Below, one piece after another: positions 1 to 64,000 of a stretch of 64,000 nucleotides of DNA. Within the stretch, counting starts at the first letter, position 1, and every line of letters begins with the position of its first letter. The stretch spans positions 4,526,001-4,590,000 of the forward strand of contig OZ005695.1 of the NCBI GenBank assembly GCA_963930775.1, in the 5' to 3' direction. Source of the stretch: Cliona cf. orientalis (lineage: Eukaryota; Porifera; Demospongiae; Clionaida; Clionaidae). A program made the position numbers and the translations under genes. The notes beneath the pieces were generated by a model. That model saw only the letters and a program-made list of their open reading frames with translations, did no database searches and had not been told where the DNA came from.

Positions 1-99
1 GAATGCATGACGTTGCATGCTCATGAATATCATTGAGATTGATTTTGTCACTTCGTTCTCTCTCTCTCTCTCTCTCTCACCTCTCTCTCACACACATAG

Positions 100-334
100 C
101 TACTCAATCACAACAGGTTCCTTTAATCCTGCTCGTAGCTTTGGTCCAGCTGTCTTAGGCTCCAGCAGTAGCAAGTGGGAGAGCCACTACATATACTGGG
201 TGGGACCGCTAGCGGGGTCACTGCTGGCTGGACTGTTTTACCGGTTGTTCCTCTCATCAAAGCCTCTCATTCCACTGGCTGAGGACGAAATCAAGAATAG
301 TCACACAAACAGAAGTGGCTACAGTACACTATGA
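100..334 (+). CDS. Aquaporin (MIP family), last exon only
   Basis: This is the 3' coding exon of a membrane water/glycerol channel; the upstream exons lie left of the window. The exon follows a CT-rich polypyrimidine tract and a cacacacatag acceptor ending at 99, and runs to TGA at 332-334. The peptide carries the second pore motif in [10 protein letters not shown], with the arginine after NPA that forms the selectivity filter. It then has the last transmembrane helix ([20 protein letters not shown]) and a short polar tail of about 25 residues. This order is diagnostic for the C-terminal half of aquaporins. The subclass (water or glycerol) cannot be decided from this exon. A degraded second copy lies at 2844-3039. 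Confidence 0.85.
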
Positions 335-707
335 TACATTTATTTCAATTTACACACACAGTATGCTATATTATTGTAATAATACTTATGCTCTGTCAAG
401 TTAATATAACTGGAATTATTCAGATACTGCTAAAGACAATATGTATGTTTTAAACCTTGTCATTATTTTGTGTCCTTCAAATTTTAACTCCTGTGGGGCA
501 CAGGTGGATATTTATGTAATATAATCTCTCGATTCACCTTCAGTAACAACTTGCACATGTACATGCACTAGTGGGTCATTGTGCGCATGCGCAACCTTTT
601 GCACGCATTACATTAAATTTATTATTTTCATCCTGAAGCAATGTATTCATAGAGAAAACCGCTAATTTCCTTTACAGAAAGACTAGACTGCATACTATGC
701 CATCGGT
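335..707. other. Tail-to-tail intergenic space between aquaporin and saposin genes
   Basis: AT-rich sequence holding the presumed 3' UTRs of the two converging genes. It contains one perfect TGCGCATGCGCA palindrome (582-593). No coding potential was seen. Parts of 335-530 are similar to 3079-3230, so the 3' flank was included in the aquaporin exon duplication. Confidence 0.6.
582..593. promoter_or_regulatory. NRF-1-like palindrome TGCGCATGCGCA
   Basis: A perfect 12-bp match to the NRF-1 consensus (YGCGCAYGCGCR). Similar sites in this window lie near gene starts, but this one lies between two 3' ends, so it may mark an unseen promoter or be non-functional. Confidence 0.4.
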
Positions 708-1788
708 TTAGTTCTTGGTAACATCGCTCCTGGTAATGTTGAAGGAGGTAATAGCTCTCTGGTACAACTTGGTGTGAGGATGACCACTGCCACACTGACC
801 ATTGCAAATTTCTATTAGAAATTAACAGCATGTTTCTTAATGAACAAGAAAAGAGAAAGACAGTGCATACCGGTATGGACAGTGTAGTTTCCAGGTAGCC
901 ACTGTTCACAAAAGATCTCACAATCTGGGTCAATACTGGCCTCAGCCTCCCACGTGACAGTGTATGTGCCTGGGGGGCGGGCCTCACTCAATGTATTCGC
1001 ATATAGTGGTAGTTCATCCTGTGTGTCAATAAGTATAACAGCCAATCCAGTGCCAGTCCCATTTGTGGTTGTGAAAGTCATCTCAATGCTAAACAGGCTA
1101 CCTGTAAGGAGAAGATATAGATGCTAAAACTGATGGCGGTTTATATACAAGAGTGGTCTCACCGTAGGGAACAATGCTGGGCTTCACAACTAAAGAGGTG
1201 ATTTTTGCATCTCCATCATCCTTTATTGGGCATACGTTGAGTAGTTCACAGTAGTAAATTGGATCCAAGTCGGCTCTAGTCAGAGAGAGAGAGGGAAGTA
1301 GTAGACAGAGAGACAAACAGACAGAGTGAATTAAGGAGATTGAAGGTAAAAGAGGGGGCAAGGCATGGACATACTTATTGAGCATAGCAATGAATGTTCT
1401 TAGTCCAACAAGGTCACAGAGTGCATTGCAGGCTATAGCAGCTGCTTCACTGTGAGTTTTGTTTGCCAACTTTCCACAAAGGTCAGCACACCCACCTATC
1501 ACTCCACCATCTATAACGAAAAAATTACAATAAAATCGTAAGCTGGTTCAAATTGAAAGTAGGATGGAGGGTGAAAGCTATTAATTGACTTACTGGCGAT
1601 AATGTCAAGAAGTTGATTAATGAATTGCTGTGTAAATCCGACACACATTGGGCAGTAGTTGATGAGGGGAGCGGACGCCCCACAGCCAAAAGCAACGGCC
1701 ACCAACAGCAAAACAAACACCTGAACTCAAAGCATCAAATAGTAGAAGCATGAAAATAGAACTACAAGTAAGAGACACTGACCTTCAT
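708..1788 (-). CDS. Secreted saposin-B domain protein
   Basis: Six exons: 1783-1788, 1594-1720, 1375-1510, 1163-1275, 871-1101 and 708-811. All junctions are GT-AG and phases agree, giving about 238 residues. The first exon is only ATG AAG. Exon 2 supplies a hydrophobic signal peptide (MKVFVLLLVAVAFG) and the first saposin cysteines (YCPMC). Exon 3 gives GCADLCGKL and CNALCD, and exon 4 YCELLNVCP, the usual six-cysteine saposin-B spacing. The C-terminal ~110 residues form a separate beta-rich region with several N-glycosylation sites (for example NGT, NYT, NIT) and four further cysteines. Saposin-B proteins bind lipids or membranes; this layout recalls countin-like secreted proteins, but the exact role is unknown. 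Confidence 0.8.
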
Positions 1789-1885
1789 TTTGAAAATTCG
1801 CCTCCTTGTAAGTCACCTTCACTGCTTTGCGAGTCACCCGTTTTGCGGTAAGATTATGCTCTAGCGCGCGATAACGTAGTGTTCA

Positions 1886-1896
1886 TGCGCATGCGT
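1886..1896. promoter_or_regulatory. NRF-1-like palindrome upstream of the saposin gene
   Basis: TGCGCATGCGT, about 100 bp upstream of the saposin start codon on the minus strand. The spacing matches the motif near 13383-13394 relative to its two flanking genes. Confidence 0.45.
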
Positions 1897-2423
1897 AGAA
1901 GGTTTTCGCGGTTAAACCGCAAGGTGGGAGTGTCATTAGGAGGCATGGCTCCAGAGAGCTTTAATACTGCTGGTGTTGATCGTGATGACCAGGTCTTAGG
2001 GGCTTTCTTGATTCTGCTAGCGTTGGCTACCCAACGGTCATGCAGACAATGGCATAAAATAGGAACTTTTATCTTGCTGCAAAGGGAGATTTTCATGCCA
2101 ATCCCTGCTTGCTGCATCAAGGGAAAATTTTGTGCCGAGTCGATCTGCCTTGCTGTACAGCAAGGGAAGCCATTATGCCAGTGATATTGGTATAAAATGA
2201 TCTCGTGTATACAACTTAATTCTAGTTAAAGGGGAAAATTTTATACCAAGGTAAACTATCATAATAATTAAAGGAGTATCCTCAACTTGGATGTAGGAAT
2301 GTAGCTATTTGGCATAAATTTTACCATAGTGTTACTTCACAACGAAAATACTTTATTCCGATATCCAAATTAGTAGCTATAGTACTCAGCCATGTAGTAA
2401 TCATGACATTGTATGAGCTTATG

Positions 2424-2595
2424 ACTCAGGGACTGAGTTACCAAGAGAAATGGTAACCTCGGTGATGGGGAAAAATTGGTTAGATGCCACGAAGTAGGTG
2501 GCATTGCCTTAACCATGTGTTGTAAGTTGAAAGCCCGGAGACTTTTCTCGTCCTTATCGAGGGAGATGCTAACCTTCTCTCGTTTCATACAACAC
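2424..2595. other. Cluster of nested perfect inverted repeats (structured element)
   Basis: Consecutive stems are visible: ACTCAG/CTGAGT (2424-2438), GTTACCA/TGGTAAC (2437-2457), GGTTA/TAACC (2478-2482 with 2510-2514) enclosing ATGCCAC/GTGGCAT (2484-2490 with 2498-2504), and GTGTTGTA/TACAACAC (2517-2524 with 2588-2595) enclosing TGAAA/TTTCA and CTCG/CGAG. Nothing in it codes for a recognisable protein. It could be a structured RNA, the core of a short interspersed element, or a fold-back repeat. Confidence 0.45.
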
Positions 2596-2714
2596 AGTAA
2601 GACGACCCCTACCAGGCGTATTTATTGAGCTGGAAAAAGATGCGTGCAACGCGTGTGGTTTACCATATGGAATGCATGACGTCGCATGCTCATGAATATC
2701 ATTGATATTGATTT

Positions 2715-2837
<123 letters not shown>

Positions 2838-2843
2838 ATACAG

Positions 2844-3039
2844 CTACCCAGTCACAACAGGTTCCTTTAATCCTGCTCATAGCTTTGGTCCAGCTGTCTT
2901 AGGCTCCAGCAGCAGCAAGTGGGAGAGCCACTACATCTACTGGGTGGAGCCTCTAGTGGGGTCACTGTTGGCTGGACTGCAGCTGTTTTACCGGTTATTC
3001 CTGAGTCCTCTCATCGAAGCCTCTCATTCCACTGGCTGA
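2844..3039 (+). pseudogene. Degenerate duplicate of the aquaporin last exon
   Basis: About 90% similar by eye to 100-334, including the upstream intron sequence (gaatgcatgacg... at 2670, matching window position 1) and an acceptor (cag at 2841-2843). The pore motif reads NPAHSFGPAV, so the selectivity-filter arginine is histidine. WVGPLAG has become WVEPLVG. A 6-bp in-frame insertion (cagctg) and a 7-bp insertion near 3004 shift the frame, ending at TGA 3037-3039. It could in principle be an alternative last exon, but the changes at key residues and the oppositely oriented saposin gene in between favour a dead duplicate. Confidence 0.7.
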
Positions 3040-3563
3040 GGATCGGAAATCAAGAATAATCAGTGGCTACAGTACACTATGTCTATGATACATTTACTGT
3101 TACATAGTGCGTTAGCTATATTATTATAATAATATTGTGGCAGGCTTTGCTCTCTCAAATTAGAATTATTTCAGATCTGAACTTTAACTCAAAAATGGCT
3201 ATGCAATAGAGAGGTGGATGTTATATAAAGAGGTGATTGTCAATTTGATGTGTGGAGTTTTTCCATTAAATTTTATGTGGGGCTTGTTGGCAGCCATGGC
3301 TCTATCTAGGTGGCTGCATCCACAATCAGATAGCTATCATGCTGCTTTCCCTTATTCTGTGAGAAGTTGCAGGACCTTAATTACTGCTAGCTATATAATA
3401 TTATTATTTTAGTGTATCCATTATGTGCATGCAAGATGCAGCTAAAACACTGATCATGAGTCTTCAATAAGATATCACTTTTTGTTGATACAGCATCAAA
3501 AGAATAACCCAATTATGCAAAAGGTATTAGCTACACATGCATACATATAGTGTAAGGTTTGCT
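3040..3563. other. Intergenic; duplicated aquaporin 3' flank, then nothing recognised
   Basis: The first ~190 bp resemble the 3' flank of the intact aquaporin exon. The remainder is AT-rich with no supportable gene. Confidence 0.5.
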
Positions 3564-5083
3564 TTATGGAAGAAATGGTCCCCAGAATCCTTCATATTTT
3601 CCCAGAGCAGCGGCACAAGCTTCTGGAGATTCCTTGCCACGATTTGGATTAAAGTACGTAGCTTGATAGTCAGCCAACTTTTTTTGCATATCCTTTAGTA
3701 CTTTGACCTCTGTTTCTGCCAGGTCATTCCTCTCTTCTGGATCTTCCATTATGTTGTACAGGCAACCAGTCCCACACTCCTGTCTATGAGTGATACCAGC
3801 TGGATGTGAGGTATTAGGATAATGTGGTCCAGTCCACCCAGCCTGAGGAACTGATCCAGTCAGAATCTTGTACGATCCACTAATCAGAGTTTTATTACTG
3901 ATGGGAATATCCACTCGAGGAGAGGTCATGTTTTGTCCAGATACGAGGGGCCACATGTTCAAGCTGTCCACTGGAGGAAGGTTAGCCTTAGCAGCTCTCT
4001 CGTCCTTCGGATCAATTCCAGCAAGAAAGCAAAGCGTAGCAAACCAGTCAGCAATGTGGATGTACTGGTCTGTCTTCTGTCCTCTCATTTTCTCGGGTAG
4101 AAATCCTCCAGTCACAAAAGCATTGACTCGCACGCCACCTTGCCAATCAGAGATCTTGCCTCCTTTGAGGGGGTAATTATTAGCTCCTCCGTTGGGGTAG
4201 ATAGGCCCACCATTGTCAGCGCTTACAACCAGCAATGTGTTGTCCCACATGTTTTTGTTCTTGAGAGTTGTATAGAGCTCTCCCATTACATCATCAAGGT
4301 ACTTGGCCATAGCGTGGTAGTACTGGCGATCATGGTCATCAATGAAGCTAAATTGTTTCAAATAATCATCAGGTACTTGAAGAGGATTGTGGACAATATG
4401 TGGAGCATAGTAGAGGAAGAGAGGTGAAGCAGTTGGATCATGGTTATTGACGACTTGCAGCAGATGACTCTTAAAGAGTGCCTCCTCATAATCAGTTCCA
4501 TTAACTCCATGAGCAGGCTTGTCAGTGTCCCACAGATCAACTATGCCAGTTTTGTTACATGCCAGTCGTATTTGAGTGTAATAGTCATTGACACCACCAA
4601 GGTATCCAAAGGAGCTCTCGAAGCCCCCCCAGTAGGAATATGATCTGGTGTAGCACCTCCAGCATGCCATTTGCCCACCATATGAGAAGTGTAGCCAGCT
4701 TCGTTTAGCCTTGTTGCAATTCCTGTCATATTGCGTGGTATACCAGCAAAACCTGAAACTGGGTCATCAGGATTATACATCCATATTACTTCATTTCTGT
4801 CGTTGACATGAATGGGTAGTCTTCCAGTTAAGAAAGCTGACCGTGATGGAGAACAAAACTGATAGGCGTAGTGCTGGTCCAGTTCTAGCCCTTGCTTGGC
4901 CAATCTGTCAAAATTTGGAGTGACCACTTCTTTAGTTGGAGGATCACGATGATAGCCAACATTTGCCCAGCCCCAATCATCCACCATCACAAACACGATG
5001 TGAGGTTTGCTGTCAGCAGCTTTGCTGCATGTCACACTGAGCAGTGTCGCAATCGCTAAAAGTAGAACTCTTTTGCAATACAT
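3564..5083 (-). CDS. Secreted arylsulfatase, intronless, interrupted by a one-base frameshift
   Basis: Type I sulfatase that would hydrolyse sulfate esters after conversion of a cysteine to formylglycine. The N-terminal frame (4541-5083) has a signal peptide (MYCKRVLLLAIATLLSVTCS), the metal-binding VDDWG (residues 34-38), and the formylglycine motif C77-S-P-S-R81 followed by LTGR, then MVGKWH. The second frame (from about 4630 down to TAA at 3564-3566) continues with GYLGGVNDYY, LFLYYAPH, SADNGG and GGVRV. The frames meet at a run of seven C on the plus strand (4624-4630); six would keep one reading frame of about 505 residues, normal for an ARSB-like enzyme. Either the base run is mis-sequenced or the allele is dead. 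No introns, unlike most neighbours. Confidence 0.85.
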
Positions 5084-5424
5084 TTTTAGCTCGGAAAAGT
5101 AGCTAGTGATTCACATGCATAGCCTTTTACTCTGTACAAAGCATAACTATAGCAGGTTTTTATTCATGGGACAGCATGTGATGTTGTTAATGTGGCATAT
5201 GAATATTTATTCCCTTTTAAGTCAGCATATGGATTTATTTTGCGGCTAGCATCAAAATTAATGATGTCCATGCCTCAGCTCTCGTTCTAGATAAATATTT
5301 ATTGGTTGCTATAGCATTATAGCTTATTATGCTGGTAACACTATGCGAATATCGGCCTTAGAAAACAACATAATTAATAGTAGAACCAACCAAAAATTTT
5401 ATACGATATGAAAAGTTTAGAACA
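5084..5424. other. Intergenic space between sulfatase and GH3 copy 1
   Basis: Contains the presumed 5' region of the sulfatase and the 3' end of GH3 copy 1. No coding or repeat structure was recognised. Confidence 0.5.
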
Positions 5425-8400
5425 TTAAGCCTGGACAGTGAAGGAGCCATCCAGAACATTAGAAGGAGCACTTGTCTGTTGGTTTGGCTGCTGTCCTCCA
5501 ACATAGACCTTGTATTCAGTGGTCGGGATGAACCACTTGGTGTCATAGAGCATCATCTCCTCAGCTGTCACAATAAAAGACACCTGGTTTGGATGATGAA
5601 GGATCATTTTAGCAAAAAATAATTAATAACACTAGACCTTCCATAGCAGATAATAACCTCATAAATGTCAGACATTTCCATCAGTGAGGATTTCGCTAGC
5701 TATCCTAATGATTGTCAGAATGTCCGATAATAGCTATTATATATTCGATTGGTTAACTCTGCTGAGGAAGCTCAACATGTGCTAGTAATTATAGAAATTC
5801 ACTCATACATACATCAGCAGATTTTGAAGGAGAAATCAGTGGTACTCTCTTAGCTCCAACTAGCTGTCTCATTGGAGCAATGTCAGTGTTAGTCCATGAT
5901 ATGTACACCTGAATAACCTGTTAATGTACAACTCAATATTAGGCTAAGTGGAATATAATTGAATAGCTATACCTCGTCAGATGTGGTGCTACCTGTGTTT
6001 GTTACAGTGACACTTATAGTCACATTCTGTCCTGCTTTAACAGTGGTTGGTGTAATTTTCAGATCAGAGTACTTGAAGGTGGTGTATGAGCTACATGCAG
6101 TTATGGCTAGTAGTTATAAGATACACCAGTGAATCAATAATGAAGCATACAGTCCATATCCAAAAGGAAACAGTGGTACTCCTTCAAAATAGCGATAAGT
6201 TCTGTTAACCATCGTGTAGTTTGTGATCTCTGGAACCTGCAATCCAAGAGTAGCTACCATCAATGCATGATAATAATATTAATATGTCAACTGCTTAAAT
6301 TGACTCAGCCTGTTACCTGGTCTAGGCTGGCTGGCCAAGTGTTTGGAAGTCTTCCAGCTGGACTGACTACACCAGTCAGTACATCAACAAGAGCACTGCC
6401 ACCAGTCTGAAGGAGATAATGACATTGTGTCAGTGAGTGCATGAATCCACTATATAGATAGGTTGAAGATCCATCACCTGTGCTGGGAAATAGCTTTCAA
6501 GTATTGCCACTACCTTGTCACTGCTGACAGCCCACGACACATCAAGAGGACCAGCATTGTATAGTACAAGGACAATTGCTATAGTAAGAATATTTCCAGA
6601 CAATAATTAGCTGTACTATGCCAAGTTTAATATCGTTACTGGATACTGAATTCGCTACATCTTGTAGGAGTTGCAGCTGGCTTCCTGGAAGATTGATGTC
6701 AGCACGATCATGCCCCTCTCGCTCAAGTGGATTACCTAATTTGTATTAGATCCTACTTGTAACAAATACAGTGATCTGATTGGTTGAATTGCAGTATCTA
6801 TCCTTCATAAAAAAACCTTGTAAGCCCCATAAAAAACCTTGTAAGCTCCATAAAAAACCTGGTAAATTTTGTTTGCCTATGGCTAGTTTGTTGCTAGGCA
6901 ATTGTTTATATACAAAGCTGTTGGGCATTGTTGCTAGGATCTAAAGTAGTTAGACACTGTTTAGTCGGTTTCTACGTGATTTAGAAGACCTCAGGGCTCA
7001 GTAGAACCCTCGCTTCGCTCGGGATTCTACACAGAGCCCTTCGGTCTTCTAAATCACGTAGAAACCTCCTAAACAGTGTCTAACTATTATATAGTATATA
7101 GCCTTGTATAAAATATATCATTGCTAAAGTTTATGTATAATTATACCACACCTGTTCCGAGACAAACAATAGCCATATCAACACTGTCACATGCCTGCTT
7201 GATGTCAGAAGATTTGTAATTCCTGTATCATTATACTATAGCTAATAATAATTATGCTTTATTAGCAATGACTCATACATTGTCGCTTACGTGCATGTAG
7301 GGCCATCACCACATCCAGCTGCACTGCTTATGTTGGCTGCTATCTTGCTGCTGCTGTTGGTGATTGCTTTGAGGGGAGTCACAACATACTCCTCCTGTAT
7401 TGAAAAGTGATCATCTGAGCTAGAACCATAGTCGACGATGCTATGATCTGGTCCATTAAAATTTGCATTCGTTATTACCATAATATTTGGAGAATAATCA
7501 CCAAAGAGCAGGCTTGATGAGTCAATGAATGGTCCAACCACCTGCATTATAATTTTATGAAACTGAGTAGTTCATAGCCATCATCACTAGCTATTGACTC
7601 ACACATGCTTTCTTCATTGGTGATGTGATGGGAAGACCTTTTCTTTGGTCATTCTTCAGTAGGACCATTGTTTGAGTGGCCATGTCATGAGCAAGCTGAA
7701 TGTGCTCTTTGCTCTGAATGTAGTCAGAAATGTTAAGCCTGCAAGTAATAGGCATGCAGGGTCTTGTGACTCCAATAATAGCTAACTGTGGCTCTGTAGC
7801 TATTTGCCTAGATTTCACAATTGCTGCCGCAGTGAACCAGCTTCATACATGCTCACTACTGTCATCATGCAGAGGCATTAATAATAATAATATTATGAAT
7901 GCCAAAATTAATATTAATATGGCAAAGCAAGTGCCTAAGTTGTCTACAATGCATGTCATGCATTTCCACTGCCCAAGAGCCCAGGCAGTGAACAGTTAAG
8001 TAATGAATTACATCTGCTGCTGCGAGAATGCATGTACGGTAACTATGTACATTCCTAGCTCACTGCTTAGTCTATTGTGTTATGGCAGTATTCCCCCAAA
8101 ATAAATAATTGTGACCTGCTATGAGAAAAGGGACCGTTCGTGGTAGTAGATTGAGTATGAAACACGACCAATTTTATCATGACAATGACCAACTTGCTTT
8201 CTACAAATGCAGTATAGTGAGTATACTTGTATCAACGTATTGATGCCAACATACAGCGGATACACCTTATTATTTTTCCCTACACACAATTACAAGCTAC
8301 ATACGACGAACACAAAATTCCAAATGGTCCCTTTTCTTAGAGCTGGTCACATATTAATCATTATTAATTTTTTGTACAGGAAGAGACTGAGAGCTATAAG

Positions 8401-10610
8401 GTACATAATCCATGGATGGTACTACATAGCTAGTGAAGTATCAAATCAGTAAGCTAGCTACAGTAGCTACTACTTTAATGCAATAATATCATAATTAATT
8501 TTTATTGATGCATTGGATACTAGCACAATATCATTCCAAATACAGAGCATTGTTGTGACTGACACATCAAAACAAATCATGACTGTCACTCATGCATATG
8601 TGCAGAGACAGCATGCAGAGCAATATGTCATAATAATTACGTACTACGTTATCATTAGTTGGCACTAGGCTACATACTAGCATCAGATAAACATACTTTT
8701 TGTAGGGATTCATGTCGGCTGGATCAAACTCTCCTAGCTTCATTCTCACCATGAATAAACGACTGGCACAATCCTTTACGGTATCTTCTGAAACTAATCC
8801 CTGCATGGCATTCAAGTCGCATCATTATCCTCTATCTCTCTTTTCACTCACACATGTAAATAAACATTGCTTCACTTCTTACCGCCTTTACAGCATCACC
8901 AACATTGCTAAAAATATTTTTCTGTGAATTTCCATCCTCCAAGCAAGTACCAGCATTTGCTGCTGTTTTGACCTCGGTGTCAGTGTAATGGTGCTGGGTC
9001 ATGATATTCTCTGAAAATTTAATGTTTTCTCAAGTGAAATCCTGTTGTTTTTACTTGTACAATGTAATCCTTTCACTTACCCAAAGCGCCTTGATCACTT
9101 ACTACATAACCTATATAGAAGTGAAAGAATAAACATATCACAGTTTTACAAGCATACATACTCCTGTACACATAGCTAGCTATCCTACTATACCTTGGAA
9201 TCCCCACTCATTTCTTAATATGTCGGTCAGGAGTTTTTTGTTGGCACATGATGGGACACCATTGATGCTACATTGACAGTGCACAGAGAGCATTAGCAAG
9301 AAAAGTATAGTAAACTGATAGATATAGTGGCTATAGCTATATATACCTGTTGTAACTGCACATCAAACTCCATGACCCAGCTTTCACACAGGCTCTAAAC
9401 TGAGGCAGGAAAGTCATCCTCCAATCTTGCTCTGAGAGCTGCAGATGACAACAGCTGATTGTTAACAGTGAACGTTTAACCTTATTAACCTGAATTTGTC
9501 ACGCCGGTATAATAAGCAATACCTTGGCGTCAAATGAGGATCTTGAAACTGGAATATTTTCTGGCCCTCCATGGACATCAAAGTGCTTGCATCCAGTGTT
9601 TGCTTCCACATAACGTGTATGATCTATGTATTCAGAGTCCAGTATTGCATGAAAAAATGAAACATATTATTGTCATTATGGTATACATAACCTCCTTGTA
9701 TTCCAGTGACAAAAGCAGTTCCAAGGTACCCAGAAAGCCATGGATCTTCGCCATATGTTTCCTATCATAATATTGAGTACAAATCTGAGCCTAAATAACG
9801 TGTTGTAGTTAGTTACCTGATTCCTGCCCCATCTTGGGTCTCTGAGGATGTTCAATACAGGACTCCAGCAGCTGAGTCCAGTGTGGAAACTGTAGTCTCC
9901 TCTGGATGTGTGGTCATTGTTCTGTGGTCATGATTAGAAAGTTTAATGTTAAAAATAAGGGAATTAAATTTTATCTAGGATACCTTTGCTCTCACTTCAT
10001 CACTAACTGCCCTTGCTACCTTATAAACCATATCGTAGTTAAAGGTTGCAGCCTGTAAGAAATTGAATTATTTCACGTGTGCAAGGACAAAAAGCTAAGC
10101 ACTTACAATTCCAATGGACTGTGGGAATGAAGTAGCTGGTCCAGCATTTACGTCTCCACTGAGACACTCTGTCCCCCACTGGTATGGGTTAATACCAAGA
10201 CGAGTTATAGCTGGTGCAGGGCCTGCAAATAATATTCTAAACATCATGATTAAACTATCAATACCGATTAGTATACCATTATTGCTTGCTCCTCCATGTG
10301 ACATCTGTGCAACCATTTCGTCAAGAGTTAGTCGTCCAACCAGATCCTGCATTACATTAAATTTAGACTGTATGTGTAGCTCAAGTTGTGTACACTGGAA
10401 CATGGAGCATTCTCCACTCTCTTGATTCTTGGAATTAACTGTATATAGCTGCTCATGCATACACTAACTACTCACAGGAGTAGCTACACATACCTTGACT
10501 CTGTCTTCAAATGAAAGAGAAGTGTTCATGAATGGATAAGTCTGTCCGTGGCATTTCCAAAATGCCAGGAAAACTATGATCAACACCGGTACTCTCCAGG
10601 CTTTGGCCAT
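5425..10610 (-). CDS. GH3 family glycosidase, plant BXL-like (copy 1)
   Basis: Secreted glycoside hydrolase family 3 enzyme resembling plant beta-xylosidase/arabinofuranosidase. It has about 24 short exons; the first is 10494-10610 with a signal peptide (MAKAWRVPVLIIVFLAF), and the last ends at TAA 5425-5427. Family motifs appear in order: [19 protein letters not shown] with [11 protein letters not shown], the substrate-binding Lys-His in CKHFDVHGG, MCSYN and INGVPSCA. The catalytic nucleophile aspartate lies in YVVSDQGAL, and the likely acid/base glutamate in NPLEREGHDR. A C-terminal fibronectin-III-like domain follows (TTFKYSDLK, VTVTNTG, VYISWTN, YKVYVGGQQ). I followed every exon and saw no frame break. 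It groups with copy 4 (both keep KHF and share AHDMATQTMVLLKNDQ). Substrate specificity is not readable; algal or plant-like glycans are plausible. Confidence 0.87.
6806..6872. repeat. Three-unit tandem repeat, about 23 bp
   Basis: Three imperfect units of ccataaaaaaccttgtaagc lie within an intron of GH3 copy 1, just beside the fold-back element at 6947-7086. Confidence 0.7.
6947..7086. repeat. Fold-back element (long hairpin) in a GH3 intron
   Basis: Arms of about 65 bp form an almost perfect inverted repeat with ends TAGTTAGACAC and GTGTCTAACTA around a short centre (tcgcttcgctc). It is transposable-element-like. It shares end bases and CCCTCGCTT-type centre sequence with the hairpin at 32227-32348. 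Confidence 0.8.
7739..8696. other. Large intron of GH3 copy 1
   Basis: A 958-bp intron (donor GTATGT at 8696, acceptor CAG at 7739). It is much longer than the neighbouring introns of 50-150 bp. It is AT-rich and no gene or repeat was recognised in it. The matching introns of copies 2-4 are short, so this looks like an insertion. Confidence 0.6.
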
Positions 10611-11250
10611 CTTGATAGATCTACCTTTGTCCACCACTGATTGCGCTACACGTAACTACACTTTGAGACTCATGAATTCATGCATAATTTAATAGTATAC
10701 ACTCTACTGTAACAGCTGTGCATAGATCACATGACACCGTATGTGTCTTGTGAGGTCATCTAGATCTATATATAGCTTGTGTATAAATATGATTTATATA
10801 GTATTCATAGCTGCTTATACGTTTTGTGGATAGATTCTATGAAGACTGTACAAGCAATGCTAAAATTATGTGGGAGTGGAGAATGATTTTAAGAGTCATA
10901 ACTGTTTTCATACTATAATATTATTATATTATTCTGTGTTAAGTGATTAAAGCAGTATCCATACTAATTGTACATGTGCCACAATAATTACAAGGCATCA
11001 ATTTTTATTATACCAGTAGCATGACACATTTGGACATAATCTTCAATAGATCATGTTTGGTGATCAATAAAGCTATAAAATCTATCCTTTACCTATAACT
11101 CTCATGTCTAAATGTTTGAGCTCCTACTTTCTTTAATAGTGATTTAATGATAATACAATTCTGGGAATCACTACATAGGTAGGGAAAGTTCTGAATAGTT
11201 AAAAATCACAACTTATATGTGAAAAGTAAACTGCAAATTCCAAATTTAAT
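10611..11250. other. Intergenic, nothing recognised
   Basis: AT-rich region upstream of GH3 copy 1 and of the GPCR pseudogene. No supportable feature was seen. Confidence 0.5.
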
Positions 11251-12307
11251 ATGACAAGAGTAGAAATGCTAATCTGTTTGCTACTCTTAGCCAATCTTGC
11301 AATTGAGGCTAAGTGGATTGGCAGCTGATCTCAAACTGATATGGATCTGACAGCTATTGACTTTTGGCCCAGCAAAGGTGAGAATTTAAGTGATGTACTT
11401 ACACGGAAGCAACTATCATCATACTGTTAATCATCTCTATCTTTCTCCTTGCTGCTCCAACTCTCCTCATCAATGCAACCCTATCAGTTGCATTTTTCAA
11501 GTCTGGACAGCTCAAGAAACCTCTGGGGATTCTCGATCCATGCTTCACTCCTTGTTGAGATTCTTGTGAACCAATTATTACTTAGCATAGTATTTTTCAT
11601 TTATTATCCACCTGCTCTGCGGCACTGTAATTGCTCTCCTATCCTGAGTGCAATATATCAATCATCTCGACCGTTGATTTTAAGCTTCAGATCGATAGCG
11701 TATGCAAGTATTGTCCTTTGCCAGCTTCTGATTATCACTGATAAAAAGAAGTATGTAAACCATAAGAGTACATGTGGATGTGTAGCTTTTGCTGTTGGTG
11801 TTGGGGCAATCTTTGCAACTGAAACTGCTGTTTTAACAAATTTAATCGATGAACGCTTAGGAGGCACAGACTTCTGCCCTGGCCAAAATGTTCAAGCTGC
11901 TTTTAATTTTTCAGCAAGAATCATTGTTATGATATCCTATGTAGTATTGGCTTGGTTACCTTCACTTGTGATCCTCTTAGTATCTACCACCTGGTCTTTA
12001 AGAAGTGCTACACTGGTGGAAATGATCAACTGAATAGACGGCTCATCTCCTTACCTGTCATTCTGCCTGCTGGGTTTATCTTAACCACTATTTTCACTCT
12101 CCTTCTTAGACGCTTTGTCCTCATTACCATACAGTCGTATGAAGTGAGGTTTGCTCAATACTGGCTGTTTCTCTCCGGAGCAATGATCTCACTGTTTGAT
12201 GAATTATCGATGGTCAACTGATTCTTGTTTATTTGAATCCCCAGCTTTACAAAACGTGGAAGGATTTGTTCCACAGGCACAGCAATCAAGTACATCCACA
12301 GACTTGA
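11251..12307 (+). pseudogene. Rhodopsin-type GPCR pseudogene, several frameshifts
   Basis: A recognisable seven-helix receptor spread over all three frames. A signal-like ATG segment (MTRVEMLICLLLLANLAIEA) at 11251 runs into a stop at 11326-11328. TM1 (ATIILLIISIFLLAAPTLLI) and the loop LKKPLGIL come in a second frame. A shift near 11537 leads to IHASLLVEILVNQLLLSIVF and following helices, including a conserved ECL2-type cysteine (DFCPGQ). A shift near 11960-12040 leads to LISLPVILPAGFILTTIFTL. A final shift near 12200 leads to LILVYLNPQLYKTW, an NPxxY motif, ending at TGA 12305-12307. At least four breaks mean it cannot encode a receptor. The parental gene is not in the window. Confidence 0.75.
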
Positions 12308-12760
12308 TACTCATAGCTCAAGCTGCAATAACTTGTGAAATATTATTAATTGAATTTTATTCTAGCTTGACATAAACAAATATACCTCACTTCCAGAACA
12401 ATTGTTACACAGTGCTTTTGATCAATATTAAGAGCAATGAAATTACATGGACATTCTTAGGAATGAACAAATTTCATTAGCCTTTTCCACCTCAGAAATT
12501 CATGGATAACATGCTTTGTGGTGTTCTTTGTATGGACAGCTGATTCAAAAAGAGTATGAACTTCAGAGTGTAGATTATTATTATACACCTAAGCATGATA
12601 AAAATACATTGAGGTTAATAATGGTTCTGCTAAAAGTGATAGAATCTGATTCTGTGGATTGCAAAGCTTAAGCACTAAAAAATTTGAATCATGAACTGGA
12701 AACAATGTAGAAAGATAATATTCTTTACAATAATATAATAAGTCCTTGTATACAAGGTCA
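12308..12760. other. Intergenic, nothing recognised
   Basis: AT-rich, between the GPCR pseudogene and the converging small gene at 12761-13308. No supportable feature. Confidence 0.5.
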
Positions 12761-13308
12761 TCAAATAAATTTATCAATCCAATGGTTAATGTCTTCTAGA
12801 TGATGTTTTGACGAATCAGGGGTTGGGTGATGATCGATCTTTTTCTCAGGATCAATCCTTTTCTCCAACGCATCGAGAATATGTTTAGCTTCTTCTTTAA
12901 CAGCCAGCTCTATAGATTCCTTGACAATAACTATCGCTGCTTCCTTGATTGCCTCCTTTAAAATAAGCTTTGCTGTCTCCTTGACGCCTTCTTTGTCCTT
13001 AAGGATGAGTTTAGCAGCATCGACTACAAGCTTGGCTACGTCCTCTAACAGTTGAATTGTTGGCACTCCTTCTGCATTCAATTTCTTCTTTAGATCTCTG
13101 TTACTGACAAATCTGGAGGCTTCTTTAAGCACCAGTTTTGCCAAATCCTTTCCGACTGTTTTGGCAGCTTGCCTTGTTTCTCTCTCTTGTTCACCTGGTA
13201 GTATTAAAATCAAAGCCAAAATGTTTCATTATCCTCAATGCTTGTGACCCAAAATAACAAAAATTTGTTAATTAAATACTCACTTTCTCTGTGGCAACAG
13301 CAAAACAT
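12761..13308 (-). CDS. Small helical-repeat protein with N-terminal cysteine cluster
   Basis: Two exons, 13284-13308 and 12761-13194, joined by a GT-AG intron in phase 1, give about 152 residues. The N-terminus is MFCCCHRE, three adjacent cysteines that could be palmitoylated. The body is almost entirely charged/aliphatic helix with repeated units of the type VAKLVLKEA, AKLILKDKEGV, AKLILKEAIKEA and ESIELAVKEEAK, about 11-residue periodicity, resembling amphipathic lipid-binding helices. The C-terminal ~25 residues are His/Pro-rich and polar. I do not recognise a family. Its start codon is 191 bp from the divergent TPR gene, with an NRF-1-like palindrome between them, so the two may share a bidirectional promoter. 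Confidence 0.65.
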
Positions 13309-13382
13309 TGTGGATACTTGACACAAGATGAACTAGCTTCTCTAGTTAAGGCTCACCTAATTAAGTACCACGCCCATTCTTA

Positions 13383-13394
13383 TGCGCATGCGCA
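13383..13394. promoter_or_regulatory. NRF-1-like palindrome in a divergent promoter
   Basis: Perfect TGCGCATGCGCA, 75 bp from the start codon of the minus-strand helical-repeat gene and 106 bp from the start codon of the plus-strand TPR gene. It is the only obvious motif in this 191-bp divergent spacer. Confidence 0.6.
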
Positions 13395-13499
13395 TTCGAG
13401 CTTTGATCCTGAACCCTCATAGCCTCGTACCCAGGCCCTTTGAACCCTCACTGCTGAAAGCCGCCACACCAAACTGTCCCACGTACGTGCAGGAGAAAT

Positions 13500-15140
13500 A
13501 TGAGCGACTACCTAGATCTAGGAGGCTTTGGAAAGAAGGTGACCACCTCTTCCACCGACTGCCAGCTGTGGATGGACCGTGGCGTGGTCCAAACCTTCGG
13601 CTTCAATCGCGAGGAGGCCATTCGTTGTTTTCAGAAGGCACTTGATTTTGATGCCAACTGCGCCATGGCACACTACTTCATTGCTTACAACAATGCTGCG
13701 GACTACAACAACCCGGACGGTATGGACTACGCTGCTGGATACGAGGAGGCACAAAAGGCCCTGCAGATGGCAAAGGACACACCCCTCTCTGAGTGGGAAG
13801 TGGCCCTGATCGAGGCTCAAATGCATCGTTTCTGTTCACCTATCGGCGCCAAATCCCTCGAAGAATTGCACAGGAATTATGCCTCTGCAATGCGCCCAGT
13901 GTATCAGAAATTTGGAGAAAGTGATGTTGACATTGCTGCCATGTTTGCGGAGGCCCTGATGATGCTAGCGCCATGGAAGCTGTGGAGTGTGCCTCCAGAC
14001 ATCAAGCCAGCCATTCCCGAGACAGAAGAGCTAGTGGCAGTATTAGAGAAAGCTCTTGAGAAGCAGCCTACCCACCCCGGCCTGTGCCACTTCTACATCC
14101 ACACCATGGAGTTGTCGGCCATGCCCGAGAAGGCCCTACCTGCCGCAGACAGACTACGAGTCAGTGTGCCTGAGCAAGGACACCTCCTGCACATGCCCAG
14201 CCACATTGACATGTGGGTGGGCCAATACAAGGAGGCTATTGAAACAAACAAGATAGGTGTGGTGGCAGATGACGCCTATGTGGCTAAGACTGGGCAAAAC
14301 AATGAGTTCTACAAGATGTATCGCTTGCACAACTACCACTTCACGGTATGGGCGGCCATGTTTGACGGTCAGTTTACCACTGCCTTGGAGTATGCAGAGG
14401 CTGCTCAACAACAGCTTGGTCTTGATGCTGTGACGTATGTACTGGGGGATTTGCCGATTGGTTCAATGTATCTAGAAGCATTCACCAGTCTTCCTTGGCA
14501 TGTGTTGATCCGCTTTGGAAAATGGGAAGAGATCATCAGCTATCCCATAAAAGAAGACAGAGAATTGTATGCTGGTGCAGTTGCCACTGCTCACTATGCT
14601 CGTGGAGTAGCATTTGCTGTACTTGGCAAGACAGAGGAAGCTGAAGCTGAACGAAACAAATTCTATGAAGCTCTTCAAAACAAAGCTCTCAAGAACCGCC
14701 ATCTTTTCAACAATGTGATGCACGATCCTGAGAACCACACTGGCATATTAGATGTAGCAGAGGTTGTCCTAAACGGTGAAATTGAGTACTTCAAGGGAAA
14801 CTACCAAGAAGCCTTCCAGTATCTCCGCTTGGCTGTCAAGCGTGACATAGGTCTTTCATACGATGAACCATGGGGGTGGATGATGCCAGCTCGACACGTC
14901 CTTGGAGCCTTACTGCTTGAGCGAGGAGAAGCAGCTGAAGCTGAAGCTGTCTACCGAGACGATCTAAAACAATACAAGAATAACTTATGGTCGTTGCTTG
15001 GTCTACACCAAGCACTGAAGCTACAGCAGAAGACAGAGGAAGCCGAGCAGGTGCACATCGCATTTCAGGCAGCAAAAGCACGTGCTGATGTGAACGTTCA
15101 AGCATCTTGTATGTGTGCCACCAAGATTTGCTGTCAATAG
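13500..15140 (+). CDS. TPR-repeat protein, intronless (TTC38-like / bacterial-type TPR family)
   Basis: One uninterrupted frame of 546 residues from the ATG at 13500 to TAG at 15138-15140. Helical tetratricopeptide-like repeats run along its length: residues ~20-55 (CQLWMDRGVVQTFGFNREEA, AIRCFQKALDFDANCAMAHY), ~80-100 (GYEEAQKALQMA), a central HPGLCHFYIHTMEL and GHLLHMPSHIDMWVG region, and C-terminal YQEAFQYLRLAV and EAEAVYRDDLKQYKNNLWSL. The phrases HPG..HFYIH, LLHMPSHI and WSLLGL are typical of a TPR family common in bacteria and also present in eukaryotes. The function is probably protein-protein interaction. It differs from its neighbours in lacking introns and being visibly more GC-rich, which raises the possibility of lateral acquisition or retroposition. 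Confidence 0.82.
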   Translation: MSDYLDLGGFGKKVTTSSTDCQLWMDRGVVQTFGFNREEAIRCFQKALDFDANCAMAHYFIAYNNAADYNNPDGMDYAAGYEEAQKALQMAKDTPLSEWEVALIEAQMHRFCSPIGAKSLEELHRNYASAMRPVYQKFGESDVDIAAMFAEALMMLAPWKLWSVPPDIKPAIPETEELVAVLEKALEKQPTHPGLCHFYIHTMELSAMPEKALPAADRLRVSVPEQGHLLHMPSHIDMWVGQYKEAIETNKIGVVADDAYVAKTGQNNEFYKMYRLHNYHFTVWAAMFDGQFTTALEYAEAAQQQLGLDAVTYVLGDLPIGSMYLEAFTSLPWHVLIRFGKWEEIISYPIKEDRELYAGAVATAHYARGVAFAVLGKTEEAEAERNKFYEALQNKALKNRHLFNNVMHDPENHTGILDVAEVVLNGEIEYFKGNYQEAFQYLRLAVKRDIGLSYDEPWGWMMPARHVLGALLLERGEAAEAEAVYRDDLKQYKNNLWSLLGLHQALKLQQKTEEAEQVHIAFQAAKARADVNVQASCMCATKICCQ

Positions 15141-15539
15141 GGACAAGCTGCCTTGATCTGTGTTGTAACTAATCTTATTATCGATTTTGATATTATTATA
15201 ATGCTCTTAAGTGTAATGATAGTAATGATTATGAGCTGAGACGCTGTATCTTGGTGGAAATTTGGGACTCTTACATGTAGTGTGCATCTGGAAATGATCA
15301 TTAATACAGTTAGTGTAGTGCATGTTCCACAATGCGATGGATTGAGATCTTGGCTCAAAAATGAAACTGCCCGGCCATGGGAGCTGGAGCTCAGTCAACA
15401 ATATCATGAAAATAGAAATAAGCAAACATTAATTTTAAGATGAGGTGTGGTTCAGCAGATCATGAGCATTACCACACCACACCGAATAACCAGCAATCTT
15501 GTTAAAATTCATGTGGTTCTGTAGCTAATAGTACTATGT
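15141..15539. other. Converging 3' ends of TPR gene and GH3 copy 2
   Basis: AT-rich spacer. No gene, repeat or strong terminator-like structure was recognised. Confidence 0.5.
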
Positions 15540-18500
15540 CTATTTTTGAACAGTGAAGGAACCATCCAGGACATTAGAAGGAGCACTTGTCTGTTGGTTT
15601 GGCTGTTGTCCTCCAACAAAGACCTTGTATTCAGTAGTCGGGATGAACCACTTGGTGTCATAGAGCATCATCTCTTCTGCCGTCACAATAAAAGACACCT
15701 GGCAGTATTGTCAAAATTATTATTGTCAATTGAGTCATGATGAGTGTGATCTGCTTACATCAGCAGATTTTGATGGGGAGATTAGAGAGATTCTGTCAAC
15801 TCCAACTAGCTGTCTCATTGGAGCAATGTCAGTGTTAGTCCATGATATGTACACTTGCACAACCTGATATATTATAGCATTTATTGAATGATACAAGACT
15901 CGAATAATCATTATGTCATCAATGTTACCTCATCAGAAGGTCTGTTGCCAGTATTTGTCACCGTAGCGCTTACTGTCACATTCTGTCCTGCTTTAATGGT
16001 GGGAGGCATGACCTTTAGATCAGAGTACTTGAAAGTGGTATATGAACTGCAAATGATCATGAAGTAGAAATCAAGTCATTAAAATTAATGTGATGGGACA
16101 TACAGTCCATATCCAAAAGGAAACAGAGGAATTCCTTCAAAGTAACGATAAGTTCTGTTGACCATTGTATAGTTCGTAATTTCTGGAACCTAAAATAATA
16201 GTGAAGAGAACAAAGATATTGCAGAATCACTTACTAGACAGATCAGTTGATCATAAAATACTCTCCCTTAGCCTTACTCACCTGGTCTAGGCTGGCTGGC
16301 CAAGTGTTGGGAAGTCTTCCAGCTGGACTGACTACACCAGTCAGTACATCAATAAGAGCACTGCCACCAGCCTGAAGGAATTCAAAAGTGTGTAGTGTGA
16401 GTACAGCCACATTGAATCAGCTTTAAAATTTATATACTTGTGCTGGGAAGAAGTTTTCAAGTATTGCTACCACCTTATCACTATTGACAGCCCACGACAC
16501 ATCAAGAGGACCAGCATTGTACAGCACAAGGACAGTCACTGTGGGGATTGATGGCCCTAGCTCACACTGGTCTCAATAAAATCATTGATCACATGCACTC
16601 ACTAGTTGCTGTATTTGCTGCATCTTGTAGGAGCTGCAGTTGATTACCAGGAAGGTTGAGATCTGATCGGTCATGATCCTCATGCTCAAGAATATTTCCT
16701 GCATCCACACACATAATAAAAATTATTTCGGTGTTATTATTGCCATGCATACCACCAGTTCCAAGACATACAATTGCCAAATCAGCACCATCACATGCCT
16801 GTTTAACATCAACTGAACTGTAGCTCCTGCTCATAGAACACAATAATATTAATATAGTGACAAAGTCCTTGGGGAAAAGATTGATTACGTGCATGCAGGG
16901 CCATCAGTGCATCCAACTGCATTCGTGATGTTTGAAGCCACCATACCATTTTTCGTTATTCCTTGGAGAGGAGTTATAATATAATCCATCTATATACCGA
17001 TAATCAACATGGACAAGTAACAATAAGCCTAGGTAGAGTATCACTGACATTAAAATGTCAATGGATCCTCAGTATAATAATATTATTTAATTTTTACCAT
17101 TAATGTAGGTGAATAATCACCAAACAATAAACTTGGATTATCAATGAATGGTCCAATTACCTAAAGAGATAAAATTATTATACAATAATATTAATCATTT
17201 TAAAGGGCTTACACAGGCTTTCTTTTTGGGTGATGTGATGGGTAGTCCATTGCTGTGGTCATTCTTTAGCAGCACTATGCTTTGAACTGCCATGCCATAT
17301 GACAGTTGAATGTGTTCCTTGCTCTGAATGTAATCTGAAGCATTTAACCTACAAAAAATTTTGTTCGATGGAAGCTACCGTAGGAAGCTGCATTGCAGAC
17401 AATTGATCATAACGTGTAAGATGACTAACTTTTTGTAAGGATTCATCTCGGGTGGGTCAAACTCTCCCAGCTTCATCCTCACCATGAACAAACGGCTAAT
17501 ACAGTCCTTCACTTTGTCTTCGGACACTAAGCCCTGTGTATGTTATAGTAGCTACTGGTAGTTAATTTATTATTACACTCACAGCTTTCACGGCATCACC
17601 AATGTGACTGAAGGTATTGTCCATTGAATTTCCATCTTCCAAGCAAGTTCCAGCATTCAGTGCAGCAGCTGCTGTTTCAGCTATGCTTGATGTGTAATGA
17701 TGCTGTGTCATGATGTTTTCTGTGAAAGGTTAGCTAGTCAGTTTACAATTTTATGTGTTGTGAACATTATCTTACCTATAGCACCTTGGTCACTGACAAC
17801 ATAGCCTGTGAAATAAAACATTTAATTGGTGGCAATTTAATTCTTAGTTGATTCCAACTTTGAAACCTAATACCGTTGAAATAGAATAGCAGTTAACGAT
17901 CATCATACCTTTGAAATCCCATTCATTCCTAAGAATGTCAGTCAAGAGCTCTTTGTTGGCACAAGCTGGAATACCATTTATGCTATAATGATATATTATT
18001 TTCAAGATGCATAATCAATAATATCATGATCTCAATCATTGTAAAGTACCTATTATAACTGCACATCAAATTCCAAGAACCAGCTTTCACACATGCTTTG
18101 AACTGTGGTAGGAACGTCATCCTCCAGTCATACTCAGAGACCTTCATAATATTCATACAGCTTATTACGTATTGTGGGTCCATGATGCTAGCATAATAAT
18201 ATTATTATACCTTGGCATCAAATGAAAATCTTGATACTGGAATATTTTCAGGTCCACCGTGAACATCAAAGTGTCTGCATCCTGCATTTGCTTCAAGATA
18301 GCGTGGGTGATCTGTAAAAGAGATGGAGCATGGCGTCAAAGTTTAGCTAGCTCTTCTATACCTCCTTGAATTCCAGTTACATAAGCTGTTGTAAGGTGCC
18401 CAGAGAGCCACGGATCTTCACCAAATGTTTCCTGTGTTTCAAAATTAACCGTCCCAGATGCTTTCGTATGCACACTACACTGTACAATACCTGATTCCTG

Positions 18501-19244
18501 CCCCATCTTGGGTCCCTGACAATGTTGATGTTGGGGCTCCAGCAACTGAGTCCAGTGAGATAGTGATAGACACCATGAGCAGTGTAATTGTTATTCTTTA
18601 AAATTATAGAGCCTATAATAATTATTATTATACTGACAAGGAACTCACTCTTTACCTTTGCTCTCACTTCATCACTGATTGCTCTCGAGACCTTGTACAG
18701 CAAGTCATAGTTGAAACTTGCTGCCTGCATACCAATAATAAATAATTGAGTGCAGTTGCTACGTAAGTACCTTATAGCTCATACCATTCCAAGTGGCTGA
18801 GGAAATGACGTGGCTGGTCCTGTGCGCACATCACCATGATCACACACTGTTCCCCACTGGTACGGGTCAATGCCAAGACGAGGTATGGCTGGTGCAGGCC
18901 CTATAAAAATGTGAATTATGATATAATTAATGTCAATGTCATTGATAACATCCACTCATATACCATTATTCTTGGCCCCTCCATGTGCCATCTGTGGTAC
19001 CATTTCTTCCAGAGTCAGACGATCAACAAGATCCTACAAATAATTTAGGTGATTTGAATCACTGACGAATCCACTTGCCCCCTCCCAACCACAAAAAGTT
19101 TCAGTTATGATGCTATACCTTAACTCTTTCCTCAAATGAAAGTGAAGTGTTTCTGAATGGGTAACTTTGTCCATGGCAGTAACTGACGTAGCATGCTAAA
19201 GCAAAAGCCACTAGTAGTGCAATGACTGAATCCACCACAGCCAT
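15540..19244 (-). CDS. GH3 family glycosidase, plant BXL-like (copy 2)
   Basis: Same exon plan as copy 1 (about 24 exons, all readable without breaks). The start is placed at ATG 19242-19244, giving the signal peptide MAVVDSVIALLVAFALACYV; an in-frame upstream ATG at 19299-19301 would bury it. The last codons are FTVQK then TAG at 15540-15542. Motifs are [36 protein letters not shown], the nucleophile in YVVSDQGAI and the acid/base candidate in NILEHEDHDR. The conserved Lys-His pair is Arg-His (CRHFDVHGG), a conservative change at a residue normally contacting the sugar. It is most similar to the adjacent copy 3, so the 2/3 pair is a recent tandem duplication. Confidence 0.87.
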
Positions 19245-19545
19245 CTTCACACTACATATGCAATTCACATTACATACATATGTACAGGCACTCCTCCACA
19301 TGAATGAATAATCATGGACTCAAAGGTCAACAATCATTAATGTTTAATTCATTAAGCTGTATCGGCTTTGGGTAAACGGGGACTTAGGGCTGGTGCCCCC
19401 TTAATTAAATCATACTCCTAATGGATATACATATGCTTCTGGTTCATTATTATTAGCTATATTTATACACTGAGTCTCTTGTTATTACTTAGACAAAATC
19501 AATATGAACATAAAATAGTATAATAATTATTGCTGTATGAATCGT
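19245..19545. other. Short spacer between GH3 copies 2 and 3
   Basis: About 300 bp holding the copy 2 promoter and copy 3 3' end. No recognisable motif. Confidence 0.5.
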
Positions 19546-22500
19546 TTAAGCCTGAACGGTGAAGGAACCATCCAGGACATTAGAAGGAGCACTTGTCTGT
19601 TGGTTTGGCTGCTGTCCTCCAACAAAGACCTTATATTCAGTGATCGGGACGAACCACTTAGTGTCATAGAGCATCATCTGTTCTGCCGTCACAATAAACG
19701 ACACCTGCATGAGGGCAATAAAAAATTATCAGTTGCCTAGATATAGTCATGTTGTGATGTAGCTTACATCCTCAGATTTTGATGGGGATATTAGAGATAG
19801 TCTTTCTATTCCAACTAGCTGTCTCATTGGAGCAATGTCAGCATTAGTCCACGATATGTAGATCTGAATAACCTGATAATCAGTGAGCGTATAATATTTC
19901 TCATAATGTCCTGTGGTAGTATCGGCCTTATATATACCTCATCTGAACGTCTGTTACCAACATTTGTCACGGTAGCACTAATTGTCACATTCTGTCCTGC
20001 TTTAATGATGGTTGGTGTGATCTTCAGATCAGAGTACTTGAAGATAGTGTATGACCTGCAAGTTTATGGGAAAAGATAATAGCTAAATTTATGATTGTGC
20101 AAAACACCACATACAATCCATATCCAAAAGGAAACAGTGGAATTCCTTCAAAGTAACGGTAAGTTCTGTTAACCATTGTATAGTTTGTGATCTCTGGAAC
20201 CTGCAATCCAAGAGTAGCTACCATCAATGCATGATAATATTATGTCAACTGCTTAAATTGACTCAGCCTGTTACCTGATCTAGGCTGACTGGCCAAGTGT
20301 TGGGAAGTCTTCCAGCTGGACTGACTACACCAGTCAGTACATCAACAAGAGCACTGCCACCAGCCTGAAGGATCGATTCAGAGTATAGTCACATAGTGTG
20401 CATGAGGCATAGAGTGACACAGCTTAGCTAAACATATTCACCTGTGATGGGAAGTAACCTTCAAGTATTGCTACCACCTTATCACTATTGACAGCCCACG
20501 ACACATCAAGAGGACCAGCATTGTACAGCACTAGGACTGTCACTGTGGGGATTGATGGCCCTAGCTCACACTGGTCCTAATAAAATAATCACACTCACTT
20601 GTTGCTGTGTCGACTGCATCTTGTAGGAGCTGTAACTGATTTCCTGGGAGATTGATATCTGATCTGTCTCGACCCTCACTCTCAAGAACATTTCCTGCAT
20701 TCATGCATTCTGATAGCAATTTCTCATTAATTTTCCATACCTGTTCCAAGACAAGCAATTGCCAAATCAGCACCATCACATGCCCGCTTAATGTCAACTG
20801 AATTGTAGTCGCTACTCATAGAACACAATTACTATAAATTATCTAATGACAAAAGTCCTAGGTTTTGCAATTACTTGCATTTAGGACCATCAGTACATCC
20901 AACTGCACTCGTGATATTGGAGGCGATTCCACCATTTTTTGTTATTCCTTGGAGGGGGGTTACAATATAATCGACCTGCCCAACAAAGAATATGAACTAT
21001 CTCTTTTCATCAGATATCATCCTTGTTACCATTAGCGTAGGTGAATAATCACCGAACAGTAAACTTGGATCATCAATGAAGGGCCCAATTACCTAATTAA
21101 AAGGGAGAGTACATGTATGAAAGCATAATATTGTAGATATTGAATATCATTCAAAGGGCTTACACAGGCTTTCTTTTTGGGTGATGTAATAGGTAGTCCA
21201 TTGCTGTGGTCGTTTTTTAGCAGCACTATGCTTTGGACTGCCATGTCATATGCCAGTTGAATGTGCTCCTTGCTCTGAACATAATCTGAAGCATTTAGCC
21301 TACAGTAGTTAGAAAGCATCTAATTGCATGCAATAGTCATAAATCATGGCTACTTTTTATAAGGATTCATCTCGGGTGGATCAAACTCTCCAAGTTTCAT
21401 CCTCACCATGAACAAACGGCTAATACAGTCCTTCACTTTATCTTCAGACACTAAGCCCTGTGTATATTATTTATAGTAGCTACTGGTAGTTAATTATTAA
21501 TATATACACTCACAGCTTTCACAGCATCACCAATGTGGCTGAAGGTATTGTCCATTGAATTTCCATCTTCCAAGCAAGTGCCAGCATTTAGTGCAGCAGC
21601 TGCCGTTTCAGTTAGGCTCGATGTGTAATGATGCTGTGTCATGATGTTCTCTAGTGATTAGATAATCTATGACATTGAATGTCAATAATGATAATATTAT
21701 GGTCTTATACCTAAAGCACCTTGATCACTAACAACATAGCCTGCAAAGTAATATAATTATTATGCATACAATCATCTACGGTGTACTATAGTTCCAACTC
21801 CGAAATTTATCAACACTATACCTTTGAAGTTCCATTCGTTCCTAAGGATATCAGTCAAGAGCACTTTGTTAGCACATGATGGAACACCATTTATACTGAA
21901 ATCCATAGCGTATTTATAGGTGGATGCTTATATTATAAATCTCCAGTATAATAATATTATTAAAGTACCTATTGTAGCTGCACATCAAACTCCATGAACC
22001 AGCTTTCACACATGCTTTGAATGGTGGCAAGAATGACATTCTCCAATCACGCTCAGAGATCTGTAAATTATTAATATAGTTTGTACATAATGTGATATTT
22101 CTTAGTATAAGCACACCTTGGCATCAAACGAAAACCTTGAGACTGGAATGTTATCAGGTCCACTATGAGCATCAAAGATTGTACATCCTGTATTTGCTTC
22201 AATGTAACGTGGATGATCTGTAAACCCAATAGTTAACTGAAGATTATTATGTCATAAGATCAAGGTTAAACATGCAACCTCCTTGAATTCCCGTTACATA
22301 AGCTGTTGTAAGATGCCCAGAGAGCCATGGATCTTCACCAAATGTTTCCTGTTAATGCTTCAAAATTAACTGTCTCAGATACTACCATATTATGTCTAAT
22401 ACACTACACTATACACTACCTGATTTCTGCCCCATCTTGGGTCCCTGAGGATATTAATATTGGGGCTCCAGCAACTGAGCCCAGTGAGATAATGATAGAT

Positions 22501-23161
22501 ACCATGAGCAGTGTAGTTGTTGTTCTATACCATGATGAACTAGAATCAATAGACTAGAACAGCAGTTCGAAGAATGCCTATATTATGTACACCTTTGCTC
22601 TCACTTCATCACTGATTGCCCTAGTGACATTGTATATCAAATCGTAATTGAACGTCGCTGCCTAAAATATGCCAGAGTAGTGCAAGGCTAAGCACAACTG
22701 CTTAGCTCTATAATAATTTATTACCATTCCAAGTTCTTGAGGAAATGATGTGGCTGGTCCCGAGAGCACATCACCATGATCACATATTGTTCCCCACTCG
22801 TATGGGTCAATGCCAAGACGAGGTATGGCTGGTGCAGGCCCTATAAAAGTGTGTGTTACGATACAATGTCAATATCATTGATAATATCCACTCATGTACC
22901 ATTATTCTTAGCCCCTCCATGTGCCATCTGAGGTACCATTTCTTCCAGAGTCAGACGATCAACAAGATCCTATAGTGCAAATTGAACCACTGATGTCCCC
23001 CACCAAACTATTCATAGCAATGGCTAAAATACCTTAACTCTTTCCTCAAATGAAAGTGAAGTGTTTCTGAACGGGTAACTTTGTCCATGGCAGTAACTGA
23101 TGTAGCATGCTATTAACACAAAAGCCACTTGTAGTGCACTGACTGAATCCACCACAGCCAT
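19546..23161 (-). CDS. GH3 family glycosidase, plant BXL-like (copy 3), altered active site
   Basis: Tandem duplicate of copy 2 with the same exon order, ATG at 23159-23161 (signal peptide beginning [17 protein letters not shown]) and TAA at 19546-19548. All exons remain open. The nucleophile segment YVVSDQGAL and acid/base candidate [10 protein letters not shown] are retained. The segment that reads KHFDVHGGPEN in copies 1 and 4 reads [11 protein letters not shown] here, so both the conserved Lys and His are replaced, and a Gly and a Glu nearby are changed too. In GH3 enzymes this Lys-His pair contacts the substrate at the -1 site. The protein may therefore have altered specificity or no activity while staying under selection for folding. 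One intron (20201-20275) is nearly identical to the matching intron of copy 1. Confidence 0.86.
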
Positions 23162-23513
23162 CTTCACACTACAATTAATGCACAGCACAGGCACTCCCCC
23201 TCATGAATGAATAAATCATGGTTTCAAAGGTCAAAATTATTAATTCATCAAACTGTATGAGCATTACTATAATATTATTATTATATGTTGTGTGTTTGCA
23301 TGCATTTATAGCTTAATACTGCATGTGTGTATACGTACATCAGGCTAGTGCTGCAGAGAGTATAGATGAAGGAGCAAGGATGATCTAGGTGCATCAATGC
23401 CTTGACAATAATATTAATAGAATGGTCTAGCTAGTCAATGATTCCTGCCATAATATATTATAGCAATAGTATGCATGCATTTCCACACTCTGGCTGTTTA
23501 AATAGATACGTAA

Positions 23514-23592
23514 TAACTATTCAGCTGAATAGTTAGAGTTCATTTAAATCAATGGCCTTATCCTTCGGCAGGCTATGAGCAATGATAAGGCC
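23514..23592. repeat. Perfect palindrome followed by a hairpin
   Basis: A perfect 22-bp palindrome at 23514-23535 (half-site TAACTATTCAG) followed by GGCCTTATC/GATAAGGCC. The TAACTA end resembles the ends of the fold-back elements at 6947-7086 and 32227-32348. Confidence 0.55.
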
Positions 23593-23731
23593 TCCATCTG
23601 CTTGCTTGCACTGTGATATTCATCTACAATGCTGGTCATTTGCCACAGTACTAGTAGCTAACAGCATTGTAAATGGACATGCAGGAATGTGCAAGCAATG
23701 ACTGAGTTGGCAGGCTTTAGTATGCACCCAT

Positions 23732-23999
23732 CAGGGTTTCATCCAGAAAGAAAATTTGGGGGGGGAAGTGGGCGTGGCAGTTTCACGCACTGTGACCCCT
23801 CCCCCAATTAAGCATTGATATGGATTAATGATTGTGTTTTCTGATGTCACTGAGGTATTGCATAGTTTTATCTAGTATTGAGTCATGAAGTAGGAGACTA
23901 TACTGATCACTTGCAATGCGACGCAAAAATATACACGCTCCCCTTCCCCACCATGCACCTCTCTCTCCTTTTCCTCTTTTCTTCTTTCTCTCTTTCTTT

Positions 24000-24032
<33 letters not shown>

Positions 24033-24064
24033 AGCTTCCCCCCCCCCCCACTGGATGAAACCCT
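23732..24064. mobile_element. Non-autonomous element with CAGGGTTTCATCCAG inverted ends, copy A
   Basis: The ends CAGGGTTTCATCCAG and CTGGATGAAACCCT form a terminal inverted repeat; ACCCAT flanks both sides and may be a target duplication. Inside, a pyrimidine-rich block precedes 30 consecutive G, then GAAGCTTC and a C run, so the G and C runs can pair. A second copy with the same ends and order lies at 61297-61633. It encodes nothing credible. Confidence 0.8.
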
Positions 24065-24419
24065 ACCCATGCAGCTTGGATTGGTGAGTGGAGTGCCAGT
24101 ATGGCCTCTAGCTTGAGCTAGTGCAGTGACCTATACACTTTTAGGTTAGCGACTATGTGGTCTGATTTGTCTCATAGCCCAGACACCCTGTAGTGAGTAT
24201 GCATTGCATTGTCATAACTACTCATTGTTTTGGCAAGCCATCAAAGGGCTTACGTATAATAACTTTTCCACAGCATGGTGGAATGCATATTAATAATATA
24301 TTTCTGGAGTCTTTAAATCAAAATTTACAATGCCTATAGCTGGTGGTAGGTGGTAAACAACACCAGAAATGTGCCTCTGAATCAGCTGTTACCTCGATCT
24401 CTGCATGTCCAATATTTAA

Positions 24420-24593
24420 TACAGTGCAACCCCTCTATAGGAATTCCCCTGAAATGAGGATGTCCCAGCTATTATTATACAATCATAGAATAGTATTATT
24501 ATCACAAAATTACCCCTGAAATAAGGACACCTCCTTTAATCAGGACACTTTAAGCTGTCCCAAGGGTGTCCGGAATAGGGGGATTCCACTGTA
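24420..24593. mobile_element. Tc1/mariner-type MITE (CAGTG ends, TA target)
   Basis: The sequence runs TA-CAGTGCAACCCCTCTAT to ATAGGGGGATTCCACTG-TA. The ~20-bp ends are imperfect inverted repeats flanked by TA on each side. At ~170 bp it has no coding capacity. CAGTG ends with TA duplication are typical of the Tc1/mariner superfamily. Confidence 0.7.
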
Positions 24594-25312
24594 ATATCCT
24601 ATTTCTTGTGGCCCATGCATGTGTTGCAACTATTAAACTTAACCTTCATTTCCTAATCCATGCATGCTGCAATGGCTGTGATTAGGCCCCATTGTTTATC
24701 AGGTAGCTAGGCATTAGCTGCATTATTATTATTATTAACGTGTTAGGAGAGCATGCATAGTACTACCCAGCTACCTGGTGGGTATGTATATTTAGTGCAA
24801 TCAATAACCAGGACCTACTCAATATCATGTTAATTTAACTTAAACACCATGATGTTTGGTAGCAAGCAATCCAAGATGAAACAATAATACAATGCAAGCA
24901 GAAGACACAGTGATAAGTAGTAGTAGCTGCCACACATTATGCCATGTTTGCGATAGGCATACTATTAATGCATGCCAGCATTAGCACTCAGATTAGCACT
25001 GAGCTATCAGCCAATAATAATAATAATTAGAAAATTTAATCATTAATGAGCTTATCCGCGTCCACATTGCCTGAGGATGCTGGTGCATGTGGGGAGCTAG
25101 AGGAGGAGTAGTATCAGTTGAGCTGTTCTGGCTCCCTTGTTCGACTTGCATGTGGGAAGTGCAATATTGAATGAGCAACTCTATCCAGACTTGCTGTTCT
25201 GGCGAGAAGAGAAGAGCCGCTGTGCTATGGATATGCAGCTTGCAGAATACCTACAATGTCATGATGTTTGTGCATGTGTAATCACCACACTGGAGACCTA
25301 TAATATTATTAA

Positions 25313-28300
25313 TTATCTTCTAGGTAAACCCCATTCAACAGGGTTTCCTGAAAAATCAGTAGGTATGATGTCACAGGGGTTCCTGAGATTGATACAAAGT
25401 CCATCAGCATCCTGTTGATAATGGGCTACAAGATCTTGAAGACTTTTGAACAAGGAACATTCAGAGATATAGAATTCTTGATCGCGTGATTGAAAAATCT
25501 TGTAGTGATAAACTCGATCCCAATCTCGAACAGAAAGTGCATATTCATCAGGAGTGCTTTCACTTTCTCGAATAAGATATGAGCCACGACTATTTGATGG
25601 GGACATGAGTTTATTCTCAGCATCTTTACGTTTGATTTGACCAAAAAACCACCTATACGAGAGGTAGGGTGAGGAGATAACAATATTACACTATAATATA
25701 TTCACAATAAATAGGAATGACTGAGGGTCCAGGAGATTATCTGCCCAATGCAACTTACTGTTCAGCAACATAGAAACTGTTCCTGTCCACCACATGGTTG
25801 CTGGGAATGTAGCCTTCCTTTCCACTGCCCTTCATGCGTGCCCACCACCAGTCACCATCATCACTATTGATAATGTACATCAAATCACCTTTCACAAAGC
25901 TCAAGTCCTTGTTACTTCTTGCATCATAATCATGCAATCCAATATAGATGGGATAGTTTGGAGATGCTTCTATCGTGGGTTGTAGGAAAGGGGTTGCTGC
26001 TGTTGGCTACAAATAATAATATTGCAACCAATGCTTAATCTGATTGTGGCATATCCAGTAGGAATATATTATAGATCAGCAGAAATATAATTTACTAGCT
26101 AACCTTGTGCTTAGATGACAACATGGGTACAATGGATACATCACGTGACTCCAATAGTTTTTGACTACATACTTGATCTATTGATATTACAATTGATTAT
26201 CAATGTGTAACTTTGAAAAGAAGCAATACTCACCTTTTGGAACATCATTAGCAGTAGCTGGATTTATCAGTAGAAATTCATCAAATGATGAGATACGTCT
26301 TGAGAGTTTGGTAGATGATGGAGGGTTTACTTGTATATTTGGATATGTCTCTGGTTGGGGTATGGGCTCATCATAATCACTAGAATCATCTGCTTCACTT
26401 TCATCTTCACATATAATGCTTCTGACGATTTCTGCAAAAATTTGAAAGTCTGCTCGTTCAAAGACATTCATCAATCTCTGATAGGTAGCTTCAGAACCAA
26501 GTCTTTGTTTCCATATGTATAGAGCTTCTCTCCTGTAGGCATGCATATGGGGAAATTTTAATTGGACTTTAGATGAATGTATATCTTACGATTGTAGCCT
26601 TAGATTTCTTGGATGCTTTGTGTGGATACTTGCAATATCAGCTGGTGTGAGTTTGAGTTCATCAGAAATCCGACCTTCCCACTCAGTCATTGAATCAGCA
26701 ATTTGACCAAGGTGCTTAGGAACTCCAAGGCCATCACCATCAATCACTTTATCCAATTGTGCTTTTCCTATAAAAATGTAGTAAGCTTAAATAAATCATC
26801 CTATATTATCGGACAGTACTATACCTGTTTTTCGATTCTTTTGGAGGTTCCAAATTTCATATCCCCTTGGTAGATTTCCACGTTTGTTTACAACCTTGCA
26901 TACCACCTTAAAAGGATTTTTGCTGTCGTATTCTATCTCAGCTGGATGCTTATGAGATTGACACGTAGGTAATGTGCAGTAAAACCCAAAGAAGTAGTTA
27001 CACTTCATGCACTGACTAGTAATAGTGCTCATGGCCTTCTTGATTTGCATGTATGTCATTTCACAAGTTTTATTCATTAGCTCATTTTCTTTCACCAGTT
27101 GATCTTCTTTTGAGTCTTCTTCAGATACTACTAAGCCTTCTGTTAAATCTGTTTCAGAGTAATAACTGATTTCCAAGTGAGTAGGTAGAATTGTCAACAT
27201 AATATTTCCATGTGCCTGGATAGCAAAGGAAACTTTATTTTTGAATATCTTATTTGGAATGATATTCCAACATCTTTTTGACCTCATTTCATTTGTCATG
27301 AGGTACTTGATCAGGGCCCCTGGGAGTCCACGAGGGCAAAAGCCACTCTTGAATCCAACAAGCAATGAAGGCCATAAATAATATTTGTTAGGATGTAGAG
27401 TAGAATGAGATTCTGGTGCATGGCAAAGTGCTGATGGGAAAAAATATTTGTCACCATCTTTATCTGTAAAGAATGCAGCTATTCGGAGGTAGTTCAATAG
27501 ATCTGTCAGCCATATAAATGGAAGCTGTGAATTAGAACTATGCTTATCACTAAGTTTTTGCATGACAGCCACAGGAATGATGCCTCTATGATGAAAATCC
27601 TCTATTTCCTTAGCATCAACATTTTCAATTGTGAACGTTTTGACAATGAGATCTGTGATTTTGTCAAAAAGCACTTGAGGATCTATTACCACAAGTGTAT
27701 TCAGATCTTTCACATTAAAATAGCGTACAAGACCGAGCTTTGAGTGAATGAATGACAGTGCTTGATTTAACTCATTACGATCTGTTATCCCACATTCCCG
27801 GGCAATGCTGAGACATCTATTGAATGTCAAAACCTGATCAGATTTGTGTTTTGCTCTGAGAATTAAGCTCAAAATAAGCCATGATGAAGGACACTCAATC
27901 GTAAATAATTCATCCTTTTCTACAGTGATCTGTACAGCTGATCGTATTTTCTGAAATTCATCATCATCATCTGAAAGATTATTAACTGTAAATATTAATT
28001 GCTTAGGATGCTCAGCAAACTGAATAGAACCTTGATCAAACAAAGTTGTTTGTCGTACACAACTTTGAAGCAGTTCATCCTTCCTTTGAATGATCTCTTC
28101 TGTACTATTTGGTGGTAAACAGTCTTTGTGTGTACCAACAAAAAAAATCTTGGGTTTTATTCTTGTTTCAGAATGTCTCTGCTGTTCACTTGTGAAGTGA
28201 GAAGCACTGATGGTTGCAAGTGTTTGGAGCAGTTCCTGCAATAACGTTCCTGGTGATTTGTAGGTCTCCACTCGGCCATCTGGATACTGATATCGGACAT

Positions 28301-31211
28301 CATAAGGCTTATCAAGATCATGATGAAGAGGGAATGTAACAAAAAAGATTGATGGTCCACAAACAAGGAGGGGTAGGTGTTCCTGAAATTCAATCTGTCC
28401 CCCTGTATTGGTGAGATAAAGGGACCATGATGATTCAAGGTGCTCTCGCAGTGCATCCATGCCCCGTAGCTTAATTGCCTGCTTAAAAATATCCACAGGT
28501 TCAACATCTGGTGAATACACAATTGCACTCCTTTCTTTTCCGTGAACTTTACTCACAGAGTTTTGATCGGATTTTCGTGCCTTAGATCTCTTGAATTTCT
28601 TGAAAAGCTTCACAATCCTGTATTTTGTCTTACATTTAGGACTACCAAGAGGAATGGAAGGAACAGGTGACTCAGTGCTAGTTATTGTAGGGCTTTCGGT
28701 TTGCTCCTTAATAATGTATTTGGTTACAATCGGTTTTGATATAGTGGTCATGGCAGAGTGATGCCTTGCTGTGGTCATGATCAGCTCAAGTGCCTCTTCA
28801 TCATACTGCAGCTTTTTCCACTCTAAATTATTAACAGCAGTGGCAACTGTGCACAGCTTTTTTACTTCAACTTTGACTATGCTTTCCAATACTCCAGTAC
28901 TAGGTGAAAAAGTATCAGATTTGGGCGGTCCATTTCCCATCAAACGACTCATCAAGGTATTTTTACCCGAACGCCCAGGACCAACAATCACACCATGAGC
29001 AATTGTATGATTTATTGTTCCTTTCTTTTTTATAGACTCTTCCATCACACATACAAATTCATCGTGAACCTCAGACATATATTCGTCATTTAAACACAAG
29101 TTGAAGTCTCTTCCAAGACTAAGGAGTTGTGAAATAATTTTGCACAGATCTGGATTTCCAGGCTCTCCCAAATTGTTTTCAGATAGGTCAAGTCGTCGGA
29201 GATGTTTACATTTCAATGAGAGTGCATCACTGAAAATTGCCAAGAAACCTATCGTCACATCATTATTCAATGAACCTTTTAGGCCTAAACTTTGTAGGTA
29301 ATCAAATGTGTCATAAGACTCAAGATGTTGCTGTAAAACTTGCAAGAAAGAAATTGATATGTGATTAAACGATAGATCAAAGTGAGTCACTGTTGGAGAG
29401 GTAGACTGTGTTAATGCAGATAGTATGGCTTTGATATCTGAGGTTGTTCCAATGTCACAGTTACGGAGGATAAGGACCTTTAAGGATTTAAGAGCAGCAG
29501 AAGCTTTGCTAAAGAAGTCAACTGCTAGAGAATTGCTGAGCCTGTTTCCGCTCAGATTAAGACCCCTGCTCCGAACAATGCTAGATTTTTCACACAGAGT
29601 ATTTGCTAGGTGATTTACATGTTCGGGTTTCAGATTGCTGTCTTGAAAGTTAATCTCCACTTCACTATTTTGAGCTATATTTTGAAGCACATGCACCATG
29701 GAATTGAAGTCATACACATCACGTGAGGGACTGAAACGTAATACTCCAGTAATGCTGATAGCTTCAACTACCTTCTGATTGACTACATTATGCTTTGCTT
29801 CATATGACAAATGGCAAAGGTCCATGTAGTAATTCTGTTTGGTAGTGCAATAAGCTGCTAATAAAATCTTCAAAACTTGATCAACAACATCAGGATTCAA
29901 GTTGCCTACCTGATGAGCATAATTACTGACGAAAAAGTGCCAGAATGTTATAGCCATTGAAGTTTTACCTTTTCCCGCTACAAATTCACACATGAATTTA
30001 ACTTGTGCCTCTTTTGGCTGCTTTGATAGATGCAGAGCAGCAAGATACTCTTCAAAGCAAGGATGAATGAAAGGGGACGATGGGGTATCTCCAGTTTCTG
30101 CTATTGGCTTAGTTAAGCCAAAGTGTGAGATTTTTGATGATGTAAGTGCTGTAGAAGAAAAAGTGTTGCAACCTTTCTCAACGTTATTGAAAGCTAGTTC
30201 ACATACTTGCCACCACAACTGCTGTAGCTCCTCAGGAAGATCATGATGGCTAGATAAGCTACCCTCATGAGGATAATTACCATCTATGCTAGCTGAAACA
30301 ACCATCCAAACCAGCTTTGAATACAATTTCGTCATGGTATCTGGTAGGGGTTCAGCATCACTAGCTTGACAAACTATAGCAAGATTGAGAGGAGTAATAC
30401 ACGTATTTGCAACTAATGGATTATCATTCAGCTGTGCTTTGAGGTAGTGGACTCTCTTTAGGTCACCTGCAAATTCTAACTGGACTATAGGCTCAATGGA
30501 TTTTCTGTCAAATCCCGTCAGTGTAATTAATCGATCAATTGCAGTCTGCATAACACTTGTCTCAATGTAGCCTGGTCTGGAGGTAATAAGAACTGTGATG
30601 GATGAAGTAGGTATGATATCGCTGCTAAATAGAAGAGAGTGTAAAAACGACCCTGTTTGGCACTGGGAGTCTTGAAGCTCTTCCCACCCATCAGCTATAA
30701 GAAGAATATTGTGTTGCCCATTACTCTTCAAGTAGCTAGCCACTTTGGAGCTAGAACCTGGTTTGAAATCAGCATACAGCACATTGAGCAGCCCTGAAAG
30801 GGAACTAGCTGAAGCTACATTCCTGGAACTAAGGGGTAATAAAATAACAAGCTGAAAATCCTGAAACTGCCTTCCATTAGCCCACTCCTCCACCACTGAC
30901 AAGCATAACATAGTTTTACCCATGGCAGCTTCACCCTGTAAAAGGATTGTTTTACGGACGGCGTTTGGTTTCACGTTAGTAACTGAATATTTTTGATCAA
31001 ATATGCTGCTGAAAGGTACACGAACCCGCTGCTTCCCATCATTACTTCCCACTTCAGTGTCAGGCTCTATCTCTGATATTAGCTCTGATAGTTCTAATTC
31101 ATCCACATAAACATTCTTCAAATTGCATGCATAGTGCTTCATATGGTTTATGCATACGTTGCGACTCTTTTCTTTGATAGCAGTTACAACACTTGAAATT
31201 TCTTCCTCCAT
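25313..31211 (-). CDS. NACHT-LRR-ROC-COR-Death-SH3-SH2 multidomain signalling protein
   Basis: Six exons: 26825-31211, 26590-26767, 26234-26532, 26104-26177, 25759-26006 and 25313-25652. All introns are GT-AG and the phases (1,2,1,0,2) match, giving 1841 residues. Domains: NACHT with Walker A GEAAMGKT (93-100), Walker B LLIADGWEEL (170-179) and FIHPCFEEYLAALHL (381-395); LRRs ~545-690 (LNLSGNRL, LILRNCDIG, FDLSFNHIS, LDLSENNLG). A ROC-like GTPase has P-loop GPGRSGKN (744-751), NTGGQ (935-939) and GTHKD (1026-1030); it is split by a Ser/Lys-rich insert (~835-895). COR ~1108-1300; Death ~1480-1560 (WEGRISDELKLTPADIASIH); SH3 ~1668-1722 (GDWWWARM, GYIPSN); SH2 1730-1820 (WFFGQI, GSYLIRES with Arg1757). 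It ends at TAA after a Src-like linker, without a kinase. A cytosolic sensor/switch is inferred. Confidence 0.85.
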
Positions 31212-33199
31212 AACTTATAGGATGGCTTGAAGCTGAGCGTAGGTACCTCTTTTGATCAATACTGAATTATAATAAACTAATTTAATATGAACTCACTACC
31301 AGACATAAGTTTGCTACTATTGTCTTCACGCTGGTCTCAAGGATGAAGATAGACGTCCTCACCGATTATTTTGCATTCTAGTTGAGTAGTATAAGAAGAT
31401 TTGAGCCACGTTAGTACAGCCAAAGTGCAATGCTTTACTAGCAAGAGTGTTCAATATTCAAGTAGCAGCCCTAGAAGTTTTGTATGGAAGTCACTTTTAA
31501 TATTCATGGCCTGGTGTAGCCTGCACATGTATATCATCATTATGACGCTCCAATGAGATCACTACATGTAATGTTTATCATGTATAACTGTGGCCATCTG
31601 GTATGCAATCAATATTCATTATACTGTACCGGAGAGACCTGCAGGTCATATTCTGTAAGCAAGCTTAATAATTTTTATGGACACAGTACAGCTGCCAGCA
31701 TCACCTGACACACAGTGTCATGATGGTTAGCCATGGCAGACTGTTCACTGCAAAGCCTGAATATCTCTGGAGCCCGGGCTGCCAACTGATGATGATAATT
31801 ATTCATCAATTCTTGGATGAGATTGATTGCCCCATTGACAGTAATGACTACAATGCCAGCGAATTAGCAAGATCCAGTGAAGACCACCCAGTGCTTGCAG
31901 CATCAGATCCTGAAGAAGTGGCCAACACACTACACATACCTGGTGCTGCAGTGGCAGTTCACCATTGAAGTGAATGAAGCAGATAGCAAGGTCTAACATA
32001 TAAGTTTTGAGTGGAAATTGAAACCTTTGATTATAGAGAATTCTAGCCCGTTGCTATGTGGTTGCTAAGGTATACAAGGTACTGTATATGTGATACAGTC
32101 CCTCCTTGTAGGGCTCATGTCCATATGTTTACTATTATACAGTTCCTGAGGGCCAGGGCAAACATTCATACAGTTCTTGGGGGCTAAAAACATGTTTATT
32201 GTATCCATGGAAACAATGGGCTAGAAAATAGTTATTGACCAATCCCTCGCTTTGTATGCAGTATAGAAGCACTCATCCCTCGGGCTTTGCCCTCGGGATT
32301 TGTGCTTCTATACTGCATACAAACCTCGGGAGTTGGTCAATAACTATTACATCTAGACTAAACAGAATAATAGCGGATTGCTTATTAGAAACTTACGCTA
32401 TATTAGGGTAACAATATGCTCATTTTCTGCATGTGATAGTAGGTGCTACGAAACTCTTAATATTTGCTTTCTCTAGACTTAGTAGGAGCAGGGCCTCAAC
32501 AGGTGGACACTCAATGCCATTACTTAGTTTTTGCAACCTTTGAACCATGCGTTCTAGTATGTTGCAACTGGGTATCTGTAGCTGTATGCTAGAGCTACCC
32601 ATATAATCCACACCACTAGTTAGGACTTTCCCAACCAGATCTAGACATACTGTGTAAGACTATTAAGACAGTTCTTGCATGTCAGTACTTTGTGTATAGC
32701 TACAATAATTATGAGATAAAGCTGGAGCACTCGAGGTATGAAATTATGTTGTGCTTCTTCTTGTATAACTAGCATGCTTAAAAAGCTGGCATCCTTCCAC
32801 CATAGATCTATCCCTCTAATACTAGTAGTAGTAATAGTCTTGGATGACTACGTACCAGGGCACATTGCTATAACCGTGTCCGTGTGAAACACATTAACAT
32901 TTCATTGGTAATAGTTACTAATGATTTTATTATTAAGTTGTAGCAGGGTTGCTAGATAGCTGCTCTTTGTAGTGCAGCAATATGGCACCCCAAATTTCAT
33001 GTGCTATAGTAACAGGGTTTTAGGCCACCGGTATCTTCTGTGTTTGAAATTATCGAGGTAAATACCATTCTTCCCACTTGATTCGATCATAGATATTATA
33101 GACTACGTACATTTAATTGATCATAATAAAAATTTAATCATCACATTATCAACACAAAGCAAGAAAGGAATTACTGTAGCATGTTTTGCATGAGTCATT
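31212..33199. other. 2-kb intergenic region, fold-back element, no gene recognised
   Basis: Upstream of the NLR-like gene and downstream of GH3 copy 4. It contains the hairpin at 32227-32348, preceded by two related units (atacagttcctgagggc and atacagttcttgggggc near 32138-32190). A minus-strand open stretch near 32420-32640 has no family I can identify. Confidence 0.5.
32227..32348. repeat. Fold-back element (long hairpin)
   Basis: Arms of about 55 bp (AATAGTTATTGACCAA to TTGGTCAATAACTATT, with TTTGTATGCAGTATAGAAGC repeated inverted inside) around a GGGCTTTGCCC centre. The ends and centre resemble the hairpin at 6947-7086, suggesting one family. Confidence 0.8.
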
Positions 33200-36100
33200 T
33201 TAAGCCTGGACAGTGAAGGAACCATCCAGGACATTAGAAGGAGCACTTGTCTGTTGGTTTGGCTGCTGTCCTCCAACAAAGACCTTGTATTCAGTGGTCG
33301 GGATGAACCACTTGGTGTCATAGAGCATCATCTCTTCTGCCGTGACTGTGAAGACAAGCTGAAGAGTAGAGAAGGAGGGAAAGTTCCTAGGGTGCACCAC
33401 TAGTACTGGACCCAATTGTGATCATAATAGTATGCAAATATCGTGAAATTATTAGCATACTCTCACAGTAATAATACTGTCATGGTGATTTCATGAGATT
33501 TGTAACATATACACTGTGTGCTTACACTTGCAGGCTTTGAATTCGAGATTGATATCCTTTTGACTCCAACTAGCTGTCTCATTGGAGCAACATCCGTGTT
33601 AGTCCATGAAATATAGACTTGAATCACCTTTAATAATGATATCATTATGATGCCAAGTATACAGAATTAAGCTTTATTTGAATGTCATTGCGTCGCTATA
33701 CCACACCATCATGCATGTACCTCATCCGAAGTTCTGCTGCCAGTATTTGTCACAGTAACGCTAACAGTCACGTTTTGACCTGCCTTGACAGTTGCTGGCA
33801 TGATCTTCAGATCAGAGTACTTAAAGTTGGTATAAGAACTGGGAAAAGATCAAATTCTTGAATCATCCATGCACAGAACACACGATATATTGGTATAACA
33901 TACAGTCCATATCCAAAAGGAAACAGTGGTACTCCTTCAAAATAACGATAGGTTCTGTTAACCATTGTGTAGTTTATGATCTCTGGAACCTGCAATATAA
34001 TCAAAGAATACCATTAATAGATAGATATGTGTACTACTTAAAATTGACATAGCCTGTTACCTGGTCTAGGCTGGCTGGCCAAGTGTTGGGAAGTCTTCCA
34101 GCTGGACTGACTACACCAGTCAGTACATCAACAAGAGCACTGCCACCAGTCTGTATACCGTAATTACGAGCATGTATTATCATGCATGCATGGATATGCA
34201 AACGTTCAATACATGGTGATAAAATTGTTCACCTGTCCTGGCAAGAAGCTATCAAGTATTGCTACCACCTTATCACTGCTGACAGCCCACGACACATCAA
34301 GAGGACCAGCATTGTACAATATGAGGACTGTATCTTTATTATTGCAGAGTACATAATTATTAATAGTGATATCGATGACATTATAATACTTACTGGATGC
34401 AGATTCAGAAGCATCTTGCAATAACTGAAGTTGATTACCAGGAAGATCAATATCTGATCGATCATCCCCCTCATGTTCAAGTCGGCTACCTGCATGGTTA
34501 GTATTATTATTATTATGATACAACTAAGAGGATTTTAGTCAGACCTGTGCCAAGACAGACAATTGCCAAATCAGCATCATGACATGCCTGCTTGATGTCA
34601 GTGGACTGGTATTTCCTGTATGTTAGTAGTTCTCCCAACTAACATTAGCTGAACTATACAACTATTGGCTTACATGCAACCAGGACCATCAGTACATCCA
34701 GTGTTGGACGTAATAGTTGTAGCTATTTTGCCGCTGCTGTTAACTGCTTTGAGAGGAGTCACAACATAGTCCTCCTACAAGCCATACATAGTGTACGCAT
34801 GATCATCGAAGGAGAATGCATGACGGATACATGCACTAAATATATTTACCATAAGACTGGGCGAATAATCTCCAAAGAGAAGTTCTGGTGTATCAATAAA
34901 TGGTCCAACAATCTGAAAGCATTGCCAAAACTGAAGATTAAGTACATTAAAGGGATATTGAATACTCACACATGCTTTCTTCTTTGGTGATGTGATGGGA
35001 AGTCCTTTGCTTTGGTCATTCTTCAGTAGGACCATTGTTTGAGTGGCCATGTCATGAGCAAGCTGAATGTGCTCTTTGCTCTGAATGTAGTCAGAAATGT
35101 TCAGCCTGCATAATAATTATTATTATGTAGAAGGAACCTTGAATGTGTGCCTGAGTTCATATCTATCTATAGTTATGTACTTGCTGTAAGGATTCATCTC
35201 AGGTGGATCAAACTCTCCCAGCTTCATTCTCACCATGAACAAACGGCTGACACAGTCCTTCACTTTGTCTTGAGAAATTAAACCCTATACAATAATCAGT
35301 TTTAGCATCAGTTTAACACTGTATCCAGTAACTGCTCAGTTCAAATTAATTAAATTACCTGTTTAACAGCTTCCCCAACGTGAGTGAGGATGATATCATC
35401 CCCTTGTACATGTGTATCTTCCAGGCAGGTTCCAGCATTCACAGCAGCAGCAGCAGTTTCAACATCAGTCTTCGTGTAATTGTGTCTTGTCATAATGTTC
35501 TCTTCAAGAAGAAGGATGCATATAATGCACATCAGAATGTTTATGCATTAATTTCTTGCATGTACAAGTGTAGCTCACCTAGAGCACCGCTATCACTCAC
35601 AACATAACCTATGGATTCATATTTAGCAAATCAAGGATTGAAACCATAAGACCATGAGTAAGAGTTACCTTCAAAGCCCCACTCATTCCTGAGGATGTCT
35701 GTTAAGATTTTCTTGTTAGCACAGGCAGGGATGCCATTAATACTACAATATTGTTGTTCTTATCATGACACAGTCAAAATGATCAATAATCAATGGTGCC
35801 AATAATATTAATTTAATGGTTACCTGTTGTAACTGCACATCAAACTTAGTGTCCCAGCTTTTACACACGCTTTAAACTGAGGCAGAAAAGTCATCCTCCA
35901 GTCACGTTCTGTTACCTATTACAAAATAATGGACTTGTGGAATGTTGTCAAATTCACAATTCACAAACCTTGGCATCGAAGGAAAACCTTGAAACTGGAC
36001 GGTTTTCTGGTCCTCCATGGACATCAAAATGTTTGCATCCTGCATTGGCTTCTACATAACGTGGATGATCTAAATATAAATTAATCATAAAAATTAGTCA

Positions 36101-36991
36101 ATTACAAGAATTGAATTGGTGCATATGTATACTTAAAATACCTCCTTGGAGTCCAGTGACAAATGCTTTTCCTAGATAGCCAGATAGCCATGGATCTTCA
36201 CCATAGGTTTCCTAATCATATTAATTTTAGCAACCTATTCCTTGCTGCAACTGAATTTATCATAGACCTAGCTACCTGATTCCTGCCCCATCTTGGGTCT
36301 CTGAGGATATTCAATACAGGACTCCAGCAGCTGAGTCCAGTGTGGAAACTGTATACTCCATTAGCAGTATAGTTGTTATGCTAAAGCAATATCTCTTTGA
36401 GGTAGGAATCTGAGGCTATTCCATAACTGGCACTGACCTTTGCCCTCACTTCATCACTTATTGCCCTCGTAACCTTATAGAGCATGTCGTAATTGAAACT
36501 TGCAGCCTGAATATTATAACAATGAAGCTATGATATTATACACTTCTCTGAGTACTCTTCATGGAAGTATCACCATTCCAATGGACTGTGGGAATGAAGT
36601 AGCTGGTCCAGCCTTTACGTCTCCACTGAGACACTCCGTCCCCCACTGGTATGGGTTAATACCTAGACGAGTTATAGCTGGTGCAGGGCCTGTAATAAAA
36701 ATGCATGATTAATTTTCATATCAAGTCACAAGAATGTGTTCTGCAAATCGATTCACTGTTATTCCATGCTCCTCCATGTGCCATCTGACCCACCAATTCA
36801 TCAAGCGTTAGCCGTCCAACCAGATCCTGAAAAGGATGTATGGACTACCATAGGTAACTTTAGTACTGGTAACTTTATTAAACCTTGACTCTGTCCTCGA
36901 AAGAGAGTGAAGTATTCTTGAATGGGTACTCTTGTCCATGGCTTGTGCAAAATGCCAAAGTGAGAACTGTAAGCCAAATCAACACTGCCAT
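33200..36991 (-). CDS. GH3 family glycosidase, plant BXL-like (copy 4)
   Basis: Fourth member of the array, about 24 exons, start ATG 36989-36991 with signal peptide MAVLIWLTVLTLAFC, stop TAA 33200-33202. Motifs are [35 protein letters not shown] (intact Lys-His), MCSYN, INGIPACA, nucleophile in YVVSDSGAL (Ser where the other copies have Gln), acid/base candidate SRLEHEGDDR, and a C-terminal fibronectin-III-like domain ([18 protein letters not shown]). No broken exon was seen. Sequence and retained Lys-His place it with copy 1, although copies 2 and 3 and several unrelated genes now lie between them. The exon 11 linker (TCLEDTHVQGDDIILTHVGE) is the most diverged part. Confidence 0.87.
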
Positions 36992-37336
36992 TTGATGTGA
37001 GCTGTAGTTGCTGAATTACTGTTCCATAAAACATTTTAACAATTGCATGTGATCACAATCACATGACAATTTTGAAAATTCATTAGTCTACAGAAGTAGC
37101 TATATTGAAGCATACTCTTGATGGCATGTGCCACTGATGTAGGTAGCTATCAATTATTGTGCAATCTATTGTGAATGATTCACACTCATATACTAATGAT
37201 ATTTTGATTGTATTAAGTCTTGTGAATCTGTTTTTGTTATTATGAAACTGTATACAACTCATGAGTGATAATAATAATAATTGTGTGCTTGTATACTAAA
37301 CAACACTTAGCTATTGGATAAAAGTGTCCACACTGT
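36992..37336. other. Intergenic, GH3 copy 4 promoter side
   Basis: AT-rich spacer between the GH3 copy 4 start and the end of the kinase-kelch gene. No recognised feature. Confidence 0.5.
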
Positions 37337-39603
37337 TTAGGACAGACTAAAGTGAGCAACTTCAACTTCATTGACGGTAGTAACACCTCTACCAACGTCA
37401 CTGCCACAGTTCCCACCAATAACCATCATCTCATTGGTTGGGAGGACTACAACAAGACTCCGCCATCTAGCAGTTGGCATGTTGCTGATGAGATCCCAGG
37501 AATTAGTTGTTGGGTTGTACTTGTGAGTGGCAGATGAAGGCTCATTATCTTCATCACGTCCACCAACTGCCAGTAGCTCTCCATTGACAGCTGCACAGGT
37601 AAAGTGGCAAGCTGGGGCATCAGCAACTCTGTGCCATATTGATGATGATGATGATGATGATGATTGTAGTAGTTCTATCAGTGAGCAGGTCAGCACTGAC
37701 TTGGTCAGGCCCTTGTCATCACATCCTCCCAGCATATACACTTGATCTCCACAGATGGTCATTGTTGCATCAGTGTAGGGGTGAGGATCCGGAGGCTGGC
37801 CACTGTTGACCAGACTAGACTTTTATTGTCCATCACTTCTACTGTATTTAGCCTATCAGCAGATGACAATCCAACTGTCCCACCAGCCACAATGAGGTAT
37901 TCCTTTGATGTCACTGCAGTTGCGTCCCACCTCTTTGTTGGCATGGCTGGGAAGACTTCTTTGTAACCTGGCAGACTGAGCAGTTTGTTGGTGTGTGTAT
38001 CCTTGTCGAAAACCATCTCACATCCACCAATAGCTGTCAGTTGACCAATGATGATTGCTAAACTACTATACACATAGGGACATTTTGGAAGTTTGCTCCA
38101 TTTCTTGCTAGATATATTGTAGGAACACACTTCACCATCCGCCCAGTTCATGAAATAAGCCATATCCCCATCCACCACAGCAGCTCCCCTGCTCATCCCA
38201 AGTGGTGCCTTGCCTCCATCCCTCCAGTTTAATGTAACTCTGTGTGGGTGTGGCTTGTGGTCTACTTCGAGAGATGGTTGTACTGGTAATTGTTTCCTTG
38301 ACTCTCTCTCCTGGAGTTGTCTTTCCCAAAGAGGAGGAGGTGGCTTTAGACTTTGCTGACTCAGCTGTTGTTGCAGTTGTTCCACCTGCCTCTGTAGAGA
38401 GTGGTTAGTCTGCTGGATCTCTGCCGTCACTTCCTCTTGTTCTACCAGCTTTTGGTTCAACTTTTGAATCAGTCTCTCTTGTGATGCCCTCTCTTCTTGA
38501 AGTTGTCTCTCCTTTTGTTGCAACAATCTATCTCGCTCGTGGATGTCATCATCTTTCTGTTGTAATGCTCTATCTTTTTCTTGTACTGATCTATCTTTTT
38601 CAAGAACTTGTCTGTCTTTTTCTTGCAGCTGCTGTGTCAGCAGAAGAACTTGATCACTATTCAATTGAACTTCATTCTGTATTTGCTGAATGCTCTCTCT
38701 GTACTCCCTGGACTCCTTGAGATCAACCAGCCTCTGGCACAGCTCCTCACTAGAAGGTCGATCATTCTCCTGGTAATGGAGGCAGTCCACTGCAATTGGT
38801 AGCAACATGTGGGTAGGATTTATCTTATCAATATGATTTTTTCTCCTTTCGGTTTCAAGTACGGGCATATCCATTGTTCCAGTTGGAGATCTAGAGTCAG
38901 GAATAAGTTGATTTCGAGGTCCAGGCTCTGGCCACAGTCGAGTGCACACTTGTATCATGATCACACCCTCAGAGAAGCAGTCCAGCTTCTTTGTGTACCT
39001 TGGTGGCTCCCTCAGTGCTTCTGGAGGCATGTAGGCCAGCGTTCCTGGGCACATGGTGAGAGGGGTCATGCTTGGAGCTGCACTAGCTAGCTTGGACATG
39101 CCAAAATCGGTCACTTTAACTCTTCTCCCAGCAATCATCAGCACATTGTTGCTGGAGAGGTCTCGGTGGATGATATCATTGGAGTGGAGGTAGGCGACTG
39201 CTAAAGCAATATCATGACAGATATCCACTTGAATACAGTAGGCTAGTGACTGTTGTGAGCATTCAAGCATCTTTATCAAACTCTCATCAAGCAGTTCCAT
39301 CAGCAGCACTGGTAGTCTGGACTCAGGATCTCTAGTTATGCCAAGGTACTGCACAATGTTTGGATGTCTGATACTTTCAAGAAAACCACACTCTTGTTGA
39401 AATCTACTCATGATCGTGCCTGCTCCTGGGTCTGCAGGGTCTAGGATCGTTGGGTGGAGGACTTTAGCAGCACAGGGCAGCTGGTCACACTTGGCCTTGT
39501 AAACAGCTCCATAGGAGCCATGGCCAAGGTGTTGGCTCTTGTTGATGTGAAAGCTTTGGTAGTGAAAGATATGTTGTTGAGCTTGAAGCATTTGATGGGT
39601 CAT
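37337..39603 (-). CDS. TKL-type kinase with coiled coil and kelch repeats, one frameshift near the C-terminus
   Basis: Intronless. The long frame (37759-39603, 614 residues) has a protein kinase domain at ~20-300: Gly loop LGHGSYGAVYKAKC, Lys in CAAKVLH, HRDLSSNNVLM, TDFGMSKL and GTLAYMPPEAL, closest to tyrosine-kinase-like enzymes. The usual SFG of the F-helix region reads SEG. Next comes a ~110-residue coiled coil of repeated QEKDRxxxEKDR units, then kelch repeats (AVVDGDMAYFMNWADGEVCS, WDATAVTSKEYLIVAGG). The frame stops at 37759-37761, but kelch sequence continues without loss in another frame (TMTICGDQVYMLGG, LLAVGGRDED, TARWRSLVVV, MMVIGG) to TAA at 37337-37339. A single-base change around 37775-37790 would account for this. 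It may be a sequencing error or a real truncation. Confidence 0.8.
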
Positions 39604-40224
39604 GGCACTTTGCAGCTAGCTATATTATACACGCAGCCAATACTTCACCGATAAGGACACATCTTTAAGCGCATGTCTACACTATAACTGTATCACACAA
39701 TGGTCAGATGACCCTGCTGTTGTTTTGTCAATCATGATCACCTATGCTATACACACACTCATAGGGGAACTGTCCCAATACAACTGTGACCACTCATCTT
39801 TTGACTATTTAAGCATTAATTTGCACTGAATACCTGGTATCATGCTTTGGTAATATAAGCATGTACTGTTCATCTTTGCTACGTACATTTATAGCTATAT
39901 ACCATGAGAAGTTGACTACAAACAAGTGAGTCACTGAAACCATGCATAGTGCATGCAGCACAGCCAGCATATAGATGCGTGCTTCTCAAACTTCAGGCAG
40001 GTACAGAGGTGTATTCCTAAGAAAGAACTCATCTCCGATCACGAGAGTGAGTAAACATGGCCTATCGAGTACACCAGCTCACTATCTCATCCGCAACCAT
40101 ACTACGCCTGTACACATTGTTTGCTTTCTACAGATTGCTTAATATCGTGCATGAAGGGGCTGGGCACGAGACTAATCACATAACACTGAGGAATATAATC
40201 ATATTATTATAATAATAATATATT

Positions 40225-40251
40225 ATGAGTGAAAACACGGGTGGGATCACA
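40225..40251 (+). repeat. 27-base perfect inverted copy of acyl-CoA synthetase exon sequence
   Basis: This stretch equals the mRNA-sense sequence of the exon segment at 43123-43149 (minus strand) base for base; flanking bases differ on both sides. It therefore lies in inverted orientation downstream of the synthetase gene. Confidence 0.85.
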
Positions 40252-40262
40252 TTTTCATAAGA

Positions 40263-40680
40263 GGGTTCCCAAAATCCTGTGTAATTGGGGACCCCCAGTG
40301 TAGGCATGCACATTAACTAGATAGCACATGACTCGACCTGTATAGTATAGCGGCTTGCATGATCGTAGTTGTGCTACATAATTTTAATTTTATGTAGCAC
40401 AACTACGATCATGCAAGCTCTAGGACTGTGGTTACATGCTAGAATGAATAATATTGCTGACAACCCTTACCAAAAGATCGCTGAATCGCTACTTCCATGG
40501 CGAGTTAGCCATAGCTACTGTTTTTAAATTTAGCCAGCCACTAACTTCCCTTAATTACAATCATATTATTATGAGCTCTGCTGATCCCAGTAAACTCATG
40601 GCAATTCCTGATTCTTCAAGTTCTGCTATGAACATCAAATTACACTGGGGGTCCCCAAATTCACGGAAGGGTCCCAAAAT
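40263..40680. repeat. Inverted-repeat element with ~40-bp arms
   Basis: The arms 40263-40302 and 40641-40680 are similar in inverted orientation; the inner-to-outer match includes TTGGGGACCCCCAGTGTA with its complement. The element encloses the 28-bp hairpin. No coding potential. Confidence 0.55.
40353..40418. repeat. Perfect 28-bp-stem hairpin
   Basis: The left arm 40353-40380 and right arm 40391-40418 are exact reverse complements with a 10-base AT loop. It could be a fold-back repeat core or a small-RNA hairpin. Confidence 0.85.
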
Positions 40681-40846
40681 CAATGAAAATGGGGGACCCA
40701 GGATCCTCAAAATTTATGACACTGGTATAGCTACCTGCTATACTGACACCTGTGACCGGGATCAAGTGAGATCAAGCGGTCAAGCTATAAAATTGGCGAT
40801 GATCAGATGTCCATTTAATTTGCACTGCTCAAATCAAGGTCAAGAT

Positions 40847-41142
40847 TAGTCTCGTCCCCAGACCCCACCCCAAAAGGAGGAAAGGGTCTGGCAGTACACA
40901 TCGAGCGATTTCTTGGGGTTTGCTGATGTGGCGTTTCTGAATTCTGTCACACCATGTAGCTTACATGTGATACTGCACTATAACCAGCAGTTGATGCGTT
41001 GGCAGTGCTATGCCAAAATAATGTGTTGTCATGACAGTCATGACAGTCACATGACGAGCTACATCCTATGCACCCAAAAAAGTGTTCGATGTGTATCAGA
41101 CCCTTTCCTCCGTTTGGGGGTGGGGTCTGGGGACACGACTAC
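40847..41142. mobile_element. Non-autonomous TIR element with 8-bp target duplication
   Basis: Ends of ~57 bp (TAGTCTCGTCCCCAGACC at left, matched by ggtctggggacacgacta at right) are inverted repeats. GTCAAGAT flanks both sides (40839-40846 and 41143-41150), a perfect 8-bp target duplication as made by hAT-like and similar transposases. About 296 bp, non-coding. Related sequence occurs at 56432-56530. Confidence 0.8.
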
Positions 41143-41452
41143 GTCAAGATGGGTCTTGTCCTTTGACTCCACCTACACCCCGCCCACCCACAGTTGGCAA
41201 TCAAGGGTCAAGGCTCTTTTAGTAGCGCGATCATGGTCCAAGAATGGCCCGGAAAAAAAATTTTGATCCCAGTCATGGGTGTCAGTACAGCAGGCATATA
41301 ATAATATTATGTGACCACCCCTTGGTTTAGAATCGGATGAGTCTGCAGTAAAAAAAAGCCAATAAAAGGCATAGCTACTTCATCCCTACTAATTTCAAGT
41401 TGGTCCATGCCTTTCTATGGGTTCACTAGCTAAGTTCTTTGAGTATGCGGGA

Positions 41453-44400
41453 CTACACTCCCGAGTCCGTGTACATAGCACTGATCACATCTTTGTATTT
41501 TGACTTGATGATATGTCTCTTTGGTTTCATAGTTTCACCTGTAAAATGATATACAATGATTCTGTGATAATAATGTCATAGCAGAGTACTTTATTAACAT
41601 ACTTAGTTCACCCCCAAATGAGGAAAAGTCCTTTCGAAGAATTGTAAACTTTATTACACAATCCTGCATTCATATTGAAATTTTTAGCAGTTATAATAGT
41701 ACTATACATCCAATTCCACTCTCACCTTGGTATCGTAAACATGATGATTTGCAATGTCTAGTCCACTTTGAATAGCACCATAGACAATTTTATCTTTTTG
41801 CTGCAGAATCTCGGATACAGTAGTACTCTTCGACCCAAGCTTCGAGATCTCAACCAGAGCATCTGGTGTAAGCTGGTCTAGTGGTTCTCCAGTTTGTGGA
41901 TCAGTCAAAGTCTACATTATTATTATGTAGTAATTATGTCATTAATTAAAGAACAGCATAGAGTAGGTGCACAGACCTTCAGTGTTAACAAACTGCAAAT
42001 GTAGTCCTGACCATCTCCAACTAGCATGACATTACTGAGAAACGGAACTTCTTTCTTAATTCTGGCCTCAATGAGTACAGGGGCAACATTGTGTCCGTGA
42101 GAAGGCACAATCATATCTATAATAGTACAGATTACACAATATGACGCAAGGTCTTGCATTTCACAGAACACAAGCATTCATTTTGTACTTTGTAATTTAC
42201 AATCTGATGCAAGAACGCACCACAAAGCGTTTTCACAACCATTGATGCAATGGCGACACATTGTGTAGCATCATATTGTGAACCAGCCTTAACACAATTA
42301 TACTTGCACAAGGGCTTCGTTTAGTTTATTTCCATATGAATATTACGGCAGATAATATCATGGGATGCTAATTTTTTTTCCATGGTTTACTTGGCACAAA
42401 AATCTTCATCCATGACACATTAAGACCGAGGTGTGTGGTAAGCTCAGCCAACTGTTTCCAGGTTAGCAAACGATCACTACTGTCATCCAATTGCAACTGA
42501 TGACATCTGCATCATTCTCTTAGCCTGAGCTATTTTTAATTACCCCACACGCATGCACAAGGGGGTTTATTCAAGTTTCTTGGTTCAGTGTCACACAGGA
42601 ATGAAACTGAACCTAATCAAGATGGTCATTTGGGCAGGGCAATGCCTCTGGACTGAGTTAACCGCTTGCTGTCACAAAATTAATTGCGAGGGCTTTCTCT
42701 CATTTTTCACGAAACTTAGCACCCCTGAATACTATCACCCACAGATAGAGATAGATAATGTGATCTGATAATACAGGAGGCTTACTGTAGGCAATCAACA
42801 TTACCTTTTAATCTTCCTATAATATATAGGTATCCATCAGAGTCAATGTGACCAATGTCTCCAGTATGAAGCCAGCCAACATCATCTATGGCCATCCTTG
42901 TCCTTTCTTCATCATACAAATATCCCATAAATCGCTGTCGGCCAAATACAAGTACCTAGGTATAATAGTGCATAAAGGACACTGTGCATAATCATGTTAC
43001 AAACACATGCACCTGATGATTACCTCTCCATTCCCGTCATTGTCAGGGTTGTTAATCCTCACATACGTGCCGGGATAAGGCTTTCCAACACTTCCCACCT
43101 TCAATTGCTGCACTGGGTTCACTGTGATCCCACCCGTGTTTTCACTCATGCCGTAGGCTTCAATTATTGGCATGTCCAACTCTCTAAAGTACTCCAGCAG
43201 CTCCTTAGGGACAGCAACACCAGCGGTAAATAAAATTTGGCTTTCTTGTAAACCAAGGAATTTTCTTGCAGATTCAGATGTGGTAGCTCCATCTTCTTTT
43301 AAGATACTTCGTATTTGTTCCCATGTACTATAGAATAAACTTGATATTTTAATCTTCACTATAAAGTTTAAGGCTGTTACCTGGTTGTTCCAAAGAATAA
43401 AGTTGGTTTTACTTGGCGGACAGTTGAGAGACGCTCCCTCATGTCATGCCTGGCAGAGGGAGGGGCGAAGTAGAGAGTAGCCGCACAAAAGATGGTCAGA
43501 TACAAGTCCAGATTGAGACATGACATGTAACAGAGGGCATTACATGTAACAAAGCGATCGGCACCAAAGCTTAGTCCAGGTGATAGAGCAGTGTGCAACA
43601 TTCTAGTGGCCCAGGTCAGCTGTAAATGTGGAAAATAAAATATGGATATCATCACCCATTTGGTCAGTTATTAAGCAAAAAAGGTAGTGGCAAAGCTAAT
43701 TCAGGAACCAAGTGTTCACTAGCTAATGCTAGCAATGGTGGCTGTAGATTTAGTATCTACAAGGAGTGAGCTTTAGAATATCTATGCTGCATACCGTAGG
43801 ACGGCTTTTAATTGCATAGTTTAATGATTGCGTTCTAGTCAAGTCGGGCCAAATTGCAAATCTAATAATTGTGATGAACAACCCCGTACTGTACTGTAGT
43901 ATATGTGCACGTTTATGTTTGTGAATCTATTAATTGCGAAACGTAGAAAAACTCGCAATTCGCAATTAATAGATACTCGCAATTAAAATCCGACCTACAG
44001 TATTATTGTGCATGTACCAATGACGACCTTTACCTACATTTTTTGCGCATGCCTGCAAGGGCTCCCAAGAGAAGACGCTTAGAATAGAATCACCTCCTTC
44101 TGGAAAGCACCTATGGGCAATATTGACTCCAGAGTGTCACCCCTTTGCATTCTCCAGGCCGCCATTGTAAGTGGTACTGTTCAGTCTAATTCTGCCCTGG
44201 TGTTTCTTTGAAGCAGCTGACGTTAGTCGCTGCTGGGGCCATACCCAGCTGTGTCAGTGGGCTATCTGTTGTATCGCCCCAAGTCCAGCAATGCCTAGAA
44301 ATAAAATGTTTTAGCTCGGGTCGAATCGCTTCCGGTCACCTTTTAGGTACTCTATTTGCAATTAGTAAATCCAACAAGATCAAGCACATGCCATGAGTGG

Positions 44401-47003
44401 GTAGTCATAACTTTCATTAGACACTGGGAAAGGATACATACTAGCTAGGATAAAGATTCATGTGGGAGGGAAGCACTTCAGGAAATAATATATGGGTTGC
44501 GCTGCACCGAATGCATACTAATAGAGCCAGCACTCATTACATGTGGAATCAATCATCAACTCACTCATACTGGCAGGAGCAGGCAAACTCACATTATCAT
44601 GAGTCATCATGACACTCTTGTGACGCCCTGTAGTTCCTGACTGCATGGAAATTAATAGTAAAACAATGTTAGCAATGTTCTTAACAGCTATACACCCTCA
44701 CACTTGTGGTAGATTGAGGCATAAAGAATAGTGTAATCAATGGTTGATATTCGATTTACCGAAAAAACCACAGCAGCACACTGATTGGCTCGTTGTAACT
44801 TCATTTTCTCTTCAACGACTCTCTCCTCCACATCCTTGCCTAACTCCATAAACTCTATCCACTGTATGCACATGAACAAGCAAGAGAGAAGATATTACAA
44901 ACGTAATACTATAGTATGGTTCCACTTACATCATAAAGTCCACTGCACTGCTGAAGAAGCTGGCCTTTGTACTGCACAATTGCTTTCAAATGTGGAAGTC
45001 CATCACGAATCTGAGGAACAGATAACAATATCACAAGCCACGCTATTTCTTAATGACTACACACTCACTACCTTACCTGGAGAATTTTATCAACTTGCTG
45101 GTGGTCTTCAGCAAAAACAAACTGAGCCTTGCTATGATTTAGCATGTACATGCACCCTTCTGGAGTGCCACCCACGGGCAGACCAATGGAGATCCCACTG
45201 CATATTGATGAAGAGTGGGTGTCATGAACAGTCAATGTGCACAACTATACAGTAAGACTCATGCAGATTACGAAGTGTACTCAATTAACTGTCTACCTGC
45301 TAGCTATTGAGTATCACATACATACCCAGCAAGGATGGTACCAAAATATCCAAACAGACATTCAGGTGATAGAAATCCTATGAATGCAACGGGACAGAGA
45401 GGGTCCAAGGAAAGCTGTAGAGGAAAGTTGGACTGTTTAGCCTTTATATATACTCCGGTTAGTGTGTTTAGCTCATTTGCACCTCATTTCAATTGTGAAT
45501 GATGACAAAAGAAAACTTGTGTCATACTTCCACTGATCCTACTGATAACCACTCTCCCCATTACATAAGCTTACTGTATATGAGATTTCGCTGCAAGTTA
45601 GCACTTAAAAGTAGTGTTAGTTATCCCTGTTCATTCTTACCAGTCAGGGATGGTATGATTAGGCAAGAATTACATCTACCTGGGAGGTGCATCTGATGAG
45701 CTAAATATTTTCACCGAAAGTATGACGTTTAATCCATTAAACGAAGTTAACATAGAGGGTGAGCCAGGCAGCGCCGCTGCATGACGGTATATACTACATG
45801 CGATCATGCTAATGCATGCTGTAAGCCTCATAGGTGGGCCACGCCTGCATGATTATGCGCATGCGTTCGGCTATACGCGCCAAGAAATCAGCTGTTTGTG
45901 TGCCACGCAAACCGGCGTTGCAAGTGGAAAGAGAAGCCGCGCATCATCAGAGTCAAGCAGCCAGGCCCCAAGTTGACTCCCTTCCCAACAGCGAACTCCC
46001 CTCGTGACGAATGGCGGACTCGGGCGAGAACACTGACGGTAACCCTCCCCGTGACGGTGGGCCTCCTCGCGATCCCGCTCACCATGATCCCCCTCGGGAT
46101 GAGCCCGAGGCTCAGGGAAAAGAGCCACAGCTGTCAGCCGAGCAGATGGAAGCCCTGGCCTCGCAGGTCACCCAGAACGTGCTGAAGCACTTGACGGGGA
46201 GCGGGACACCACTTTTGGGAGGACCATCATCTTCCGCCAGCGGAGGTGAGCACTAGTAGCGGGGTCGCTAGTGTCATGTAGGGGGCGACCACTTCTCACC
46301 GGCGATAAACTAACTCGTGTATATATGTAATACTGCCAAGTCATCCCAATGTGGCCGAGATGGTTTCATTAATACAAGCAGCGATGCTTGGCCGCCGTGG
46401 TAAACTCTGGTCCAAGGAATGTACCGACATAGGGTCGTTGCATGGTGGTAGCTAGTACATTGGCACAGGGCTGATGGACACCGGCTAATAATACATCGGC
46501 ACAGGGCTGATGAGCTAATAAAACACATCGGCAGTGGGTCGATGGGCTAATAAATACCACCACAGGGTCAACGAGTTAATTAACAGGCTATTAAAATGAT
46601 TACACACTGGCACAGGGCCAACGTGCTAATAAAGATACACATGCTAATACCTACCTACATCGGCACCGGGCCGATGGGCTATTACATGCATTGGCACAGG
46701 GCTGACGGGTTAATAAATCATTATACATATTTATATACGTGCAAGGCCAATAGGGTATATACCAAGCAGGGACACAGGGCAGCACACGTCCACACGGATA
46801 TCACGGGCTCGGTGCACAGCCCACACTTGCAGTGCTGGCTATAATATTATGGTGTCATCCTGGCATGTTAAGAAGTGCACCCACCAGACAAATTGGGTAC
46901 ACCTTTGTGGTTGCTGGGGTCAGACCATTTACCCACCTCACTCACAGCCATGGGTTGCACAGCATGACACCCTAGGCATTAGTCCCCCCCCCCCCTTCTC
47001 ATG

Positions 47004-47054
<51 letters not shown>

Positions 47055-50000
47055 TCTCTTTCTCTCTAATTCCCTCCTCTTCTCTCATGGTGCACATTTA
47101 GCTTCCGTCGTACTTGGTGCCATCCCACCCAACGCCAAATTGCCCCTCTCAGATAAGACCCCAAATATGGCTAACACATCCGGTATATCCTCTGCATTAG
47201 CTGCCACCACAGCAACAGAATCTGCTACCGCTTGGCTTAATCTGCTACTCCCCAAATCTGGCTCTGCTGCAAAAGAGAAGAAAGTATGGATTGGTAATGG
47301 TCTTCCTGCCATCCCAAAGAAAATTCACGATAAAATTGCTAATTGGGAATTCATTGACCTAGCTGATCTAAAACCAGCCGGTACTCTCGACTCCCTCAAC
47401 CCAGAGCCGGACCCTCAAAATTACATAATCCTGCCAGGGTTGGAGATAGCACGGGCCCGCCGCAAGCCCATAAAGGACATCATCACGTGGGTCCAATGTT
47501 TTGTGATATTTATGGCAGCTGTCCAGCAACACAACCCGGGAGCAATTAATGACTTGTTAGCATACATGTTCACCATAATCAGAGCGGCGCAGGAATTCGA
47601 GGATCCAGCCTGGAGAAGCTACGATGAGGCATTCCGTGAGAAAGCGGCTGCAACAGGAAACCGCAAATGGTCAGAAATCGACTCACTCATTTATAATAGG
47701 GTCTTCACAGGCCATGCCAGAAAAATCCCAATGGCTACCACCAACACAACTGGCCCCCGCCCTACAGACCTTCCTGGGCCTTCACATTCACCTGCGCAGC
47801 ACACATATTACTCCGAGCCTCCTCCTCCTAAACGCGCAGCACCCATGAGTTCTAATGCATCACGGAGCGACATATGCTACCTCTTCAACTGCGGCGGATG
47901 CCGTTTCGGTAATGTGTGCAAATTCCGCCACATGTGTTCAATCTGCTCGGGGCGCCACCCAAGGGTGTCATGCAAAGCTGGTAGACCAGCCCCACAGGGT
48001 CCAAAAGAGCCAATGATGGAGAAAGCCCCACTCTCCAAGCAGTAGCACAAATGGCAGTGTAATTGAGGAATTGGAACGATAATAATAGCATCTCTACCTA
48101 TTAAACTTTGATTATCCAACTATACTATCGTATGCCCCCTTCCCCCCTAATACTTAAGTACATGACTGCTTCTCCACTCTCTCGGGGGAGTGTGACCTAT
48201 CACTCTTTAAGCAGCAGTCTTTCCTCATCTCTTATTACAATAATAATACAATTTTTTCAACAAAACTACACCCCTTGCATGCATACATACATGTACTATA
48301 TTACAGGTCCACTAATTGCTGGTGCTAATCAATATACGCCGGAGCTTAAGCAGCTGGATAGCTTCCGCCCTTGCCACGATACTAAACTTCCAAGTAGCAT
48401 TACCAAAATCAACACACCCCTAAAGGTTGCAGCATGGGAAAAAGCACTTCAAGGCCATCCAGACACCGCATTCAGAGAATATGTGCTATGTGGTATTTCT
48501 GGGGGATTTAGAATTGGTTTTAATAGGAGACAGCCACTAAAATCATCCAGCAGCAACATGCGTTCAGCTCTGGATAACCCCCAGGTAGTACATGAATACT
48601 TAGAAAAGGAATGCTCACAGGGACACATAGCAGGCCCACTGCCACTGCACACACTCTCAGATGTCCAAATTAGCCCCTTCGGGGTAATTCCCAAATCCAG
48701 TCAGCCAGGAAAGTGGCGCTTAATTGTCAACCTGTCTGCCCCTGACGGCTTTAGCGTCAATGATGGCATTGATGGCAGCTTGACCTCTTTGACCTATGTC
48801 AAGGTGGATGACATCATAGAGCAGGTGCTATCATTGGGTAAAGGGTCACTCATGGCAAAAATGGATATTGAGTCAGCATTCCGCATTGTCCCTGTACACC
48901 CAGACGATAGGCCATTGCTAGGTATGAAATGGGAGGGACAGCTCTATATCGATCTCACATTGCCATTTGGCCTCAGATCAGCACCCAAAGTATTCAACTC
49001 AATTGCAGACTCACTTGAATGGATTGTTAGGGCAAGAGGAGCTGAGCTTACACATCACTATCTTGATGATTTCATTGTTGTAGGGGCACCAAGATCGGGG
49101 GAATGCGCGGCCAATCTAGAGATCCTCCTCGAGACGTGTAAAGACTTGGGTATCCCTGTAGCTCAACACAAATGTATGGGCCCCACCACTTACCTGGTCT
49201 TCCTGGGAATCCTTATTGATACACAAAAAATGGAAATTAGCTTGCCTGAACAAAAATTAGCCCAGCTGAAGGAAATAATAGTAACCTGGAGGGACAGGAA
49301 AGATTGTACCAAGAGGGAGTTGCAATCGCTTATCGGCCACCTCCAGCACGCAGCAACAGTAGTGCGCCCAGGAAGGAGATTTGTCCGTGGCATGCTCTCC
49401 CTGCTGCGCGTAGCACAGAAATCCCATCACCATATCAGGCTCAATACATCGTTCAGGGCGGATTTACGATGGTGGCATACTTTTATCTCAGCATGGAATG
49501 GGATCTCTATTCTTTACCAGCTCAAACGGCAATCCCCTGACGCTGAATTATTTACAGACGCCTCTGGATCATGGGGCTGTGCAGCTCTGTGGGAAAAGCA
49601 GTGGTTTCAGCTTCAGTGGACAACTGTGCCATCGTTTGCCTCAGCCTCAATCGCCCCCAAAGAATTGCTCCCCATTGTGCTGGCAGCTGGTACATGGGGG
49701 CATCTCTGGGGAGGAAAGACCATCCTTTGTCACTCAGATAATGAAGCAGTTGTAGGCGTAATCAACACAGGCTCTTGTAAGGAGCCACATCTGGCACATA
49801 TGATGAGGTGCCTTTTCTTTATTGAGGCTAAATTAAACTTCATTATAACAGCCAGACACATCCCCGGGAAGAGTAATACAGATGCAGACACACTCTCAAG
49901 GGGCGGCCATCAATCCTTCCTCTCTTCCCACCCACAGGCAAATCTTCTACCCACACCACTAAAGCCAAGTCTGATCGAGAGTCTAACAGCAGTGACCCCA

Positions 50001-52416
50001 GACTGGATGTCGCCAAGCTGGATTCATTCGTTCAGCACCTCCTTAAACACGCCCTAGCCCCCTCAACACTTCGCTCCTATGACGTAGGTCAAAGACGTTA
50101 CCTTGTATTTTGCACTAAGATTAACACATCACCCCTACCTGTTAATGAAACCTTACTGTGCCGATACGTAGCCAGTCTAGCCAGTGAGAATCTTCAATTC
50201 CAATCTATCAAGTCCTATCTCTCAGCTGTAAGGTACATGCAGATTACTTCAGGGTACGGGGACCCAGATATGGCATCCATGCCAATTCTGGAATATGTAC
50301 TAAAGGGAATCAAGCGCGAACAGGCAAAACAAAAGCCACACTCGACTCGCGCCCGCCTACCCATCACCCCAACTATCCTTCGGAGTCTGAGGTCCGAATT
50401 AAACAAGGAGCCATCTAAGTGGAACAACGTCATGTTGTGGGCTGCATGCTGCACATGCTTTTTTGGTTTCTTACGCTCTGGAGAAATAACCGTTCCCTCC
50501 TTGAGGGACTATGATAGCACAGCCCATCTCTCACATGGAGACGTGACGTTTGATTCCCAATGCACCCCCACAATGGTGCAAATTAACATCAAGGCCTCAA
50601 AAACCGATCCTTTTCGAAAGGGGGTAACCATATGTCTGGGTCGCACAAATAACGACTTATGCCCCGTGGCTGCTTTGGCTGCATACACCACCATCAGAGG
50701 CTGTGAGGATGGTCCTTTCTTTTATCTTGAGAACAGGGTGCCATTGACACGGGAGCAATTTGTTAAGATGACCAAAGCCAAACTTGCAGCAGCCGGAATC
50801 GATTCTACTAGTTACTCGGGACACAGCTTCAGGATAGGCGCTGCCACAACGGCATCTGCATATGGAGTCGAAGATTCACTCATACAAACTTTGGGCCGCT
50901 GGAAGAGTGCAGCATACCTCCTATATGTACGAGTCCCAAGAGAAAGACTGGCAAATCTATCCACAGTTTTAGCAAAATGATAGTATGGTCTGTATGAATG
51001 CTTTAATGAAAGATTTGAAAGAGAAATATTATAAGGTTATGCTTGGGGGAGAACTCAGTACGAGTTCCTTGGGCCATTGATGGAGGTGGGGCACAGAACG
51101 TCAGGCCCCGCCTCCATCATCTCCACCCAAGCATAATTAACAGAATTGGTAACTATAACTTGCAAGCAGCCTCGTGCCCAGGCTCTCGAGGGGCGGGAGG
51201 CTATGCTGCATCCAGCAACACCTGGCTCACCCTCCACACACACATCTGATACTCTCCAGTATTATTGTGTGTGAAGATAAACCCGAGGAGTGTTAAATGA
51301 CGTTTAATCCATTAAACGAAGTTAACATAGAGGGTGAGCCAGGCAGCGCCGCTGCATGACGGTATATACTACATGCGATCATGCTAATGCATGCTGTAAG
51401 CCTCATAGGTGGGCCACGCCTGCATGATTATGCGCATGCGTTCGGCTATACGCGCCAAGAAATCAGCTGTTTGTGTGCCACGCAAACCGGCGTTGCAAGT
51501 GGAAAGAGAAGCCGCGCATCATCAGAGTCAAGCAGCCAGGCCCCAAGTTGACTCCCTTCCCACCCAACCCCAAAAAATAATAACAAATAAATAAATTCCG
51601 TCTAAAAGACGTGATCAGAGTCAGGTGTTCGGCCATTGATGGAGGTGGGGCACAGAACGTCAGGCCCCGCCTCCATCATCTCCACCCAAGCATAATTAAC
51701 AGAATTGGTAACTATAACTTGCAAGCAGCCTCGTGCCCAGGCTCTCGAGGGGCGGGAGGCTATGCTGCATCCAGCAACACCTGGCTCACCCTCCACACAC
51801 ACATCTGATACTCTCCAGTATTATTGTGTGTGAAGATAAACCCGAGGAGTGTTAAATACATATAGCATACATCCCTGGCAGTAGAGCCAATAAAGCTTAG
51901 CTTTGTCTCCAGGTCCTTCCCTACTCGGGGGAAGGACTTGGTACACACCAACTACACAGAATCAGAATATCTGTAAAACACTATTTACTCAGCAACTGTT
52001 TCTGATTATGCCCTTGGCATGCAGGCAAGCAACCACAGAAAATACTCACTGTGGCACTAGTGCAGTTATGCACAGTCAGTGTGTACCAGCTCAGGGCAGC
52101 CCGGCCAGGAATGAGGCTAAGGATAACTATGTACCTTAAGAAGAGATCTAGCAGCTTGTATTGTGAAGTTGTAGTACTCAGTAAAACTTATCTCCTTCCA
52201 GTCACTGCCACCGGTCTCCTTGAAGCACAAGGCTGCCTTCATAGGGAACCTTTTCACCGTGTCTTGAAACATTTCACTGACTGTTACTGGATCTGCAATT
52301 TCCAGCCCTTGTGTGCTCCTCAGAACTTGTGGAGGTTCGCAAGGTTTGGGTGAACGCACTCTACATCCTGGAGGGTACTGGGGAATTATAGATGCTGGCA
52401 AAATATGTGTAGCCAT
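41453..52416 (-). CDS. Long-chain acyl-CoA synthetase, bubblegum (ACSBG) type
   Basis: Adenylate-forming enzyme that activates fatty acids as acyl-CoA. Thirteen exons with consistent phases: 52135-52416, 45326-45414, 45077-45197, 44930-45010, 44760-44861, 44593-44640, 43381-43619, 43024-43327, 42805-42955, 41977-42116, 41726-41911, 41603-41663 and 41453-41538, encoding about 629 residues. Family landmarks are VTVSEMFQDTVKRFP near the N-terminus, phosphate-binding SGTTGRHKSV, EAYGMSENTGGIT, GWLHTGDIG and IIGRLKD, KKEVPFLSNVML, and the C-terminal ILRKDFSSFGGELSETMK. The phosphate loop departs from the usual SGTTGxPKGV (His for Pro, Ser for Gly), and the segment usually reading YLPLSH is not conserved (CYMSCLNL). 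The 6.7-kb first intron carries the Ngaro element in antisense orientation; other introns are 50-970 bp. Confidence 0.88.
43620..44592. other. Large intron of the acyl-CoA synthetase gene
   Basis: A 973-bp intron between the exon with the phosphate-binding loop and the next. No gene was seen in it; it contains the 16-bp-stem hairpin at 43925-43974. Confidence 0.6.
43925..43974. repeat. Hairpin with 16-bp perfect stem
   Basis: ATCTATTAATTGCGAA at 43925-43940 pairs with TTCGCAATTAATAGAT at 43959-43974. It is intronic, with further CTCGCAATT repeats alongside. Confidence 0.75.
45722..45987 (+). repeat. Ngaro split direct repeat A1
   Basis: 266 bp, the left terminus of the element, starting atgacgtttaatcc. 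It contains TGCGCATGCGT (45856-45866) about 145 bp upstream of the gag ATG and so is likely to carry the element promoter. Confidence 0.9.
45856..45866. promoter_or_regulatory. NRF-1-like motif in the Ngaro A repeat
   Basis: TGCGCATGCGT, repeated in A2 at 51431-51441. It is the same motif found upstream of host genes in this window, so the element may use a host-like promoter. Confidence 0.45.
46011..48045 (+). CDS. Ngaro gag-like protein, spliced
   Basis: Exon 46011-46245 (MADSGENTDG start, Pro/Asp-rich, then LSAEQMEALASQV) ends at a consensus donor GGAG/GTGAGC. Exon 47102-48045 follows an ideal acceptor preceded by a long TC tract. The join is in phase and gives about 392 residues. The second exon begins ASVVLGAIPP and includes a conserved capsid-like block (WVQCFVIFMAAVQQHNPGAI). 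Near the C-terminus is a Cys/His zinc knuckle region (CYLFNCGGC, CKFRHMC, CSGRHP) likely to bind nucleic acid. Without splicing, the second part would start at 46849 and read through low-complexity sequence, so the spliced model is preferred. The intron carries the minisatellite at 46440-46740. Confidence 0.75.
46440..46740 (+). repeat. Degenerate hairpin-forming minisatellite in the gag intron
   Basis: About seven units of 35-50 bp share a core like catcggcacagggctgatgg followed by gctaataaa. In several units the core is self-complementary (CATCGGC with GCCGATG). Confidence 0.7.
46997..47070 (+). repeat. Pyrimidine (TC)n tract before the gag acceptor
   Basis: A nearly pure CT run of about 70 bp that ends some 30 bp before the acceptor at 47100-47101 and probably serves as an extended polypyrimidine tract. 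Confidence 0.8.
48108..50057 (+). CDS. Ngaro reverse transcriptase / RNase H
   Basis: An open frame of 649 residues. The RT palm motifs are KWRLIVNLSAPDG, MAKMDIESAFRIVPVHP, LPFGLRSAPKVFN and the catalytic HYLDDFIVVG. The thumb region (LVFLGILIDT, LQSLIGHLQHA) is followed by RNase H with acidic residues in LFTDASGSWG, APKELLPIV, CHSDNEAVV and SNTDADTLSRGG. The N-terminal ~65 residues are low complexity; an acceptor-like ttacag just before GPLIAGANQY (about 48306) suggests the true product may start there through splicing. The 3' end overlaps the recombinase frame, which lies in the -1 frame. Confidence 0.88.
   Translation: MIIQLYYRMPPSPLILKYMTASPLSRGSVTYHSLSSSLSSSLITIIIQFFQQNYTPCMHTYMYYITGPLIAGANQYTPELKQLDSFRPCHDTKLPSSITKINTPLKVAAWEKALQGHPDTAFREYVLCGISGGFRIGFNRRQPLKSSSSNMRSALDNPQVVHEYLEKECSQGHIAGPLPLHTLSDVQISPFGVIPKSSQPGKWRLIVNLSAPDGFSVNDGIDGSLTSLTYVKVDDIIEQVLSLGKGSLMAKMDIESAFRIVPVHPDDRPLLGMKWEGQLYIDLTLPFGLRSAPKVFNSIADSLEWIVRARGAELTHHYLDDFIVVGAPRSGECAANLEILLETCKDLGIPVAQHKCMGPTTYLVFLGILIDTQKMEISLPEQKLAQLKEIIVTWRDRKDCTKRELQSLIGHLQHAATVVRPGRRFVRGMLSLLRVAQKSHHHIRLNTSFRADLRWWHTFISAWNGISILYQLKRQSPDAELFTDASGSWGCAALWEKQWFQLQWTTVPSFASASIAPKELLPIVLAAGTWGHLWGGKTILCHSDNEAVVGVINTGSCKEPHLAHMMRCLFFIEAKLNFIITARHIPGKSNTDADTLSRGGHQSFLSSHPQANLLPTPLKPSLIESLTAVTPDWMSPSWIHSFSTSLNTP
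49877..50980 (+). CDS. Ngaro tyrosine recombinase (integrase)
   Basis: The frame is open from 49877, in the -1 frame relative to RT with a 180-bp overlap, and ends with TGA at 50978-50980. The first ATG is at 50237, but the N-terminal SAM-like core-binding part (LDSFVQHLLKHALAPSTLRS, SIKSYLSAVRYMQI) lies upstream of it, so translation probably uses frameshifting or splicing. Catalytic residues of the tyrosine recombinase family are visible: Arg in CFFGFLRSGEI, Lys in IKASKTDPF, His-x-x-Arg in GHSFRIGAATT, Trp in LGRWKS and the nucleophile Tyr in AYLLYVRVP. The enzyme would integrate a circular DNA copy. Confidence 0.87.
   Translation, partial: YRCRHTLKGRPSILPLFPPTGKSSTHTTKAKSDRESNSSDPRLDVAKLDSFVQHLLKHALAPSTLRSYDVGQRRYLVFCTKINTSPLPVNETLLCRYVASLASENLQFQSIKSYLSAVRYMQITSGYGDPDMASMPILEYVLKGIKREQAKQKPHSTRARLPITPTILRSLRSELNKEPSKWNNVMLWAACCTCFFGFLRSGEITVPSLRDYDSTAHLSHGDVTFDSQCTPTMVQINIKASKTDPFRKGVTICLGRTNNDLCPVAALAAYTTIRGCEDGPFFYLENRVPLTREQFVKMTKAKLAAAGIDSTSYSGHSFRIGAATTASAYGVEDSLIQTLGRWKSAAYLLYVRVPRERLANLSTVLAK
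51072..51298 (+). repeat. Ngaro split direct repeat B1
   Basis: 227 bp from ggccattgatgg to gtgttaaat, repeated exactly as B2. It contains an inverted repeat (ggaggtggggc with gccccgcctcc). Confidence 0.9.
51297..51562 (+). repeat. Ngaro split direct repeat A2
   Basis: 266 bp, identical by eye to A1. It abuts B1 with a two-base overlap (AT), the likely recombination core. Confidence 0.9.
51631..51857 (+). repeat. Ngaro split direct repeat B2 (right terminus)
   Basis: 227 bp, identical by eye to B1. Its end at gttaaat marks the right end of the element. Confidence 0.9.
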
Positions 52417-53160
52417 ATCCTGACCTCTTCATGTACATCGCCTGCTGTCATAATATGATACAGATTTCAATGTTTATAAGATACCAAGCCTGTCACTCAC
52501 GATTTTTGGAGTGGTTCTCACGAATAGGTATGTCTTGAAAGGTAAGGGTCGTCATTCAGAACATACCAGCACTCATCAGGATTCTTTGGAATTTAATATT
52601 CTGTCTGAGCTATATACACTGTCAATAATCACTCCTCAAATCCACAGCCACAGGATGAAAATGAAACGCGCATGAGAGATGAACTGTGCACCTCTGCCTT
52701 AAATAAATAGGAACGGAGCAAAGAATCATTAATTTTGTGGTGCTCCATAGTACAACTGACTCCTATCAACACCCGATATAATAATGTAACTGTCTTGATT
52801 GAAATTAAATCCTAAACTATCATTCATGGAGTACAGAAGCAAAAGAGACTCAGCTCCCTCATCTATCAACTGAGTGTTTTTCTATAGCTACATTTCTTAT
52901 TTTGTTTGCCTTACAGTCAAGAAAGCCTCAAACTATTGTAAGTCTGGGGGAATATTAATAGCTATGTCCCCAGGCCCTATAGATCAATCACTATAGGCTT
53001 TTCCTTAAAGCCAAAAACATCACCCCCCCCCTCCCCCCCAACTACCACCACCACCACCATAATATTTTTGCACAGAATTGTCCACGTGCACCCTATAAAG
53101 GCATGAACACACACAACAGAAGAAGTGAATGAAGCAAAATCTCATAACTACTAGGTCAAG
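52417..53160. other. Upstream region of the acyl-CoA synthetase gene
   Basis: AT-rich with a C-rich low-complexity stretch and CCA repeats near 53022-53060. No gene or clear promoter motif was recognised. Confidence 0.5.
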
Positions 53161-53990
53161 ATTTAAGTATCAACCTTATCAGTATTATCAAAATCATTAA
53201 CAACAGTATCAATGTTGTCTGTATCATCAACTTTATCAGAGTTGTCTTCAATCTCTGTCTGGTCAGAGTCAACACAGTAACAGTACCACACCACCAGATC
53301 TAGAACCACTATATACAACAAATCCCACAGCTGCCACAAAGAGTGGTACTATATAGAACAATAACTGCAGTTGGTCCCGATGGGAACATTCTCTGTGATC
53401 GAAGAAGATGAGTATTACTTGATTGTCCACAATTCCTTCGATAAGATTGAATTTTTGTACAACTCAGTGCTGCCAAAGTCTTGGATTTTGTCCTAATATT
53501 TGGATTTTTGAGCATGAAAATTTCCTAATTAGCATATGCAAATGAAGCATATTAGGATTTTTCAGTCATCTACTCCCATAAGGCCAATACAATTGCCAGG
53601 ATTTTTATCAAAAATCTTAGGATTTCTTGTCTCAAGCAGTTGGCAGCATTGACAACTTAACACTGACTGTTAATAGATTTGAATACCAGTCACCATCAAT
53701 AGACATTAACTCTACCATCTGTGAACACTGTGCTGTTTCTACAGGAGAGACCTGTAGCGTGGACATTAATATTCCCTATGGCACTGGCTCTCAACAAGCC
53801 CTAGTGGTCAGCACAGTGATCACGGATGACCGGTGGAGTTAATGTCTATTGATGGTGACTGGTATTCAAATCTATCAACAGTCAGTGTTAAGTCGTACAA
53901 AAATTCAATCTTATCGAAGGAATTGTGGACAATGAAGTAATACTCATCTTCTTCGGTCAGAGTGTATATACACCAGCGTTTATCTCTTGG
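53161..53990. pseudogene. Rearranged, inverted partial copy of the two-TM surface protein gene
   Basis: Fragments of the gene at 54847-56034 are rearranged. 53165-53395 matches its C-terminal/TM2 end in the same minus orientation with frame breaks. About 53399-53462 and 53655-53825 match its EEDEYYFIIHNSF and TLTIDRFEYQSP regions on the plus strand. 53836-53960 repeats part of the same region on the minus strand. The plus and minus pieces form an inverted repeat of ~125 bp per arm. The plus arm is split by a 189-bp TIR element. No intact reading frame remains. Confidence 0.75.
53464..53652. mobile_element. 189-bp TIR element with CAAC target duplication
   Basis: Left end TCAGTGCTGCCAA, right end TTGGCAGCATTGA (12 of 13 positions complementary), flanked by CAAC at 53460-53463 and 53653-53656. 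Comparison with the parental gene shows continuous homology on either side, so the empty site is known. The interior is AT-rich with aggatttt repeats. Confidence 0.8.
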
Positions 53991-54846
53991 GGCACACTTC
54001 GGGTACACTGCTCAGGAATGCATAATAATTAGTGACAGGTCCATGTGTCTACCAGCCCCACCCCCACCTTGCATGCAAAGCCCTGAGCTTATTTTCAGTC
54101 TAATTCACTGTGTTCAAATGGCAGAAAATACACTACCTTTCTTAGCTTCTATAAAATATAGTAACTGTTACTGTATGTGACAGCAGCGGGCTGGCCAGCT
54201 CCCTTAATGAAGGAAGTAGAACAATAACATTATTGATATCACCAGTTCACGAGTACATTGACCTTTGACTACATGCATGACAGTGCAATTGGTTACTATA
54301 CAACTGTAAACTAACAGGAAGCAGTAGTTTCAATAGTAGTATCTACTCATGCTTGCTGAAATTCCCCCACAAATTTAATTTGTGCATTAATTTACATTGA
54401 GTGGACAAAGGATCGGATCAAGTGGCAAGAATATTTAATGGCACCATGCAAAATTTTCAACCACAGAAGATACTGGTGACCCAAAACCCTGTCACAATAG
54501 CATGTGAAAATATGCCACTTGACCTAAAGGATCTATGGTGCCAATATGAGGAATAGGGGAGTGTTTACTTTCTGTAAACCTTGATATTCATGAGTCAAAA
54601 AGCCTCAGACACACTCCTTAAAATTAATCGATAATTCCGAAATTTCTCCATTGCCTAAATTTAATTTGCCTTTAAAGTAGCCTCCATCCACACACAAACA
54701 CCTTTTGTATCGAGTACATATTCTTCACCCAATTAAGGAATTGAACACACACATAAAATTAATCATGTATCATGTATTTAGTTAGCAACAGTAATCTGGT
54801 ATTGAGCAGTTCTATATTATAATTAAGACAGAAAAAGTAAAAACTC
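53991..54846. other. Intergenic, nothing recognised
   Basis: AT-rich spacer downstream of the two-TM surface protein gene. No gene or repeat was supported. Confidence 0.5.
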
Positions 54847-56034
54847 TCATACTTGGGTTTCAATCTTATCAATGTTATCAAAATCATTACATTCAATAGG
54901 AACAGTATCAATGTTGTCTGCATTATCGACTTTGTCAGGGTTGTCAACAGTTTCTCTGGTCTCTGTCTGGTCAGTCTCAGAGTCAACACAGCACCAGTAC
55001 CACATCACCAGAACTGCTATAGCAATCCCGACAACCGCCACAAAGAGTGGTACTAGAACAACAACTGCATACGCCCAGTGTCTCCTACTGCAGCTGGTCC
55101 TGATGGAAACATTCTCAGTCCAGTCCACCTCCTCTGGAATAGTGGTGACCACTAGTGCTTGTTGAGAGCCAGTGCCATAGGGAATGTCCACGCTACAGGT
55201 CTCTCCTGTAGAAACAGCACAGTGATCACGGATGGTGGAGTTAATGTCTATTGGTGGTGACTGGTATTCAAATCTATCAATAGTCAGTGTTAAGTCGTAG
55301 AAAAGTTCGATCTTATCAAAGGAATTGTGGATAATGAAGTAATACTCATCTTCTTCGGTCACAGTGTATACCAGTGTCTGTGTCTCGGAGCACTCTGTGC
55401 TTACACTCTGAAACAGCTCTGCATGGTTCTCCCCTGGTTCATCTCCCCACCTGTTCACATTGGTGTTGCCCTTCACCACATAGACGTCCAGAAACACCCG
55501 ATGGCAGTCAGTACACACATCCAGACTCACTTTGGAGTTGGGATAGAGGTGATACTGCCAAAAGTGGTAGTTGGTTTTATCCAGAGTGTCACTGGCGTTG
55601 ATGGTGAAGTTATTTTGGTCGGTGAGTGGGGGAGCAGAGTCAACGAGAAACAACGAAGCACCAGTACCCTGTGATTCAACACTGAAACGTACACTGTTAC
55701 AGAAGAATGATTGAAATGATATCAAACGGCTGTCTCCTGGCGAATACAAATCAGTTGCTATATCTGACTTGGGCATTTGCTCATTCCTGACCCCAAACCC
55801 TACCGATAGTCCAACGATAAGGCAGAACAGAGCTGCAAAACCAGAGATTAAAAGGCACTGGAAGCAGGCCATTGCCTTGCCACATTCACAGTCACAATCG
55901 TCGCTACTGCTGCCTCCATAAGTAGTCCTGCTCCTGAAGCTGTAGCTCCTTGAACTGCTCCCTCCAAAGCCTCCCCCTCCCCCACCCCCTCCTCCTCCAC
56001 CGCCAGCACTACCACCTCCAGAGGGCATGGTCAC
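54847..56034 (-). CDS. Two-TM glycine-rich surface protein, intronless
   Basis: 395 residues in one frame. The N-terminus is very Gly-rich (residues ~6-25, with a run of 12 glycines), then Ser/Arg-rich, then a Cys cluster (DDCDCECG). A membrane span follows at ~57-82 (LLISGFAALFCLIVGLSVGF). The middle ~240 residues are extracytoplasmic in character, with N-glycosylation sites (NFT, NAS, NST, NVS), paired cysteines (VCTDC) and the motif EEDEYYFIIHNSF. A second span lies at ~325-352 (YAVVVLVPLFVAVVGIAIAV), and an acidic Asp/Asn/Thr-rich tail rich in DNxD repeats ends the protein. The span-ectodomain-span layout recalls APD1-4-type proteins, but there is no RING domain and this resemblance is weak. 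Function unknown. A scrambled partial copy lies just downstream. Confidence 0.7.
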   Translation of the reverse strand: MTMPSGGGSAGGGGGGGGGGGGFGGSSSRSYSFRSRTTYGGSSSDDCDCECGKAMACFQCLLISGFAALFCLIVGLSVGFGVRNEQMPKSDIATDLYSPGDSRLISFQSFFCNSVRFSVESQGTGASLFLVDSAPPLTDQNNFTINASDTLDKTNYHFWQYHLYPNSKVSLDVCTDCHRVFLDVYVVKGNTNVNRWGDEPGENHAELFQSVSTECSETQTLVYTVTEEDEYYFIIHNSFDKIELFYDLTLTIDRFEYQSPPIDINSTIRDHCAVSTGETCSVDIPYGTGSQQALVVTTIPEEVDWTENVSIRTSCSRRHWAYAVVVLVPLFVAVVGIAIAVLVMWYWCCVDSETDQTETRETVDNPDKVDNADNIDTVPIECNDFDNIDKIETQV

Positions 56035-56769
56035 GGTCGATGATGTGATGTTATCCCAGCTATATCAAAGAAGTGAGGACTCGAGCCACAGTCAGTGTCA
56101 GAGACTGCCTTGATCAGTAGTCTACCAGAGCTGGTACACTTGATATCTTTCAAGCTTCAAGATCAGCTGAAATCGAGCGGCTGAAATGGCTGGCTGCGTT
56201 TTAATACCAGCAGGAAGCTGTAGCACAATCATGATTAATGTTAGCGGTTCGTATTAACCTTGCACTACGTGATAGAGTGCAAGGTCACAGGTTACTACCG
56301 GTACCAAACAACAGGAAGCAAGTCAGCTGATCATGGCTCACTTGTATCCTTCAGGTTTGCCATCAGTCAGCCTTCTCCCTGGTCCCAAGATCTTTTTTGG
56401 CATGCAACATAATAGATTAATGCTCAGTGTGTGGGTCTGGGGACACAACTTAGTACATGCTAGTCTTGTCCCAGAACTCATCCTCAAAAGGAAGGGAAAA
56501 ATGAAGGGTGGGGTTCTGGGGACGAGGCTGGTGATACATATGACATATCGCACACCACACACATACACTAGAGTTTACACTCATGCCATGATTACTCCTA
56601 TTCGAACAGCCACCATAGCTACAGCAATGCACACACAGCCAACACCCCTCCTCCCCCAACATAATTATTATTACGTAATTTAATTATTGTAAGTGCCAAT
56701 GACTAATAATTATTATACTGAAAATTGCATAGAATGAAGAATAAATTATGACCAGAGTAGAGATTGCTG
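56035..56769. other. Spacer between surface protein gene and ZIP11
   Basis: The presumed promoter of the minus-strand surface protein gene is followed by remnants of the TAGTCTCGTCC element (56432-56530). No gene recognised. Confidence 0.5.
56432..56530. repeat. Remnant related to the element at 40847-41142
   Basis: The stretches tgggtctggggacacaact and ctagtcttgtcc, followed by aaaaggaagggaaa and ggttctggggacgaggct, match the arms of the larger element in rearranged form. Confidence 0.55.
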
Positions 56770-59700
56770 CTATCCCAGTCCAACATCCAGTGACATCATG
56801 ATGATGAATCCAACAATGGCTCCAACCGAAGCAAGCCGACCATTGCCACTGCAAGGGAAAACAAACAATGCACCAATGAATGCACTGGAGTGCAGAACCC
56901 TCCCTTATGTGCTCCCCACCTAGTACATGTACATGCACTTTCTGTCAGATGACCCCTTGCCCTACCTAACGACCCTTACCAGTGAACACAGGGAGATACT
57001 GACGGATAAATGGATAAAAATCATCAAAATTTAATGATTACAGTAACCCCTCTGCCTACGCTTTGCAATGAGAATTAATAATACTGTCTCGTCAGGAGAA
57101 ATTTTCACCAATTTCGCCACCTGCTCTCATTGGCTAAAATTTAATTTATCATGCTAAGTTTTTGCTAATGATTGCATAGAGGATATGGTGACCTTTAATG
57201 ACCAAATTATTCCACCACAATATAAGTAGCTTGGCAAACTAAAAATTTTGTTAATATTCATCATAAAGCCAAATTAGCTTACATAAATTGTTGTCAAGTT
57301 GAAAATCCACAAGCTTATGGTTTGTCAATTCGAAGATAACAAAGCAATATCAGATTCTGCAAGCTCACAACTTAACATGATATTTAAGTTTGGTAACAGA
57401 TAAAAAAATATACCGCTTGGTTACCAAAATACATGATATTGTACATGCATATCAAGAGCTGCTACTTGTACACAATCCTGCCACGAGTGCATAATTCACG
57501 TGTACTATGCCTAGGATCATGATTTTTTTTTTCAATTATGCGCTCCCGCTGGGATGTACATGTAAGCCTAAGCTGTGGAGTGGGTTGATCACTAATCTAT
57601 AAGTAAAATCATGACCCTTCAGTTTACATACACTGTACAATCACAATGTAGCCCACTCCCAGTGTTTCAATGACACATGAACCCTGGGAGTGGCCTGGAA
57701 TTGAGGTACAGTAGTGCAGTAGCTGCTGCTCGCTCACCATGAGTAAGCTTCTGGTATGATGTCATCGACCACAACGTAGACCATGGCCCCAGCAGCAAAG
57801 GACAGAGCATAAGGCAACAGAGGCTCTGCAATCTACAGAGAGAGAAGAGGAGTAATAGCAGTGTGTGTGCAGGGAGAAATCATAACTACATGTATGATGA
57901 TAACAAGATAGTAATAAGTATTATTGTCAAAACATGGTCACTATGGTTGTTACTGGTGCACCACCCGAGGAGAATTATCACGTATGTACAAATAGTATAC
58001 CCACTGAGGATTGCATAAGAGAAAACTTTAATTTGTATTACACAACTGCACACTCACACGCACACACACACACACATGCACACACACATACACACACACA
58101 CACACACACACATACACACACACAAGCTAGACTTACCACGACAGCTGCAGCTCCAAATAGACCCGCAAGAGGCTCTACCATCCCACTCAGTTGACCATAC
58201 CTGCACGCATACATTATAACTATGGCTAGATACAATGCATTAAGGTACGTTTGTCACATGCCTAATAGACTCCTCTAACATGCAATCCATTCCAGAAAAT
58301 GCCATGCACTTACTATACCCTCACAGTATATGTTAATATGTGTACCTGTATAAGCTGCTACCGTCTTACCAAAAGCTTTTCCATGTGTCCAAGCCAGAGG
58401 CCTTGAGAGGGAGGCTAACTGCTAGACCTTCGGGGAAATTTTGAATTCCAATACCTAGAGCAAGGTTCCTGCAGAGAAAAGATGACAGTATGATAATCAA
58501 ATAATATTCTAACACAAATTCCTTCACATACAGTACATGTGTACTACATGTACATGTATACACATGCATATATTGTAAAAAGACTACATAGAAGAGTTTA
58601 GATTAATTAGCAGGGGTGGATACAGGAATTAGTGAAGGGGGGTTCTCTGCACACGAAGCATGCAGAAATTATTCGTTGACCACGCCCATTTTTCAATCAC
58701 ACTTGCTACTGAACCAGGCAGCTGCTAGAAAGAAGACGAAAGAACCTGTAAGTTTCCTGATTGTAGCTCTACTTCCCAAAGTGATGTAGACTCACATTAG
58801 TTACGCAAGTAAGCTTGGGGTCGGGAGGGGGGTTCAAATAAACTAAACAAACAACCCTGGATCCGCCAGTGATTAGTATATAACACATTATGGCTACCAT
58901 CCCCGTAAGGACTACATATACAAAGTAAAAGTATTAAAGTCCCTAGCCTTTGAGAAGTACATGTACATGTACATGCACATGCAGGGGTCCGGGTGGTAAC
59001 AATAGTTTACCATAATAGATACTATCAATGCATGAGGGGAAAAACATTGATTATCTGGGTCTGTGTCAAACCTGCCCCTTCTAGAGAGCACTGTATCAAC
59101 ACTTTCAGCATTGATAAGCCACCTCGGTCTAGTGATACATGTACATACTGTACATGTACCTTGCACTTTCAAGCGTGGCTGATGAAGACTTTCCGATAGC
59201 TCCAAAGCCCACGCCAACCGCCAGACCCTCTAAAGAAAAGAATCAATGTTTTGCAAATAGAATCACTTTTACGATTATTATATCATGTCCCAATGTCATT
59301 GGAACATCAGTAAACATTATTTATCAGAAAGGACAGATCATAAGGCTGCATGCTTCCAAAGGTTCCTCCTCAAGTGAATCTACATAATACAGTTCAAGTG
59401 TAGGTCTCATAGTATCAATTAATATCTTGGGTGGGGGCTAGCTATAGACTAGTCCTTATAATACTATAGGCTATTTTGCACATAAGGCTGGAGGCTTCTC
59501 AATGTTTCTTTTCAAAGTGAAGTCTACACAATACATGGCATGTGCACTTGTAGATTGTCTAGCTTTGATCTACAGCCTCACCCCCAGGCTCCCCGATCTT
59601 TCAATGCAGGATACATACATTGTAATATTGAATAGCTAGAAATGGGCTTCAGAAATTTAAAGAGACTATCAAGTTAGACTACTAGGTACCTGGTATGTTG

Positions 59701-61558
59701 TGGACAGTAATGGCCACAATGAGCAGCAGTATTCTCCTCCAGTTGGTAGCCTGGGTCTCCGTATCTCTGGACAGAGACAACATTCCATGGCTCTCACTGG
59801 ATGAGGACGATCGCTTCCTTGATCGCACAAACGGTGATGGTTCAATACCATCCACTCCACCAACCTGAAAACAATACATGTGCATGAATAAACTGGGTAG
59901 ATGGCCCATGGTTACTTAACATACATTATATGTACATTCACAATGTGCATGTATGGGTATCATGATTTTGGCCTGTATGAGCACTTATCCAGGATATAAA
60001 TAGCATAATTATTATTATACAGTTGTATGGAAATTAGCTGCTATACTGACCCCGTGCAATGTGATACATGGGCGCCTATGCAGGATTGGATGCCTACCCA
60101 GGAGTGGACACTTGCCCTACATACATTGTACCAGTGTGACATGCAAATTTAATGACTGCACGGTACCTAAAAGCATTATGTACATGTAGAAGCATATGAG
60201 CATATACAATGTATGTTGTACATGTGCATCAGTGGTGATCATTGACCAACCGAATGGATGAGTAACACGACCATTGGTATACAATGTACATGTACATATA
60301 CATGTACATGATGTACATGTATGCGGCAGTGAATAAAATTAATGTTGGAGGAACATGTCCTCTAATGTACAGTACATATAAGCACACGCAATCTACACTG
60401 AGATATTCAGCAAAATACATGCATGTAAAAAGCCATTTTTCGACCATACATGTAGCTTCCATGTGTCATTAGCATAATCCACGTGTATTATACATTGTGT
60501 GCCACTACATACATGTACATGTACTGTACCAAATACAAGCCCAGGGCTTCTGTATCCTTCCTGGCTCTCGACACCCAGCTTCAAAACAAGACCCGCGTTT
60601 ATTTATGCTATGCAATACCGTGCTGGCTCCTAGCTGTGTGAGTGCATGCAGCACTGTGTGAGCCTCTTTAGATCAAGTATCTGTCATCTCTATAGCCTTT
60701 AGCTTGTAGGAAATATCCACTGACTTTCACTTCTGGGACGTCCGCACTCGCAGACTGGAATTTGCACAGGGCGATCGCACGTGTGCATACCAAGACCATA
60801 CCCCCAGCTAATCGACTTGTGTGATAAGTGCCACACCCCCTCAGAGGCACCCAATCCGGCATTTATTCTCTTGCAATCCCCCCAGTTTCTAAACGAGATC
60901 GGCATTTATTTGGGGGAGGCTTCATAATAATAATATTATTATTATGGTATACTTAACACAGAGCATGCATATCACCTGTTCCCAAGTCTCTCCCTCCTCT
61001 GCATCGCTCATGGAGTCATGCTTCCTCCTGCTCAGCTCCACCTTCTTCTCAATGCCATAGGCAGCCACCGCCACACTCCCTGTCTGAACTCCCTGCAAGG
61101 AAGTACAAAGCACTGGAGAGCAGAACCCACACTACACCCAGTTATACCAGCCAGCAGGCGGGCTTATTGGAGTCATACATGTACATCTGTGGTAGTACTG
61201 CAACTATAGCTACATTTTATTATAATAGTGTATGATACACATGTAATCTATAGGTAAAGCTGTAGCATACACATGCTACATACATGTATGTACGATCAGG
61301 GTTTCATCCAGAAAGAAATTTTTGGGGGAGAAGTGGGCGTGGCAGTTTCACGCACCGTGACCCTATTAATGATTGTGTTTTCTGATGTCACTGAGGTATT
61401 GCATAGTTTTATCTAGTGCTCTTAAATAATTGAGTCATGAAGTAGGAGACTACTGATCACTTGCAATGTAACACAAAAATATACACGCTCCCCTTCCCCA
61501 CCATGCACCTCTCTCTCTCTCTCCTTTTCCTCTTTTCTTCTTTCTCTCTTTCTTTTTT

Positions 61559-61589
<31 letters not shown>

Positions 61590-62576
61590 GAAGCTTCCCC
61601 CCACCCCCCCACCCCCCACTGGATGAAACCCTGACGACATCAAGTTAGAGCAATTCGTGTATGACGACCCTTTACCATATAACAAGCCTCACGTGGACAA
61701 GAAGACAAACAGATGCTAAATGATTGTAGGAACACACTTTGTGGCAAGGGTTGGATAAACAGTAGTTACAGGTACAGTGATTGTCACTGGTGAAGTTCAA
61801 CAGGTTAAACTTACACTGTTGGGGAATCACAGTGCCACACTCAGGCACACCTATATGTACATGTACAGCCATGCAGAATGCATGCTTGGACATTGCACCA
61901 GCTATTTACCAATGGCACCTACATGTAGCCTATACTAGAGGAAGTTAACTGTTCACACCAATACCCAAATGGTTAGCCAGCTGCTATAGCATTGATCACA
62001 ACGTATCATTGGGTATGTATACATGCATGCATGTACATGATGTACATGTACAACATGTATTATCACACGTACGCACGTGGACTCACCAATATTGGCAGCA
62101 GTATGTCTGCCAGGTAAACAAAGACAGCCCCCGCAGCAAAACCAACGGACACAGGCACAAACACAAATGCTCCATAGGTGTGAGACTCCTCAGCCATCTC
62201 TATAGCCGGAGCCAGCAGAGACCAGTAAGAGGCAGCCAGCATAACCTACATGTACATGTACGAGTAGTACATGTATATGTCACTACTATGAAATTATTTG
62301 ATGATATTCTCACCCCAGCAGCAAATCCAAGACTTCCATCCAATATCTTCCTCTGTTCCTGTATGAAGACAAGCAGATATGCACATGTGGTGCACCAGTG
62401 AGCAAAGCCAGGCCCCTTCTCAAGAGCCCAGGCCTACAGGGACAGTACTCCAGCTAATCACTTACCTTAGCCCCTCCCTGAAAGATGAAGACCAGTGCGG
62501 CCCCAGCTGCCGTGAGCCCCCAGGTTAGTAGCGTCCCCAGGAGGGACTGGACAATTGGGTGAAGGCCAGCTATCAT
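56770..62576 (-). CDS. SLC39A11: Zinc transporter ZIP11 (SLC39A11)
   Basis: ZIP-family membrane transporter moving Zn2+ into the cytosol. Ten exons, phases consistent: 62466-62576, 62314-62358, 62087-62245, 60976-61092, 59690-59864, 59160-59229, 58370-58468, 58137-58200, 57738-57832 and 56770-56848; about 337 residues, close to the human length. Conserved blocks match ZIP11 almost word for word: [48 protein letters not shown], then a variable Ser/Arg-rich cytosolic loop. The metal-binding helices follow ([40 protein letters not shown]), with [31 protein letters not shown] and terminal MMSLDVGLG. The two [15 protein letters not shown] motifs supply the zinc ligands. An NRF-1-like GCATGCGCA lies about 57 bp upstream of the start codon. 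Introns are rich in ACATGTACATG palindromes. Confidence 0.95.
56849..57737. other. Last intron of ZIP11
   Basis: 889 bp, AT-rich, without any feature I can support. Confidence 0.6.
58048..58124. repeat. (AC)n microsatellite in a ZIP11 intron
   Basis: An interrupted AC dinucleotide run of about 77 bp, immediately before exon 58137-58200 on the plus strand. On the gene strand it lies in the intron just after that exon's donor. Confidence 0.9.
58471..59159. other. ZIP11 intron, nothing recognised except palindromic ACATGT repeats
   Basis: Contains several TACATGTACATG clusters (for example 58540-58560 and 58960-58982). No other feature. Confidence 0.5.
59865..60975. other. Large ZIP11 intron
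   Basis: A 1.1-kb intron with dense TGTACATG palindromes at 60280-60322. A possible minus-strand exon-like stretch near 60528-60580 would break the reading frame if included, so it is not used in the gene model. Confidence 0.55.
61093..62086. other. Large ZIP11 intron carrying a TIR element
   Basis: A 994-bp intron containing the CAGGGTTTCATCCAG element at 61297-61633 and TGTACATG palindromes around 62025-62060. Confidence 0.6.
61297..61633. mobile_element. Non-autonomous element with CAGGGTTTCATCCAG inverted ends, copy B
   Basis: Perfect 15-bp terminal inverted repeats (CAGGGTTTCATCCAG and CTGGATGAAACCCTG). The internal order is the same as in copy A at 23732-24064: pyrimidine block, T run, 22 G, AAGCTT, C run. 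No clear target duplication. Located inside a ZIP11 intron. Confidence 0.82.
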
Positions 62577-63084
62577 CACTCCTACTTCGGTAAGTGGTCG
62601 TTAATTAATACGCACGCCCGCCTTGCGCTTGAGCATGCGCAATATTACTTGTACCACCCCGGCAGGGTACCGGACGATAATACATAGTTTGCTCGAAACC
62701 ACAAGTGTGAACCTCCATAAGGGTGTATAAGGAAGTGGGTGTCGCCGACGTGAGGATAAGTTCGAGGCTGGCCAGACGGTCGCTGTGGCTGATTCCCACA
62801 ACACACTCGGCCGAGTGTTGTGGGAGCGGATTCGACGGCGACTATCTGACCAGCTGGACTCCCTGGAGCTCCCTTAGAAGGGTAGTTCCTCACAATGTAA
62901 AACCAAAAATACATGTACTATTACGAGATTCCCTGGCACCCATCTGTTACAAATGATGTCATAATTAGTGTATTGGCAATGTAGATTACAGCTATAATGA
63001 TATGGATGATACATATGATAATTTTGCTACCACAGAACAAATTATACAATAATAATATCGTACATTACTAGCACGAAGATGTAG
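62577..63084. other. ZIP11 promoter side and 3' flank of the F-BAR gene
   Basis: Contains GCATGCGCA at 62633-62641 and a near-perfect palindrome around 62796-62824 (cccacaacac and actcggccgagt with gttgtggg). No gene recognised. Confidence 0.5.
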
Positions 63085-63212
63085 CTAAATTTCTCCATGG
63101 CGTTCAACAGGTCTAAGACTACCAGTTCCTCTGGTTTTTATGAAATACTCTTTATCAGCTTTCTTTTTGATTCTGTCAATTGCATCAGTCACATGTGTCA
63201 GGGACTGTCAGT

Positions 63213-63255
<43 letters not shown>

Positions 63256-63455
63256 GCGAGTGTGTGTGTGCAAGAGAAAGCCAGAATGAGATGGTATAAT
63301 CAAACACAGTGAATTTTCCCTGTCCATGTACACACCTGTGCACTTCTTTCATCCACGCCAACACAGACGTCCACATACTTCAACAGCCTATCCTTTATGA
63401 AATCCGACCTCTCCTCTTCAAATTTTTCATAATCCTGTATGGATTTACCCATGGT
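63085..63455 (-). CDS. F-BAR domain protein (PSTPIP-like), last two exons
   Basis: Two in-phase exons, 63336-63455 and 63085-63204; upstream exons are not located and probably lie right of the window. The first reads TMGKSIQDYEKFEEERSDFI then KDRLLKYVDVCVGVDERSAQ. The second reads SLTHVTDAIDRIKKKADKEY then FIKTRGTGSLRPVERHGEI and stops at TAG 63085-63087. The series EEER.DF......L, a Val/Asp-rich bend, IDRI...., a phenylalanine before K/Q.R.TG and a Pro-containing end is the C-terminal part of the F-BAR domain of PSTPIP-type proteins, which bend membranes and link to actin. No SH3 domain follows. The 131-bp intron contains a 42-base homopolymer that on the gene strand is a poly-C polypyrimidine tract. 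Confidence 0.6.
63213..63254 (+). repeat. 42-base poly(G) run
   Basis: Pure G on the plus strand, poly(C) on the gene strand, directly before the acceptor of the last F-BAR exon. It can form G-quadruplex on the plus strand. Confidence 0.95.
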
Positions 63456-64000
63456 CTGAATATACATACGTACCATATGCAGCAGCAAATTAACACTAAC
63501 TGCTAAATTTAATGATCATTCAAATTATAATTTCTAGCTTGTACAGTAGCTTTTGCACGGACACGTACAGACATGATCTGTAAAGTAACCAGTTGTGTCT
63601 ATCATCCGTCATCAGCACAAAATCACCAGATCTGAAGATCTAGGCATCTGAGTGACTCGTAAGCACAACGAATCAATGGTGAAAAATTTGCTTCAGTATG
63701 CTTCAAATAGATGGACATGGTCCACAAGCATCACAATAGTGCCTTTTTGTTGGCCACTGTAGCCACGCCTATCGACAGTGCCTTCTCCGTTTATGAGCAG
63801 AATATTATGCAGTTAAAGATCACTCGTGTGTTTGCCAAAAATTAGGAACAAGTGTTTTTGTTAAGGGATCTCCAATAATTATTAGATGTATATACCGAAT
63901 CGAAATACAACGAGAGTACTATAGAGTACATACTCCACACAATGCACCTGCATCCTGCACTGGTAGACGTGAGCAAGGACGGAACTCATCCAAGCATAAT
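63456..64000. other. Window end, probably intron of the F-BAR gene
   Basis: AT-rich; I could not place further exons with confidence. Confidence 0.4.

Follow-up and report, generated by a model that had tools for sequence, protein, structure and literature searches.

The window analysed here, a stretch of 64,000 nucleotides of the sponge Cliona cf. orientalis, carries on its minus strand (31211-25313) a gene whose six exons, separated by GT-AG introns of consistent phase, form one open frame of 1841 amino acids followed by a stop codon (Table 1). The six phase-matched exons of the initial annotation were confirmed, and its frame length was reproduced exactly. An exon-4 acceptor at 26171 was considered and discarded, as comparison with the paralogues moved the site to 26177 and restored the 1841 residues; an acceptor of the 26177 type is present in all 14 copies read.

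Table 1. Exons and domains of the window gene (E-values from Pfam unless stated; aa, amino acids).
Feature	Position	Strand	Evidence
Exon 1: short N-terminal region, NACHT, LRR, Roc-like region, COR	26825..31211	-	one open frame, donor phase 1
NACHT ATPase domain, aa 88-246	30474..30950	-	PF05729 E 2.2e-17; NLRP3 4.9e-8 (phmmer vs PDB)
Leucine-rich repeats, about aa 550-691	29139..29564	-	LRR_6 23.0 bits, just under cut-off 23.4
Roc-like region (by motif), about aa 740-1090	27942..28994	-	P-loop GPGRSGKN, NTGGQ, THKD
COR-A domain, aa 1108-1223	27543..27890	-	PF16095 5.4e-8
Exon 2: Death domain, first part	26590..26767	-	GT-AG, phases 1 to 2
Death domain, aa 1480-1560, split by intron 26533-26589	26418..26717	-	PF00531 7.6e-8
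Exon 3: Death domain, second part, and acidic/proline linker	26234..26532	-	GT-AG, phases 2 to 1
Exon 4: 74-nt linking exon, junction to Src-like part	26104..26177	-	GT-AG, phase 0 into SH3 exon
Exon 5: SH3 exon (SH3 domain 25800-25937)	25759..26006	-	PF00018 3.9e-14
Exon 6: SH2 domain (25418-25651), Src-type linker, stop	25313..25652	-	PF00017 9.7e-25

Domain searches with Pfam were run on a first model of 1839 amino acids, two residues shorter in exon 4 than the final one. The NACHT domain could also be read directly from its Walker A (GEAAMGKT) and Walker B (LLIADGWEE) motifs, and the leucine-rich repeats stand C-terminal to it, residues 521-714 matching the NLRP1 LRR (5.6e-6) and ribonuclease inhibitor (0.0078) in the PDB. 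The COR-A match of the first model scored 33.3 bits, just under the curated threshold of 35.3, and rose above it (36.6 bits) in a six-frame genome search; COR-A was also matched in 8/8 paralogues (E up to 0.1; best 1.3e-9) and in the Chlorobium Roco structures 3dpu (E 0.0025) and 6hlu (0.0099). No Pfam model for Roc matched the window protein at E up to 1, and none matched in the paralogues; this region is assigned as Roc-like by motifs only, namely a P-loop, TGGQ and THKD, which we take to be Roc motifs and which are invariant in eight of eight paralogues, together with its place before COR-A. Database matches hence support NACHT and COR, for which the initial annotation had proposed a domain search as a check, as well as the LRR, Death, SH3 and SH2 domains that it named, and only motifs support Roc.

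The SH3-SH2 portion was most similar by phmmer to Fgr (1.1e-46) and Src (2ptk, 2.4e-43) among PDB entries, with SLA2 (4m4z) also matched, and the alignment with 2ptk extends to the end of the query, inside the SH2-kinase linker. Two tyrosines usual in the SH3 peptide groove, at positions which we presume from Src, are histidines in the window protein, so that binding by this SH3 domain may be altered. No kinase domain was found after the SH2 domain. The stop codon of exon 6 is located ahead of the point where the kinase of the paralogues starts, the DNA match to a full-length paralogue (copy A) stops at 25358, and the sequence beyond the SH2 domain revealed no kinase relic; elsewhere in the window, kinase similarity reached significance only once more, in a distinct kinase-Kelch gene (37.8-39.6 kb).

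Paralogues and the probable unity of the gene

A tandem array of 13 copies lies about 2.4 Mb from the window gene (C7:1.885-2.145 Mb) and, together with one copy on a second chromosome (C15), has the same exons in the same order. Downstream of the 13 exon-1 matches of the array, Death and SH2 domains were found in 13/13 cases and SH3 and tyrosine kinase matches in 12/13 each, and all four follow exon 1 on C15; as the order is repeated at 13 places of the array and again on C15, it is not a product of chance. Full-length six-exon models with the exon phases of the window gene were built for copy A of the array (2113 amino acids, PK_Tyr 1.2e-83) and for the C15 copy, copy B (2090 amino acids, PK_Tyr 5.8e-85). 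Exon 1 of the window gene shares 78-86% identity with its matches in the array and on C15 and C19, and 47-51% with a wider family; its SH3 exon is 53-64% identical to those of 12 array copies and 61% to that of C15. In a tree calculated without rows c5, c9 and c12, whose frames are broken, the fused SH2-kinase set including the SH2 domain of the window gene formed one clade (100/100). By these comparisons the window gene is a kinase-less, truncated member of a family whose full form closes with SH3-SH2-tyrosine kinase, and the initial reading stands in part.

The single-gene fusion proposed in the initial annotation is supported by sequence, exon 4 in particular. In the 14 copies read (array copy c10 was not covered) this exon is identical in length, acceptor and donor, is free of stops and ends in AAG/GT, which strongly argues for one gene. 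The locus could otherwise hold two neighbouring genes. The first would be of NLR-ROCO-Death type and stop after exon 3; the second, a small SH3-SH2 adaptor (in the array, a Src-like kinase), would start from a methionine in exon 4. In favour of this, exon 3 would run into an in-frame stop if its donor were unused, and the methionine is found in 14/14 copies. However, the 17 full codons ahead of this methionine are kept stop-free, with acceptor and 74-nt length, in 14/14 copies, none of which a non-coding leader needs, and the two parts stand together at 13 places of the array and again on a second chromosome; two genes are therefore very improbable. Src-family kinases have an N-terminal myristoylation SH4 start, and in the three full models the SH3 domain adjoins exon 4 at phase 0 with no SH4-type start, though transcripts might also start separately. 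In its sequence the locus is consistent with a single gene, belonging to a fused family with the order NACHT-LRR-Roc-COR-Death-SH3-SH2-pseudokinase, the window copy being without the kinase, and we hold this anatomy of gene and family with high confidence. A tail resembling exon 4 was seen by eye, unscored, in two paralogues without SH3 and SH2.

Several array copies appear damaged. Exon-1 matches are full length and stop-free in 5/13 array copies, on C15 and in the window; a single stop occurs in c8, c9, c10 and c12, the match of c13 is in two pieces with a stop in the second, and those of c2, c3 and c11 are open with partial coverage. SH2 or kinase frames are broken in c9, c12 and c5, and the SH2-kinase frame is open in 10/13 array copies and on C15. 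The window copy might likewise be a decaying, functionless duplicate that lost its kinase on moving 2.4 Mb from the array, as the missing kinase without a relic, an SH3-SH2 part that diverges faster than exon 1 and the stops of other copies would suggest. Yet its 1841 codons have stayed open at an exon-1 dS of 0.363 and dN of 0.085 from copy A (ratio about 0.23), and every splice site is GT-AG, so that decay appears improbable.

Other arrangements were observed elsewhere in the genome. In a paralogue on C8 (exon 1 48% identical), reading by eye showed that Death, SH3, SH2 and a degenerate kinase come after exon 1, with other introns; the AU test on whether its Src part has the same origin as that of the array gave p 0.221, and it was excluded from the family count. 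On C4 a Death exon is followed at about 4.6 kb by an SHP-like SH2-SH2-phosphatase, and on C5 kinases follow a Death exon, in both cases a candidate fusion at most. One scan each of GTDB genomes and IMG/VR with two short peptide patterns returned 187 and 181 matching stretches, 0 of which were confirmed by tblastn.

Catalytic motifs and evolutionary rates

The DFG motif is missing in 13/13 fused copies covering the kinase site and is kept in the unfused kinases L023, L029 and L034. Intact GTPases bind magnesium through GK[ST] and DxxG; in the Roc-like region the P-loop reads GKN and switch II NTGGQ in 8/8 paralogues, both Mg-ligand residues being replaced, and magnesium-dependent GTP cycling is therefore unlikely. 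Since the kinase is without DFG and Roc without both ligand residues, both are likely to be pseudoenzymes. The initial annotation had described an innate sensor and GTPase switch wired to phosphotyrosine partners; the fusion is supported, the GTPase switch is doubtful for the reason just given, and the wiring is plausible, as the FLVR arginine of the SH2 domain is kept in 14/15 rows, that of the window included. The exception, c5, was read in a broken frame. No evidence was found for the role in allorecognition also suggested there. As the full form of the family ends in SH3-SH2-tyrosine kinase, capture of the Src part in its entirety is probable.

Rates were obtained as counting estimates (NG86) only. 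The 15-copy SH2 count keeps c5, c9 and c12, and the misread c5 inflates dS, so it was repeated without c5. The dN/dS was 0.74 for SH3, 0.60 for the kinase and, with c5 left out, 0.55 for SH2, compared with 0.18 for LRR, 0.21 for NACHT, 0.26 for Roc and 0.18 for COR (dS 0.29-0.48). The contrast is not absolute, because the C-terminal half of NACHT reaches 0.40. The LRR has the lowest mean dN among the measured regions (0.063). Within this genome, one pair of unfused Src genes gave 0.05-0.09, and the kinase of the unfused pair L034/L037, one member of which is without DFG, gave 0.24. With dN/dS mostly under 1, relaxed constraint would fit as well as diversifying selection.

Proposed role and relation to known systems

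We propose that the family began as a short-tailed NLR-ROCO-Death gene, which acquired the exons for SH3 and SH2-kinase from a Src gene, joined to it by splicing out of exon 4 at phase 0, before it multiplied in tandem. In the resulting protein the NACHT ATPase would be an oligomerising switch, Roc-COR a non-cycling scaffold for dimerisation and relay, and the clustered Death domains would recruit death-fold partners as the output. The Src-like module would act as an input and not as an enzyme, either reading abnormal tyrosine phosphorylation or baiting microbial proteins that attack Src ligands or mimic them, and the window protein would be the SH3-SH2-only form of this input. To this explanation as a whole, an NLR in which a dead Src module reads phosphotyrosine or serves as bait and Death is the output, we give a probability of roughly 0.55. 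Within it, the role of the Src part as input rather than output is assigned tentatively, at slightly below even odds, because its dN/dS exceeds that of LRR, NACHT, Roc and COR and of the unfused Src pair.

The Src-like module may instead be an output adaptor, in which NACHT oligomerisation clusters SH3-SH2, with or without the pseudokinase, and gathers phosphotyrosine or proline-rich partners or active Src at a death platform, its faster evolution reflecting relaxed constraint after duplication. The retained SH2 arginine, the SH2-kinase frames still open in most array copies and a dN/dS mostly below 1 agree with such a role, and synthetic death-fold-SH2 chimaeras, as cited in PMC2575513, redirect tyrosine-kinase signals to caspases. 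A shared output, however, would be expected to be more conserved, and the Src part is the least conserved while the dN of the LRR is the lowest. We regard the adaptor role as possible, though not probable.

Among the matches listed in the open-licence literature, with subscription papers largely outside it, none described a fusion that joins NACHT or ROCO to either SH3-SH2 or a tyrosine kinase. ROCO proteins with Death domains, such as DAPK1 and MFHAS1-like proteins, share Roc-COR followed by Death with the window family, which adds NACHT-LRR in front and the Src part behind and has the Mg ligands of Roc replaced. LRRK2 combines LRR, Roc, COR and kinase, as do the full-length paralogues, whose kinase, in contrast, is of Src type, without DFG and set apart by Death-SH3-SH2, and which also contain NACHT. 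Src-type kinases share the order SH3-SH2-linker-kinase and a strong similarity with the family, but the latter has no N-terminus of its own for this part, carries it behind an NLR, has lost DFG in all fused copies covering the site and, in the window, the kinase. SLA2 (Src-like adaptor 2), a small stand-alone adaptor, is likewise SH3-SH2 without a kinase, whereas in the window copy this unit is the tail of an NLR.

The sponge NLRs of Dysidea avara (NLRX/NLRD) share a NACHT-LRR core in large expansion, with COR listed in the legend of figure 2, and carry Death N-terminally, whereas it follows COR in the window family; SH2, SH3 and Roc are absent as whole words from the main text of that paper, with no Src-like module in the passages considered (PMC12909245). 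TRADD-N proteins of Amphimedon, also a sponge expansion, have a TRADD-N core and join death-fold domains to kinase, SH2 or SH3 modules at the C-terminus, NACHT-LRR-Roc-COR not being described in the accessible part of the source (PMC8195603). If our explanation is true, NLR sensing, ROCO scaffolds and Src-type phosphotyrosine signalling, which are usually separate, are united in single polypeptides in many tandem copies, and the family would offer a natural parallel to synthetic adaptors of the death-fold-SH2 kind, by which tyrosine-kinase signals are rerouted towards cell death.

Plant NLRs with integrated decoys are NB-ARC receptors fused to a module of a host signalling protein. A host module fused to an NLR is common to them and to the window family, in which full-length paralogues and DFG loss reveal a degenerate one; its role as bait is a hypothesis. 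A true integrated decoy, in which the dead captured Src is a variable bait against microbial proteins targeting Src signalling and Death the output, seems unlikely, if far from negligible. Were it correct, the family would be an animal counterpart of the plant NLR-decoy fusions, the Src part would have taken over recognition from the LRR, and the window gene would carry a bait trimmed to SH3-SH2. In plants, NLRs are proposed to use captured, degenerate host kinases as bait, and the family opens this question to testing in an animal.

Gene model and domains of the window copy

Searches covered the window (C7, 4,526,001-4,590,000) and the whole genome (216.8 Mb, 149 contigs). Open frames and GT-AG sites gave the initial exon positions of the minus-strand gene, which were then corrected against paralogues. 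The final model comprised six exons and 5526 nt including the stop, corresponding to 1841 aa, the same length as in the initial annotation. A Pfam scan of the product, run on a first model with exon 4 shorter by two residues, matched NACHT, COR-A, Death, SH3 and SH2, in agreement with the NACHT and COR assignments made earlier. By eye, the NACHT Walker motifs were intact; the SH2 phosphotyrosine pocket looks preserved, and the SH3 groove, as read from the sequence, carries two His at positions usually occupied by Tyr, so that SH3 binding may be altered.

COR-A scored slightly below the curated Pfam cut-off in the protein scan and above it in a six-frame search. It was matched by all eight paralogues of a set from five chromosomes, and the best PDB match of the paralogue profile in this region was Chlorobium Roco (E 0.0025). 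In the region annotated originally as Roc, the P-loop, TGGQ and THKD motifs were invariant in 8/8 paralogues, and no Pfam model was matched, so that it is at present Roc-like by its motifs. All eight also showed Asn in place of Ser/Thr after the P-loop lysine and Asn replacing the switch II Asp, which we take to be the S17 and D57 positions in Ras numbering, both Mg ligands. We infer a putative pseudo-GTPase scaffold in place of the GTPase switch previously suggested.

Genome-wide, at least 104 NACHT and at least 150 COR-A matches were found, the latter marking a Roc-COR expansion of very large size; a considerable share of the COR-A matches lies in open frames longer than 1400 codons.

The fused family and the exon 4 junction

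The family was located by searching its own genome with SH3-SH2, exon 1, Death plus exon 4, and the kinase family. A tandem array occupies the plus strand of C7 (1.885-2.145 Mb), where exon-1 matches at 13 places were followed by Death and SH2 in every case and by SH3 and kinase matches in 12 each. Copy c12 (at 2,129,127) was without an SH3 match; copy c9 (at 2,075,487) had no kinase match among the matches listed, its SH2 frame entering the N-lobe and then breaking. Not every array copy is intact, and the exon-1 match ran full length without a stop in 5 of the 13. On C15 (3,241,827-3,235,219, minus strand) Death, SH2, SH3 and kinase all follow exon 1, and at 2.32 Mb on C19 pieces of exon 1 and Death were found; about 45 kb separates these from the closest matches to SH2, SH3 and kinase, which lie on the opposite strand. 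Full models of an array copy (copy A, L039, 2113 aa) and the C15 copy (copy B, L040, 2090 aa) had six exons with the phases of the window gene, COR-A just below cut-off (30.6 and 34.9 bits) and a Pfam series ending in PK_Tyr (1.2e-83 and 5.8e-85, respectively).

Since exon 4 joins Death to SH3, it served as the test of one gene against two. It was 74 nt long in all 14 copies read (from the window, C15 and 12 of the 13 array places), with common acceptor and donor sites and no stop, and its first 17 full codons precede its Met, so that a separate downstream gene does not explain their conservation. The retained length, splice sites and frame argue for a single fused gene, as first annotated. 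Two less closely related paralogues, L048 on C17 and L049 on C4, have Death followed by a tail resembling exon 4 (by eye, unscored); no SH3 or SH2 was seen by eye in the next 4-5 kb, and the genome-wide SH3-SH2 search returned none downstream of either locus among the matches listed. Such a tail without SH3/SH2 points to the exon-4 donor as the place where the Src exons were gained.

In the SH2-kinase tree, the window SH2 grouped with 11 fused copies in a single clade (100/100), separate from five unfused Src genes and from the distant C8 paralogue, whose position was not firm. At the latter (L041, C8:1196400-1202700, with L050) an exon 1 of 48% identity precedes Death, SH3 and SH2, then a degenerate kinase. 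Here, unlike in the window gene and the array, introns interrupt SH3 and SH2, and the locus may reflect a second, or an earlier, capture of a Src gene.

Other arrangements were also observed. On C4, an NLR-ROCO Death exon is followed at about 4.6 kb, on the same strand, by an SH2-SH2-tyrosine phosphatase (L043, 7511000-7517500; SHP-like by eye), and another NLR-ROCO copy (C4:7464124) has a second SH2 match about 13 kb after it. At L042 (C5:2285300-2292000) a Death exon precedes two kinases, a broken one of Ser/Thr type and a tyrosine kinase whose HRD and DFG are intact by eye; match coordinates suggest that this arrangement is repeated as an array over C5:2.25-2.64 Mb. Within the window, the reverse transcriptase element may be a retroelement of the DIRS type.

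Further features of the window
Feature	Position	Strand	Basis
Sulfatase gene pieces	3567-5110	-	domain matches
Frame with weak, below-cut-off TPR matches	13458-15137	+	domain matches
Further Kelch, overlapping frame	37340-37822	-	domain matches
Protein kinase then Kelch repeats, one open frame	37762-39615	-	domain matches
Reverse transcriptase frame and adjoining frame with weak, below-cut-off phage-type integrase matches	48105-50977	+	domain matches; in a higher-GC stretch
APD1-4-type E3 ligase frame	54850-56064	-	domain matches

Probable kinase decay and rates of evolution

The SH2 exon and the kinase share a single open frame, uninterrupted by an intron, in 10 of the 13 array copies and on C15. 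In the window the exon ends within the linker between SH2 and kinase; its DNA resembles copy A as far as 25358, and no relic of the kinase was detected beyond this point in the window. The DFG position read NFE, NLE, ILK, ICK, MFE or VFK in 13/13 fused copies covering it, and HRD was changed to HRN in three array rows and c12. Among the unfused Src genes, L023, L029 and L034 kept DFG and L037 had NFG (L033 lies outside this reading). The kinases of the fused copies are likely pseudokinases, a status we can only infer, since some pseudokinases retain activity.

Values of dN/dS were calculated according to Nei-Gojobori as mean dN over mean dS. In the seven copies for which exon 1 was available, giving 21 pairs, they were 0.21 for NACHT, 0.40 for its C-half, 0.18 for LRR, 0.26 for Roc and 0.18 for COR, with 0.17 for the N-terminus (20 pairs; dS near 1.5). 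The Src-like part of this set gave 0.74 for the SH3 exon, 0.60 for the kinase (15 pairs) and 0.46 for SH2, a figure that takes in c5, whose SH2 frame is broken. Without c5, SH2 rose to 0.55 for 6 copies (15 pairs) or 0.64 for 14 copies (91 pairs); NACHT, its C-half, LRR, Roc and COR were nearly unchanged (0.20, 0.39, 0.18, 0.26 and 0.19). Using all copies available, SH3 gave 0.70 (45 pairs, 10 copies), the kinase N-lobe 0.72 (91 pairs) and the C-lobe 0.48 (90 pairs); most pairs stayed below 1, which was exceeded in 8/91 for SH2 (without c5), 4/45 for the SH3 exon and 16/91 for the N-lobe. In the unfused pair L023/L033 the SH2 value was 0.05, with dS saturated, and the kinase value 0.09, with dS at 0.96; L034/L037, one of them without DFG, gave 0.24 for the kinase; dS was saturated in the remaining unfused comparisons.

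Thus the Src-like part evolves fast and the LRR slowly, the reverse of what is expected of an LRR recognition surface. This pattern is compatible with a bait or reader, and also with relaxed constraint.

Proposed mechanism and known sponge proteins

In the mechanism we propose, NACHT would be the ATP switch, Roc-COR a scaffold, Death the output and the Src part the input, the last role being put forward tentatively, with a probability of about 0.4. Searches of an open-licence library turned up no report of the NACHT-LRR-Roc-COR-Death-Src-like combination among the papers listed. Related work (PMC12909245, PMC8662651, PMC2575513, PMC8195603 and PMC8242945) describes NLRs with COR in Dysidea avara (PMC12909245), a sponge-specific Src family, and death-fold proteins of Amphimedon that carry kinase or SH2 modules (PMC8195603).
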